A DNA stretch of 64,000 nucleotides from Isoetes taiwanensis (lineage: Eukaryota > Streptophyta > Lycopodiopsida > Isoetales > Isoetaceae), in NCBI GenBank assembly GCA_021234155.1, contig JAJEKV010000011.1, forward strand, positions 18,678,677-18,742,676. The letters are read 5' to 3'. Under the pieces are notes generated by a model that searched no databases, was not told where the DNA came from, and was given only the letters and a program-made list of their open reading frames with translations. The first letter of the stretch is position 1. The number at the start of each line of letters is the position of its first letter. The translations under genes were made by a program, and so were the position numbers. Positions 1-64,000 of this stretch are shown one piece after another.

Positions 1-237
1 CAGTGGCATCCTCAATTGAAACATAAGGCCATCAAAACATGTCTCATTCGAGAATATTTGGAACATGGATCTCTTATACTTCATTACTGTCCCACACACG
101 AACAAGCAGCAGATGGATTTACTAAACCAATCTCAGGCAGTAAATTTACAAAAATAAAGGATATGTTACATGTTACTTCTTTTTCCCCCAGCAGTCCTCG
201 TCATCAGAAGGGTTGTAAGCATTTAACACGTCTATAG
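1..237 (+). pseudogene. Ty1/copia RNase H C-terminal fragment
   Basis: The reading frame is open from the first base and encodes the last part of a copia polyprotein. It shows the family's C-terminal block, with the pattern H..I..CLIREYLEHGSL followed by YCPTHEQAADGFTKPI and a stop at 235-237. In copia elements this block ends the RNase H domain, which removes RNA from the RNA-DNA hybrid during reverse transcription. Everything upstream lies outside the window. No LTR or polypurine tract is evident just downstream, so this is probably a truncated old copy. It is not part of the intact copia element at 7.7-12.6 kb, whose protein ends differently. Confidence 0.8.
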
Positions 238-849
238 CTTAGAGATGATGTCACACTAGAAGACATGGCATATAGAAGCCATAGTCATCCGAGAGTTAAC
301 TTAGTTTTTCTGTTTGAGCATTAGATAGAGCATCTGCAGTTTATTACAGAGGCGAAATGGCCAGGACAATTTCATGAATAGGTTTTCTAATAGTATTTAA
401 AAAATTCTCTCTTTTCATGTCTTTCTAATATGAATTGGTCAAAGAGACACATGTGTCAATAACTGGACATGCAATTTGTATAAAGCAAGTGACTGGGTGA
501 GCAATTCATAAAACTTCCTGATCCATAGCCAACAACAAGGTAGACCTCTTAGAAACTCACAGCAAAGGAATGTAAATAGTCGAGCCCTCTAGCTACTCCA
601 ACAGCAATCTCTAGCCGCTGATGCCAATTCAAATAAGCCCCCGTGCTTCCTTCTTGGAATCCGCACATATGGCTTAAGCTTGTCATTACCATATAGAAAG
701 AAAACATAAAGGTGGTTTCTCACTTATTAGGCAGTCGTGCAAATTTCCATTTTTCGTAAATTCGTACACAAGGATCTGCATGTATGCCAAGAATTAGATT
801 ATGATTCCATCACAAAACATAATTTTACTGCACTCAATTCCGTCACAGT
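238..849. other. Non-coding stretch, no gene seen
   Basis: AT-rich sequence between the copia fragment and the kinase relic. I see no open frame with a recognisable product, no repeat and no RNA gene. It may hold the decayed 3' end of the copia relic. Confidence 0.5.
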
Positions 850-1135
850 AGCTCTTTAATGATGATCACCTGTTGCCCATCTGCATGACAAAAGCCTTGA
901 AGACGAACGAGATGCCTGTGATGAAGTCTGCCCAACAGTGCTATTTCATTTCTAAATTCTGTGCTGCCTTGTTTGCTATTAGGAGAGGCCTTTTTTATCG
1001 CAACTAGCGTTCCATCTTCAAGGCAGCCAGAATATACTTTGCCAACCCTCTAGAACCAATTACATTGGCCGCACTGAAGTTTCCAGTTACCTTTGAGATC
1101 TCTTCTAGACTGAATCTCGTTATTTCGGTGGCGTT
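850..1135 (-). pseudogene. Receptor-like protein kinase fragment (N-lobe)
   Basis: The minus strand encodes the start of a plant receptor-like kinase domain in two frames. The first part reads TRFSLEEISKVTGNFSAANV, which is the juxtamembrane entry of many RLKs. After a frameshift it continues with VYSGCLEDGTLVAIKKASPN, carrying the VAIK lysine that binds ATP, and then FRNEIALLGRLHHRHLVRL, the alpha-C helix with its glutamate. The glycine-rich loop is damaged at the shift and homology stops near 850, before the catalytic loop. It is therefore a non-functional scrap of an RLK gene; the subfamily cannot be fixed from so short a piece. Confidence 0.7.
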
Positions 1136-1377
1136 TTCCCACCTAAGAAGCGTTCTGCTGCCTAACAAAAATAACTCAAAGCAGTATGGTAAATAACTGC
1201 CATGCTATCCAGAGGAAAATGCTTGGAAGAAGAAGGGTCGAGCTGCGCCATAGCCACGCCTGCGAAGGAATAGGGCTGGATGACCGAGAGTTTACAGGCA
1301 GCATCCAGTTTGGAGCAGTCACCAGCATATGCTAGGCATATGCCGGCATATACCTGGATATGCCTACATACCCACAT

Positions 1378-1443
1378 AAACGAGGGTTTGCCCCCTAGGG
1401 GCAACCCAATAAACGAGGGTTTGCCCCCCTAGGGGCAACCCAA
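1378..1443. repeat. Two tandem 33-bp units with an internal inverted repeat
   Basis: Two adjacent copies of a 33-bp unit, 1378-1410 and 1411-1443, differ by about one base. Each contains an inverted repeat around CTAG (GGTTTGCCCC against GGGGCAACC). The 50 bp before it are rich in CATATGCC-like words. No function is evident. Confidence 0.7.
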
Positions 1444-1751
1444 AAAAAACTAGAGAGTCTGTAAATCTACTGTCCACATAATCGCAATGCATATGCATTT
1501 TCCATTCATAATCTCTCTTATCTCTCTTATCTGTTTGAATAATGGAGAACTTTGAAACAAAATCGTGTAGATCAAATCTCGGATTAAAATGTCAGGCATA
1601 TTCGGATGTTTGAATGCAAACGGAAACACAAACAAATGTAGAATGAACGAGAACACAATTGTAGCACTGTCAAAAATCCTTAATCAACATGCTATGGAAT
1701 ATTGTCTGAGATCAAACAGAAAGAAAGGCACCAACCTGGGTTACACTGGCT

Positions 1752-4433
1752 ATGGCGATTGCAGAAATCCGAGTACCCTTCGCTTGTTTAGCACCAAGAA
1801 TAGCTTATCGCTGGCCAGACATAACGTTGTGTGCATCTCGATTTCTCAAGCGACCCCCAATTCTTTCTTCTGTACTGTTAGTTGTAGTTGGCCCTCCTCT
1901 TTCCAGGGCTAGATGTAGTGTAGACGAGACTGCCGAAGATCCCCTTGTCCAAGTTGAAACCTTACAAGTTCCATCGAATTTGGCTACTCCTTTGGCCGCA
2001 TCTCAGGTATTTTTTCTTGCTCATCTTCTTAGGATAACTTCCAATACCCTAAACAACATATTCCCTAACGGCACGGTGTATCACAGTTATCCCCAGCCAT
2101 GTTTGACAGCCATTATAATAAGTGTAACCTCACTCCCATCTTTGACCCACTTGTTTTTAGAATGCTAGTTGATCTGAGATTGGTAAATATGTTTTATGAA
2201 TGGAAGTGCTATACGGTTGGATGTAGAAAATGTAAAAAGCTTGCAATTTGAGATAATTAGTTCATCTGCACTTGCTCTACTGTCTGATGCTGGATGTTCA
2301 TTTAGCACCAGCATGTCAAAGGAAGCATTGTGCTTCCTCACAAGAATTTCTCAGGTGCAGATAGCTGGTACATTAGTAATGCTCATCTATTGTAAGAAAT
2401 CTGCTCAATCTTTTAAAGCTAAATCACTATCAAAAGAGGTATTTTGGAAGCGTAATACATTTGGGGCATACATATTCTGTATTGAAGGACCCACCCTGTG
2501 ATGTCATACTTGATCCGTCCACAATTTCGTCATTGCTGAGGCAATGTGATTATAAAAGAACTCTATCAGATGGGAGATGTGTCCATAAATATATATTGGA
2601 TTTTGAATTAGGTGGTAATACATTCTTAGGAAATCTTCTGATACAAATGTACGGTAAGCGTGGAGCTGCCAGAAAAGAATCCATATTCATGGAATCATGA
2701 TGTCTTCGCATATCCAAACTGGGAAGATTAATGATCAGATTTTCAATCAACTTCCGCAGCAGGATGTTTTTTCTTCCAAGGTAATCATTTCAGCTTATGC
2801 ACACATGGGCAGCTGGATGAAGCTCAGGCTCTTTTCCATCAGATGTAGGAAACGGTCTCATGGAATACAATGATTGCTGCTTACTCTAAGCATGGGAAAA
2901 TTGGAAAGGCTGTTAGGTTGTTCCAGAAAATACCTGTAAGGTTGTTTCCTGGAACATAATGCTTGCTGCCTATCCTCAGGATGCAAAGTAGTCAGATAGA
3001 CAAGGCTTTTCAATTGTTTCAACAATTGCCCAAAAAAACTGTTGTATCTTGGTCTATCATGGTTTTAGGTTTTGCTTAACCATGGAAATCTTATACAAGT
3101 ACTCGATGTATTTTGGCAAATGCCTGATCAGGATATGGTCTCTTGTACTGCTATGATAGTAGCAGCATGTAACCAAAATTACCAGTTTAGACAGGCTACA
3201 GAGCTTTTCCAGCAAATGAATGTCGAGGGCATCAAAGCAGGAATTGAGACGTATGTGAGTATTATAAGTGCATGTGCTATTCCAGCAGATCGGGCCGAAG
3301 GAAAACGTATTCGCACAAACATATTAGGCAATGAAGTCCAATTTGATATTATGCTTAGAGGTGCACTTTTTGTTATGTATGCCAAATGTGGTAGCTTAGT
3401 CAATGCAGTGGCCTTATTTGATGGTTTGACTGAGCACGGTGTCTCTTCTTGGAGTGCCATAATTGCAGCTTTTGTTGAATATGGGCATGGGCATGGATTG
3501 AAATTTTTTGAAATTACTAAACAAATGCTATTGGAGGCTCTTCTCTTATCAGTGTTCTTGCTGTGTTTAGCCATGGTGGCATGGTGTATGAAGAATGCCA
3601 CTGTTTCATCTCCATTAGCCAATGTCTTTGTTTTCCACTGGCCTTGAAGCATTTTACTTGTAAAATTGATCTGCTTGGGCCAGTTAGGATGGCTTGATGA
3701 AGCAGAGGATATTATCACTAACATGCCAATTCGATGGGATGTTACATTGTTGGCAACCTTGCTTGCATCATGCAGAATCCACTTAGACGTTCGATGAGGA
3801 AGACGCATTGCAGAGTGTTTGTTGCAAATAGAGCCAGATAACGTCACTGCATATTGTTATCAAATATGTAGGTCACTGCAAAATACTGGAATGAGGGAAG
3901 TTAACAATTGTCCATTTCTTTGTCGCTTGAGACGATTAGCTATTAAAGTTTTCCTTGTGAATATAGATTTCTGGAATGTAAGTACTTCATGTTATAAGCA
4001 TGCAACACTTAGATATGAAACATCTCTTACGCCTGTTTTTGGGATTGGAATGTTTGTGCTCACACATCGTTTTTTTTGTGTAAAAGTATTGCATTGTTGC
4101 TTGGCCTTGTCTATTAACTTATTTGCTTTGTCCAAATGTGGCTTTTAAATTTAGGAAGCCGAATGGTTAAGAGAAGCTTTGCATGATTGGCTAGACAATG
4201 AATACTGTCCAGAGCCAGCCAATGAGGAAATCAGCAGGAGATGCGCAGCTGTGTATTATCGATGTCTGGTCGAAAAACAAGTTGATGTTGCTGATATTCT
4301 AATGAGAATGATAGAAGATTTGGAGAACTTTTCATTTAGAGAAAGTTTTCATGGTGCTTTTTCTTCAGCCAATGCTGCAGTAGACCTTATTGTGAAACGT
4401 ACAGAATCTAATTCTAATTCTTATAAAGCTTAA
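1752..4433 (+). CDS. Conserved plastid-type protein, two exons (177 aa)
   Basis: Exon 1 is 1752-2006 and ends at a GT donor (CTCAG/GTATTT). Exon 2 is 4155-4433 after the acceptor AAATTTAG. Both junctions are phase 0 and join a continuous 177-residue frame. Exon 1 encodes a basic, Ser/Arg-rich leader followed by a hydrophobic run (PILSSVLLVVVGPPLSRA), which fits a plastid or thylakoid-lumen transit sequence. Exon 2 encodes the conserved domain with WLREALHDWLDNEYCPEPAN and ESFHGAFSSANAAVDLIV. I recognise this domain from uncharacterised plant chloroplast proteins but know no function for it. The 2.1-kb intron holds a broken PPR gene. The gene converges on the minus-strand gene ending at 4859. 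The start is the first ATG of the frame carrying the leader. Confidence 0.65.
2476..3890 (+). pseudogene. PLS-type pentatricopeptide repeat (PPR) pseudogene
   Basis: Successive fragments in different frames give a recognisable PPR protein. An N-terminal part reads SLLRQCDYKRTLSDGRCVHK then GNLLIQMYGKRGA. The middle, at 3072-3640, has repeats such as DMVSCTAMIVAACNQN, FVMYAKCGSLVNAVALFDGL and SSWSAIIAAFVEYGHG. The end, at 3640-3890, has IDLLGQLGWLDEAEDIITNM and TLLASCRIHLDV, the usual last L2/S2 and E-type region. At least four frameshifts and a stop near 3795 break it. PPR proteins bind organellar RNA for editing or processing; this copy cannot. It lies wholly inside the intron of the plastid-type gene and on the same strand, so it is either an insertion or a fused neighbour. 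Confidence 0.8.
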
Positions 4434-4858
4434 ACATATGTAATCTTTTACATTGCAGCATCCTCTTGAATATCCATTATAAGGAAGTCTTAGAAGCAAA
4501 TAGTTGTAGCTTATGAATATTAATAATGACACAGTTATGTGTAGAATAGAATCTTGTCCACATGCTTTGGCTGAAGGCGATCATTTGCTTCTTCATGGAT
4601 TTGATACCACTAGTTTAGAGATAATGTGTTTTAAAACTACGAGACAGATATTTATGCCTCGATTTGCAAAAATGTACATCTTGTGGAATGGAGGAACTTT
4701 GCATATCTCATACAGAAATGTAAAACTCAATCATGGTGGTTTCTGATCTTATGGCTGAGTCGAATGTACAGCTCCGTTTAAAGTTAAGGCATGATGTCAT
4801 GTAGTTTACTCCTCCATCGTTATGCAGTACTTGTCAATAATATTTTGTATTGATAATT
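4434..4858. other. Intergenic gap between two convergent genes
   Basis: AT-rich DNA that should hold the two 3' UTRs of the genes ending at 4433 (+) and 4859 (-). A 77-codon frame at 4513-4746 has no recognisable homology and I do not call it. Confidence 0.5.
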
Positions 4859-7800
4859 TCAAGCTCTGGATGTGCATATTGTTAAGAACTCTAGCACATC
4901 TGAAAATTTCACAGCAGTAAATGGAATAAACCAGCAGCAAGCATTTAAGGATATCTTATCTTCTTCCATCGGGTTGTTTAACATCAGCAGCGTATTGTTA
5001 CTGACCAATGCCTTTACAAACAGGTCTTTGGCCTCCTCTTGCTTTTTCTTGAGCATTTTGCACATCTGTGTCAATGCAGGCATATGCCAAACTATCAGAG
5101 AAGTTACGATTTACAAAAGCTGTGAGATTGTGATATTACTTCCTCCAGATCTTTGCTATATTTGTCTGCCTTCTCAATTATTTCATTGTTCTCAATTATG
5201 TCATCTAGGTTGCTCGGCCTTCTTTCCATCAACAGTGAGGGTGAAAACGTCTTGGCAAACTGAAAGAATATGCAAACCATTCAATACATTGTGTATTTCA
5301 CAGATTATTGGAAGTATCTATTTACCTCAGATATAGTTGCATTAGGTTGTGGATTCTTCGAGTCTCGCATCAAAGCTGATCCCTGCCCAAGTTGAATCCT
5401 TTCTCCAGGAGATTGTCCTGCACTCTCAAATTCAAAGGCTTGTCTGCTTTCTACCCTGTGAAGCTTCATAATCAGTAACAAAAGTTCGTTTCGTGGGGTA
5501 TTCACATATTACATGCAGCTACCTGAGTGCATTCTCTGTCGTGATTTTAGCAAGAACATTCATTCCCATAGCTCCCCTTATCTTTTTACTTGGGGTTAAA
5601 TTGTTATTCATATGAAGAAGCTTGCAAAAGAATTCAAATAAGTTCAGCCAAAAGGTGATAAGAATTTATGAGAGTTTTGTTGTCATATGACAGCAGATTA
5701 ATTACAACCTCTGATGGCTTCCTTTTGTGAGATGTTGTACGAGTTGCTGGATTAGCACCTCTGAGACTAGAAACTACTTGCACTTTTTTTCCAGCACTAG
5801 CATGCTTTAGATTCGCAGCCATAGATGCACCTAACAGCCCTTGGCTGGTTTGCTTCAAAATTGGCTGTAATTTGTCCTTCTTCATGGAAAGCCTGAATGC
5901 GATATTGAAATCCATGTAAGGCAAATTTCAAAAGGTGTTTGGCATATCAATTCTTACTGAGTAACATTGACAGATTTCACATTGACCTGATGATTGATAT
6001 TTGTCTTGATCACCTGGAGGGGTGATCGAAGTATATTAATTTGGGCCTTTGAATATGGTGTAACTGCTTTAGTCTGAGCAAGCTTTGGTGACAAAATATT
6101 TTCTCCAGAGTGCTGCTTGTTCCCGTGACTTGATTTTGTAGATAGAGAGGGTTTGGAGGGTCGTTTTGGTAAGCTTTGGGAACTTTTGGATGAACTGCAA
6201 GAATTTGTTATGGTTAACCTTTGCTTTAAATGAAAAACTTCCCTGCTATCCAACACTTAAGTCCTAATGGTAATAGAAGCCATAGAGTGGAATCAGAGAA
6301 AAACTGACCGCAAGTCAGATGGTTGTGAGGTTGCTAACAAAGGCGACATTGGAAGCTCAGGATGAGAGTTAAAAGCATTGTTCCCTCCTTCATCCCTATC
6401 ATGGCAATATAAGAACCTTACAAACACAACATAATAAAAGTAAGGACAGCAGTTTCAGTTAGCAACATGGTACCTTGTTCCTAATCCATTCTGTAAATCC
6501 TGGACAATGTTCTCACCACAGTCTGGGACTATCTTGTCTCGTCATCTCGGAACTCAACAATAATTTTCTCACCATTGTCTAGGTTTTGGTTAAGAGCAAT
6601 GTCCTCATCCAGCTTCTGTTTACCTTGCTCTACTGTTGGCTCTGCAGCATCTTCATGAAGTTCATCCCCTTGTTCTACTCTTGTTTCTGAACCTGCATAC
6701 CTTTGTGTCTGGAGCTGATCATTTGTTGTTTCTTCCACTAAGGTAGGTGTGGATTTAAGATCTTCACTTTCAGGACCAACAGTATCAAGGCAACTATTCT
6801 CTTTGGCTTTTGAATCTTCCACATGATGGTCTTCTTTCTCAGCGGGCTCTGCTCTAAATGAGAATTCTGCTTCATCTACGCATCTCAATTTTATATCTAT
6901 GTTAGCATTTTCAGATTTCTGAGACAAGACCCTGGCAGAAAGTATATGCATCTTTTCCGAAAATCCAGAGATAGAACACTCCTCTCTGGTTTTTGACTTT
7001 GGCCCAGATGCATCGCTTTTATCTAGAATGTGAGAAGTTTTCATAGAGAACTTATTCTTGTCGCTAAGAAATGATTTGCCGCTTAATCCAGAACAACTAA
7101 ACTCTTTATTGTCTAATGGCTTTTTAGGAATCTCAACTCGGTCTTTGTTGAAGATTTCTGATTCATCCAATTCAAATGTGCCGAACCTGGCGACGCAAAA
7201 TGTAAAATATTGATAGATTGGGTTTCATATGAAAGAAGCATACATACCTCGAGAATCCGTTGAAATCAAAATCAATATCCATGTTCTCAGGGTTCGGCTT
7301 CCTTTCAGATTTCCCTGGAGACTTGGTCCCTTTCTTTGGAGATTTTGCGACTCCTTTCTTTGGGGAATTCCCCTGCTTTGGAGAATCAAGGCCTGATAGA
7401 TCTATGTCAAACGATGCTAATTTGCTAAATCCTCCATCGAAATCAAAGTCCATATCCCTGCAAGAATTTGATCAGTATGAGAAATTCTCCTGCATTTCAA
7501 TAATCTGCAATTCAAAAGTACAGGAGAAATTACAATTTTGCCAAAGAAAATTTTTTGCTGGAAATGCGAGGCGGGGGCAGTCTTCAAGATCCAATCCGGC
7601 ATCAGAATTTATCTTTCCAGGTTTCCACGAGGTAAGGAAATTGTCTCCGAGGTCATCATCTGTGGTATTTTTTTGTTCAACGATTAAAATGTGCGTAGAG
7701 AAGCGAAATAACAGAACAAAAGTTGATCGTACCTGTTGACAATGGTATAATGTTAGCAAAATATACCTTACTTAGATACATGCCAGAATTAGCAAGGTGT

Positions 7801-10800
7801 GCTATTCTATTAGAAGCTCTACGCGGTGCTCCTATTATCATGGAACTTTGGATGTATCAGTTTCTAAACAGTAAAACAAACCACCTTTCTCTGCACTCTG
7901 AGTATTTTGGTTCTGCATGTCGCTGCTGATATTTATCATGGTATCAGAGCATCGACTCTGAGGACAAATTCACAGGAGAGTGTAACAGATCTGCCATGAA
8001 GATTGAAACGTTAAATCATGTGAACGCTTATTGCTGGTTCCTGAGAGTTCAAACGAAATTGTGTGAAAAGGGACTTTGGGGCATAGTAAACGGTGATGAG
8101 CAGTGGCAGGTGAGAAAGGCAAGGAAGAGGAGGTAAAGATTAAGGAAACAGAAATTGCAAGATGGGTTCAAAAGGACTGGACTGCAAAAAAAGTAGAATT
8201 TTAAGGTATTTAGATGATACATTGATGCCTCAGATTGCTGAAGCTCCATCAGCTAAGGTGGCTTGGGATGAACTTCAAAAGGCATACAGGAGAAAGCATT
8301 TTTCAAATCAAGCAAACCTGTATGCAGTTGTATTCACTACTAAGCTTAAAGATGGGATGAGCATGGAGGAGTACATTGGAATAATAAGGCAAGCCTCAAA
8401 GCAGTTGCAAGGAATGAATAAAGGGCTTGATGAAGATCTCGTTGTAGGAGCTTTGCTCCTTGGTTTGCCCAGTTCATACAATAATGTTAAGAACATTGTT
8501 GGGTCAGTGGAGACAGTTGAGTTAGAATGGGCATGTCAACAGCTCCTTTTGGAGGAGAAGAATCAAAAGGGTTTCAGGAAATCATCATCTAGGGAGGTCC
8601 AAGCTTTGCTTAGTGGCAGAGAAGAAACGAGAAAATGTTTTAATTGCAATAAAATAGGTCACTTGGCCAAAGACTGCCCTGAACCAGACAGAAGAAAGAA
8701 GAGAGGGGCGGAAAGAAAAAGAGATGATGATTTTAAGAAGAGAGGAGCAAAAGCCCATAAAGCTTCTAAGGTTGTGAAACATGAGATGTCTGATTCTTCT
8801 GTTGCTTCTGAAAATAGCTCTGAAAGTGATGATTCGTTTGTCTCATCTGGGAAGGCATTCGTTTGTATCAGAGAAGGATCATGTAGTGCAAGCAAAGATA
8901 AAAAGCATGTAAGTAAAAATTTCTTGATGATTGTACTCACCTCTTTAAGTATTCTGCTTACTGTTTTGAAGTATGGAATTATGAAGTTTGCATCCAAAGT
9001 GAGTGTGTGGTTTCAAGATTGCTATGAGGAAGCGGAATTTGAAAAGATTGCAAGATGTTTTTTGGCACAAACACCTCATGGAGTTTGGTATTTAGACTCA
9101 GGAGCAACAGATCATATGACTTCACAAGGGGATTTGTTCATTGACTATCATCCTGTCAAACAGAGCAAAGTAAAGATTGGAAAAGGAAATCTTAATGTAG
9201 CAGGTGTTGGGACAATTAAACTTGAAATTCCATGTGGAGAAATTAAGTTTAAAAGGACTCTTCATGTCCCTGAACTTGAAGCGAATTTACTGTCTATTTC
9301 TAAATTGGATGATGCTAAGTTGTTGGCAAACTTTGGATATGGGAAATGCATTGTAAAGGACAGATCAGGGAACATGCTTGCCCTTGGAGATAGAGATGGA
9401 GGCTTATACAGGTTGAGTTGGTCTCAAAAGGCTGCCCTACGTGCTAGCACATTGGATCAAAGCCAGTTGTGGCATGAGAGATTAGGCCATCCTAATTACC
9501 CATTGATGAAAGAGATGTATAAGCATAAATTGGTAGATGGTTTACCAAAGATTGAGGCTCCTGATAAGTTGTGTGAAGGGTGCATGTTGGGGAAAATGCA
9601 CAGGAAGCGGTTTCCCAAAGGAGGAGCACATCGAGCAGAAAAGTGCCTTCAAATTGTGCACATGGATGTATGGGGAAAAGCTAAATTTGCATCAATTGGA
9701 GGCCACTGGTATTTCCTTTTGATTGTTGATGATTTCAGCAGGAAACTATGGGTTTATTTCCTTAAGCGTAAGTCTGAAGTATTTGGATATTTTGTCCAAT
9801 GGAAAGCCTTGGTTGAAAACCAAACTGATTTGAAGCTTAAGCAAATCCGTACTGATCAGGGAGGAGAATTTGTGAATGGGAAGTTTGATGCCTTATGTAA
9901 AGAACATGGAATCAAACATGAAAGTCAGTTGCACATGAGCATCAACAAAACGGAGTTGTTGAGCGAAAGAACAGGACAATTTTGGAATGTGCCAGGGCCA
10001 TGCTATTTGGAAATTATATTGATCCTTCTTTTTGGGGAGAAGCTGTGCACACTGCATGCTATTTGTTGAACAGGTTGCCAACTAAAGCTACTGCCAATGT
10101 TGTGCCAGAGCATTTATGGACAGGAAGAAAACCCGAGATTGTGGATATGAAGGTTTTTGGGTGTAATGCATTTGCTCATGCTAAACGTAATAAATTGTCT
10201 AACAAAGCTTTGCCATGCATGTTTGTTGGGTATTCTGAAGAAATAAAAGGGTATAGGCTCTATTTCCCTTCTACTAGAAAGGTGATTATAAGAAGAAGCG
10301 TGACCTTTGATGAAAACAATTTTAATTTTGGTAAAGGGATTGGGCCAAAGGTCTATGATCTGAGTCATGATTCTGGATCAGATAGTGATTCTGATTCTTG
10401 TGATGAGCATGTTGAAGCACATGATGTTGCGGATGAAGAATTTGAAATCCCATCAGAACCTGAAGACAGCGATGGTGAGTTGGATGATTTGAGTCCTAGT
10501 GACAATCTTGCTCAGGATGGATTGAGGCGATCAGCAAGAACCCGGCGCATAACTCATCGCATGCAGGAGTATCTTAATTCTAAACGAGGTAAGACCTCTG
10601 GGTATATTGCTTTTAATAACAATGTGTTACCAGATGAACCTAAAGAGTATGCAATGGCTATGAATAGTAGCAACAAAGATGCTTAGAAGGCAGCCACGCA
10701 GGAGGAATATTAGTCATTGCTTGACAAATACACTTGGGAATTGACAGAGTTACCAAAAGGGAAAAGAGCAGTGAATTCTAAGTGGATTTATAAGATAAAG

Positions 10801-12759
10801 TATAATGATCAAAATGAAATCAGCAAGTACAAAGCTCGCCTTGTAGCTTTGGGATGCTCGCAAACAAAAGGGGTAGATTATCATGAAACGTTTGCACCGG
10901 TTGCAAGATTAAGCTCTGTTCGAACAGTCTTGGCTGTGGCAGCAGCTTTGAACTTAGACCTACAGCAAATGGACGTTAAAACAGCATTCCTTCATGGTAA
11001 ATTGGACGAGGAAGTTTATCTTAAGCAAGCACCAGGGTTCGTTGTTCCAGACAAAGATCATCTTGTTTACAAATTGAAGAAAGCAATTTACGGTTTGAAG
11101 CAGTCGCCTCGACAATGGTACCATACAATTCATAAGTTTCTGACAAGACAAGGGTTCACTCGAAGTCAGGCAGATTGGAACGTATATAGTAAGAGGTATC
11201 ATGATTCGCTTCTTCTCATTGTTTTATATGTAGATGATCTTATTCTGGCAAGCGATAGTTCTGACATGATGCAAGCTACTAAGGATGCATTGAGTAAAAG
11301 GTTTAGTATGACAGATTTGGGCCCTCTGCATTATTTTCTTGGCATCCAAGTTGTTCGTGATCAGCACCATCAAACCATTAAGATTCATCAAAAGAAGTCT
11401 ATTTTGAACTTGTTGCATGCCTGTAATATGCACAGTAGTAAGGGAGTAGTTACTCCTGCTACTTATGCTATGCCATCTCTTGCAGCTTCTCATAAGTGTG
11501 ATGATTTAGGGGGATTGTCATTTCGAAGTATTGTTGGCTCTCTTATGCATTTCATGGTTTGTACTAGGCCTGATATTGCTCAGGCCACTATTACCTTGAG
11601 TCAATACTTGGATAATCCTGCACCTCAGCATTGGTTAGCTCTTAAGAGACTTCTTCGCTACTTGCAAAGTACGCCCAGCATGGGAATCTGCTATTATCAT
11701 AAGGTCAGTTCTCCACTTGTGCTTCAAGGTTTTGCAGATGCTGATTATGCAGGAGACAAAAGTGACCGAAAATCTAGAACTGGCTATTGTTTTCTCCTGC
11801 AAGGGGGAGTGATAGACTGGTGCAGTAGAAACCAGAAGTCCACTGCAGCTTCCACATGTGAATCTGAGTATATGGCTCTGTGCAGTGCTGCAAAAGAGTG
11901 CATTTGGTTATGGAGGTTGCTTGGAGAAATATATGTGCCACAACATGAAGCTACAGTACTCTATAATGATAATACTGCTGCCCTTTCCCTTGTGAAGAAC
12001 CCAACGAACTTTACTAATGCCAAACACATTGAGGTTCAATTCCATTTCACCAGGGAAAAGGTAAGTGAAGGTCACATTGCTGTGCAACATTTGAGAACTG
12101 ACAAAATGGTTGCAGATGTATTCACTAAAGCTTTGGGCAAGAAGCAATTCATGAAATGCATTGCAGCTATTGGCATGTTACAGGTTTAAAATTTTGTGCA
12201 AGGAATGTTGCAGGAGTGCAAAGAAGTCTGAAGCATAAATTTGGTTTGGAGCCTTATTGAAGTTGAAGAAGTTGCAGCTCTGAAGGCATTCTGATTTTGA
12301 TTGGAAGATATTTCCAATCTATTGACGGAAGTTCCTTTTGTTCTAGTTAGTTGTTTTTCATCCTATTCATGTGAAAAGTAAAAATTAGATAGTGATTTAA
12401 TTTTGCTGAAACTCTGATAGATCAGGTATATTTTGAGGGGGAATGTTGACAATGGTATAATGTTAGCAAAATATACCTTACGTAGATACATGCCAGAATT
12501 AGCAAGGTGTGCTATTCTATTAGGAGCTCCACGCGGTGCTCCTATTATCATGGAACTTTGGATGTATCAGTTTCTAATCAGTAAAACAAACCACCTTTCT
12601 CTGCACTCTGAGTATTTTGGTTCTGCATGTCGCTGCTGATATTTATCATGTACCAAACACTTTTGAAGACATCTTCTTACCGGAGGAGAAGATTGTTTCC
12701 GGATAGCTAGCTACCAGTATCGGACTCGATTCTAAACGTAAATGATACTTAGTGCACAT
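4859..12759 (-). CDS. At4g18490-like protein, 12 exons, copia element in intron 1
   Basis: Exons by splice sites and phase: 12681-12759, about 7534-7659, 7248-7457, 6573-7186, 6474-6522, 6309-6395, 5958-6194, 5709-5892, 5523-5620, 5326-5455, 5140-5259 and 4859-5065. All phases agree except at the end of exon 2. The product, about 700 aa, resembles the uncharacterised plant protein At4g18490. It has an N-terminal [13 protein letters not shown] block, repeats like [19 protein letters not shown] with Lys-Ser-Pro stretches, a long acidic low-complexity middle, and a C-terminal coiled segment ([20 protein letters not shown] then [10 protein letters not shown]). The start at 12759 is the only ATG that opens exon 1, and it splices in frame (SS/DDD). 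The exon 2 donor gives the wrong phase by one base, so a frameshift or sequence error is possible. A 50-nt intron (6523-6572) is needed to avoid a stop. The function of the family is unknown. Confidence 0.72.
7734..7938 (+). repeat. 5' LTR of the copia element
   Basis: 205 bp, TG...CA ends, 201 of 205 positions identical to the right LTR. The four differences fall near 7772, 7813, 7820 and 7868. Confidence 0.93.
7939..7951 (+). promoter_or_regulatory. Primer binding site, initiator tRNA-Met type
   Basis: TGGTATCAGAGCA follows the CA end of the LTR directly. This is the standard copia primer site complementary to the 3' end of initiator tRNA-Met. Confidence 0.93.
7996..12189 (+). pseudogene. 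Copia gag-pol polyprotein, frameshifted
   Basis: The frame starts at ATG 7996 ([15 protein letters not shown]) and is broken near 8125, 8195 and 9935, with stops at 10684 and 10711. Gag carries a zinc knuckle [14 protein letters not shown] near 8635. The aspartic protease shows [12 protein letters not shown] near 9090. The pre-integrase has LWHERLGHP and [15 protein letters not shown], and the integrase has HMDVWGKA and [11 protein letters not shown] contains [19 protein letters not shown] and the catalytic [10 protein letters not shown] near 11224. RNase H shows [19 protein letters not shown] and [10 protein letters not shown] and ends at 12189. The homopolymer at 8190 is a likely site of one shift. 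The two stops replace what is usually W and a polar residue in this family. The element cannot make its own proteins as read. Confidence 0.9.
12444..12648 (+). repeat. 3' LTR of the copia element
   Basis: 205-bp partner of the left LTR, preceded by the purine tract GAGGGGGAA. The flank reads T then GTACC, matching GTACC before the left LTR with one extra T. Confidence 0.93.
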
Positions 12760-12954
12760 CTTACCGTTGGGACAGGGCCAATCTGTGGCCCGGATAATTT
12801 GCCCAGTAAATAAGTAAATATTTTCTACGTGTAAATAAATCTAAATTCGTCCCCCTAGTTTTGTTTCAGAAACACTCTACCAATCAATGGTTTTTTGTTG
12901 CACTTTATTATTGTTCTCCAATGTGCATGCAAGGGTTCCAAGTTAGTACATTGG

Positions 12955-13128
12955 TTGTAAATGATAATTTATCTGATGTGCATGATCTTACTTCAATCAT
13001 TGTTCATGCTCTTGCTTTTGTCATTGTTCAACTTCTTTATTGCTGCAACTATATTACATTGATGGCGTATTCTTTATCTAAATAGTCCTAGTTATCTTAA
13101 AGTGTGATGATTGTTTTACTAGAAATAC
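12955..13128 (+). repeat. Direct repeat, copy 1 (about 170 bp)
   Basis: Matches 14143-14307 closely, starting with TTGTAAATGATAATTTA and ending near TACTAGAAATA. The two copies flank about 1.0 kb of different DNA, as long terminal repeats or a duplicated insertion site might. I see no TG...CA ends, primer site or coding frame, so I leave the cause open. Confidence 0.7.
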
Positions 13129-13252
13129 CATTATGAAGGGGTTAAACCCCCTTTAGAGCCCATTACGACAAATAAATGGGCGAGCCTGGAGGGGCGAGCC
13201 CATTTATTTTTGCTGTAATGGGTGAGAAATGGGGTTTGACCCCTTTAACTAG
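13129..13252. repeat. Foldback element (long imperfect hairpin)
   Basis: The arms carry CCCATTAC...AAATAAATGGGC and, inverted, GCCCATTTATTTTT...GTAATGGG, with outer arms like GGGGTTAAACC and GGGGTTTGACCCC. About 50 bp on each side can pair around a short GC-rich loop. This is the shape of a MITE or foldback transposon. Confidence 0.6.
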
Positions 13253-14142
13253 TAGGGTCCGAGACTGCTTTAACAGCGACAAGCAAAATCTGCATCAGCA
13301 ATAACTGCATGCCTTTTCCAACGTTATCCCGGAGCTCCGATTTGGGTGATGCGATTTAAGATTTAAGCGGCGAGATTTGAGATTCAAGCAGCGATAAGCT
13401 CCGATTTAAGCAGCCTTCAAGACTGCAAGGCTAGAGCTCCAAGACCTCCAAGACGGTCGGCCAGAGCTCCAAAGCTCCGATTTAAGCAAAGCCTTCAAGA
13501 CGGCCGACCAGAGCTCTGTCTTCGCTGAGATGCTTGTTTGGCAAATATTTGATAGCTGAGATGCTTCGCAGGCAGTTTATCAAGATAAACAGGCAAGCAG
13601 ATGGTTTATCGAGATAAACAGGCCGAATATGAGCTATTACGGCTAATAACTGATTTCAATCTAATGGCTAAGATCTAAAGTAGTCGAGGAACTGCCGGTT
13701 AAGGATGTTTCCCATCCGACTTGCATTGTTAAGCATCATGCTAGCATCCAGTGTGAGATCAAACTCTCCATTGAATTCGTAGTTATTGCTTATAGCTTCC
13801 TTATTTCTTCACCAAGCCATAACAAGAAATAACTTGTGGAAGGTACACGCATATCTCGTGTCTTGCTATGGAACATGTGGGTCTTTGAATCTTGAAAATC
13901 CAACGGTTTACCACTCATAGATTGGCATTCTTCTTCTATGATTATACTAGTTTAATCATATGGGCTCCCATGGCCATACAAATTTTCATTTATTCTTTCG
14001 ACTCCTTGTGTTTTTTGAGTTATATTTGCCTTTATGTAATTTTTGTATATAAGAATGTCATCCGGGTGACATTCCCCCAGTTTTAACATGCCTCTACGCC
14101 TCCACGCATCGACCTATTTCCACTTAAGGCGTGTCGGCCTCA
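13253..14142. other. Non-coding DNA with short direct repeats
   Basis: Between 13330 and 13520 the words GCTCCGATTTAAGC and AGAGCTCCAAGAC recur, and near 13560-13620 GTTTATC.AGATAAACAGGC occurs twice. The rest holds no gene that I can support. Confidence 0.5.
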
Positions 14143-14307
14143 AGTTGTAAATGATAATTTACACGATGTGCATGATCTTACTTCAATCATTGCTTCCATC
14201 ATTATTCAACTTCTTTATTGTTGCAACTTTATTACATTGTCGGCATATTTTCTATCTAGATAGTTCTAGTTATCTTAAAGTATGATGATTGTATTACTAG
14301 AAATAAT
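14143..14307 (+). repeat. Direct repeat, copy 2
   Basis: Partner of 12955-13128, in the same orientation, with small indels. It lacks a stretch around the repeated word TTCATGCTCTTGC. Confidence 0.7.
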
Positions 14308-15081
14308 TGATAGATAAGACAGAGTTCGATCTACCAACGTGAATTAATCTATCAAACATAGTGGGCCACATTGTTGATAATAGCCACATTATTCTATAGG
14401 CTTTATTAACAATGCACCATGGGTTTTCAAAATTCTTATAGATTTTGTCCCAACTGTTGAAAATCGGTACCAAGGATAAAATCGGTACCAAGAACATGGA
14501 AGTTCGATTTGTGATGAATAGCAAGCGCATAGTTGGGTTTGGAGTCCTTGTGCCTTAAAATCGCATCCATCTTAGAGAGCTGGAATAGAGACATGGCTGA
14601 TAATAGTGTAGATTTGAAACCTTGTTTTTACAGAGTAGAGAAGCGAAATATTGGCTGGACTAGAGATGCAAGCTTTGATTGCTGGCATTCTGCTTCAAAT
14701 AACGATTTGGAAAGCATGCTTTTGAAAGACGAAGTGCTAAGGACCAAGGATCACCTGTTGGTGTTGGGACCGACCATATCTAAGTTTGCTTGTATTTTTA
14801 GATCTAAATGGTTATGCTATTAGTTATGACTATGGCATAAATAAGGTTGTTTGAGTTGTGTACAGACCATGCTTACGTGGTTTAATATTTTGTAGACAAG
14901 CTTAAACATAATAGATGTAATCAGATTTTGTTGGTAAAAGCTAAAACCTAAAGCAGGTGGCACAAGGCCCCCAAAATTGAACCATTATGATTTTTTTTTA
15001 ATAGTTTGTTGATGAAGACCAAATCTAAAAATCAGTACGTGTTAGTGGGTTCAAAAGTTTACAAACCATGTCTAATTATCT
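14308..15081. other. No supported gene
   Basis: A 96-codon frame at 14533-14823 has no family resemblance or splice context that I can see. The words AAATCGGTACCAAG occur twice near 14465-14490. The rest is AT-rich. Confidence 0.4.
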
Positions 15082-15317
15082 AATATGGTTCATCAACATC
15101 ATTTTCTAAGGTGATAAGACAACAACGTTTTATGGCATGGTATTTTAACATGGCAATTTTAATTGGTCTCTGTGACAACTTAAACTATATGATATTCTAA
15201 TACGATTCATCAACATATTTTTCTAAAGTGATAAGACAACATTGTTTTATGACATGGTATTGAAACATGGCAATTTTAATTGGTCTCTGTAACAACTTAA
15301 ACTATATGATATATATT
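15082..15317 (+). repeat. Tandem duplication of about 118 bp
   Basis: Copies 15082-15198 and 15199-15317 share blocks such as CATGGCAATTTTAATTGG and ACAACTTAAACTATATGATA. They differ at roughly one base in ten. Confidence 0.75.
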
Positions 15318-16015
15318 ACTGTTTAGAATGTCAAGTTTATTAGACTGGTATTTAATCACATCTATCTTCTTCAATATATTGGCATGGTAATTTTAAGCGC
15401 ATAATGATCATGATGCTTTACAGTGATTAACCAACAATACATGACGTGGTAAACGTTCTTGGTTTAAATATGCTAATATGATTTTATTTACTCTGTTTTT
15501 CTCCATGGTACTAAAACATAATTATTTCAGTTAGTATTTCTAACAACTTAAAATGTATGATACAAACTAATGCTCAGTATTTCAAGTTTAATGGAATGGT
15601 ATTTGATCGCAAACGTGTAGTTTTTTTGTTATATTTCTTACAAAAAAACAACACTTAAAACCACGCGTAGTATTGTTCCAAAAATGCTAGAATAAAGCAT
15701 AATGTTTGTGTGGAGTTTTCACACACAAAAACGCGTCATTTTCATGTGCGACTTTTAGACAAAAACAACATGTAATTTCTATGTGTGATTTTTCAACTTG
15801 GTTCTTAGACAAAAACAACATGCAAAAGCAAAAACAACACATAGTTTTTAAGTGTGGTCTTTACCCAAAACGTGTAGTTTTAATATGCAAGCTTTTATGG
15901 GATTGTGTTTTTTCAATTGTCCACGTGTTTTTTCAATTGTCCACATGTTGTTTGTTGTCCAAAAAGTTGTTTTTCCTACATGACATTTTTTCTATTGTAG
16001 TTTTAGAAAGGCCGT
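15318..16015. other. AT-rich, T/A-run-rich non-coding DNA
   Basis: From about 15600 it repeats words like CGTGTAGTTTT and ACAAAAACAACA. A similar composition with ACGTGTA and long T runs recurs at 39.99-40.64 kb, so both may be copies of one non-coding repeat family. I see no gene. Confidence 0.35.
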
Positions 16016-16019
16016 CTGG

Positions 16020-17395
16020 GAATCGAACCCAAACAAGTCCAGTCAGGCTGTATATGCTCGTCCAAAAGTAAAATCAAGCCAATGAACAACCACCATTTAA
16101 GCCCTTGGGTTACCATTACAGGTACCAATACAATCAGAGCAAAGGCAGCTACAACAACCAAGCTCACCTGCCAAGTTTACATCATGTCATTAAAATCATT
16201 AAAAATTGATCCACCTAGACTATTGCTTTCTCTTGAGGACGATATTTGCTCACATCAAAATGCCAAAAATACCATTGACTTATAAAACAATCCACCACAA
16301 TGGTTCCATTGCTTAAAGGCCCTGATCTGTCATACATATGAGGTCTGAATGGTTGCCATGCAATGTCCACTGCCAGCCTGAAACAAGCATTGAATATAGT
16401 AAGCATTCATACATGAAGCAAAACAAGGTAAAAAAACAATACTTGTTTGTATGAGCATGATGAGCATTATGTTTGAGTCTCCATAATTCAAAAGGGTAGA
16501 TTAAAGGTGCCATAACAATTGTCCAAGGATCTTATTCCGTGGAACTATGTTCAATTGCATCCCTAGTTGTTGCCCTTTTCTTAAACATGTTTGAGCCAAA
16601 ATGGCTGTCACTTTTGAAATTGTAGTGCCTCTTTCACATACCCCACTGCAAAAGCGTAAACTGAAATACTCTTCGCATTTGTGATAATCAAAATCAATAG
16701 AAGCAATTATTATCTATCAGGGCGGGTCCAGCAAGTTTATTAGCATAGGATTACGCGATAAAGAGTCTCAAAACTGCAGAATAATCACCTGGACACATAA
16801 CCTGTGCAGCATTTCTAAGATGACTACTTACCAAAATCAGAAAAAATGCAAAAGAATGGTTAGCCAAACTGATACTGAAACAGGGATAATAGATCCACAT
16901 AATGTAAGAGAGACCTTTCAGAATATACAAATTACACCAATCAAAATGCCACATACTATGTCTAGGATACATAACCTCAATCAAGTCCTAACTCCGTCAC
17001 TAAGCACTCACAAGTTTGGCTTTTTTAAACTGAGTTGTGTCCACGGTCATGACCAATAACAAACAATCATCTCAATGCAGTTCTCAGGAACAAATAGACA
17101 AATGGATAAAGATACCAAGGAGCAACTACAAGAGCCACATATCCTGCCGCCACTATGGAGAAAGTAACTACCACAGTCTTCCATGCCTTTAGATCATCAA
17201 TCTCACCTATTATATAACAATGATAATGAGACACACATCAATAAAAATCTATCTACAGAAGCAATAGATTGTGGGACCAGATTCATGAAGTTTACGTCTT
17301 TCAACAGTTTCAATTTCATTAGAAGCTCTCACAAAATTCTTTAGGCAGTGTCTTTACAAGATCACTTATTGCTAACCCTTCAGGTATCTATAAAA
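16020..17395 (-). pseudogene. Plastid omega-6 fatty acid desaturase (FAD6-type) pseudogene
   Basis: Exon-like blocks on the minus strand follow the order of plastid FAD6. The first (17395-17316) has IPEGLAISDLVKTLPKEF. The next (17210-17030) has GEIDDLKAWKTVVVTFS, a hydrophobic run APWYLYPFVYLF and the first histidine box as GHDRGH. The third (16515-16445) has [15 protein letters not shown] then HHAHTN, the second box. The fourth (16380-16215) has DIAWQPF and QWYFWHFDVSKYRP, and a last block (16165-16025) has ALIVLVPVMVTQGLKWW. In the family this enzyme adds a second double bond to plastid glycerolipid acyl chains. Here a TGA precedes box 1, box 1 has Arg for Cys, and frames shift, so it is dead. 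The N-terminal exons are missing: the 5' side meets the ParB-methyltransferase locus at an intron acceptor (TTTTATAG) near 17395. Confidence 0.75.
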
Positions 17396-19391
17396 TGATT
17401 GGATGATATAAGATCTCATGGCAATTACACCTATCTCAGCAGCTATCCTAGCAACATGTTCCTGGCCCCTTTCTATAACCTCTGCTGTGTCCATCTCCGT
17501 ATAGCCTGTTACATCTGGGATGTCTACAGACATGGCCTGTGCAAGGAGTTGGATATGTAGATCCAGTCCTTCCGTCTCAGTATCCATAGCGCTGCCTTCG
17601 ACCGATGCGCCACTCTGCACAGCACAGGCGATATCGGGTGCATGGAAGAGCTTCTTTTTCTTGGCTACAACCTGATGCTCTTGTGTACCACTTGGCTCAC
17701 CCTCTTGATCCGCAGGGTCCACGTCCATGCCTACGTATTCGAAATTCGACCCGCCTGTCAAGAAAGGCATGTAGGCATCAAATTTTTTGTTTAAAGCCCC
17801 CAATTTTTGAAACACGGGCTCTAGCGCAATAATACCTTTCTCAGTAGACTCCAGAAGTCTTTTCGTTTCCTGCATCCTTTCCTCATAGCTTTTCTCATCC
17901 ATTTGATCCAAGATTTCATCAATCTTAGATATATCTGTTTTCTGGGTAATATTTAAATTGATCTTGTCAGGACCATTTATAGTGTCTGCCTTCTCCTCTT
18001 CAACTGTCTCCCCAGTGCCCTGGCAAACCATTTTTTCAAGCTTATCCAAGAAAGCCCTCAGAAATCGGCATACTTTACCCTGGCTTTCGAAAGCAATACT
18101 TTTCTTTCCCTGCATAAAGGCGACACGGGAAGCAGTACCTGCTGAGAAGAAATCAAGGACACAACCATCCTTGGGCACAAGCTTGTCAACAATGTAGTAA
18201 GCATATGATGTCTTCAACTGGCACTTCATCACGTGATCACCTTCCATTTCGACAAACTTGTATCTGGGTTTACCCGTGAAGTAAGTCTGCCATTTTTTTT
18301 TCATTTTCTCATCAGTTTCTTCGTTACCAGTGACAGGCATTGGTGGCAAGGGGGTGTTTTTTGGTGCTGTGCTCACCGGTGTCAAACGAAGCTCCAACTC
18401 TGGCAATATCGAGGTTACCCTGGAGTCGCTTCTGTTAATGCACATATGGGTGATGTAATACTGATATTGTGATATTCCTTCACCCTTTTCTTGTTCACCC
18501 ATCCTTGCTCGTCATATGTGCCTACAGAAATATGGGACCCGCCTTGAATCTGCTTCTGGCTGTAGAAGCAATCTGGCAAGTTCAATGACCGCATCAAAAT
18601 CACAAGGTGATAAATATTAGCAGTTGTCATGCTGGATATTCTTGTAAAGAGTTCCATGTACTTTTTGCAAGTCCATAATGTAGAGAATCCCCTAATGTCA
18701 ATGAACACCAAAGTTGCATTCTCAGATATTGGAGTGGACGTAGGAATCCCTTCCTTTGTCACAGCATGAACAACATTTTTCTTTTCTTTGATTTTGATAG
18801 CCTCTTCAGGTTTCAAAATCGATCTAATGGGTTCTAAAAATGCAACGGGCAAATTACCCACGACATGATCTTTATTGTAATTGGCGTTCACGTACTCTGT
18901 ATCCGAATCAGATATATCAAGAATCCACTGTTCTGTGAAAGCAGGAAACTCAGACAGCAATTCTTCGAAGAAAGTGTATTCTTTCTGAAGCAACGTGGAA
19001 GCGTATGACAAACTCTCTTTGCGCATGAAGGTCAAGCTTCTAATGTCAATGGCGCGCTGCTTGCAATCAAACCTGCCATGATATCCGGCTTGCACTTTAA
19101 GGTATGTTTTTCCTTCCAAAATCTCATCAAGAAGCTGAGAAACCTCTGCATTAGACATGCCTCTAAGGTATCTTAACCAGGTTTTGTTGAAGAAGTCCTT
19201 CGTGGGCTTATCAGGAAAATCTCCATGTTCATCACAGAGTTTTTTGTTCACCTATTTGTTGGCCACTTCCATTAATTTTCTGAAGACCCGCTCCTCCATA
19301 AAAATAAATTGTTTTTCGTCTTTTAGCTCCTTCACCTTCAATGTTGTGGTAGCTATCTCGTGGAAGTCCTACAAAATAAATGGTCAGGAAA

Positions 19392-19405
19392 ATCGCGGCC
19401 GCGAT
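19392..19405. repeat. Palindrome ATCGCGGCCGCGAT inside an intron
   Basis: A perfect 14-bp palindrome followed by GTTGACGAGC, lying in the intron (about 19378-19432) of the ParB-methyltransferase pseudogene. It belongs to the motif family clustered at 21.0-22.9 kb. Confidence 0.8.
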
Positions 19406-21024
19406 GTTGACGAGCTAAGATAAGAAAAATACCTTCCATGCTGAGGTTGTGGCAGTACCAATGGGACCTTGAGGAGGACATCCATACGCCTTATGTTGAT
19501 GCCGTAGCTGTTGAAGCTTCTCTATCAATGGCTCTCAGTATACAGTGTTAGCAATGACTTCATTGCACTGAATGCTCAATTCAATATATTCTCTATTTAT
19601 CAAATTTCCATTAAGCACTCTGGTTCTTCTCCTGGCGTAGGCTTTAGCAAACTCAAGCCGCTGTTCCAGCTCTCCAACAACACCGCAAAGCAATTGAGCT
19701 GCACATATACTATGGTTACCAGAAATTATCCAAAATTTCTTGCCCTTCAAATCAGCTTCTGTGTTCCACGTGATCTTTTTCCTGAAATAATGTACACTTA
19801 TAAGTTAGGAAGCCACAAAACAAAAATGATGGACAATAACAATCACCTGGTAATCGGGTCGAAGGGGACAACGTCGGCCGGTGTGAGCACCTCCGTAGCT
19901 CTTCACGAGTGTTTGCACATGGTCGTTTGAACGCATTCGATGCGTGATATTAGCAGGAGCTGGCTCGCAATAAAAAATAGAGACCTTCATAAACCAGTTC
20001 ACACCAAGCGGATAAAACCGCTTAAACTGTTCAAGTTTCTGTGCAGTTTGTTCAGCCAACTTGCGTTCTTCCTCGGGATTGAATTTAAGCTCCGTCGGCA
20101 GTTCAGAAACAACGGGCCATGCTAAGGACTTCGAGGATGAAATACCTGTCACGGAAGGGGGCGTGCGAGAAGACGAAGGCTCTCCACTGTCAGAAGTATT
20201 CAGTTTGTGGAGGTTGATCGTGAACTTCGAAATCTTGTTGGGGACCGTAGTATCTTTCGTCACAACAGGGGGAGCACAAATAGCCAAAGGCTGAGTAGGA
20301 TTAATAATAGCAGAAGGATGGACAGTGGAAACAGGCTCCACAGACATGGCTCTAGTCTGGGTAGAGTCCTCTGCTAAAGAAACAGGCTTTACATTCTTTT
20401 TCTTCGCCTGAGCTCTTAACCAGTTTGTGTCCATTACGGAGGGCATCTTCTCATCACGTTTAGCTTTCAATGCAATGCTGGGTGGTTTCTTATCTGCTAG
20501 CAAACCTTTTCTGCATGTCGAGAAACCAGACAATATATCCCTATTTCCAGTTATTCCTGACAGAGACAGAGATTCATACGACTGCAGCTCCCAGCCATAT
20601 CCTTTTGCACTAGTGGGAACATTCTTTCTTGTGGCCGGCTTGTTTAACTTGCTAGCTGTCATAAGTGAGGGATCATAGTTTGTCCATTTCAGGACGTACT
20701 CAAGGAACTGCAAATTTTGTGTATCCTCCACGCTGCATATAATGGCGTCTTGGACATTGTTTTTTGTTCCTTCCCACATAGCAATGACAATTCCTATCTG
20801 TTGTATGTCCTCAGCTTTTTTGCCAGTCTTGAGGAACAAGCAAAGGTCTTTTCTGCGGTCCCTTTTGTCTGTGGAATTGCTTGTGCAATTTCAATGCACC
20901 ACTTCCTTTCATTAGAAGATGTGATGATCTTCGTAGGCTCAACGTCAGGACCACGAAACAAATCCAGAGCTGCAAGCAAGAGAAGTGTAGTATTAATCCT
21001 AACCGCACAGTACTTATTCTCCCG

Positions 21025-21293
21025 TGAACTCAACAAGATCGCGGCCGCGATCTTCTTGAGTGCTCAGCAAGAAGCACCAGATTATCTTGTTGAGTGCTCC
21101 ACCAGATCGCGGGCGCGATCCTGCCGAGCACTACACAGGATCGTGGTGGCGCGATCATGCGGAGCACTCAGCAGGATCGCGGCCGCGATCCTGTTGAGTT
21201 CCATACTTCTGTATGACTACTTGAGAACGAAAAGATGAACCATAAAACAAAACATGCATTATCGAAATAAATCGCGGTCGCGATCTTCTTGAG
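21025..21293. repeat. Cluster of GATCGCG..CGCGATC palindromes
   Basis: Five copies lie at 21037-21052, 21105-21120, 21139-21156, 21175-21190 and 21271-21284. Most have a flank like CTTCTTGAG or CCTGTTGAG on one side and its inverse on the other, so the first and fourth extend to about 32-bp near-palindromes. They are in the first intron and the upstream region of the ParB-methyltransferase gene. Repeated palindromes near transposon genes are often binding sites for element proteins; that role is inferred here. Confidence 0.8.
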
Positions 21294-21878
21294 ATGAGGG
21301 GGCAAGAACTTACCTTCTCTGATATGCGCTTTAGGTGCCATGGATCGCGGGCGCCGGAAGAAATCAGAAAGCGTGTTTTCTAGGTCTGCGATCGAAGGCG
21401 CTAGAGTGAGCTGAAGGCGCGGAAATCATCGATGGCGCTAGTCTCCTCTTCAAAAGAAATCGCGAATTCTGAAAATAAATAGTGATCTGGCGGCGGTCTT
21501 AATTTAATATCACACGTGCGAGATCTGACGCGCCATAAATGCCTGCCATTATTGCAGCCGGAATTAATAATTACACCCCATTAATGCAACCGCCCTTAAT
21601 TATGGAGACGCAACAAATTTGTTATAATTGAGGCGTGTTCCGGACAAGAGGTACTTTTTGACGTGGACCTCTGGATTCAAAATCTGTACGTTGAGGGAGA
21701 GATATAACCACGCCCCCGTACCAATACCCCGCGTAATAAATGGCCCACGGAATAAATCATTACAAGGTTCAGGAGGACGAGTTAAGGACGGAAAAAGACA
21801 TCTGCGTTTGAATTTTGCAACTGAATTTCGCGCTCGTTCTTGTTGGCGGGGATTCCATTTTGAAATCGAGCAAGGTGT

Positions 21879-21980
21879 TCTTGAAGGCGCTCGATCTCCT
21901 CGTCTGGGCGCCCTATCCGTTCTTGAAGGCGCTCGATCTGTTCTTGAAGGCGCTAGGTCTCTTCTTGAAGGCGCTCGAGT
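21879..21980 (+). repeat. Four short tandem units TTCTTGAAGGCGCTCGATCT
   Basis: The 20-bp word occurs at 21879, 21919, 21940 and 21961 with small changes; the last three are head to tail at 21-bp spacing. It lies in the divergent intergenic region. The core GGCGCTCGATC recalls the nearby palindrome family but is not itself a palindrome. Confidence 0.75.
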
Positions 21981-22474
21981 ATCTTAAGCTACCAGGGTAC
22001 AAAATCTGTTTTGTTGTTTATGTGTGGGTTATAATAGTGTTTTCACAATCCACCCATACAATTTACTGTATTAGCACCATCTCTTTTTTGGTAAGCAAGC
22101 CCTGAATCAATTGTTTTTTTCTCTGACTAATTGAGTAATGAAGGGCTTAGACAGCTCGGTTTCAGTGTAAGAATGGCACATTCGATGTCTTTAGAATGAG
22201 GCTAGAAGATGATCCTAATAATGGGCATAAATACGCCTTATCGAGAGCACATCGCATACCAAAAGATGTTTATTGGAGATCACTCTAACATAACTATGGA
22301 TCTGCTAACAGGTTGACAAATCAGGACCGATCTCCATTCTAATTAACAGTAAAGCAGAGATTCGTTGTGGAAATAACAGTTGCAATTAATATTTACGTTA
22401 ACATTTAATTTGCGAGAGTTACTCAAATATCTATTTGTTGCTCAGTTGCACCAGCTCGGATCTCTGCCTAAAAT

Positions 22475-22852
22475 AATCGCGACTGCGTTCCTCCTGAGAT
22501 ATCGACGTATAACGCGACGCGAGGTACACGTTCTACATATGCTCACATCGAAATAATCGCTACTGCGATCTTCTGGAGGTAAATCCCCGAGGAAAGTGTT
22601 TTTTAAATGGTCAGAAGGAAAATAGTGAGAGCTGAAGAAGGTTTGTTACATTAGAAGAAGATTCTAGTTAGATTTGAAGGATTCTAGATATTTACCAAAG
22701 TGGTCCAGAGGATCGCCTTCGCGATCTTGTTGACGTATTATGTCGTCCCTTCAGGCTGAACTCATAAAATAATACTCGCTGGGCCCTTGAATAATTTGCG
22801 TTATTTTCTTACCAATGTGGTCCAGAGGATCGCCTTCGCGATGTTGACGAGC
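22475..22852. repeat. Second cluster of the palindrome family
   Basis: Degenerate copies lie at 22476-22497, 22556-22578, 22711-22734 and 22828-22852, with cores such as GATCGCCTTCGCGATC and the same TTGTTGA or TCTGGAG tails. The last two sit in a repeated 33-bp block (TACCAAAGTGGTCCAGAG before the core). They run up to and into the start of the rightward transposase-like pseudogene. Confidence 0.75.
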
Positions 22853-25800
22853 AATGTTGACCTTTTTTGTAGGATGGAATCTCTACAGTCGTTATACTTG
22901 TTGGGGAAGAAAGTGGCCGAAGGCAGAGTGCATAACTTCATGCACCACCACAACGTTCCTGTGCCAGACGATGTGATAGTAGTTTCTGTTGTAGTTGTCT
23001 TTGATGGGCAGATACCACTTCCATTTCCCGAACCGGAATTGAACAAGCTAGGGGAAGCTATCGGTAGCTTCGTTCTTTGGTCCAAAAGCGACCTTAAGAA
23101 TGAAATCCAAGCAACACCCGATGTTAGCACACCACCTGGTCAGATCAAACGGATAAATTGGCAAGTCCGAGAAAATGGTAGAAAACAGTAAACCAAGTGA
23201 AGTGCATGGGATTTGCAGAGATAAACTAGTGGAGAAGACATGCGCGTTACTGCACGAGTGCTGCAACGTGCCTTATGCTTCAGGCGTCATCGTCTTCGCA
23301 GATCCAAACGATGCCGTGTCTGACATGAAGTTGGGTGAAGAATGGATAGGGGTTTCTATTATGAATTTGTTGCCCATGCCCGAAAATATTTCTATGCGCT
23401 GTCAGGCTTGTGCAGAAATGCCACAGGTGCATGACTTGTTGAGATGGCCAATAGCATTGGTTCTAGTAGACAGTATTCCAGTTTCAAGTCTAGTTTTGGC
23501 CGTGAAGGAGACAGAGGTCGAGAAAGAACCTTATGCCATCAGGCCGGAGGCTGGAATACAAAAAAAAAGACAGTACCACATGGTAAACAGGAGGGCGAGA
23601 CCACGCTCCACCCCAAACAAATGTGAAAGGAAAACCACAGCTGACGCTATCTTGAAGTTCAGGTCCTCGCTGTGCTGCTTGAAGAGATGTTGTGCTAATT
23701 TCACATTTAAAGAGGTATCCTCCACGAGGACCTTTTACTGGAACATGAAAAGCTCGAACGCATAAACTTTTTGGCGCATAAACATGCTAGATCTTTGTTC
23801 AGAGAATGGAAGTGTGACAAAGCTAATGTTGAACAACAAGCAAGTTTGTGTGAAGGCATGGCATAGTGCTTACGGAATACCCGTTTCTACATTTTACAAA
23901 TGGAGGAAGCTATTTTTGAGCGGCCATAGGATTGCGGAGCACGGAAACTTCGGATCCAAGAAGACAAGATCTCATACACTGGCCGGAAGTGTTGTGCTAT
24001 CTATGTACATAGATGAAAATGCTGAAACTATGCCATACCGCTCAAAGGTTACGAGTGGGGGCACTAGAGAAAATGTGAAGAGATTACCTTCCATCTTGAC
24101 TAAAAAGGACATACATCAAGAGGTAGATATTACTGTGCACGATATAAAACATGTTTCTCCGTCGTCCTTCTTGTCAACGTGGAAGGAGAACCACTCGGAG
24201 GTAGCAATCGCTAAAAGGATAGCATTTTCTAAGTGTAATACCTGTATTGTGATAAAGGAGAAGCTTGCCAAGACTAGAGATCCAAGAGAAAGAAGAGAGC
24301 TTGCCGTAGAAAGGAAATCTCACATGACAGCTCAACTTTCCTGTAGGAGTCTCTACTGGTCATGGAGAGCTTTGTCTCATCGATCTCCTGAACATGCCTT
24401 AACCATTATACATGATAAGATGGATCAGAATAAGACCATGGTTCCTCGTCTAGAGAAGCTAGCAAAGTCTGTATGGAGGGGTGAACGATTGAAGGTGAGT
24501 GTTACTGGTGCCACGGGCATGGTGTAGGTGCCTTGGGCCACTTCTCGCTGGACCTCTGGCCTGATGATTCGAATTTTCATGTGGGATCTTTAAATCATAC
24601 CTTGAAAACACTAGAGAATCAATCTGAGGACAATTGGGGACATTTGAGAAATACAGATCATCCTGGAGGCTGCTGGGTTGGAGCAATTTTGAACACGGAT
24701 GCCTTTAGGACAAAAATGGTGAATGGCACTAGAAATGATTTTATGCCTCTTCTCAAGGGCCCTATGGTACCGAAGAAGTTGCCTAGGAGGCTTTACTTGC
24801 AGCTAGACAATTGCTCAGGTCAAAACAAGAACAGGTATCTTTTCTCTTACTTGTCATACTTGGTCTGGTTGGGTGTCTTCGATCAGGTGCAACTGGGATT
24901 CATGATGGTTGGACACACCCACGATGACATAGATGCCCTCTTTGGAAACTACTCTACTCTATTGAGAAGATCAGATGCATTGACTATTCCAGAGCTTATG
25001 CAACTTTTCAGGCAGTGTAGTTCAAAGTCTCCTTCACCCTACCTTGTGTCAGAGGTTCCCAACTGGAAAGAATTCGTGAAAGGTTTTATCCTTGATAAGA
25101 AGGACCGTTTATGTGGTCATTTGGAACCTCTACTCTTCAAGTTCTGCATGAAGGATGGATGGCCACTAATGTTCTACGAGAATGAGGCCAGGGCATAGGG
25201 AGTGGCTACCTGAAAAGGGAATCAAAATGTGGAAGGAGGATGCCCAAGGTTTACCTATGATTCCGAGAGGGTCACCTAAGGTCGTGCAGCCATATGAGAG
25301 CTTGAAAGATATAGGTGCATTGAGAGCTTCTATTGCCAAGTACATGATGCACTGGGCAGCTATTTCTAGAGCCGGCGATAACTCATGGTCTAACACATAT
25401 ATGAATGAAGTTATTGACTACTGATCCACCTTGTTGCGAGTGCTTGGGGACGTTCGGCCCGGTAGAGCTGTCATTCAGGATTTCTGGCCCAGCACGAGAC
25501 AAATTGCATTGGAAGAACCCGATAATGTGTTGGTGGATGAGCACATTGGTGCATCTCATTATGTCGGGCCTTTCTCTAGTAGACCCAAGAACCCAGTTGA
25601 AACATTCGACCCCTAGCAAGATGTCAAGAAAGGAATGCTCTTGCTGATCAGGCCACATGATAACTCCTCGGCGTGGATGGCCTTTGCCGAAGAGGACCCA
25701 GTAGAGGACCCTAATCTCCCTCACTACGAAGAGGTGTTTGTCTCTTGGTTTGAGCCTGTTGCCAGAAAGGGTACCTCATATGCAATGCAGTATAGGGATT

Positions 25801-25983
25801 GCTGGAGCAAGAATTGGAGACCCAATCCTAATGATCCGCCACGCTACCAACATTTGAAAACAATAGATTACGGTTGGGCGGTAGAGACAAAGCCATTGTT
25901 AGTGGTGATCCCCAATAGTGTGGGGGCTCAGTTGCAAGAATTAGTGTCTAAAGAAGCTAACGAGGATGATGAGAACTCTTGAG
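22787..25983 (+). pseudogene. DUF8039 / DUF7869-type DDE transposase-like pseudogene
   Basis: The N-terminus (22877 on) reads LLGKKVAEGRVHNFMHHHNV and LPFPEPELNKLGEAIGSFV, the pattern of DUF8039 of plant transposon proteins. Next comes a cysteine cluster (CCLKRCCANFTFKEV), then an HTH-like part FYKWRKLFLSGHRIAEHGNF and a CNTC pair. The catalytic region (24533-25195) has FSLDLWPDDSNFHVGSLNHT, LQLDNCSGQNKNRYLFSYL and FMMVGHTHDDIDALFG. Its acidic residues fit a DDE/D RNase H-like integrase of the DUF7869 group. The C-terminal part, ending at 25983, has VFVSWFEPVARKG, similar to the small beta domains after such transposases. Frames shift near 23190, 23735, 23830, 24510 and 25185, and TGA and TAG interrupt the last frame. 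It is divergent from the ParB-methyltransferase pseudogene. Confidence 0.65.
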
Positions 25984-26120
25984 GTATGCAATGTTCTTTT
26001 ACATGATTACTATAGCATATATAATATGCAAGGTACAATAGACTATTTATTATTCATTACGTCTTGCATTTTTCATCTTAACACAAGAGCTCTTACACTA
26101 TACAATGTTGAACAGGTGAT

Positions 26121-26363
26121 TCATTCATCATCAACAGCTGTAGTAGTGATCCCTGATATCTCATAGCTATTGCGCTCAGGAAGCCAAATCAGATGGATCA
26201 TAACACGAATTGGCTCAGGGCAACGAATCTCAGCGCCCAAAGCTTTTCTTCGCAGGTAGGGATCAAGAAGAATACCCCTGTCTAGGCAACCGACAAGATC
26301 AGAGTGGCTCATTGAGCACTTGATCGCCTCGATGTGGTGAACTAATGAAGGCGAAAAATCCAT
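26121..26363 (-). CDS. Small 80-aa protein, paralogue A
   Basis: An intact 80-codon frame with no known family. It shares length and about a third of its residues with the next gene: HI...KC, DL..C, LDP.L, KA.G, RV..HL.WLP and the C-terminal VDDE all match. A TATA-like box (CACTATAAAAG) lies about 40 bp before the ATG, and about 250 bp upstream is shared with paralogue B. The protein is probably cytosolic, since it has no signal peptide or membrane segment. It follows the transposase pseudogene by 140 bp on the opposite strand and may be accessory cargo of the same element; that link is inferred from position. Confidence 0.6.
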   Translation of the reverse strand: MDFSPSLVHHIEAIKCSMSHSDLVGCLDRGILLDPYLRRKALGAEIRCPEPIRVMIHLIWLPERNSYEISGITTTAVDDE

Positions 26364-26399
26364 GGGAGATGAATGAACTTTAGCCCCGAAGTGAGAAGC

Positions 26400-26411
26400 T
26401 TTTATAGTGAA
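26400..26411 (-). promoter_or_regulatory. TATA-like box of paralogue A
   Basis: CACTATAAAAGC on the minus strand, about 40 bp upstream of the ATG. The same element at the same distance precedes paralogue B. Confidence 0.5.
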
Positions 26412-26853
26412 GTAGAATTATTGAGGTGAATTATTGGGGTAGACTTTACCGCCATTATTGCGCGTGTATAATACTATTCTATACATACAAGTATAATACA
26501 TCTTTCGTATGGATATGTGTATGCTTTTAAAACATGTTTTGTGGATTTTAATATGGTAGAAGTTTTTGTGCTTGAGTAATTCAGGTGTGATTGAAAATAG
26601 GGACTGCTTGCAGATATAGTGGAAGTCGAAGAGCACACCCTTACACTACACTCAGGTATGATACATCAAACAATATTCATTGTGCTATTACATCCTTACA
26701 TAGTTTATAGGTGCTCATACCATTATTATATCATAAACAGATACAGTAGTCATCACTGATAACATTGATTAAGCTTATTACATCCTTACATACTATTAGA
26801 AGTGCTCATATATCATTATCATATTCCTGGCAGATACACTAGTCTTCGACGAT

Positions 26854-27096
26854 TCACTCATCATCGACACCTGCAAGGATGATGCCATTCAGCTCAAAGA
26901 TCTCCTGATCAGGAAGCCAATAAAGGTGGACCACAACACGAGTGAGCTTCCTGCAAGCACTCGCAGGACCATCTGCTTTGGACTGGAGCCATGGATCAAG
27001 ATTAACACCATTTCTATAGCATTCACACAGATCGTTGTAGCTCAAGTAGCACTTGAAGGATCGGATGTGCTCCGGACGAGGAGGCAAGGAAGCCAT
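26854..27096 (-). CDS. Small 80-aa protein, paralogue B
   Basis: Second intact 80-codon frame in tandem with paralogue A. It starts MASLPPRPEHIRSFKC, has VVVHLYWLPDQEIFELNGI in the conserved C-terminal half, and ends VDDE. The pair arose by duplication of a unit of about 730 bp: upstream sequence to about 27330 matches that of A to about 26620, including words such as GAATTATTGG.GTAGA. Equal length, intact frames and matched promoters suggest both were kept by selection after copying. I do not recognise the family. Confidence 0.6.
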   Translation of the reverse strand: MASLPPRPEHIRSFKCYLSYNDLCECYRNGVNLDPWLQSKADGPASACRKLTRVVVHLYWLPDQEIFELNGIILAGVDDE

Positions 27097-27121
27097 GCGG
27101 GATGAATGAGCGGATGGAGCT

Positions 27122-27134
27122 GTTTTTATAGTGA
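27122..27134 (-). promoter_or_regulatory. TATA-like box of paralogue B
   Basis: CACTATAAAAAC on the minus strand about 30 bp upstream of the ATG, matching the box of paralogue A in position and context. Confidence 0.5.
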
Positions 27135-27330
27135 ATTAAAATTATTGATGTGAATTATTGGTGTAGATTGTAGCGTCATTATTGGGCTTGTACAAGTATC
27201 ATGTACACGTACAAGTATAACACATAATTTGTATGTATATGTGTATGTTAATAACCTCATGTATCTTGGGCTCGAGAACTAGGTGAAAATATTCGTGCTT
27301 GAGCAAATTAGGTGTGCTTAAAATTCTCAA

Positions 27331-27980
27331 AATAGCGTTATTTTCTCCAATTAATGAAATCATGCTTTTGAAGGTTACACCACATTTATCAATGTCTTAC
27401 AACATTGCTAGACAAGATGTTTTTGAATTCAACATACTTTGGGATAAACAGATGCAACATCTATGTCTTCACATCCAATTGATGAGCATTGAAAGATCAT
27501 GCCAAACTCTTTTGTAGCTTTATATGACCAAAATATCATGTCTTCTGTTCACGGTGCAACTTTATATTGTTGATTGAAATGTGCATTATTGGCATTACAT
27601 TCTTATTGAAACTTTGCCTTTGGAAGCATGTTGTATGTTGCATTATCACATTACATCTGTACAAATGTTTCTTTAATGCTTCACAAAATGTAGGAAGCGC
27701 ATTGCCCTTTCAATATTGCAAACATTGGTCATGTACATATGGCCTATTTTCAATGGAATATCCACTCTAAACTTAAACCAAATAGAAGATCCTCAACTAG
27801 AAGATTCTTGCTAAGCCCTCCAATGTCAATGGTTGCAGCAAAAATGCCAAATTGTTGTAGATGAAATACATGTAGTGAGAATGCATATTTTGTGCTCCAT
27901 TGTTCCTCCTACAAACCTTAAATGCATATTTTCATGTGCGAATAATTATTTACCAATAAGCAACCACTTTCTAAATTGTT
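27331..27980. other. AT-rich non-coding DNA
   Basis: No frame with a recognisable product, no clear splice-site pattern and no repeat that I can support. Confidence 0.4.
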
Positions 27981-28014
27981 ACTAGGCACGGCAACGCCGG
28001 GCACCATAACTAGT
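27981..28014 (+). mobile_element. Possible Helitron 3' end
   Basis: GGCACGGCAACGCCGGGCAC contains a short hairpin (CGGC-AAC-GCCG) and is followed about ten bases later by CTAG and then a T. Plant Helitrons end in a GC-rich hairpin near a CTRR terminus and insert between A and T. The hairpin is weak and I could not find a TC-type 5' end, so the element's extent is unknown. Confidence 0.35.
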
Positions 28015-30700
28015 CATCATAAGTTCGTAACATCATTGATTTAGGAAAATCATTGCTAGTTCATATCATGCTTAATTCCATAAATTCTACAATCGTACTA
28101 TAGTTTTTTGGAATCATCAATAGTTTAGAAGATGTGTTTTATGCATATATTGATTTCGCAAAAGCAACAGCGGTTAATATCATATTTTTTGTACTAATTT
28201 GAAATTTTACACTGGTATCTATAAATCATCATTGATTTGTATGATTGTTTTTAAGTGTACGTTTAACTGCCAGATCTCCCATAGAATACATGTCGGGTTG
28301 AATAGGGGCGATGGGCTCGACCAGAAATAGAGGTGACGGGCAGAGTGACTGGCCACATCAAGTTTAGGGTAGTCATGAGGTATATCTGGGTAGATTTTGG
28401 CATATATCCTAAATATCTCACATTCCCACGTAAGGGAGGGCTTTGTTAGATTTAAAAGCTTTGAGCCCGGGATTTGAACCCAAAGTCAACCTCTTACAAT
28501 CTTCTCCCTTTTAATCCACAAAGAAATGTGCAAAGATAGGCCTCATAGGGACAAAATCTCCATGCTATTTTTGTCTACTATTCTGCAACAGCTTTTCTTA
28601 TGCACATGACTGAACTATGCTTTGTTTCTATGCATATGGTTGACCAGATATAACTCCTGACTAAGCCCTCTATTTTTTTCTGTTTAGTAGCAAGGCCAAT
28701 CAATAACTCTTTGACCTTTTACAGCTGCAGGCCACTGGATTTTCACAGCCTTTAAGTTTTGAGCCTTCTTTCCGTCTATCTCTTGCGGATCTGTTCCGGT
28801 AGCTTATGTAACATTCTTGTGGATGCTCAATAGTTTAACTGGTTCTCTAAACTTCCTAAGAATGCTTTCATTTTGCAATTTGTCACGACGATTTTTTGAG
28901 CTTTTAGTAATATGCTAACTTGAAAATTTCGAATGCTCGGCTATTAAGCATGCTGCTTTGTGTTTATCCTAGCTAATGGGTGTATCTTTTTACGTCTTCA
29001 AGTTTGAGTCCTCCACGAGTACACGCAATTGTGATGTACATTGAAGGACCAAATACGCAACGTTGGATATTAAGAATTACACTTGGAATACATATATGTC
29101 AAAGCATTAAGAAGTAAATGTCCTTGGCTTATATATGCCAAAGCATTAAAAACAAATTGTTAACACTGAACATGAATCATATCACATTTGAGTGCCTTTC
29201 TATGATCGTCATCTTCTTCACCCACATTGATTCTAACCTACAAACTATATATCCAATCAAACCTAGGCCAGTTCTAAGAATAAAACATTAACATTTATGC
29301 TATGTTTATGCAAAAACATGGTCATGTCATAAACGCTATGGCATCTTATCAATCCAACCTTACCTCCACCATAGAGAATAAGATACAATTTCAATACAAG
29401 GGTTCGACCTTATATCAAGGCCTTTAATAATATTAATAATTTTTAATCCCTTATAACCATATTGGGGGAAGGGGTGAAACTTGAATCCAAATTATCCCCT
29501 TGTTTTCCCCCCTTTTTGTCTGACAATGACGCAGACGAAGACAAGGTTGTTTTGAAGCTTTAGAGCTATGGCGCTCTGTTTGCACCAGAGGCTTGGCGAT
29601 CTTCGCAATAAAGTTTAGAAGCCCTGGCACCTTGCTTGAGGCAAGAGCAGTGATTTTCCACGATCTTCTGGCTAATCTTCCAGGCGACATCTTCCAAAAA
29701 AAATTATTGGCGATGGCGGAGCTCGAGGGCATGTTTTGTCCGCTTTGCTTTACCAGCTATGGCGATGGTGGAGCTCCATGGCGATGATGGATCCGGAGCA
29801 CTAAGGGAGCTCGGGCCTTCACATCTGTATTTTCTAGACCCTGTTTTTTTCCCTTTGCTTAACCCCCCGTGCTTAATCCATATTTTGCATCCTAGGTATG
29901 ATGATCTATGGCGTTTGGCTGAACTAAGGTAACACGAAAAAAAAACATAGATGCCATGGTCTTGTCTTTTTCCTGTATGCCTTCGCATATTAAAATAATT
30001 TCACGTTTAGGGCTGCCTTGACACTGTTCACCAGGGCAACACGGAGAAATATGATCCCTTGTCCAGATTGATGTCTGGCTTTTTGATAATGAAGTGATCT
30101 TGGATATTTAGTTATAGTATCCACCTGATAAACATGTCAACTATGTTTTTTAATGGCTGTCTCTACTCATAAAGTTTTTCCATATTTCTTGTTCAAGCTC
30201 AAATATGTTTGATTGAAACCATCGAGTCTTAAGAAATTGTGTGCTTGTTAAGTTTGTTTGTGAGACAAAGCCAGAAATTCTGAATCTGAACTGGAGCACT
30301 AAATGCAAGGCTAAGCAAGGAGTCTCACTCTTTGCTATTTATTTGCAGCAACTCAAGAAAACTTCTGTGGCAGTATGAGCTGTTTCAGTGCCTATTAAAG
30401 AGTCTTATACTTCAGTCCTTGGCTTTACACAACTTGCAGAACCTGTACGTAATCTGTGAACATTGTTCTCTTTGTTTTATCAAAAACCCAGATGGAGTAA
30501 TTTCTGCCCCTCTGGCAAAGTAATGTACATTGCTATATTTGAGGAATATAACTTACAAGGCTTTGAAGATTTCCACATCTTTGAGTTTTCTTATTGTTTG
30601 AGTTTTGTTTCTTGTCTAAACTTTCCTTGACTCGATATTTGCTAGCACTTTCTTAGAATGATTGGCTTCTACAGACTTCTTCTAAATTAAGAATTCGAAT
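28015..30700. other. Long stretch without a supported gene
   Basis: AT-rich DNA. Near 29520-29800 the phrases GCTATGGCG and GATGGCGGAGCTC recur, and short frames there have no recognisable product. Near 29090-29150 a 40-bp phrase with CAAAGCATTAA occurs twice. No RNA gene is evident. Confidence 0.4.
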
Positions 30701-30701
30701 C

Positions 30702-30857
30702 AGATGGGTAGCTAAACAGCTCGAAATATTCGCCGCCGCGATCTTCACTATCACTTTGTTTTCCTTTCATCCATATGTAGACCTTAACGGACTTGTGATC
30801 TTATATCCATGGGCTAGCTAAGCAGCTTCAATTCTTCGCCGTCGCGATCCTGCTGAG
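30702..30857. repeat. Third cluster of the palindrome family, in a 46-bp repeat
   Basis: Two direct copies of about 46 bp (30702-30748 and 30809-30857) each contain GGGTAGCTA or GGCTAGCTA, AGC.GCTT, and a core TTCGCCGNCGCGATC followed by TTCAC or CTGCTGAG. The core and tail match the motifs at 21.0-22.9 kb, about 8 kb away. They may mark the right side of the same element. Confidence 0.65.
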
Positions 30858-31144
30858 TATTCTTAATCTTTCTTTTGGACTGCTCTTACTCTGAAAGGAG
30901 CTTGGGATAGCCTTATACAGGTCGAAATCGGATACATTGCTGGTTGTGACCGAAAATCAGCGAAAAAAACGGCAACTTTTACTCTGTTGCAACCACTTAC
31001 GGTGTTTTATAAGCAACCAAGAACCTATTTCATGCTAAACGAGAATTCCAAAATTCTCTAATTAATTAATTCGTGCTTTCAAATGCAAATGTGAAATGTT
31101 AAGTGCGGTTAACTTCCATGTTGATTGCAATAAGAGGGGGTATT

Positions 31145-31335
31145 CCCTTCCTTCCTTCCTTCCTTGTGCATAAGCCATACCATATCTGCAGGATCAAATT
31201 CTGCAATAATTAAGAGGGGATTGTGCTTCTTACATCTTGTGCATAAGCCATACCAATGTGTTTCTTATATCTTGTGCATGAGCCATACCATATTTGCAGG
31301 ATCAGTGTTTGCAACAATTAAGACATAGCGCCAAC
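31145..31335 (+). repeat. (CCTT)n tract and three related short repeats
   Basis: A short (CTTC)n run at 31148-31165 is followed by three copies of a phrase with CTTGTGCATAAGCCATACCA and TGCAGGATCA. Confidence 0.7.
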
Positions 31336-31758
31336 CTGAAAAACATTTTGTAACCAAAATGGCCTTGGAGAGCAAGTGCAAGTTGTGTCAAATATATGGT
31401 GATATAATGAGCACTCTGGCTTTAGCATGAAGATGAACCACCTACTCTTATCAAAATAGGCATTCAAGGGAAAGTGCAATTTGTGTCTGTCAAATATCAG
31501 CTGTCAGGGTTATAAGATATAAAACTCTTACTCTCCATAAATAGTGTGATGAGCTCCATTTTTTTCTAAGAGTAATGGTTTTTATGCATCGTATTACATA
31601 GAATATGTCTTCTAGTGGTACCTAACTATTGGAGTTTGCTACATAATTGTTTCGTTATGGGCTAGCCATAAGATTTGCAAGACTGTGCAATTTGGAGAAC
31701 CTATATGATAAGGAGCCATGGCAACATTTTAAGACTTGAGCATTCGATCATACAAAAC

Positions 31759-31906
31759 CACATGGACCCCCCATCGCTAAGGCGTGCAACTCTAATTTTA
31801 ATGCAATTATATCTTTGACATATGAGATAGAAATCACATGGCCCATCGCTAAGGTGTGTAACTCTAATTTTAATGCAATTATATCTTTGGCATATGAGAT
31901 AAGAAG
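31759..31906 (+). repeat. 76-bp tandem duplication
   Basis: Copies at 31759-31834 and 31835-31906 share CACATGG, CATCGCTAAGG and TAATTTTAATGCAATTATAT, with about five differences. Confidence 0.8.
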
Positions 31907-31934
31907 CATTTGTGACAATATTGTTAATTTAGGA

Positions 31935-32650
31935 AGGAAGGAAGGAAGGAATGAAGGAAGGTATTTTTATCGTCCACGGAGACCAATCGGTCTATGGGAC
32001 CCAAGACAAAAGCGCAGCAAGCGGATTACTACCCGGATTAAAAAAACCCCGTCCCGAAGGGTTTTCGAGAGAAAAACCATGGCAGCAATCAGCGTGCTGA
32101 CAAACTGTTCCAATATACGAAATGCAAAAACACACAAATATATACACTCATGTACCGTACCCGTAGTGCCTGATCAGCGGACAGCCAGGCGGGGGCAAAG
32201 GTGGGCTCGCAGATCCAGTACCTCCTGAATGTACGATCCCAGAGCACGTACTGACGGTGTGTTCATCAGCAAATGTAGGGGCAAGTCCGGCCGTACTAAG
32301 GGAACGTATCTGGCCCAGATCTGACTGAATGCTGGGCAACTCTGGAAAGTGTGAGACTCATCCTCAATGGCACCCGTTTGACAGCACTGACAGAGCCTGT
32401 CCTGGCGGGGCTCCCCAATCCACCTGCCCGTCTCGATGCGAAGATGGTGGGCACCTGTGCGAATGGAGGCAATGAGTCTGCGCTTTTTCAGGGGCAGCTG
32501 GGAACGCAGGTAGAGCTGCGGGCCCCGGGCCAACGCGGGGTTGATGTGCTCCTTGTAATGGGCCATTTTGACCTGCTCTAGAGTGCCGGGGTCCCAGAGC
32601 TTGCCAAGTAAGCAAGCGTCCAGGAGTGGCAGATATATAGAGAATGGCAG
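31935..32650 (-). mobile_element. 5'-truncated non-LTR retrotransposon (LINE)
   Basis: The coding part (about 32640-32174 on the minus strand) gives the C-terminal zinc-binding end of a LINE reverse-transcriptase protein. It reads PLLDACLLGKLWDPGTLEQV, KRRLIASIRTGAHHLRIETG and LCQCC...IEDESHTFQSCP, the CxCC-H-C zinc pattern. About 210 bp of 3' UTR follow, and the element ends in a (TTCC)n tail at 31960-31935, as some LINE clades do. The RT catalytic core is missing, as expected after 5' truncation. Target-site repeats are not clear. Confidence 0.75.
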
Positions 32651-32659
32651 ATATATATA

Positions 32660-33216
32660 TATTCATTTAATTGCTTTTGGGTATTGAGTAGTATCATTAA
32701 ATTTGCTTAGTCATAATTACTCTGCATCTCTGCTTAGGCCAAATTAAAAGTTCTAAAATGCGCTTGACCTTAAAAGTAAAGTTGCAATGGTTAGGGTGGA
32801 ACGTTAGGGGGAGTGATTGTCAAGGGACAATAGAGGCAATAAGCTCATAAGTCTTTGCTTGTTACACACATTTAGCATTTGTCAAAAGTAAAAGTCAATA
32901 ATTGCATTTCTTTGATACAACCAAAACTGGATTTCTTTGATACAACCAAGGGCTTTTTGGCCGCCTTCAAATTTGGCATGTGCCATGGTGATGGCAACCC
33001 CTATATGTTCCCTTGGGGTCTATTGACATTTTAAGCATATTGTCAATAATGCCTTTTGAAACTATCGTATAGTTTAGTTTGATACATGCAATGAAAATAG
33101 TATCAAACATTGTGTGTGTTTGTTAAGAATTCAACGTTATATTTGGTACATTCATTCCTTGAAGGGATTGACGCGATTCACCAAGACTGCACTGAACAAC
33201 ATTGTCCTAGCCCTAC
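32660..33216. other. No supported gene
   Basis: AT-rich DNA between the LINE and the last exon of the unidentified minus-strand gene. It probably includes that gene's 3' UTR. Confidence 0.4.
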
Positions 33217-36200
33217 TCAAGGTTGCATCATCCTTTGTGGCCTATTTATAATGGTAAAACTGTCATTTAAATAGCCGTAAGAGTTGTACGATGACAATTT
33301 ACTTCCAGCTTTCATGCTGCCCTTTGCTATATCTTTTGGATTTATACAACTTGCAAATGACTGAATTTGTGCATCCGTCTCTCTCATGTTGAGAATAATC
33401 ATTCCAGCTTCATAAGCCTGCATGAATTGTTTGCTGTAGAAGACAGTTGGCATGAATATCTAAAAAATAAAGAGGGGTTTGGTTAAGAAAATTTCACTTG
33501 AATGCCAGCTTCTTGTATACATGATTGGCTTACATGGTCAAGCAATGTGAACAAAAATCAGACCGATATGTCTCTCGAATAGTAACAGAACTCCTATAAA
33601 ACAAAATGAGCCCATCAGCAAATTCAATGACATGGACCTAGCCGAAATAGATTGTTAGCGCGATTCCACTTAGAAACATATAGTAATGCCATTTTCTAAA
33701 ACGTTAGTACATCCATCTTAATGGAGCAATTCTACTAAAAAAATATGCAGTACAAATAAGGAATAACCTGGGGCCCTATAAAGTATAAATGTTTGATTAT
33801 CAATGCAATTGTATTCTTCTCAATAGAAACAATTGACCTGAGCCCAAAAAATAACAGAAGGTCCCGAAACAGAAGACTACAATATTCAACCTGCAAAACA
33901 ATTGTAGAACCAGCTGGATGTTGAATGATAGAAAGACTCACATAATATCACACGTTTGAGGGTTTCCCTTTTACATTAGATAATTTTTTTGCACATCATC
34001 TTGCATAATGAATACGCAGAATATGACAATTTTACCTTATCCAGAAAATGTTCATAATGATCTGTACGTTTTGCCAGCTTTCCTGCTACATGTAATATAT
34101 TAATGGATGTCTGATAATTTGTGGCAGCATCTTCATATGTCACCACAACTACCTAATATATTCGCAACTTTGTTTACAGAGTGTAGGCCTGTCAGCCATT
34201 ACATCTATAACCATAATTACCTAACATATTGTAATAGGCATGCCTAGGCATGTCAGTCTTGCTTTACAGGCATCAAATTTGAGCTTAGAGTTGTGGCAAT
34301 TGCCTTTAATCCATTGGCAACATGCCTTCTGACAACTATCCATTTTTGTTCCCTATTTGCCATTCCTTTTGTTCCTTTGGTTTGGGTGCATATTCACACG
34401 GGGGGTGACTCCGGGCATCGAGAGCTGTTGGATAGGCATATTCACCCCTTATTCCTTAATCTACACCGTACACAAAGTTCCTCATTTGTGGGGTATGGAT
34501 GTATAAGATTTGGTATACTGTATAACAAGATTTGCAAAATACTATAAGATTTGAGGTAATGTACTATATGGTGTTGATTTTATACGTGCAAAACATAATT
34601 TTAGGCGCTCTCGCTGCCCTACGTCACCCCCGTGTGAATATGCACCCAAACCAAAGGGGGTTTAAGGAAGATTTTAATTTCAAAGTGTAAAATGTAATGG
34701 TTATATTGCTATAAAAAAATTTTGGCCCCTTCGGGGCCTAAAAACATCGACGTGCATACAAGTAAATCTTCTAGATACAAATGAACTCTATGATAACTTA
34801 AGTACAAATTATGTATGATATAAGATTTTATTATAAATTACAGCATAACCATTACAAAACAAACAAAAGGATGTATAAGCAAAACCATTATTTTTAGTAT
34901 ATAAAATTAAGCCACGTGAGAATTGGACCCACATACACATTGGACCCACATAGATATAGACATTGATGTCATATAGTAGTACGTCGTAGAGTTTCATTTA
35001 TGTCAGAATGAAAATGATCCATCTCAAATAGCCATAGCATAGCCATAGCACCTTCTACTTGTTGCATATATCTAATTATATGAGGTGCAACAGTACAATT
35101 GGAGAGTTAAATTTGTGCAGAACCAGAATCGTTATGGAGATAAAGATCCATCTCAAATACCCAGTGTAATACCGTCTACTTGCATGCATGTAAGTATCCG
35201 AGGTGCTTGTTTGCCATTTGCATAATATAATACCTACATATAAGCAAAGCTGCACAAAAGCCTAATATTGGTCAAATATGTACAGTCAGATTATACAACC
35301 TGCAAAATAGCTATGGCAACATTGCAAGGAAAAGCGGCTACATTTTTTACTTTAGAGCAAAGATAATTCCAACTAGGTATGGGGCAAGCTGAATATTAAT
35401 AAAAGAATAAACGAAACGGAAGAAAGTATTTCCTATGTTGGAACAAACAGAAAGAAAACGAGGAAACAAGCAACAAAGGAAGGAAAGCTTCTATTTATGC
35501 AGCTCCTCTTATTTACAGCGCCTCTTATCTGCCCCCTGCACGCATATGATATGGATTGAGCCAAGGTAGACTTGCTAATATGATATGCATAAGTGTTAAT
35601 AGCTAACAATCTCTTGTGAATGCAATTTTATCATATAAATAAATGTGTCATCCTAAACCACTCCAGTTCAGTACACCGGACGAATCCATGGCTTCTCCAA
35701 CCATGTAATCAATTAGAGGCTTCAATTTGTTCTGAGCCACCGGAATACAAAGGACTTCAATTTGTCGGGTAGACCAGTGACGCATCTTCCAAATGGAATT
35801 GATCATTCAAAAGACTTAAGGAAAATTGGTGCATGAACATTGTCGAATCTCATATAGAGGTCTTCCAGGTAGACGCTTTCAAAAGGGTAACTTAGATGGT
35901 GCTTACCCACTAGCTCTGCAAAATTCAACTCCAATGAGATCCAATGCATGATGCAATGCATGGCTGCAGGTCTGTTACTAAGTTTTTAAAAGATAGATGG
36001 CCATTCTTGGAGGATGAATGATTGCTGTGAGAAAAAACCATGTACCTTCTTACACTGCCGATTTGGAAGCTTCAGGCCACTGCATAAGAGCATCACTACA
36101 AGCAGGAAAAATCACTTGTGAAGCTTTTTAACCAAAGCCTGCTGTTCATACAATTTAACTAGCCCTTAAATAGATGCCAAATTCGTAGTCTTGCCCAGAT

Positions 36201-39200
36201 AGAGAAAATATACATTGAAATGCCATCGGAATCTGTTTGTGATGCATCTTTTCAGCAAATTTGGAGACCTAGAACTTTGGATGAAATACTGAAATGTAAC
36301 AAAAAGGACTTACAGTTTCATAAGTGCAGATGCCGTCTTAGGACGAGTGAAGAATTCCCAGCTCCATGAAAATCGATCTCAGAACCTATGCAACCTAATT
36401 CTTTCTTCTACAACTCGTCCAATCCCTCCATGGTTCTGCCATTGCGAAACTGCTATGGAGCCACCATTGCTAGAGGAAAAAACTTAAAGGATAAAACATG
36501 GTCGAAGCCCTTCAGACCGGAATAGCAGAGCCGAAAATAATCTTTACAGGAAAACCTATGATGGCCGTTGATAACCAGAGGCGAAACAAGATGCTTGAAG
36601 ACTAGTGCTCGAGACCAACAACCCTGCAACAACTGCTCATAACTCCTTTGATATAGCCGAAGACAAAATGGAGCAGATAACGGCTCGAAGACAACCAAAC
36701 CCTGCAATAAACGCCTCAAGCAGGCAAGAGAGCAACACGGAGGAACCAAAGCGAAAAAATTCTACTGCAGATCGAAGAACAGCAGACGATTCGAGAGGGC
36801 ACCAGGGTCGGGAAGCTACATTCTAGAGAACCCTAAAGTAACAGTTCCCGAGCCTTGCATGCCATATTACAAATTTTTTTTTTTTCAAGGGGTTAAACCA
36901 TTGTCTAAGTGCCATAAAAAGTAATGAAAGCGTATGCGCACTCTAGATGTACGCATTAGTACATCAATTGAAATACACCACAAAATCATAGCAAAACCTT
37001 AGTGAAAAGCGTACAAAAATACAAAATTAACCCCCTGTTATAGTGCTACATATTGAATCTTAGGGGTCCTTTCTATTAACAAATAGAAAATAGACAACTT
37101 AAATAAGAGATGTAAAAATCTAATGTGGCACATTGCAAATGCAGCAAGGAGTAGTGAGCAACCATGGGCCTTGGACAATTCCAAATATCCTAAGAATATT
37201 TGCATTTTGACCCAGAGACATTAAACTGGATCATGGAAAAAGGCACAGCCCAAGCATATGCTAAAATCGAAGTGAAAAACACAATGTATGGATTTGTACC
37301 TGGTAGAGCGAGGGCCAATATGATGGGGAGCAACCAATTGCTTGCTGCTTCATTTGACACCCTGCCACCATCACCACATTCGTCAAAGGCCAGCCTCATT
37401 CTCCTGCAATAATCATTAATGCCATAGATCAAAGTATTTCTAAGCTTTAAAAAGGACAATATATATCTAATGCAACACTAAGCGTCTGCGATCTGAGCCG
37501 CTTGGTATCATAATCAAATAAGAAACGCAAGGAAGCAAATACTCATTGTTCGACAAAGGATTATCCATAATCATTTATAATCATATAGAAGGCATCTAAT
37601 TATGCATAAACATTTGTGCTTCTGTGCACAACACACTTGCTTAGGAACCACCAACTATTAACATCAAGAGAAACTACACAAACACTCAGATAGAAATGAT
37701 TTGGAACCTACGGTGCCCATCAAAATGACATATGCACAGATAAATTCGATTGATGTATGACCATTTAGGTTTCTAGTAGCATGACACATTGGTGTATAAA
37801 AGCAGCCATGGATCTGTCTTCATGTGACCAGCTTAAAATAGTTCTTGCTTCTGATGAAATACATCAATATTGGAGATCAAGAGTCCAGATTGTGACGGCC
37901 CCAGCTCATATACGATGCCCCGATCGTATACAAACTGGAGATCATCCCTCAAACCAGCATCTGCTCGCTGATGTGAGGCCGCCCACCTAACATCGGGCTC
38001 TTGATGGTGGCCAAGAACCCGATGGGGAAGAATGGACGTGTCATTCATCCCGTCTCCCTCGGGATCGACCTAGCTGCGGAAGCGTAAACACACATGAGCA
38101 CATGACATCAATCAACAATAACATACCACCTCGAAGGGTGGTCCACCATATCACAGTAGCTACAACAACACATCAAGACATCAACATAACATGGGAGATC
38201 CTACCTCGCTCGGACTCTTGGGGAAAGACCCCGCGGCTTGGGTCTCCAGATAACAATGCAGACAGAATTCATGGCAAATGGATTTGGCTGGCATAGAACA
38301 TGGTCGTTGGGTAGTCCACTCCATCCGCCCCTCCTGTGCATACTTTGCAGATAGGCTGAAAAGTATTGGAGCTCCGTAACAGAGCCCGGGTTCATAGCCA
38401 AAGGGGCTACTACTGGGTTGCATCTCCCCAGCTCCCGATGAGGCAGGAGGAGATCACTCTCCTCCAGAAGGTTCATGCCAATCACAAGCGAGCTAGAGAG
38501 CCACTGCTCGTATACGACTTGAACCCCTAGAAGATGACGCATCACCCAAGAGGTGTCGAGCCCATACCCTGCCCTCACGCAGTGCCAGGGTATTAGGCCT
38601 AGCCCACAATGTTCCCCGGCGTCGCCACGCACTGCGGAGGGATCACCAGGATCGGGACAAGCCCTCCCTTGTCAGCCGGTCTAGCTCCGCCACCCACAGC
38701 CAGGGAGGCTCTTATGCACAGGCCACATTAATTGGGAATTAATGGGCTAAAACTATGATCATACAACTACTTGGGCTTTGGGTCTCTACCCCCCTTCCCA
38801 ATACACAAGAGTGGCGCATAGAATGTCAAAACATCATCACAACAGAACTGAAAATAATAGAATACATCTATTCTAATCTACCTAATCATACATGGTTAGG
38901 TTCCTTTGTTAGTGTCTATCATTCTTAGGTCAGAGGGGGTCGCCTATAGCTAAGAATGAATGCTAAACCCACTGAAGAGGTCGATAACTTCGGATCTATC
39001 TATCGAATCAACTGCTCACCCGCATCTTGGCGGTTCCCACTCCCCCCAAAGCGTCCATGCTTTGCGATCTCGTGTCCGTTGATCTTGGATCGAGCTGCAA
39101 CCTAGGAAATCCGACTTCTCTGCTTCCGTTCAGGCGGAAATGCGTCCTCTGCTGCTCCAATCCGAGACTCAGGGGCTGAAAACTGAAAGGGTTTCCCTTT

Positions 39201-42200
39201 TAGGGTTTATGCCCCTTTATCTCCACGCATTTAGGGCTGGTCCCTTTTTGGTCAATGGGTCATTGCCACGTGGCAAAAAGGGATTATATTCACATGTTGC
39301 TTTAACATGTGCAATATAATGGTTCACAAGGTCGTACCCTAGGGTACTACCCTTCTATCATTTGTGTACATGTCGCCCGCGAGTCGACATGTACTAGTGA
39401 CGTGTCAGTATAATATACATATTCATACCGTATGTTATGCTGGAACGTCACATTCTCCCCACCTTGAATTGATGCTGTCCGCAGCATCAGGAGTCTCCCC
39501 ACCTTGGGATCTTCCTACAACCAACTTGATGCATACAATTTATTACTATTATACTTACACAATTATTAGAATTACTCTAAGGTAATATTTTTAAAACATT
39601 ACTAGGACATTGTATTATTCCAATAACTTATCAATTCATAACTCTATTAAAGCAAGGTACTTATTAGCCTTACTTAATACGACATTTAAGTTTATCAAGA
39701 TTTAATAATTTCATATACAATTATCCTTCGAGGTACTCTTCATTCCTTGCAACACATTCCAACAAAACTTGTGTTGCAAGTCTTCGTAGCTCGACCTCCT
39801 TGCCCTCCGGAGCGCTCTATTGGCCCGCAGGTCGACACTACCTTAATACCATTTTAATTATTAACAAAATTATGGTTATAAGGTAATCACCCATCTAATT
39901 AACTAAATGGATGCATGACTAATCTCCCGGCATAGGAAGAGGATGCTTCTTCCGTCGTGGCCGTGGAGTCTTAACCCATACCTAGCACACTGACCCCGAT
40001 TTTTGGTCCACAGTTGTTTTTTAGTTGTACGGAAGTGTTGTTTTATGCCAAAAACAACACCAAAATGGCCCCAAAAGTCCACGTGGCCCGTTTATCCGGA
40101 TTTGCACAAAGAGACAGTGGTTTTTTGGCAAAAAATTTCCACGGTGGTCTTTTGGCAGAAAAATCCACGCGTAGAAAAAAATTGACATAGTTTTTGTGAT
40201 TTTTTGTCAACGTGTATTTTTTTTCCTTCGCTGTTGTTTTTTAATGTAACCATGCGTTTTTTATCTTCGAAATTCCATGCGTAGGTCTCGATATTACCAC
40301 ACGTGAAACGCTAAATTACAACAGTAGTACAATATTAATTTCAATATTAGTACACATGGAAAACTGTAAAAGACAGTTTTTTTTCCTTTTCAATGTGTGT
40401 GTTGTTTTTTTTCTCTACTTGTAGTTCTTTAAGTTGATATTGTTTTCCCAAAAAAGGATATATAATATTCAAGAAACCCACATGTATTGTTTTAAAATAG
40501 TTGTTGTTTTCAAATATTTTCCATCTTTCTATGTGTTGATATTTTTTCCTCCATATGTAGTTTTAAAGGGTGCTATTGTTTTTAATGCTATTAACTATTG
40601 TTTTTCTAAAATAAGGACATGTAGAAAAACATTATTATGACACATAGAAAAAGCAAAAAACAAATGACACAAACCTCTGATCTTTTCTCAGGCCGCTTCA
40701 ACTCCTCGGATTTAGGAGCATCATTTTTTAGTTTCTTGCCCATTCCAGATCATACACAGGTTAAAAAATAACTGTCATAAACACAGATTAAAAGAGACTG
40801 TTACAAAATATATTATGCATGCCTTAGAAGCAAATGCTACAATGAATAAGAAAATGTGGACCTTTGGATCATTCGTACGCCGAAATAGCCGCTACAGAAC
40901 ATGGGATTTTTGTTTTTTTCTCAAACTTCAGCTCCAATAGCAGCGGAAATGCCTTGCAAAACTCCATGAACAGCTTTTTGGCTCCTTTGCATGCTAAAAA
41001 AAAAGAGGAAGCAAAAGAGTGAGGATTAAGGTTAGATCAGCTTACATCAAAGATAGAAATACCAGAAATGGGTTGAAACAACTTGGAAGCTTCAGGCTTC
41101 CATTTCGATTTTCTGCAGGGCAAGGATCTGGCAGAAGGCCTAAATACAGCAACAGAGGCATTTGAAGAAGCAGCAAACACAAGCAAGGACTGCCACAATT
41201 ACCACAACTATAATAGTTATGACTATGGCTTTGGCGCGGCCCTTTAATTGCAGCATTTTCCTGCCCATCTTCGCAGCCTTCCATTTGTGCCTGATTCATC
41301 GCCGGCAGCTCCTCTGCTTGAAAACAAGACTTTGTTTCCTTCCTATATACTGCCGCCTTGCAGCTCCATGTATCTAAGCATTCTTTTAAACATTCTTGCT
41401 CTGTTAAATCTCCCCCAATTTTTCTCATTGACGGCTCGGAAAAGTTTGGTGGGGGCTTTGAAAGGGTGGCGCCGAGAAATTATGGATGCACATCCGCCGG
41501 ATGTCGTGGCTTCAAATCGGGCTTCCCCGGATCGCCCGATCTTTGTGGCCTAGGTAACATCCGGTCGCGCCTAAGGTAGGAAGAAACCGAAACTACGCTT
41601 TCGCCCATAGCCATAGCCAAGCTTCAGTCCGGCAGAAGCGTGCAAAAAACCCATCGCCATAGCTGAAGCTTCGGTGTAGGTCGAATGGGGGAAATCGGCA
41701 AAAGGTGGGAGACGGCAATTAATTCAGCCAATAGCACAATAATACCGGGATTGCAATCCCAAGTCCATCACGGGCCAAAATCGTGCCATCCATCCCATTA
41801 CTTCAACCAATAAGATTACACTACACAGACACAATCTCGGTAGTCCATCTTGGCCAAAATCTAGGCCATTCATCTCGGCACTATGTATATTAATTTTTAA
41901 CTTTAATTTTCAACATGTGATCACATGTTCCATTATTTTTTGCGGGGTATGGTTCGTTATGGGTCTTGCTATATTCAAGCCACATGGCCATGGCCAAAAT
42001 GGCTTGGAAGCGCTGCATACACACCCCTTGCCTCGGAGTGTTACCATACAACCATCAATTCCAATGGATATGATTATTCAACCATCAATTCCAATGGATA
42101 TGATTATTCAGCTTCTTGTCATAATCTCATCCATTGCTCTAGTTGGATGTTCCATTAGAGACAATGGATTTCGTACTAAAAATACCGGGGACAAAAGCAT

Positions 42201-45200
42201 AAAAAATAAGAGTTCTCGGTAGAACATTAGTGGTGGCATAATGGTATCAACCCTTCTTCTTTTATATCTCCTCTTTGAAAGTTTGAACTTCACTAATTTG
42301 ATTCCATTTTATATGCAGTCCAACGTATCCACCACCTCCTCCTCCAACATATGCACCACGTCCACCTCCAACATATCCATCACCTCCTCCAACATATCCA
42401 CCACCTCCACTTCCAGCCACACCCCCTAGTCATGCCACCCTTGCCACCCAATCCCATTATTCCTCCTAGGCCAAACACTCTACCTCCACCTAAGTATGAA
42501 AATTCAAATCTCGGATACCCAACAATTCACCTCCACCTAATTATGCAATTCAATCTTAGCATACACCAACAATTCACCTCCACCTAATTATGACAATTCA
42601 ACCTAGAACATCAAACCATTACCACCACCACCATAGCAAGATATATCGAGCTAATACTAAGGGAGATAAGTGAACTTTATCCAACTATATACTAAGATCA
42701 AATGAACCTATGAATACAAGGTAGTCATTCCAATATTTTCAACGAATCTTAAGGAATGTTTGAGCCACCTTGGCACGCTTGAGCCTAGGTGGCATGTTGG
42801 AGCCACCTTGGCATGTTGGAGCCTAGGTGGCATGTTGGAGCCTAGGTGGCACGTTGGAGCCTAGGTGGCATGCTAGAGCTCACGAGGCATGTTGGAGCCT
42901 AGTTGGCATGTTGGAGCCTACGTGGCATGTTGAAGCCCAGGTGGCATGTTGGAGCCTAGGTGGCATATTTGAGCCACCTTGGCATGCTTGATCCTAGGTG
43001 GCACGTTGGAGCCAACTTGGCATGTTGGAGCTCACGTGGCATGTTGGAGCTCACGTGGCATGTTGGAGCCACGTTGGCATGTAGGAGCCCACGTGGCATG
43101 TTGGGCCTAGGTGGCATGTTTGACCCATGGAGCCTACGTGGCATGTTGAAGCCATATGTGGTGGCATGTTGGAGCCTAGGTGGCATATGTGAGCCACCTT
43201 GGCATGCTTGAGCCTAGGTGGCACGTTGGAGCCAACTTGGCATGTTGGAGCTCATGTGGTACGCTTGAGCCCAGGTGGCATGTTGGAGCCTAGGTGGCAT
43301 GCTAGGTGGCATGTTGGAGCCCACGTGGCATGTTGGAGCGTAGGTGGCATGTTGGAGCCTACGTGGCATGTTGGAGCCTAGGTGGCATGTTGGAGCCCAC
43401 GTGGCATGTTAGAGCCTAGGTGGCACGTTGGAGCCTAGGTGGCCAGACCCCAGGAGACGGACATCACAAAGGTTACCGAGGCAGGCTTTCCTACTAGTGC
43501 TCCTCCGGGAGGGCAAATGCCAATGCCTCCCTTCCCGGAACCCGGTTTCCCTATCCGACCGTTGAATTCTCCATTCAAGTAACTTGCTTCGAGCAGGCTC
43601 AAAAAAATTCAAGATCTGTCCGGGAGAACATATCAAACCGCAAAGTGCCCTGCAGTCGACGGTGTAGAAAACCAAGTGTTTTGTCGTTCGGGCAGTACAA
43701 AGGCCCCGGAATGGAGATTTGACTTCGCCATGTCGTCCGAAACAGCGAAATTACCCTAGGGACCAAGTTACACGGTCATTTTTTGCAGCAAAAGAAACAC
43801 GAACCCTCTACATGGCAGTAAGGCCAATTCACTACGAACGTGTTGGACATGAGCTACTTTGGCGCGTCCGGGAGCAGGGGTGGTCTTCTGCCCACGAAAC
43901 TTGGTCTCCAGGGTAATGTCGATGTTTCGAGTCCATTGGCAGAGTCAGATCACAGTTCCGGGGTGGGAGAGTTGCCCGTCCGTGGCCAAGGACCTTCCAG
44001 AGAGGACCTTTGGGACGAACTTCTTCTGGAAGGTTTTAGGGCTCCGTCTTCTAGCATCAACGCCCTCCCACTACCTCATGACATTGTGCAAGATCCTGGT
44101 CCAATCTGACCAGGGTATGGCCTCCAAAATATAAACCCTGTGGATTGCTAGGTTATTGTAGGGTTTACGTTATGGAGGTCGAGTTTTATTCAGTTGCACT
44201 TGAGACATGGTCGAGAAGCTTGAAAACCAGAAGCAATAGAAACTGACGAAATGGGGTTTGGATTTACCGAGGCAGGCTTTCCTACCAGTGCTCCTCCGGG
44301 AGGGCAAATGCCAATGCCTCCCTTCCCGGAACACGGTTTCCCTATCCGACCGTTGAATTCTCCATTCAAGTAACTTGCTTCGAGCAGGCTCAAAAAAATT
44401 CAAGATCTGTCCGGGAGAACATATCAAACCGCAAAGTGCCCTGCAGTCGACGGTGTAGAAAACCAAGTGTTTTGTCGTTCGGGCAGTACAAAGGCCCCGG
44501 AATGGAGATTTGACTTCGCCATGTCGTCCGAAATAGCGAAATTACCCTAGGGACCAAGTTACACGGTCATTTTTTGCAGCAAAAGAAACACGAACCCTCT
44601 ACATGGCAGTAAGGCCAATTCACTACGAACGTGTTGGACATGAGCTACTTTGGCGCGTCCGGGAGCAAGGGTGGTCTTCTGCCCACGAAACTTGGTCTCC
44701 AGGGTAATGTCGATGTTTCGAGTCCATTGGCAGAGTCATATCATAGTTCCGGGGTGGGAGAGTTGCCCGTCCGTGGCCAGGGACCCTCCAGAGAGGGCCT
44801 TTGGGTCGAACTTCTTCTGGAAGGTCTTAGGGCTCCGTCTTCTGGCGTCAACGCCCTCCCACTACCTCATGACATTGTGCAAAATCCTGGTCCAATTTGA
44901 CCAGGGTATGGCCTCCAAAACGTAAACCCTGTGCGTTGCTAGGGTATTGTAGGGTTTACGTTATGGAGGTCGAGTTTTATTCAGTTGCACTTGAGACATG
45001 GTCGAGAAGCTGCAGTTGAAAACCAGAAGCAATAGAAACTGACGAAATGGGGTTTGGATTTATCCTCCTCCCAGTGTCGCAATTAGAAGTCAAGAACACA
45101 TTTTGTAGTAGCAATTTTTTTTGGAATGATTCGGGATCGCCAATAGATCCAAAGTCTGTTATTTCAGTTGCCATGGCTCCGCATGCATGTTCGAAAAAGG

Positions 45201-48200
45201 TACACCAGGTCCCAAGTGCAACTGACCACGTTTTGGCCTCCATAACATAAACCCTACAATAACGTGGCAAGGCACAGGGTTTGCGTTTTGGAGGCCATAC
45301 CCTAGCCAGATTGGACCAGGATCTTGCACAATGTCATGAGGTAGTGGGAGGGCGTTGACGCCAGATGACGGAGCCCTAAAACCTTCCAGAAGAAGTTCGA
45401 CCCAAAGGTCCTCTCTGGAGGGTCCCTGGCCACGGACGGGCAACTCTCCCACCCCGGAACTGTGATCTGACTCTACCAACGGACTCGAAACATCGACATT
45501 ACCCTAGAGACCAAGTTTCGTGGGCAGAAGACCACCCCTGCTCCCGGAAGCGCCAAAGTAGCTCATGTCCAACACGTTCGTAGTGAATTGGCCGTAGCGG
45601 AGGGTGCAGAATACTGCCATGTAGAGGGTTCGTGTTTCTTTTGCTGCAAAAAATGACCGTGTAACTTGGTCAATAGGGTAATTTCGCTGTTTCGGATGAC
45701 ATGGCGATGTCAAATCTCCATTCCGGGGCCTTTGTACTGCCCGAACGACAAAACACTTGGTTTTCTACACCGTCGACTGCAGGACACTTTGCGGTTTGAT
45801 ATGTTCTCCCGGACAGATCTTGAATTTTTTTGAGCCTGCTCGAAGCAAGTTACTTGAATGGAGAATTCAACGGTCGGATAGGGAAACCGTGTTCCGGGAA
45901 GGGAGGCATTGGCATTTGCCCTCCCGGAGGAGCACTGGTAGGAAAGCCTGCCTCGGTAAATCCAAACCCCATTTCGTCAGTTTCTATTGCTTCTGGTTTT
46001 CAACTGCAGCTTCTCGACCATGTCTCAAGTGCAACTGAATAAAACTCGACCTCCATAACGTAAACCCCACAATAACCTAGCAACCCACAGGGTTTACGTT
46101 TTGGAGGCCAAAACGGGTCGACTTTATGCATAATGCAATATCATCCATAAGCATATTGAGAAATCCTCAAATGAAGTATCTTAAAAAGGAAGTTACAATG
46201 AGAAAGAATTAGATAGTTAGGCATTACCCACTAATCTAAATAATAAGAAAGTTAGTGGATAAGACTAGCGGCAGGTTCTGATTTACGGTAGAGGGTTGAA
46301 CTTTCCCGATGGGACACGAGCAACTAATTTTTACCATCGTCTAGATAAATCACACTAAGTCTAGACCGAAAATAATTTCGGATAAACAAATTAAGTAGTG
46401 CCAAATGGATAGTTAAGCTGTTTCAAATAGGAATTGTCAATTCTATTGCATCCATACGCCTTTAGGAAGCTTAGTCAACGATTTAAAGGATTTCTATGCG
46501 TAAGTATGACAAAGATATTCGATGCAATTGTTTGGAATTGGGGAGCTGCCAAACTATAACGTCCTAGCCACTAGTTTAGAGGATTACCATGCGGAGGAGC
46601 TCGATACCTTCGTGCACATGACTCGGAAGCAAGGTTTTCTCGAGCAAGGTTTTCAGAGTTTGTGTTTAGGTTTAAGGTGTTAGTTGTGGTATTTTGCTTG
46701 CTCCAACAATTACATCTCTAATTCTTAGTGCAAATCGCCTAAGTGCAATAAGTTATCTTGTTTTTCAAAGAACCATTGGATTCTTAGTGCAAATCGTCTA
46801 AGTGCAATAAGTTATCTTGTTTTTCAAAGAACCATTGGATTCTTAGTGCAAATCGTTAGAAAGAACCATTGGATAAGATAAATTAGATACAATTAAAACC
46901 ATTGGATGACGTGGATAACTATTGGATCGCCTATATAGCTAACCTTAGTACCAACTAGATATAGACATGGTTTAATAGTGTTCCACTAATGATATCCAAA
47001 ATGGGGGATAATGTTAGGATATTAGCGTAGTCTTGCCATTTTATAATGCTTGGGGATTTGTTGCAATGGTCCTATTCCCCATAAACAATTACATCTCAAA
47101 TTCTTAATGGTCTAAATTATACCAAGATGTAGGAACGGTTTAATGGTGTTCCACTAATGATATCCAAAATGGGGGAATAATGTTAGGATATTGCATGGTC
47201 TTGCCATTTTAATGCTTGGGGATTTGTTGCAATGGTCCTTTCCTCCATAAAGAAATACATCTCACAATTCTTAATGGTTTGTTATGCAAAAATGTAGGCG
47301 TGGTTTAATGGTCTTTCTCTAACAATATCCAAAATGTTAGGATATTGTTAGGATTTTGCGTGGTCCTATGACATTAATGCTTAGGGATTTGTTGCAGCGG
47401 TCCTGCACCCCCTCAAGGAATACAAATCAAATTCTTGATGGTTTTGTTATGCAAAAATAGGCGTTAAGTAATTGAAGTAGTTGAAGTAACTTGTCTTACA
47501 TGGAATACTAGTATAAGGACATGTGATCGTGCACGTGCATCACATGTAGCAAATCAAGTACTCTGTCCTACCAATATGTAGCATAATAACAGGGGGTTTT
47601 CTTTGTGTTTTTGTACGCTTTTCACTAACGTTTTCCTATGATTTCGTGATGTATTCAAATGGATGTACTAATGCGTACATCTAGAGTGCACCATTTCTGA
47701 GCCATTGATTTTAGCCTTTTTTTTCCAATGGTCAACAACCAATGGCTCACAACAAAAGCCCCTTTTTTGTGTGTGTGGTGCATAATGGTCAACAACCAAT
47801 GGCTCACAACAAAAGCTCTCTTTTTGTGCGTGTGGTGCATAATGGTCAACAACCAATGGCTCACAACAAAAGCTCTCTTTTTGTGCGTGTGGTGCATAAT
47901 GGTCAACAACCAATGGCTCACAACAAAAGCCCTCTTTTTGTGTGTGTGGTGCATAATGGGCACATGAAGGGCTTGAAGGGCGCATGTAGTGCGCTTTCCC
48001 CCGGCAACACATTTCTTATCATAACTTTTGATCCGTGAGCTCTGCTTGAGATGATTTTTATTTATGCGTTGGAAAGCTCTCATCGGAGATCTTTTGATGG
48101 TGTATGATATGGATATGTTTGCTTAAGTTATCTATGCTAAAACAGCAATTTTTCGGCTGGGTTTGGTAGGCTTTCACATCCTACCAAAGAGATTAATCTG

Positions 48201-51200
48201 AGGATTGCGCTTATTGGATATTGTTTTATGGCTCATTCTGAATGAAGGTTGCAAAAATTACCATGCATTTTTAGATTTTGAGGCGCTTATTAAGCAAATT
48301 CCAAGGCTTCTAGATCCTTGTGCTAACAAGCGTAAAAGTTTCCCACTTTGGTTTCTCACCACAAGAATCCATGAAGGCCAAAAGTCAGCCTGTTAAATTC
48401 CAGGTTGAAAAATGTTTGTGTATGGGTGTTGCAAACTTTATGACTTTCAGAATAATGGGATCAATCCGCTCTAATTTTATGGTAACTTTTACTTTTTTAT
48501 TGTGATGAAATTCAAAAGCTACAGGTGATGAAAGCCTTAAATGAATTCTAGTTTTTTTCTGGTTCGAATTCTAAAATTTTTGTCACACTGGGGGGGGGGG
48601 CATCCCTAAGGCCCCGAAGGGGCCAAATTTTTTTTTTTGCAACACAAACCATTAACATCCAACATATAAAAATTAAATCCCCCAACACATAACAACCAAC
48701 ACATAACAACCAACATATAACAACCATTGACATTAACAACCAACACATAACTACCATTGACATTAATTAACACAACCATTGGGTCCAACACATTTAAATT
48801 AAAATCCCCCTTAAACCCCCTTTGGTTTGGGTGCATATTCACACGGGGGGTGACGTAGGGCAGCGAGAGCCCTCATGATTGTATTTTGCACGTACAAAAT
48901 CAATATCATATAGTATTCCGCTTGAAATCTTATAGTATTTTGCGAATCTTGTTATACAGTATAGCAAATTTTGTACTTGCATACCCCACAAACGAGGAAC
49001 TTTACGTACGGTGTAGATTAAGGAATAAAGGGTGATATGGAAGGATAGGACATGTAGAGAATCAAGTATTCTTTCCTACTTCTATAAAGACATGTGACAA
49101 TAGAAGTACTACACATGTCGTAATTCATGTATTCTTTCCTACAATGCCTTAGCAAATAAAGTACTCTGTCCTACTACTATAAAGACATGTGACATGGAAG
49201 CATACGACATGTAGAGAATCAAGTATTCTTTCCTAAAATATACTTCCTTCCTTCCTTCCTTCCTTCTATAAAGACATGTGACAATAGAAGTATTACACAT
49301 GTCGTAATTCATGTATTCTTTCCTACAATGCTTTAGTAAATAAAGTACTCTGTCCTACTTCTATAAAGACATGTGAATGGAAGCATGGGACATGTAGAGA
49401 ATCAAATATTCTTTCCTACATCTATAAAGACATGTGACAATAGAATTATTAGACATGTAGAAATTCAAGTATTCTTTCCTACAGTGGATTGTATTATAAA
49501 ATGACATGTCACAATAGAGGAAACTACAAAACAACAGTGGATGTTTTAGTCCACTGAAAAAAGAACACCATTCATACCTCCACAAATCCACATGTAGGAT
49601 TCTTTGAAAACAGGACATGTAGACCTACCAAAACTGATGTTTTCCACAGTGGACCAAAAACCGGGGTGAGTGTGTAGCATAGGCTGCATGCGTAGATTAA
49701 CTTGAAACCTACATGATTTCTGCTGGCTCTTTTAATGCATGCGATTAACATAATTACCCTAAGGTAATATTTATGAATTAACATTATCATAGTATCGGAT
49801 ACATTACTTCCGATAGTACAATTATATTTACTCTAAGCTTTGCAATATTTAAGGACTTTTAGATCGCGATTATTTTAACAATAACCCTGGTTTAGACCTA
49901 TTGTTACATAGACAAGGTTTTAATTATCATACACAAGAATTAGATGTGCTTCTTATTCTCTTCCTTGGGTCCTGCATTACCCTTGGAAGTATATCCCTAA
50001 GATGCACTTAAGTATATCTGAATTCTATTTTCTATTTATATTTATAAGGACCCGAGGTCATATAGCTATCCTTGGAAGGAATTGCATCCTTGCGAAGGAT
50101 TAATTAACATGCTACCTCACATTACCGTTATTATTTAACTTATTTCCCTATGATACATATACGTACAACAATTTCTATCCAGTTATTAGGATCTATATTT
50201 AACTTATCTATAAGACACATTAAAGCTTATAATGCATGCGCACACCTTACCTAAGGCTAGAACGCATCCACCCATTGAGCCGGCGTCGAGTAATTTTTGG
50301 AGATGACTTGGTCGTTGCATTGCTCCCATAGTTTTGCTCATTGGTGTAGTTAGCTACTACGTCAGTCTCGCACGTTGAAGGCCTCCTGAGCACTAAGGTA
50401 TCTATCTATCTTACGCTCTATTCGCTTCGGCCATTGCCGGAGTGAACTCTATTCTACGGGCGGTCAATTCGATGCAAGTACGTTCAATCAAAAAAAAATT
50501 GAGCCCTCCCACTTTCTTCGAAAAGAAAATGGTCCTGCACCCCTTCAATGACGTTGTACACAATGTCATATCTATTCTCTCCCCTTAAGAGGTTATACGC
50601 TTCTTACTTAGCGCATTGTGACGCTCCCTGCTAAACATACGGCGCCCGGCCGTACACTCGGCAGGAAATCCCCTGTCCGGCTCAACAACCGCACAGGCCC
50701 TCCGTCTATCCCGCACTCCGGAACCTCCGTAGTGCGGAAAGGGGACACGAAGGTGTCTTGCGCGCCCTTCCCCTATGGGCTCCTATCACAGCGGAAGCAT
50801 AAACACATCAGAACTAGCAATACAACACAATAGGCTACCTCGAGGGTAGCTCAACCGCACATCCATAGATGCAAAGAACATAATCATATGCCATGAAACA
50901 TGAGAGCTCCTACCCGTGGCTCTGACACATAGGGTAGTCGACTGACTAGATAGGCCTCAAGATAGAGCAGACCGAGTCATAACAATGGCGGGGCTGGCAT
51001 AAGACAATGGCTAGGGTTGACCACTCCATCCGCCCCTCCTGTGCACACTTTGCAGATGGGCTAGATCAAGCTGTGGCATGACTCTAACCTTCCGGATACG
51101 CAATCCCATGGCATCACCCATCGGGACTACTCCAGGTTGCATCTCCCTGGTCCGACGAGGTAGGAAGGGTTGCATCTCCCCTTCCCGGGGTCTAGAGGCT

Positions 51201-54200
51201 CCACGGGCGGCTAGAGAATCGTGGCGACACACGATTCGTACCCGACTGAACCCCCCAAAACAAGAGCCAAGCTGACACTTGCAACTCTTGAGAGGCAGGG
51301 CGACACCATTGCCCCAGGAGGTGTCGGACCCATGCTCGGCCCACACGAAGTGACCGACCATAAGCCTAGCCCACTGTGGGATCCCCCGAAGCCCCCACTC
51401 GGCAGGGATCCACCCTCCATCTTGCCTCTAGCCCCGTTGTGTGGTGCTGAGTCACATCATAGCTTCCATAGCCCGGTGGGTTCCTATGCACAGGCCGCAA
51501 CTAATAGGAACTAAGGGATCTAATCTAGGAGCATACTACATATGGCTCTAGGTCTCTACCCCCCTTCCCAATACAAGAGGAGCAAACATGATCAACCATC
51601 ATCACATAATCATCATACCATGAGAATAATCATAAGAACATCTTAACCTAATCATCTATATCTAACTTACAGTTAGAGTTCCTTGATTAGGGTTCAAGAT
51701 GTTGAATGAGGGTTCTAGGATGGCTCTACCCTAGATACAAGATACTAACTCATCTGGAATGCTAATTCCAGATGAACTACTATGACTACTACTCTACATA
51801 CCTGCTCCAAAAGCACTCCCTCCCAATCTTGGCATCTCCATGGTCTTCAAAGTGTTCGAGGTAGCTCCCACTCCTGCTGATGCGCTCACGCTCTGGGGGC
51901 TGCCATGCTATGCTGTGCCATAGCAGACGGTTCTCGAAACGGAGTTTCGAGCGCGAAGAAGGTTCCCAGACTGTTGGAGCCAGAAAAGAGGCCTAGGGTT
52001 AGGGTTTAGGCCTTTATAGGTTAGGGTTCACATGTTATGCCACGTGGCTCCAATAGGGTAAGACCGTGTGGCGGGTGCCCAATAGGTTAAGGCCACGTGG
52101 AAAATGGTCTTAACCTAAGGTTGGCTAAGTTATATGAATAACTTAGTCATGCCCCCTAGTGCCACAATCTATGGTATACAAGGCTATGAAGATAGACTTG
52201 TATAGTGACGGGTCCAGGAATATACGTATTTATAGCGTATATTCCCCTGGAATGTCACACGCATTACTTGACTAGCCTTAGCTAACATATATAACCATCT
52301 AAGATGGATGCGCATATTATGTTATCATTTATTTCAATATAGTTATGGGTTACCTACTTGGTTAGAACGATTCTAAACCACAAGGTTTTGTCATGACGAC
52401 AATTCCTTTTGTCTCAAAAGACTATTTGATTACTATAATTCTTATTTTAGATGTACCTTACATGTATTATTCTTTTATATTCTAGAGATTCCCCCTTTCT
52501 TAGTTATTTAAACTCTTGGAATATTCCTACCAATCGAATTGATGCCATCGTAACAAGTTGGCCGGACTTGTTAGATTACTTCTTTTCTTTCGGTTGGATT
52601 ATTCTTTTGGAGGTGCTAGATTTATACATGGTCAACAATTATCCTAGTAATGATTCCTTCTTAGCGAGGAGATCAATCTCACCAAGTGGTTTCAATACGT
52701 TGGATGACTGTTAGCAATCGTGTATAATTTTAGTCACTCCTATGCATTTCCTTCCCAATCCTTGACGCTTAGCTCAATATTGGGGCAATCCTTTCAGCGA
52801 GAATATCCGGCAATGCCTTCTAATCCCAATATGGATGTTGCCGTCCATACATTTAACCTACTAGGCCCCATGGCCTTAGATCCCTGAGCTTGCTAGAAGC
52901 TCATCCACTCGTTGCCTGCTTGAAGTAGCAAGGTACGTTCTTCCGAGTCGCTCGATACTTCAGTCTCCTTGACGGTGGCTCCCCTTTGATGTAGAGGTTG
53001 ACTTTGTTTGTTAGAAGCCTCTCATTGCTGGTGGCTTGATGGTGTAGTTGATCACTTGAAATCTTCCATGCCGCTTTTCAAAAGCCTGAAGGTGGCGCCG
53101 TTGAAAAAGATCTTTCATCTTGAACTTTTTGTCTTGGCAGCTAAAGGACGACTCTGTATCCGATATTATTTCTTCGACTCCATCGACGTCTCATACGTCG
53201 AGTCCTCTTGTTGCCTGAAGAGTGTTGAGGATGTTGATTGCTTCACCTCTGCAAATTGTCTGACAACTCTTCCTTTGATTTGTTACGCTATGGGAGGGAA
53301 GGAATAACAAGGGAACTATATATGCAAAGCATATAGCTTACATAATTACAATTACTACTAGAGCTATTAAGTCCCCCTTGTGCCTCCCTTCGAGTTGCAC
53401 ACCTACTCCTTGGTAATGCCATCGGTGTTCCTCCCGGTGCAATGGTGTTGACGATCTATATCCTCCTATGTCAGCTCGTACTCCGGGGTAACTTGTTGAT
53501 ATACTTGGGCCCTCCGATGTTTGTCGGCTATGGCACAACACGCTTTGCATCACATTCTAACTAAAGGTGTGCTGGTCGTTGATGCTTCGACATTTCAGTC
53601 TGCTTCCTGATCCTGTTCTCGGGCGGTAATTGTTCCCCCCTTCATGATAGGCATCTCTTGAGGCTGTGCGCGCTTCCTTTGGCTATACTCCTCTGGAGTT
53701 GTTCTCTTCTGCAGTTGTTCTTTGAATCGTCCATCCTTGGGTTCACCAAGTTGCATGCAAGTCCGCGTGCAAGTCATCGGCTCGGCTCGGCTCGCCTAGT
53801 TGCTTCTCCGTCGAGCTTCCAATCTTACTTCTTTGATGCCCTCGATCACATGGCTTGGGCGTTGTCACGTTCCACAGTGCTATGCCATCTTCTTGTCTTG
53901 AGGTACCTTCCGGTGGCTTTGATTGGGCTCGTCAGTTTTGATCCTCCTGTTGCCTCTAGGGAGATCGTGGAAGAAGTCGGTTGCTAGCACTTCTCCAGCT
54001 TTCAGTTCCTGGCCTTTGTCCCTCTATGCATGTCGGTCTCTCTGGCAAGTAAGGCATCATAGCTCTCCTCCCTGATGGCTCCGTTGTCGGGATGATGGAT
54101 CCTTATATCTGCGCAGCTTGACCCTTGAGTTGAAGAGGTACCTTCTTTAGATATACTCTTGTCGTTAAGGTGTCGAATGCTTCTACCTTGGGCGTTGAGG

Positions 54201-57200
54201 TCCCTCATATCGGAGATGCGATCGGCTTCTTCTGTTCTAATTATCGGTGGAAGTACCCGACGAAGCCGTCACCTAGTTGTTGGAGGCATATCTCCTCGTC
54301 GCGGTGCCTTTCGTAAGTGCATCTCCATCTAATACACGTGTCATAGCGTATCACCCTATATTACCACAAGGTGGAATTATGGTTGTCGAGATGTTGCCTT
54401 CTTAGTTGGCTCGTTGATGTCGGGTCGTTCCTCCTTCTATTGTTGAGGCCACTCGTGTCATAAGTTCGTCAAGTGTTGCCGCTGCCACAAGAGGTAGTGG
54501 TGCGCCCTGACGATGTCCTGGTGCAGCAGCGCTGATGATCTTGACATGACCGATGTTGTCTCTTATTCTGACATTGGGTGGACGAGCGGTCTTCTACTTG
54601 AGGGGCACTTCCCGGCGTTTGGAGTCGGCGGGTTTGCTTGGGCTCTGGTCGTTTCTCCCTCGTACTTGCTCTTCCATTTTGATCTTGGGCTATAGTTGTG
54701 CTTCCTTGCTTCCTCATTTGGTAGTCGGGTGAAGGAGCTTCCCGATCTAAGCGCTTAAATCAAGTAAAACATGACTTTAAACTCATGTTTCTCCACTATA
54801 TCTGTGAGCACCCGAGATACACAATAGACATATACGCATTTACATTGGGATTTTAATTCATCCACTTTTTCAAAACAACTACGAAGATCTACTTAAATGT
54901 TTATACTCCTTTAGATTTCCCCTCCTCCTATCGCGTTTGATCCTTGGGTTTTGCTGCATCTTCTTCGTTCTAGTTGACTCCGGGATTCCTTGAGATGCTG
55001 CTACTATTGTTGAGCTTCATGTCTAATCCGAGCTCGTCACCCCAAGTTGCGAAGAGTGTTCGTCGATGTGATCCCTAGAAAAAGATGCTCCTCCTTAATG
55101 TGTATGTCCATCGTAAGGAATGCGGTGACCGCTCAACGTCCCTATATGCAGTGTGTCGTTGCAAGGTTGCCGATGTGCGGTGCCATTGATCGGTTGATCA
55201 CCTGGCTGTTGCAGTCGGGTGTTCTTGAATGTCTTCGAAGCTCTGAGATCGTGGTCAGTAGGCATGCATTGTCATTCCTCCGTAGGTTGAATTTCTGAGT
55301 GCGCCCCTGTTGATTGGGCTTTGCTTCTTTCCGAGGTGCCTCTCCTGTGCTTGGAAGTGTGGTCATCTCCATTGCACTTACCCTAGCTCCTTCTGGTTGC
55401 CTTTGCGTGATTTGTACCTGCTGGCTAGGTCGTCTCCTCCGTCCTTTGGGTCCTATCCATTCGAGTCTCGCACTCCTTAGCTGACGTAGTAAAGTCGTCC
55501 TTCCTTTGGTTTCTAGGTGTTTCTGGGTCCCGAATTCTTGTTCGAGCGGAATATTCTCCTCCTTGATCTTGCCCCTAATACTGATATAGGCCTTCAAGTT
55601 GGAGATGTTCCTTCCCTGATATGCGTCTCCTTCCCCTCATGGTCTCCTACTTTTTGGAACCCATGAAAGTTCTCCTGCTGGTGCAAGGGAGTTGGAAGCT
55701 CGTCCTGGTCAGCCTTAGGTGCTTTGTGGTTGCCTAGCTTGGTTGCTCCTTTTGTTGACGTTGCATTACATTCGCTTGAGCTGCTGGGCTGCAAGGTCGT
55801 GGTTGTCTTCCCTCTGGTTTCTATACGCTCCTGTGTCGCCATGACTTCTCTCCTCGATGAAAGATTATGCCCTCTGACCTTAGTTCGTGATGCCAACGTG
55901 GCATCGATGTCTAACGTCTTCCTGCACCTGTATTTTGCTGCCTTGCATTCTTCCATTTGAAACTCATGTGCGTCGAGCTGGTGAAGGCGTCGAGATCCTC
56001 TTTCTGATGTGACCTCGTGGACATCTAGAAAATTCTTGATGCCGTTGGTTACCAAATAATCTTCCCATTTGATGAAGATTGATGATAGGCCGGTGGTGTC
56101 CTGTTCTACTCGTTTGTCAGTTGAGGTGTTTGTCGTTGTGCTTCCCTCTCTTGGGTCTGCCTTTTCGGTCTCCTCTCCTTATCTGTCTGTACATCGGCTG
56201 GGACCTTGATGTCTTCAAGAAGTTGCGCCTCTAGCTCTGGCCCTGTACTTCGAAAGCAACGCTCGTATATTCTAGAGTCTAAGGGTCCACTTGAAGGGCT
56301 CTCCTACAACATTTTGGGCTCTATAAGCAAGCAAGATGGCTCGAGCAGCATTACTGGAGACATATCTATAATCTCCAAGTCTATGGACATTAGGATGTGT
56401 GGTATGGCATGAAATGAGGGTTGTTTTGCAAAACCTCCATGATGTTTGAGGCATACTCTAAGGTCCTAGCAAAGTTGGTTTGGGGGAGTCCAATCTCTAC
56501 ACATGGAGTGACTTGGGCAGCTCTAGACTCTAGCTCCTTTCTAGGTATCTTGGCAATAGGGAGTGTCAATGTGGCGGCTGTATAGGTCAAACTCTATTAG
56601 AAGGACACAAAATTAGGTCAAGGTTTATGCCTTTGGCATGAGCAGAGGTGATGTACCAACAGTTGGACTTGGGTTGCTATACTGAGGTCTAGATGACTAT
56701 AACAAAGGGGTGTTCTTGGGCACTTCTATCTAGGAGTAAGGCATCAGCTTTGAGCCGAGAGCAATACTTGTGAGGTACTAATGGGGTATACTTCTATTTA
56801 CAAACAAACCACAGTTTGGAAAAACAATTCAAGGGTTTGAGCAATTTTGGTCATTTTGAGCTGGGGTTTGACATTTCTAGCCTAATTTGAGGTCATAAAT
56901 GGATTCTAGGCTGTCTAACGGTCCTATTGCAACAAATTTCAGGTGATTTGAAGCTCTGTAGCTCAAGTTATGGGGTTTGAAAAATCGGACCCCTCTAAGA
57001 GTGCGCGAGGAGGGTGTTAGGTTGGGACCTAAGTGGCCTCTGGCGCACTCTTGGAGGTGTTGGTCTAATGGATGCCAAGAACAAGTTCAAAGACGTGAAT
57101 TCCTACTTATTTTCCTCTTAACTGCAAGTTTCTTTGCTTATTTACTTCATTTGGAGCAGGTAAGTGGCTGATCAAGGGCCCAGTTGGCAGGACCCCTCTA

Positions 57201-59924
57201 AGAGTGCGCGAGAAGGGTGTTAGGTCCGGACCTAACTATGCCCTGGCGCACCCTTAGAGGTGTTGCCCCTTTCTGTTGTAAACTTTTCCAATTGACACAT
57301 ATTAACATGCGTTTCCCACTAATTTAAACATTCTAAGTAAGATTCTACCATTTGTTTTACACTTTGAGTAAGTTTTAAGTAATTTCCGAAGTCGCTTTTA
57401 GGGGACCCCTCCAAGAGTGCGCGAGGAGGGTGTTAGGTCATGACCTAACTATGCTCTGGCGCACCCTTAGAGGTGTTGCTCCAAGTTTAATTTTTACTTA
57501 CTACTTTTCTGTGTTTTAGCATACAAAGTTAGCTAATTCGAGCTTTTTAAATGGGATTTCATCTTTTCTTTTACAATTTAGGGTTCCTAAGGCCGAGTTC
57601 TAGAGCTCATATTGGGTGACCCCTCTAAGAGTGCGCGAGAGACCAATTAGGTATGGACCTAACATGCTCCTGGTGCACCCTTGGAGGTGTCGGCTAAAAA
57701 GTGACTAAAATTTATTAAGCTTTCCAAAGAAACTTTTCTCCTGTCTATTTCATCTTAATTATGTTCTCTAATTATCCTAATTCTAAATAATTACTAACTC
57801 TACCCCGGGAAAAAAATTTTCCCACTACTCGAGGTTCGTGCTTGGGCTTTTATTCCAAGACTGAATGTCTAGATTAGTTAGTTCCTATAGGATTACGGTC
57901 AGTGCTCGATCCTGGTCTGCCAAGATCAAAGCTCTGATACCATTGTGACGGCCCCAGCTCATATACGATGCCCCGATCGTATACAAACTGGAGATCATCC
58001 CTCAAACCAGCATCTGCTTGCTGATGTGAGGCCGCCCACCTAACATCGGGCTCTTGATGGCGGCCAAGAACCTGACGGGGAAGAATGGACGTGTCATTCA
58101 TCCCGTCTCCCTCGGGATCGACCTAGCTGCGGAAGCGTAAACACACATGAGCACATGACATCAATCAACAATAACATACCACCTCGAAGGGTGGTCCACC
58201 ATATCACAGTAGCTGCAACAACACATCAGTACATCAACATAACATGGGGAGATCCTACCCTGGCTCAGACTCTTGGGGAAAGACTGACGGCTTGGGTCTC
58301 CAGATAACAATGCAGACAGAATTCATGGCAAATGGATTTGGCTAGAACATGGTCGTTGGGTAGTCCACTCCATCCGCCCCTCCTGTGCATACTTTGCAGA
58401 TAGGCTGAAAAGTATTGGAGCCTGACCGTAGCCTGCCGGGTTCATAGCCAAAGGGGCTACTACTGGGTTGCATCTCCCCAGCTCCCGATGAGGCAGGAGG
58501 AGATCACTCTCCTCCAGAAGGTTCATGCCAATCACAGGCGAGCTAGAGAGCCACTGCTCGTATACGACTTGAACCCCTAGAAGATGACGCATCACCCAAG
58601 AGGTGTCGAGCCCATACCCTGCCCTCACGCAGTGCCAGGGTATTAGGCCTAGCCCACAATGTTCCCCGGCCGTCGCTACGCACCAGAGGGATCAACTGTG
58701 ATCAGACAAGCCCTCCCTTGTCAGCCGGTCTAGCTCCGCCGCCCACAGCCAGGCGGGCTCTTATGCACAGGCCACATTAATTGGGAATTAATGGGCTAAA
58801 ACTATGATCATACAACTACTTGGGCTTTGGGTCTCTACCCCCCTTCCCAATACACAAGAGTGGCGCATAGAATGTCAAAACATCATCACAACAGAACTGA
58901 AAATAATAGAATACATCTATTCTAATCTACCTAATCATACATGGTTAGGTTCCTTTGTTAGTGTCTATCATTCTTAGGCTGTAGGGGTCGCCTATAGCTA
59001 AGAATGAATGCTAAACCTACTGAAAGAGGTCTGATAACTCGGATCTATCTATCGAATCAACTGCTCACCCGCATCTTGGCCGGTTCCCACTCCCCTGAAA
59101 GCGTCCATGCTGCTGATCTCAGGTCTGCTGATCTTGGATCGAGCTGCAACCTAGGAAATCCGACTTCTCTGCTTCCGTTCAGGTGGAAATGCGTCCTCTG
59201 CTGCTCCAATCCGAGACTCAGGGGCTGAAAACTGAAAGGGTTTCCCTTTTAGGGTTTATGCCCCTTTATCTCCACGCATTTAGGGCTGGTCCCTTTTTGG
59301 TCAATGGGTCATTGCCACGTGGCAAAAAGGGATTATATTCACATGTTGCTTTAACATGTGCAATATAATGGTTCACAAGGTCGTACCCTAGGGTACTACC
59401 CTTTACGGTCGCCGTGTACATGTCGTCTGAGTCGACATGTACTAGTGACGTGTCAGTATAATATACATATTCATACCGTATGTTATGCTGGAACGTCACA
59501 CAGATAAAGCAAGAAAGTTATTAAACCTAAATTGGAGCAAGGAACAACAGACCCATTATAGATCCCAGAATAAAACAGAAAAATGTGTTGCCTAGTGGAT
59601 TAGAAGAACTAACCTCAGACCTCAATCTTCTCCTTGATCATGATCAACTGAGCACAGTCAATAATGACTTCTAGCTGATTGTCCATGTTCATATTAGTTT
59701 AACTAATGATCTCATCATTTTCATGCCCATTGACATAGATTATATTTCCGTAACAAACTTTCATGCACGTACACAATGCCATAAATGATAGATTGAAGAG
59801 ATGCCATAAATGATAGATTGAAGAGATGATAAAGACACTTTTGCATACCTGCCTATGCTAACCCAGAAGCAGACATCATTTTTGTGCCTCTCAAGCAGCC
59901 ATGTTGAATCCAAGCCAGGGCACG
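33217..59924 (-). CDS. Unidentified spliced gene (partial), giant intron with retroelement
   Basis: Five exons with GT-AG borders join in phase on the minus strand: 59849-59924, 37300-37403, 34036-34085, 33768-33890 and 33217-33459 (stop at 33217). They encode about 198 residues, including CPGLDSTWLLERHKNDVCFW, VSNEAASNWLLPIILALALP, GKLAKRTDHYEHFLDK, FGLRSIVSIEKNTIALIIKH and KQFMQAYEAGMIILNMRETD. I do not recognise the family. No signal peptide can be judged because the 5' end is missing. The intron 37404-59848 holds a 21.6-kb LTR element. Upstream candidate exons (59614-59674 and about 60095-60185) do not fit the phase cleanly and are left out. The agreement of four phase junctions is the main evidence. 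The join over the retroelement is the least certain. Confidence 0.55.
34374..34745. mobile_element. MITE-like element with long terminal inverted repeats
   Basis: Left end CCTTTGGTTTGGGTGCATAT and the same sequence inverted ending at 34657 form terminal inverted repeats of about 50 bp around 190 bp of AT-rich DNA. A related piece, extended by GGCCCCTTCGGGGCC near 34725, recurs inverted at 48.6-49.04 kb. It encodes nothing. The gene around it has an intron here. Confidence 0.75.
34746..36885. other. Intron-like DNA without supported exons
   Basis: Part of the intron between exons at 34036-34085 and 37300-37403 of the unidentified gene. A frame of 98 codons at 36453-36749 on the minus strand is rich in Leu and Cys but matches nothing I know. 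Confidence 0.4.
36886..37042. mobile_element. Small MITE-like element
   Basis: About 157 bp with ends CAAGGGGTTAA and TTAACCCCCTG, forming imperfect terminal inverted repeats. About 100 bp of it recurs inverted at 47.59-47.69 kb, sharing TAGATGTACGCATTAGTACAT. It is non-coding. Confidence 0.6.
37891..39452 (-). repeat. 3' LTR of the 21.6-kb element
   Basis: 1562 bp with TGTGACGG at its left end and CGTCACA at its right end. It is nearly the same as 57944-59500, but differences come in short patches (for example near 38230, 38375, 39025 and 39360) rather than singly. Confidence 0.92.
39453..39467 (-). promoter_or_regulatory. Polypurine tract
   Basis: CAAGGTGGGGAGAA on the minus strand lies directly before the 3' LTR, where plus-strand priming is expected. 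A second copy of AAGGTGGGGAGA lies about 40 bp further inside. Confidence 0.85.
39468..41041. other. Interior of the large element, non-coding
   Basis: AT-rich, with long T runs and words like ACACGTG and TTGTTTTT from 39.99 to 40.64 kb, resembling 15.6-16.0 kb. I see no gene. Confidence 0.4.
41042..41475 (-). pseudogene. PAN/apple-domain fragment (lectin-receptor-kinase type)
   Basis: The frame has PPPNFSEPSMRKIGGDLTEQ then ECLKECLDTWSCKAAVYRK and KSCFQAEELPAMNQ. Its cysteine spacing resembles the PAN domain of plant S-domain (G-type lectin) receptor kinases. A stretch rich in Leu and Cys follows, but in this frame it is not a clean membrane span. Upstream the frame meets a stop near 41485. 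It is probably a captured gene piece within the large retroelement. The PAN call rests on the cysteine pattern alone. Confidence 0.45.
41480..42318. other. Interior of the large element, no supported gene
   Basis: Mixed composition. Near 42050-42110 a 28-bp phrase (ACCATCAATTCCAATGGATA) is repeated twice. No recognisable protein. Confidence 0.4.
42319..42472 (+). pseudogene. Proline-rich exon fragment (PPPTYP repeats)
   Basis: After an acceptor-like TTATATGCAG the frame reads PTYPPPPPPTYAPRPPPTY and PSPPPTYPPPPLPATPP and then stops near 42470. Such repeats occur in extensin-like or other proline-rich plant proteins. There is no start and no downstream partner, so it looks like another captured scrap; a simple (CCA/CCT)n expansion is also possible. 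Confidence 0.4.
42758..43441 (+). repeat. Minisatellite, unit about 20 bp
   Basis: More than 30 variant copies of GGAGCCTAGGTGGCATGTT. Substituted versions carry CACGTGG or CACCTTGG. It creates spurious frames on both strands. Confidence 0.92.
43473..45058 (+). repeat. Two tandem copies of a 0.79-kb unit
   Basis: 43473-44264 and 44265-45058 are nearly identical, each starting TTACCGAGGCAGG and ending with ATGGGGTTTGGAT. Frames inside them are duplicated and match nothing I know. Short paired words like AACGTAAACCC and GGGTTTACGTT lie near the 3' end of each copy. Confidence 0.88.
44165..46112. repeat. Long inverted repeat, arms near 0.88 kb, loop about 170 bp
   Basis: The second tandem copy (44165-45060) is followed after about 170 bp by its inverted copy (45231-46112). 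The inverted copy ends CAGGGTTTACGTTTTGGAGG. Transcripts could fold into a long hairpin. Confidence 0.85.
46113..46716. other. Interior of the large element, non-coding
   Basis: AT-rich sequence with no frame, repeat or RNA gene that I can support. Confidence 0.4.
46717..47461 (+). repeat. Short and 166-bp tandem repeats
   Basis: A 60-bp phrase with TTCTTAGTGCAAATCG is repeated two to three times at 46717-46860. Three copies of a unit of about 166 bp follow, at 46964-47131, 47132-47298 and 47299-47461, sharing GATATCCAAAATG and GGGGATTTGTTGCAATGG. Confidence 0.82.
47590..47690. repeat. Partial inverted copy of the 36.9-kb MITE
   Basis: About 100 bp starting CAGGGGGTTTTC and including GTACTAATGCGTACATCTAG matches 36940-37042 inverted. 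Confidence 0.6.
47727..47954 (+). repeat. Four 57-bp tandem units
   Basis: Units start at 47727, 47784, 47841 and 47898 with AATGGTCAACAACCAATGG and end GTGTGGTGCAT. As 57 is a multiple of three, frames stay open through the array on both strands. I treat those frames as spurious. Confidence 0.93.
47955..48589. other. Interior of the large element, no supported gene
   Basis: Two short frames at 48205-48505 have no recognisable product. Confidence 0.35.
48590..49040. repeat. Inverted partial copy of the 34.4-kb MITE family
   Basis: Contains GGCCCCGAAGGGGCC, a stretch of CAACACATAACAACC repeats, one terminal repeat (TTTGGTTTGGGTGCATATTC at about 48820) and the AT-rich core. The second terminal repeat is missing. 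A run of G occurs near 48591-48600. Confidence 0.7.
49041..49600 (+). repeat. Tandem repeats around ATAAAGACATGTGACA
   Basis: At least five units with TCTATAAAGACATGTGACA and ATTCAAGTATTCTTTCCTAC at 80-165-bp spacing, with a (CTTC)n run at 49243-49266. Confidence 0.75.
49601..50611. other. Interior of the large element, non-coding
   Basis: AT-rich. CTAAGGTAATATTT near 49760 echoes 39580. I see no gene. Confidence 0.4.
50617..52259 (-). mobile_element. Solo LTR (1.64 kb) of a related family
   Basis: It begins TGTGACGCTCC, ends ATGTCACA, and is flanked by perfect 5-bp duplications CGCAT (50612-50616 and 52260-52264). It shares blocks such as CTCCATCCGCCCCTCCTGTG with the LTRs of the enclosing element, so it belongs to a related but diverged family. 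No internal region remains, which points to LTR-LTR recombination after insertion. Confidence 0.9.
52265..56984 (-). other. Interior of the large element with decayed minus-strand frames
   Basis: The plus strand is T/C-rich and the minus strand A/G-rich over 52.8-56.2 kb. Minus-strand frames at 55594-56055 and 55142-55597 nearly abut, and shorter ones lie at 54469-54717 and 53595-53777. Their products are polar and rich in Arg, Gln, Thr and Ser, with no zinc knuckle, protease or RT motif. By position, 1.9 kb or more inside the 5' LTR, they could be a decayed gag-like gene, but I have no motif to prove it. Confidence 0.4.
56985..57692. repeat. Four regularly spaced hairpin units in the retroelement leader
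   Basis: Units near 56985-57063, 57188-57265, 57402-57480 and 57616-57692 recur every 200-215 bp. Each has CCTCTAAGAGTGCGCGAG, an inner TTAGGT....ACCTAA and the return arm GCGCACCCTTAGAGG, giving nested inverted repeats. Spacer DNA between them is unrelated. On the minus strand they lie 250-950 nt after the primer site. Confidence 0.88.
57931..57942 (-). promoter_or_regulatory. Primer binding site of the 21.6-kb element
   Basis: TGGTATCAGAGC on the minus strand, one base after the CACA end of the 5' LTR. It is complementary to the 3' end of initiator tRNA-Met. Confidence 0.9.
57944..59500 (-). repeat. 5' LTR of the 21.6-kb element
   Basis: 1557 bp, partner of 37891-39452. On the minus strand it starts TGTGACGTTCCAGC. 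The 5-bp duplication CAGAT follows at 59501. Confidence 0.92.
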
Positions 59925-61946
59925 CTAAAATACATCAGATAACATCTTTTTTTGAATTTGTTAATAGAACTCTGCCATGATTCTCTGCAATTACCCAACA
60001 AATTCTGCAATAAAAAGTTCAAAAGGAAAAAAAAAGAATATTAGAGTAATATATGAAAAGAGCAAGTTAGAAGAAATGATGCTTCATTCAGATCTAAGTC
60101 TACACATTTGGCCTTTATCTTCTCGAGATGGTAGGATGGATTGAGAAGGCCATACAGTGCGAATCGAATCCAATTGTATAGTACCAGTAGCCATCCTATA
60201 AAATAAAAGGGGTCAACAATCAGCTAATCAGGGTTAGCGTTCAAATATTTACCTTTAAGAGCTTTAATTTTAAAGACTATTCTTCCTGTGAAGACCAGAA
60301 TATAAGAAACGATTAGCATATCATAGATGTGCAAGGAAAATAAACACATTGGCAAAGATGGAATATGAAATTGAACCATTTTTAGTGCCGGCAAAAGTGC
60401 TACATTCTTCTGCTTGCAAATAGCAAATACAACTTAGTTTATCACCATGAGTTTAGGATGATACCAAGCATGCAAGAATGTTGGTGACCAACTTCATTGC
60501 TTGCAACATAGAACTTCAAAGGAAAATTCAGAAAGCTATGATCTTTATCAGAAATAGAGGGCAGTAACATGCAATAAGGCCCTTTACAAAGAACATATTT
60601 TGGAACTTGTATAAAAAACATTAGGAACAAATGAGTATTTTAACCTACATGCACATGAAGCCTGTCTACATCTGGAATCCAAACAACTGTAGGAAATGCG
60701 AACAAATGTTTGAGTATATGCGAGTGGCCTACCTGATTCTTCACTTCACAAATGTTGGCGCCCAGACAATAGGGCAAGTATAAACAGGTACTGCATGTAA
60801 GATAATTGATCCAACTTAAACATCATAGAAACATCTTCTATTGTAATCTGATGGTATAATAGGTCTAGAATAAGATCATATGCCATATGTGAGCAAAACA
60901 TTATGAGTTGTATTATCCCTCTGCACAAGAAAACCATTGCACATCCAAAGTATATAATTGTCATGCAGAAATTAACCTGCAAAATTGAATTCCAAGATTA
61001 ATGCAAGAACACCAAATAGATCCAAAAAAAACCAAATCAAATGCTTACTCAAAAGTTTGAGGGTCGAAAGTAAGGAAATCAAAGCCCCAAAACATGACCA
61101 AAGATCTAAATCGAAGCTAATTAAGTCATGAGAAGGCTGCATGCATCCCCGTCATGCAAACATAAATTCCGCAAGAATTGTATGCTGGATGAATAGCCCT
61201 AAAATTATAATCTCTCTCCATTCATACCAGCCGATTAAGCTCTGTAATCCAAGCAGTGGCGAACTAAATGTGGATGGACCCATTCTGAAATGCACAATAT
61301 CATTTGCTAATGGATTTGCTGCAGTCGAAAATGCAGACCCACCTGCTGAAGGGGAAATATTCAATGCATACTGGCCTATTGTAATTTTAGAAGAGCAGCC
61401 ACGGATGCCATGACAATGCATGCATGCTTCTCTGTGGCATGCCCTCGGTGTGCAATTTCCAGAAGAAAAAATCATAGGGCAAACTTCAACGATTTTTGGA
61501 AATCGGTAAGTTTTCTCGGCCACCAAAACCTCCCAAAATCATATGAAATCAACTAAAAAAAAATCCAAAAAAGTTTTTAGTCAAACCTGAAAATCCCAAA
61601 TTAACAAGATTGATTTGTAGAAACTAGTACGAACTTTGAAATTAGTACAAAAAATATGATATGACTATTGGTTTTGTATAACCAGAAAGGACACGTGGTT
61701 TTATTCTACATTGTGGATTGTTGTATAAAAAAACCACATATATACCGGTTTTCGTGGTAATTTTTTATACAAGTTCATTTTTGGGAGCCTTGTGTGGGTA
61801 AGGATTTAGTTTGCATGGATTAGTGGCAGTAAAGTTTTATATATGCTGGTTTCTTCCATTTTCTTTTTTCTAACATTAGAAGTTTGAATAGATGAGCTCA
61901 GTTCTATCTATATTCTCAATAAGTCATATTTCTATATGTGTGTGCA
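59506..61946. other. Mostly intron-like DNA with candidate minus-strand exons
   Basis: The supported exon 59849-59924 lies here. Two other pieces look exon-like on the minus strand. At 59614-59674 the frame reads LEVIIDCAQLIMIKEKIEV before a TGA. At about 60095-60185, after TTTTATAG, one frame gives WLLVLYNWIRFALYGLLNPS. Neither fits the phase of the supported exon cleanly. I see nothing else that I can call; the 61152-61526 frames on both strands have no family resemblance. Confidence 0.35.
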
Positions 61947-62131
61947 GGTCACAAGGATTGGTAGAATGTCAGGATACTACTGGCATAAACTGTGTTGCAG
62001 TATATGGATTTCCTAGTGCAAGTAGTCTTCTAGAACAAGTGAAGGCAAGTTCTGCACCAACAAAGAAATTAAGCTATGCTGTTACCTTATGTCTGGTTTT
62101 CATGGCATTAGAAATTATAGGTGGCATCTAT
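61947..62131 (+). pseudogene. MTP1/ZAT-type zinc transporter exon, cut by a retroelement
   Basis: After the acceptor TGTGTGTGCAG the frame encodes a cysteine-containing cytosolic part (CQDTTGINC) and then TKKLSYAVTLCLVFMALEII and GGI. That is the start of the first membrane helix of plant cation-diffusion-facilitator proteins of the MTP1 type, which move zinc into the vacuole. In the family the next residues lead to the aspartate-rich second helix. Here the frame is cut right after GGI by the LTR at 62132 and stops two codons later. The rest of the gene must lie beyond the retroelement, outside the window. No earlier exon could be identified. Confidence 0.7.
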
Positions 62132-62723
62132 TGTTAGTCCTGTACGTGATGGTACAGGACTATTCATGCATACGACGGACCAAGTCAAGGCTAAGGATCC
62201 ACAGCTAGGCACAGGTCAGTCGTCAAAGGCCCCGCAGAAGACCAAGCAGACCACGCAGTCAAAGGCCATGCCTGCCATCAAGAGGAGGCGCTCAGACAAG
62301 TGACGGCCCGTCACCGCCTGCGTCAGCGTCAGCGTGATTTCAGGCATTTCAAGAGGCACCGCCAGCATTCCTACAAATCAGGCCTCGTTCCAGGAGTCGG
62401 CACCGAAATCAGTCAGAGTGTCTATATTGGGCCAAAGGCCATTGTACTATATATAGGAGTAGAGCTAGCACATGAGTTTTTAGATGAGTTTTGAGTCTTG
62501 TCTCACTTCAGTTTTCTTTCGATTGCGAGAGCTCATGTATTTTCATTGACATCAAGGAAGTTGTTCTCATTATTGTGATCTCATTGTTCTCTTTGCTTTC
62601 TGTTCTCTTTTTCTTGTTCTTTTTGCAAATCCCGCGTGACATAGCTCCCGGATTCTCCTGTTAGATCCAAGGGTCCTCACAGAGGGCTGTCTTGCAGGAG
62701 TTCCCGAACCCAGACCCCAAACA
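62132..62723 (+). repeat. 5' LTR of the gypsy-type element
   Basis: TG...CA ends. A perfect 10-bp stem, AGTCCTGTAC (62136-62145) with GTACAGGACT (62152-62161), lies at its very start. TATATATAG near 62450 is a plausible TATA box. Confidence 0.75.
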
Positions 62724-62724
62724 C

Positions 62725-62742
62725 TGGCGCCGATGCCGGGTC
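62725..62742 (+). promoter_or_regulatory. Primer binding site, TGGCGCCGATGCCGGGT
   Basis: It lies one base after the LTR end. It resembles the TGGCGCCGTTGCCGGGG site of Athila/Tat gypsy elements, which pairs with a tRNA-Asp 3' end. Confidence 0.75.
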
Positions 62743-62770
62743 TGATCTTTCTTTTCCCTTTCTTTCCATC

Positions 62771-62899
62771 ATGTCGGCTCGAGGTTTCACTCCTGAAGAA
62801 CTCCTTTGCCAAACGGCGGCTCGCCTGGAGTGCCATCAACGACGCGAGGCTGTTCGGGATATGTATGATACTGCTTATGACATTGAGGGTGGTGGGTAA
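62771..62899 (+). CDS. Small leader frame (42 aa) in the gypsy-type element
   Basis: ATG 62771 opens a 42-codon frame beginning MSARGFTPEELLCQTAARLE and ending DIEGGG before TAA. It starts 30 bp after the primer site and precedes the (CT)n tract and the main gag-like frame. It could be a short upstream peptide that affects translation of gag, or the remnant of an original gag start separated by the (CT)n expansion. Confidence 0.4.
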   Translation: MSARGFTPEELLCQTAARLECHQRREAVRDMYDTAYDIEGGG

Positions 62900-63020
62900 T
62901 ACGTTCCGAGGCTTCGGTTGGCACCTCCTACCCCTCGTGCTCATTCTCGACCAGGGTCTCCCCCTGTCTGTAGGCATTGTTCTCCCTGAGAGCACCTATA
63001 TTCATATCCCTTCAGGCCAC

Positions 63021-63243
<223 letters not shown>

Positions 63244-63461
63244 GGTCGGTTGGTCATTTGGGTGTGCTAGGGTTTTACGCTGTAACTTCAGAAAGCCATA
63301 GCTCTCACATACGGTGTCAGATTGCAACGAGGTTGGGCTCGTTGGAAAGCTTATTTCGAGCTCTTTCCAACGGTGTATAACATCAATACTTTTGATTCAG
63401 TTTGGCAGTCTGTAATTGGTATTTTCCGGGACTGTGTACAGGATAGCGGGTAGTAGGACAG

Positions 63462-64000
63462 ATGGCAAAAAAGAAACGGACTGTAGATGGGACTGGCAGA
63501 AACAAAAAAGAGGGAACCGAGGATGCTGGGTCGTCATCAGACTCAGGGGGAACCGGAAGTATCAAGAAAATAGGGAACCTGGTTTTTTCCTCCACAAAAT
63601 TGGAAGCTCCAGAGAAAACTGACCCGGCCCCAGAGGGTACAGTGACCAAGCAAGATCTGTTAGATGCCGTTGGCCAGATGAGGGCAGCCATGGAATTCTC
63701 AACCCTGTCTATGAAGACATCAATGGAGGCCTCTGTCCAAAACATGGTAAGTGATTTGAAATCTTTCTTGTTAGCTCATGTGCAAGCAGAAGTGGAGAAA
63801 TGTCAGCACAATATGATAATGGAATTACAGCAGTTCAAGAAGGGAATTAAAGCAGAATTTGAAGCTTTCAAGCAAGAGGTTTTGAGTGAAGATAGTGATT
63901 GCGAAGATGATGTAGAAGAGCAGGAAGAAAAGGACATCTCTGGAATCCAAAAGCAATTATCAGCTTTTATAGAAGAGCAAGAAAGGAGAGAAAAAGCATT
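63462..64000 (+). CDS. Gag-like protein, N-terminal part (open at window end)
   Basis: ATG 63462 (MAKKKRTVDGTG) opens a frame with no stop up to 64000, at least 179 codons. The first 50 residues are basic and Ser/Gly-rich. Then follow TKQDLLDAVGQMRAAMEFS and a long charged helical part (VQAEVEKCQHNMIMELQQF, FKQEVLSEDSDCEDDVEEQE) typical of coiled coils. By position after the LTR, primer site and leader it should be the gag N-terminus. No capsid or zinc-knuckle motif is reached before the window ends. It is the only open, unbroken retroelement frame of its length here, which suggests a young element. Confidence 0.6.
   Translation, partial: MAKKKRTVDGTGRNKKEGTEDAGSSSDSGGTGSIKKIGNLVFSSTKLEAPEKTDPAPEGTVTKQDLLDAVGQMRAAMEFSTLSMKTSMEASVQNMVSDLKSFLLAHVQAEVEKCQHNMIMELQQFKKGIKAEFEAFKQEVLSEDSDCEDDVEEQEEKDISGIQKQLSAFIEEQERREKA

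Follow-up and report, generated by a model that had tools for sequence, protein, structure and literature searches.

The closest described counterpart of the locus under study belongs to Sola1-1_Ec32 of Ectocarpus, a DNA transposon of 21.5 kb in which, according to the accessible part of the report (PMC12477816), a gene of about 1100 amino acids lies opposite the transposase strand and combines a ParB-like with an N4/N6 methyltransferase domain, the latter predicted to make 4mC or 6mA. For Sola2 transposons a 4-bp target site duplication is described in the excerpt available of PMC3627910. A plant system of comparable layout is VANC, encoded by the second gene of the Arabidopsis VANDAL transposons, in which motifs are repeated, often in tandem, in introns as well as in upstream and terminal non-coding regions; as its domains (DUF1985, DUF287) and motifs are different ones, the likeness consists in layout alone, as far as the excerpts of the two papers go (PMC5735166, PMC10398659). 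Proteins of bacteria and phages with ParB and N4/N6 methylase domains (PF02195, PF01555) share detectable profile similarity with the present protein, which differs from them in reading GNHS for GxxR and DxRxF for DPPY and in being encoded by a spliced eukaryotic gene.

The locus lies in a window, by which we mean the whole stretch of 64,000 nucleotides from Isoetes taiwanensis that was analysed, and turned out to be one gene of a two-ended DNA transposon of 10.2-10.6 kb. A first, sequence-only reading had held a ParB-methylase fusion next to a plant transposase to be of a little-described kind. This does not stand because a ParB-methyltransferase gene has been reported for Sola1-1_Ec32, from which the Isoetes element is set apart, so far as the partial account of the algal element permits comparison (PMC12477816), by its size, its land-plant host, the missing catalytic motif and its palindrome arrays. 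Four things are new: the host is a land plant, the catalytic motif has been lost, palindromes form arrays, and a second, catalytic-looking family occurs in the same genome. Transposon-borne ParB-methyltransferases, a possible new accessory class reported from algae, are thereby extended to a high-copy element of a land plant.

The inverted ends of the element read AAGCAYGATTT, and a 4-bp target duplication like that described for Sola2 is present and perfect in all nine copies read at both ends (by eye: GATA, CTTA, AATT, TTGA, ATAT, TAGT, ATTA, ATCA and AATA); copy D does not enter this count because its right end lay outside the fetched stretch. Genome-wide, 139 scored matches of the gene (59-100% identity) were obtained among 3794 candidates. 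The locus lies far beyond chance and the element is present in high copy number. The copy in the window is broken by frameshifts, one stop and a 13-kb inversion whose breakpoint at 17427 marks the end of homology with copies A and B. Hence the left border formerly placed at 17372 is not a biological one. The right border at 21341 coincides with the start ATG of the gene. The features of the window copy are compiled in Table 1.

Table 1. Parts of the transposon copy in the window, ordered by position
Feature	Position	Strand	Remarks
Exon 4	17427..19368	-	contains middle domain and C-terminal region; FIDIRGFS at motif IV position, VLDFFSAGTASR at motif I position
Intron 3	19369..19433	-	palindrome at 19392
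Exon 3	19434..19781	-	ParB-like signature IISGNHSICAAQLL; frame broken near exon end in window copy
Exon 2	19847..20969	-	3' end encodes first half of ParB-like region; frameshifted in window copy
Intron 1	20970..21313	-	four palindromes (21038, 21106, 21176, 21271), partly tandem array
Exon 1	21314..21341	-	MAPKAHIRE-; start codon ATG and donor GT assigned by position; exon also present in copy C
Intergenic palindromes	22476..22842	.	22556, 22712, 22829 exact; 22476 with one mismatch
Transposase gene with DUF7869 domain	22874..25982	+	PF25273, E 1.1e-40
Small open frame, 80 aa	26121..26363	-	conserved in copies A, B, C
Second small open frame, 80 aa	26854..27096	-	resembles the preceding frame; conserved in copies A, C
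Right terminal inverted repeat	27343..27367	-	read inward AAGCATGATTTCATTAATTGGAGAA
Target site duplication TTGA, right side	27368..27371	+	
Left end of element with last codons of ParB-methylase-like gene	30478..31078	-	inverted versus other copies
Palindromes of left terminal part	30729, 30835		one mismatch each
Target site duplication TTGA, left side	31079..31082	-	on far side of inversion

From its ATG the gene runs on the minus strand through four exons delimited by splice-type junctions, and copy C, spliced on the same exon plan, yields a protein of 1163 aa. The three peptides singled out by the sequence-only reading were recovered where it had placed them on this strand (GNHSICAAQLL at 19535-19804, LVFIDIRGFSTLW at 18415-19251 and VLDFFSAGTASRVAF...GKKSIAFE at 17372-18511). 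The window copy, which that reading had called a pseudogene, is interrupted by frameshifts and, near 19252, by a stop in frame; besides stop and frameshift, exon 4 is cut at 17427 by the inversion. In other copies frames without a stop extend over up to 657 aa of the last exon. The ParB-like similarity of the gene is supported by profile-profile comparison: three spliced copies aligned by hhalign with 13 phage ParB proteins, which were taken on record annotation (the unannotated record L066 was left out of the ParB profile), gave Prob 88 and E 2.9e-6 versus Prob 0.1-0.2 and E 0.34-0.74 in crossed and reversed controls, all of these E-values being pairwise ones from shallow query alignments. 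PF02195 matched neither the spliced region nor the whole copy C protein in the Pfam search, and searched against the whole genome it produced a single match, which was below threshold and located away from this locus in a stretch of bacterial character. The GxxR signature of this family is absent from the window copy and from copies B, C and D, all of which read GNHS. A tblastn search of phages with the ParB region returned weak matches (best E 1), and a PDB profile search with its alignment revealed no ParB or methylase match.

The methylase-like part is weaker than the ParB-like part, with tentative similarity over the motif I region only. Using hhalign, comparison with 14 viral N4/N6 methylases (nine Pfam-checked, five taken on record annotation) yielded Prob 16 and a pairwise E of 0.0016 over 49 columns at motif I with a query alignment of Neff 1.4, and blastp at motif I against the catalytic-looking second family gave E 3e-4. 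When a relative from that family is aligned by hhalign (E 0.067), its DLPYG is laid on DMRSF, the motif IV half being weakly aligned. In the window PF01555 likewise attains E 0.067, equivalent to 13.6 bits versus a curated cut-off of 26.7 bits; in single-sequence Pfam searches neither PF02195 nor PF01555 reaches its cut-off. Of the claim that methylase motifs IV and I follow each other in permuted order, the order has stood and the motif I region is tentatively supported, the motif IV half having turned out weak. Motif IV could be read in 31 copies, none of which contains a catalytic form ([DNS]PP[YFW] or [DN]LP[YFW]); the aspartate at this position is kept in 30 and the arginine two places on in all 31. 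The replacement of the DPPY-like site by DIRGF, recognised earlier in the window, is borne out by this count: catalytic motif IV is lost in the gene. The motif I region is kept as VLDFFSAGTASR or VIDFFSAGTASR; a fixed pattern located it in 26 of the 32 copies fetched, with the window copy counted once.

An AlphaFold2 model of exon 4 from 13 copies had a pLDDT of 41, too poor to decide the fold; in the PDB profile search, run with the alignments of exon 4 and of the ParB region, there was no ParB or methylase match, and the best match, a three-domain cytochrome (E 2e-4), concerns a short helical stretch and was taken as chance. With exon 4, the IMG/VR scan matched 19 stretches and no relative, and tblastn against phages found weak matches (best E 0.9); the PHROGs search gave nothing useful. 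Copy C shows other weak Pfam names instead, such as Cas9_PI (E 0.005).

The element also carries the palindrome ATCGCNNNNGCGAT, which is present 5-10 times per element and confined to non-coding parts (exact occurrences: ten in copy A, five each in B and C, six in D and eight in the window). The 75.9 kb of flanks outside the elements contain none, shuffled sequences averaging 0-0.01; if one mismatch is allowed, 11 of the 12 palindromes in the window fall into element parts, 0.69 being expected. The palindromes are restricted to the element. Within intron 1 of copy A the palindrome is part of a 34-bp tandem array. Genome-wide, GATCGCGGCCGCGATC is found exactly 362 times and its reversed control not at all; among the first 50 sites listed, at least 19 have a known element match no more than 10 kb away (fewer than 0.3 expected), and up to 31 are not near any of the element matches scored. 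The form ATCGCGGCCGCGAT of the palindrome represents a candidate target site of the accessory protein. The palindrome contains CGCG, which a host factor could read.

With confidence that is evenly divided, we propose that this accessory gene of a high-copy, two-ended transposon encodes a ParB-like and permuted N4/N6-methylase-like protein which would no longer methylate and would bind DNA instead. Its targets would be the palindromes that its own element carries in introns, in the promoter region common to the two genes and in the left terminal region, and through them it would control the element. A non-enzymatic role in DNA binding, as already suggested by the sequence-only reading, would fit; that the protein binds these palindromes, and what binding effects, we infer. 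Binding may shield the promoters from silencing by the host, in the way VANC acts on VANDAL elements, or it may regulate or assemble transposition. A more far-reaching idea appears doubtful to us, namely that in a family of land-plant transposons a ParB-methyltransferase which modified its own element became a sequence-specific binder without catalytic activity, occupying palindrome arrays in the non-coding DNA of the element and protecting it from silencing. If it were true, an anti-silencing system derived from bacterial ParB-methylases would have arisen independently of VANC and beside catalytic-looking relatives. A branch devoid of the catalytic motif and still under selection is at hand together with a specific candidate target site.

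It is conceivable, though we consider it unlikely, that the palindromes are instead read by a host factor of the CGCG-box, CAMTA type while the accessory protein does other work, for instance by helping the transposase. The CGCG core, which we take to resemble a plant regulatory box, and the position of palindromes between the two genes would agree with this. Yet the full palindrome of 14-16 bases has persisted from subfamily to subfamily while the sequence around it diverged, and this holds for intron 3 and the terminal region as well; it is absent from four loci of the second ParB-methylase family (L040, L041, L042 and L072). This retention together with this absence suggests a partner particular to the first family.

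This second family (L040, L041, L042, L073) bears on the question of whether the protein might be an active N4C or N6A methylase that modifies its own element by means of an unusual motif IV. Its members resemble the first family in the GGNHS signature of the ParB-like part (L040, L073) and, tentatively, in methylase motif I, and L073 has a head-to-head neighbour in which blastp detects weak similarity to the copy D transposase (E 1e-5 and 0.001). In contrast to the first family they reach PF01555 above its cut-off and L040 and L042 retain DLPYG as motif IV. An active enzyme would accord with the conserved motif I region and with the proposal made for Ectocarpus, in the accessible part of that report, that proteins of this type bind the transposon encoding them and modify it (PMC12477816). 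Since none of the 31 readable copies of the first family has a catalytic motif IV while the second family, which shares its genome, keeps one, we regard it as improbable. The presence of both families in one genome makes writing of DNA marks versus binding directly testable.

Little credence is given to the notion that the methylase-like signal is due to chance, the second half belonging to some other, unrelated domain whose motif I arose by accident. The profile probability of 16, limited to the motif I half, and the sub-threshold Pfam score would be in line with it, but motifs IV and I follow in this order behind a ParB-like part as in the second family, and the same pair of domains is described for the Ectocarpus element in what is accessible of its report (PMC12477816).

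From the bacterial kind of both domains one might suppose the gene to be cargo, captured from the host or from bacteria and playing no part for the transposon. Within 15 kb of at least 33 of the 139 scored gene matches, however, a scored DUF7869 match is located (0.38 expected), and in all 33 linked pairs the two genes are arranged head to head. The spliced, four-exon gene beside a transposase is real, but, in correction of the earlier view, it is a regular gene of the element rather than loose cargo. Moreover, it is kept across subfamilies sharing 57% protein identity, and its dN/dS is low: two of nine pairs being saturated, exon 4 gave 0.41, 0.33, 0.28, 0.14, 0.12, 0.12 and 0.14 in the remaining seven, with 0.12-0.14 in three pairs having a dS of 0.43-0.63 and 0.12-0.41 in four closer ones. 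Coding exon 4 is under purifying selection, and cargo is a highly improbable explanation. Bacterial contamination as the source is ruled out by the introns and by the spread of candidate copies, which number in the hundreds, over many contigs, an accidental neighbourhood of the transposase by the linkage count.

Pfam yielded no match for either of the two 80-residue frames, and DUF7869 (PF25273) is nowhere mentioned in the literature searched. The transposase gene of the window is broken by frameshifts and stops; its frame is whole in copy D. Two of five pairs of transposase genes are saturated, the others showing a dN/dS of 0.19 (C-D), 0.16 (A-W, over 47 codons only) and 0.60 (A-B), the last of which either speaks against uniform constraint or is due to the broken frames.

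Upon searching the genome (1,658,258,908 bases in 1110 contigs) with the frame at 18415-19251 of the window, at least 139 matches of 59-100% identity are obtained (the best 139 of 3794 candidates), many of which sit in open frames exceeding the query in length. With 139 scored matches, the window locus cannot be a lone fusion but represents one member of a large family. The three peptides named in the sequence-only reading could be located where it had placed them, on the minus strand. The accessory gene to which they belong consists of four exons; in copy C its spliced product comprises 1163 amino acids, with introns of 342, 64 and 65 bases. The neighbouring transposase gene, oriented opposite to it, carries the Pfam domain DUF7869 (E 1.1e-40 in the window; E 2.2e-41 in copy D, in a frame of 1019 amino acids). 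For at least 33 of the 139 accessory-gene matches a DUF7869 match was scored no more than 15 kb away, while 0.38 pairs are expected by chance; this count, a lower bound, covers the best 139 of 3794 accessory-gene and the best 150 of 11,843 DUF7869 candidates. All 33 linked pairs are arranged head-to-head. The accessory gene is a real and regular gene of a transposon.

Comparison of the window with copies A (contig C1028) and B (C1105), which represent its own subfamily, and with the diverged copy C (C1067) reveals a single uninterrupted and sharply bounded unit of 10.2-10.6 kb, whose terminal inverted repeats start with AAGCAYGATTT. In all nine copies readable at both ends (A, B, C, the window and five short fetched stretches) a perfect 4-bp target duplication, different in each, was recognised by eye. 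The length of this duplication agrees with Sola1, to which the DUF7869 transposase may belong. The window copy has been divided by an inversion spanning 17427-30477 (about 13 kb), one breakpoint of which lies within the element; the TTGA at the displaced left end is still the same as that adjoining the right end (27367) on the other side of the inversion. Both end sequences are abundant in the genome: the left end has at least 40 matches (the best 40 of 702 candidates), and so has the right end (the best 40 of 1012). The two 80-residue frames listed below resemble each other, and neither has a Pfam match. Elsewhere in the window, several plus-strand frames at 8144-12189 presumably form a Ty1/copia-like retrotransposon, and a frame at 3069-3647 resembles what we take to be a pentatricopeptide-repeat protein.

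Further features of the window element
Feature	Position	Strand	Remark
Small frame, 80 aa	26121-26363	minus	3' of the transposase gene, kept in other copies
Small frame, 80 aa	26854-27096	minus	3' of the transposase gene, kept in other copies
Left end of the element	30478-31078		displaced and inverted

Pfam detects no PF02195-type ParB, whether at the window locus, in the spliced product or genome-wide. The proposed ParB-like segment is supported by aligning a profile of three spliced copies with one of 13 phage ParB proteins (Prob 88, E 2.9e-6), crossed and reversed controls yielding E 0.34-0.74; its signature reads GNHS, without the usual arginine. The likeness to methylases is weaker: at motif I, a profile of 12 copies aligns with 14 viral methylases over 49 columns (Prob 16, E 0.0016; controls 0.34-0.74), and PF01555 stays under the cut-off in the single-sequence search of the window (E 0.067). 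The suspected replacement of the catalytic site proved correct, as catalytic motif IV occurs in none of the 31 copies, out of 32 fetched, in which this position is readable. Instead, D-x-R is found, with the aspartate kept in 30 and the arginine in all 31. Exon 4 evolves under constraint: dN/dS amounts to 0.12-0.14 in three pairs with dS 0.43-0.63 and to 0.12-0.41 in four closer pairs, two further pairs being saturated. The conserved non-catalytic motif and this constraint argue for a working protein which is probably not an ordinary methylase. Transposon accessory genes of the ParB-methylase kind have recently been described, and the Isoetes gene is a new variant; the literature searched, mostly outside subscription journals, yielded no land-plant report of such a gene.

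The palindrome ATCGCNNNNGCGAT occurs 10 times in copy A, five times each in B and C, six times in D and eight times in the window element, but not in 75.9 kb outside the elements, and shuffles reach at most one. Allowing one mismatch, the window contains 12 palindromes, of which 11 fall within the element, its displaced left end included (0.69 expected). In the window and copy C, the two copies with introns mapped, all exact sites (8/8 and 5/5) lie outside exons, namely in introns 1 and 3, in the intergenic region and, for C, also in the left terminal region; copy A harbours a 34-bp tandem array. Genome-wide, the exact 16-mer palindrome occurs 362 times, against no occurrence of its reversed control. 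Among the first 50 sites listed, 19 are no more than 10 kb away from a known match to the element, with under 0.3 expected. The layout of the palindromes recalls that of the motifs, often tandem, which VANC binds in the non-coding DNA (introns, intergenic and terminal regions) of its own VANDAL element in Arabidopsis, thereby removing the silencing of that element (PMC5735166, PMC10398659). The role inferred for the accessory protein would be to bind the palindrome via its ParB-like and former methylase parts and to release the element from silencing or regulate its movement.

PF01555 has at least 150 matches in the genome (the best 150 of 1443 candidates), and the rows listed exceed the cut-off. 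A second family, probably of high copy number, was inspected at four such ParB-methylase-like loci, L040 (C976), L041 (C1034), L042 (C1066) and L073 (C941). DLPYG and LDAFSGSGTT are read in L040 and L042 and the ParB signature GGNHS in L040 and L073, while L041 shows a variant of motif I. The motif I part resembles that of the window family (blastp E 3e-4), and in a profile comparison of both families DLPYG is aligned with DMRSF (E 0.067). These motifs and similarities indicate that a ParB-methylase family with putatively catalytic motifs and the degenerate window family coexist in one genome. The head-to-head neighbour in L073 weakly resembles the copy D transposase (blastp E 1e-5 over 44 residues, 0.001 over 130); DUF7869 is not called in it by Pfam. 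The palindrome is absent from L040, L041 and L042. In L041, a distance of about 0.8 kb separates the PF01555 match from a SET-domain frame (PF00856, E 2e-6) at L041:2495-3448. Finally, a stretch of the same genome (L043; contig C1105, about 237 kb) is GC-rich and contains bacterial-looking ParA/ParB-type frames within a plant contig, presumably through contamination or transfer.
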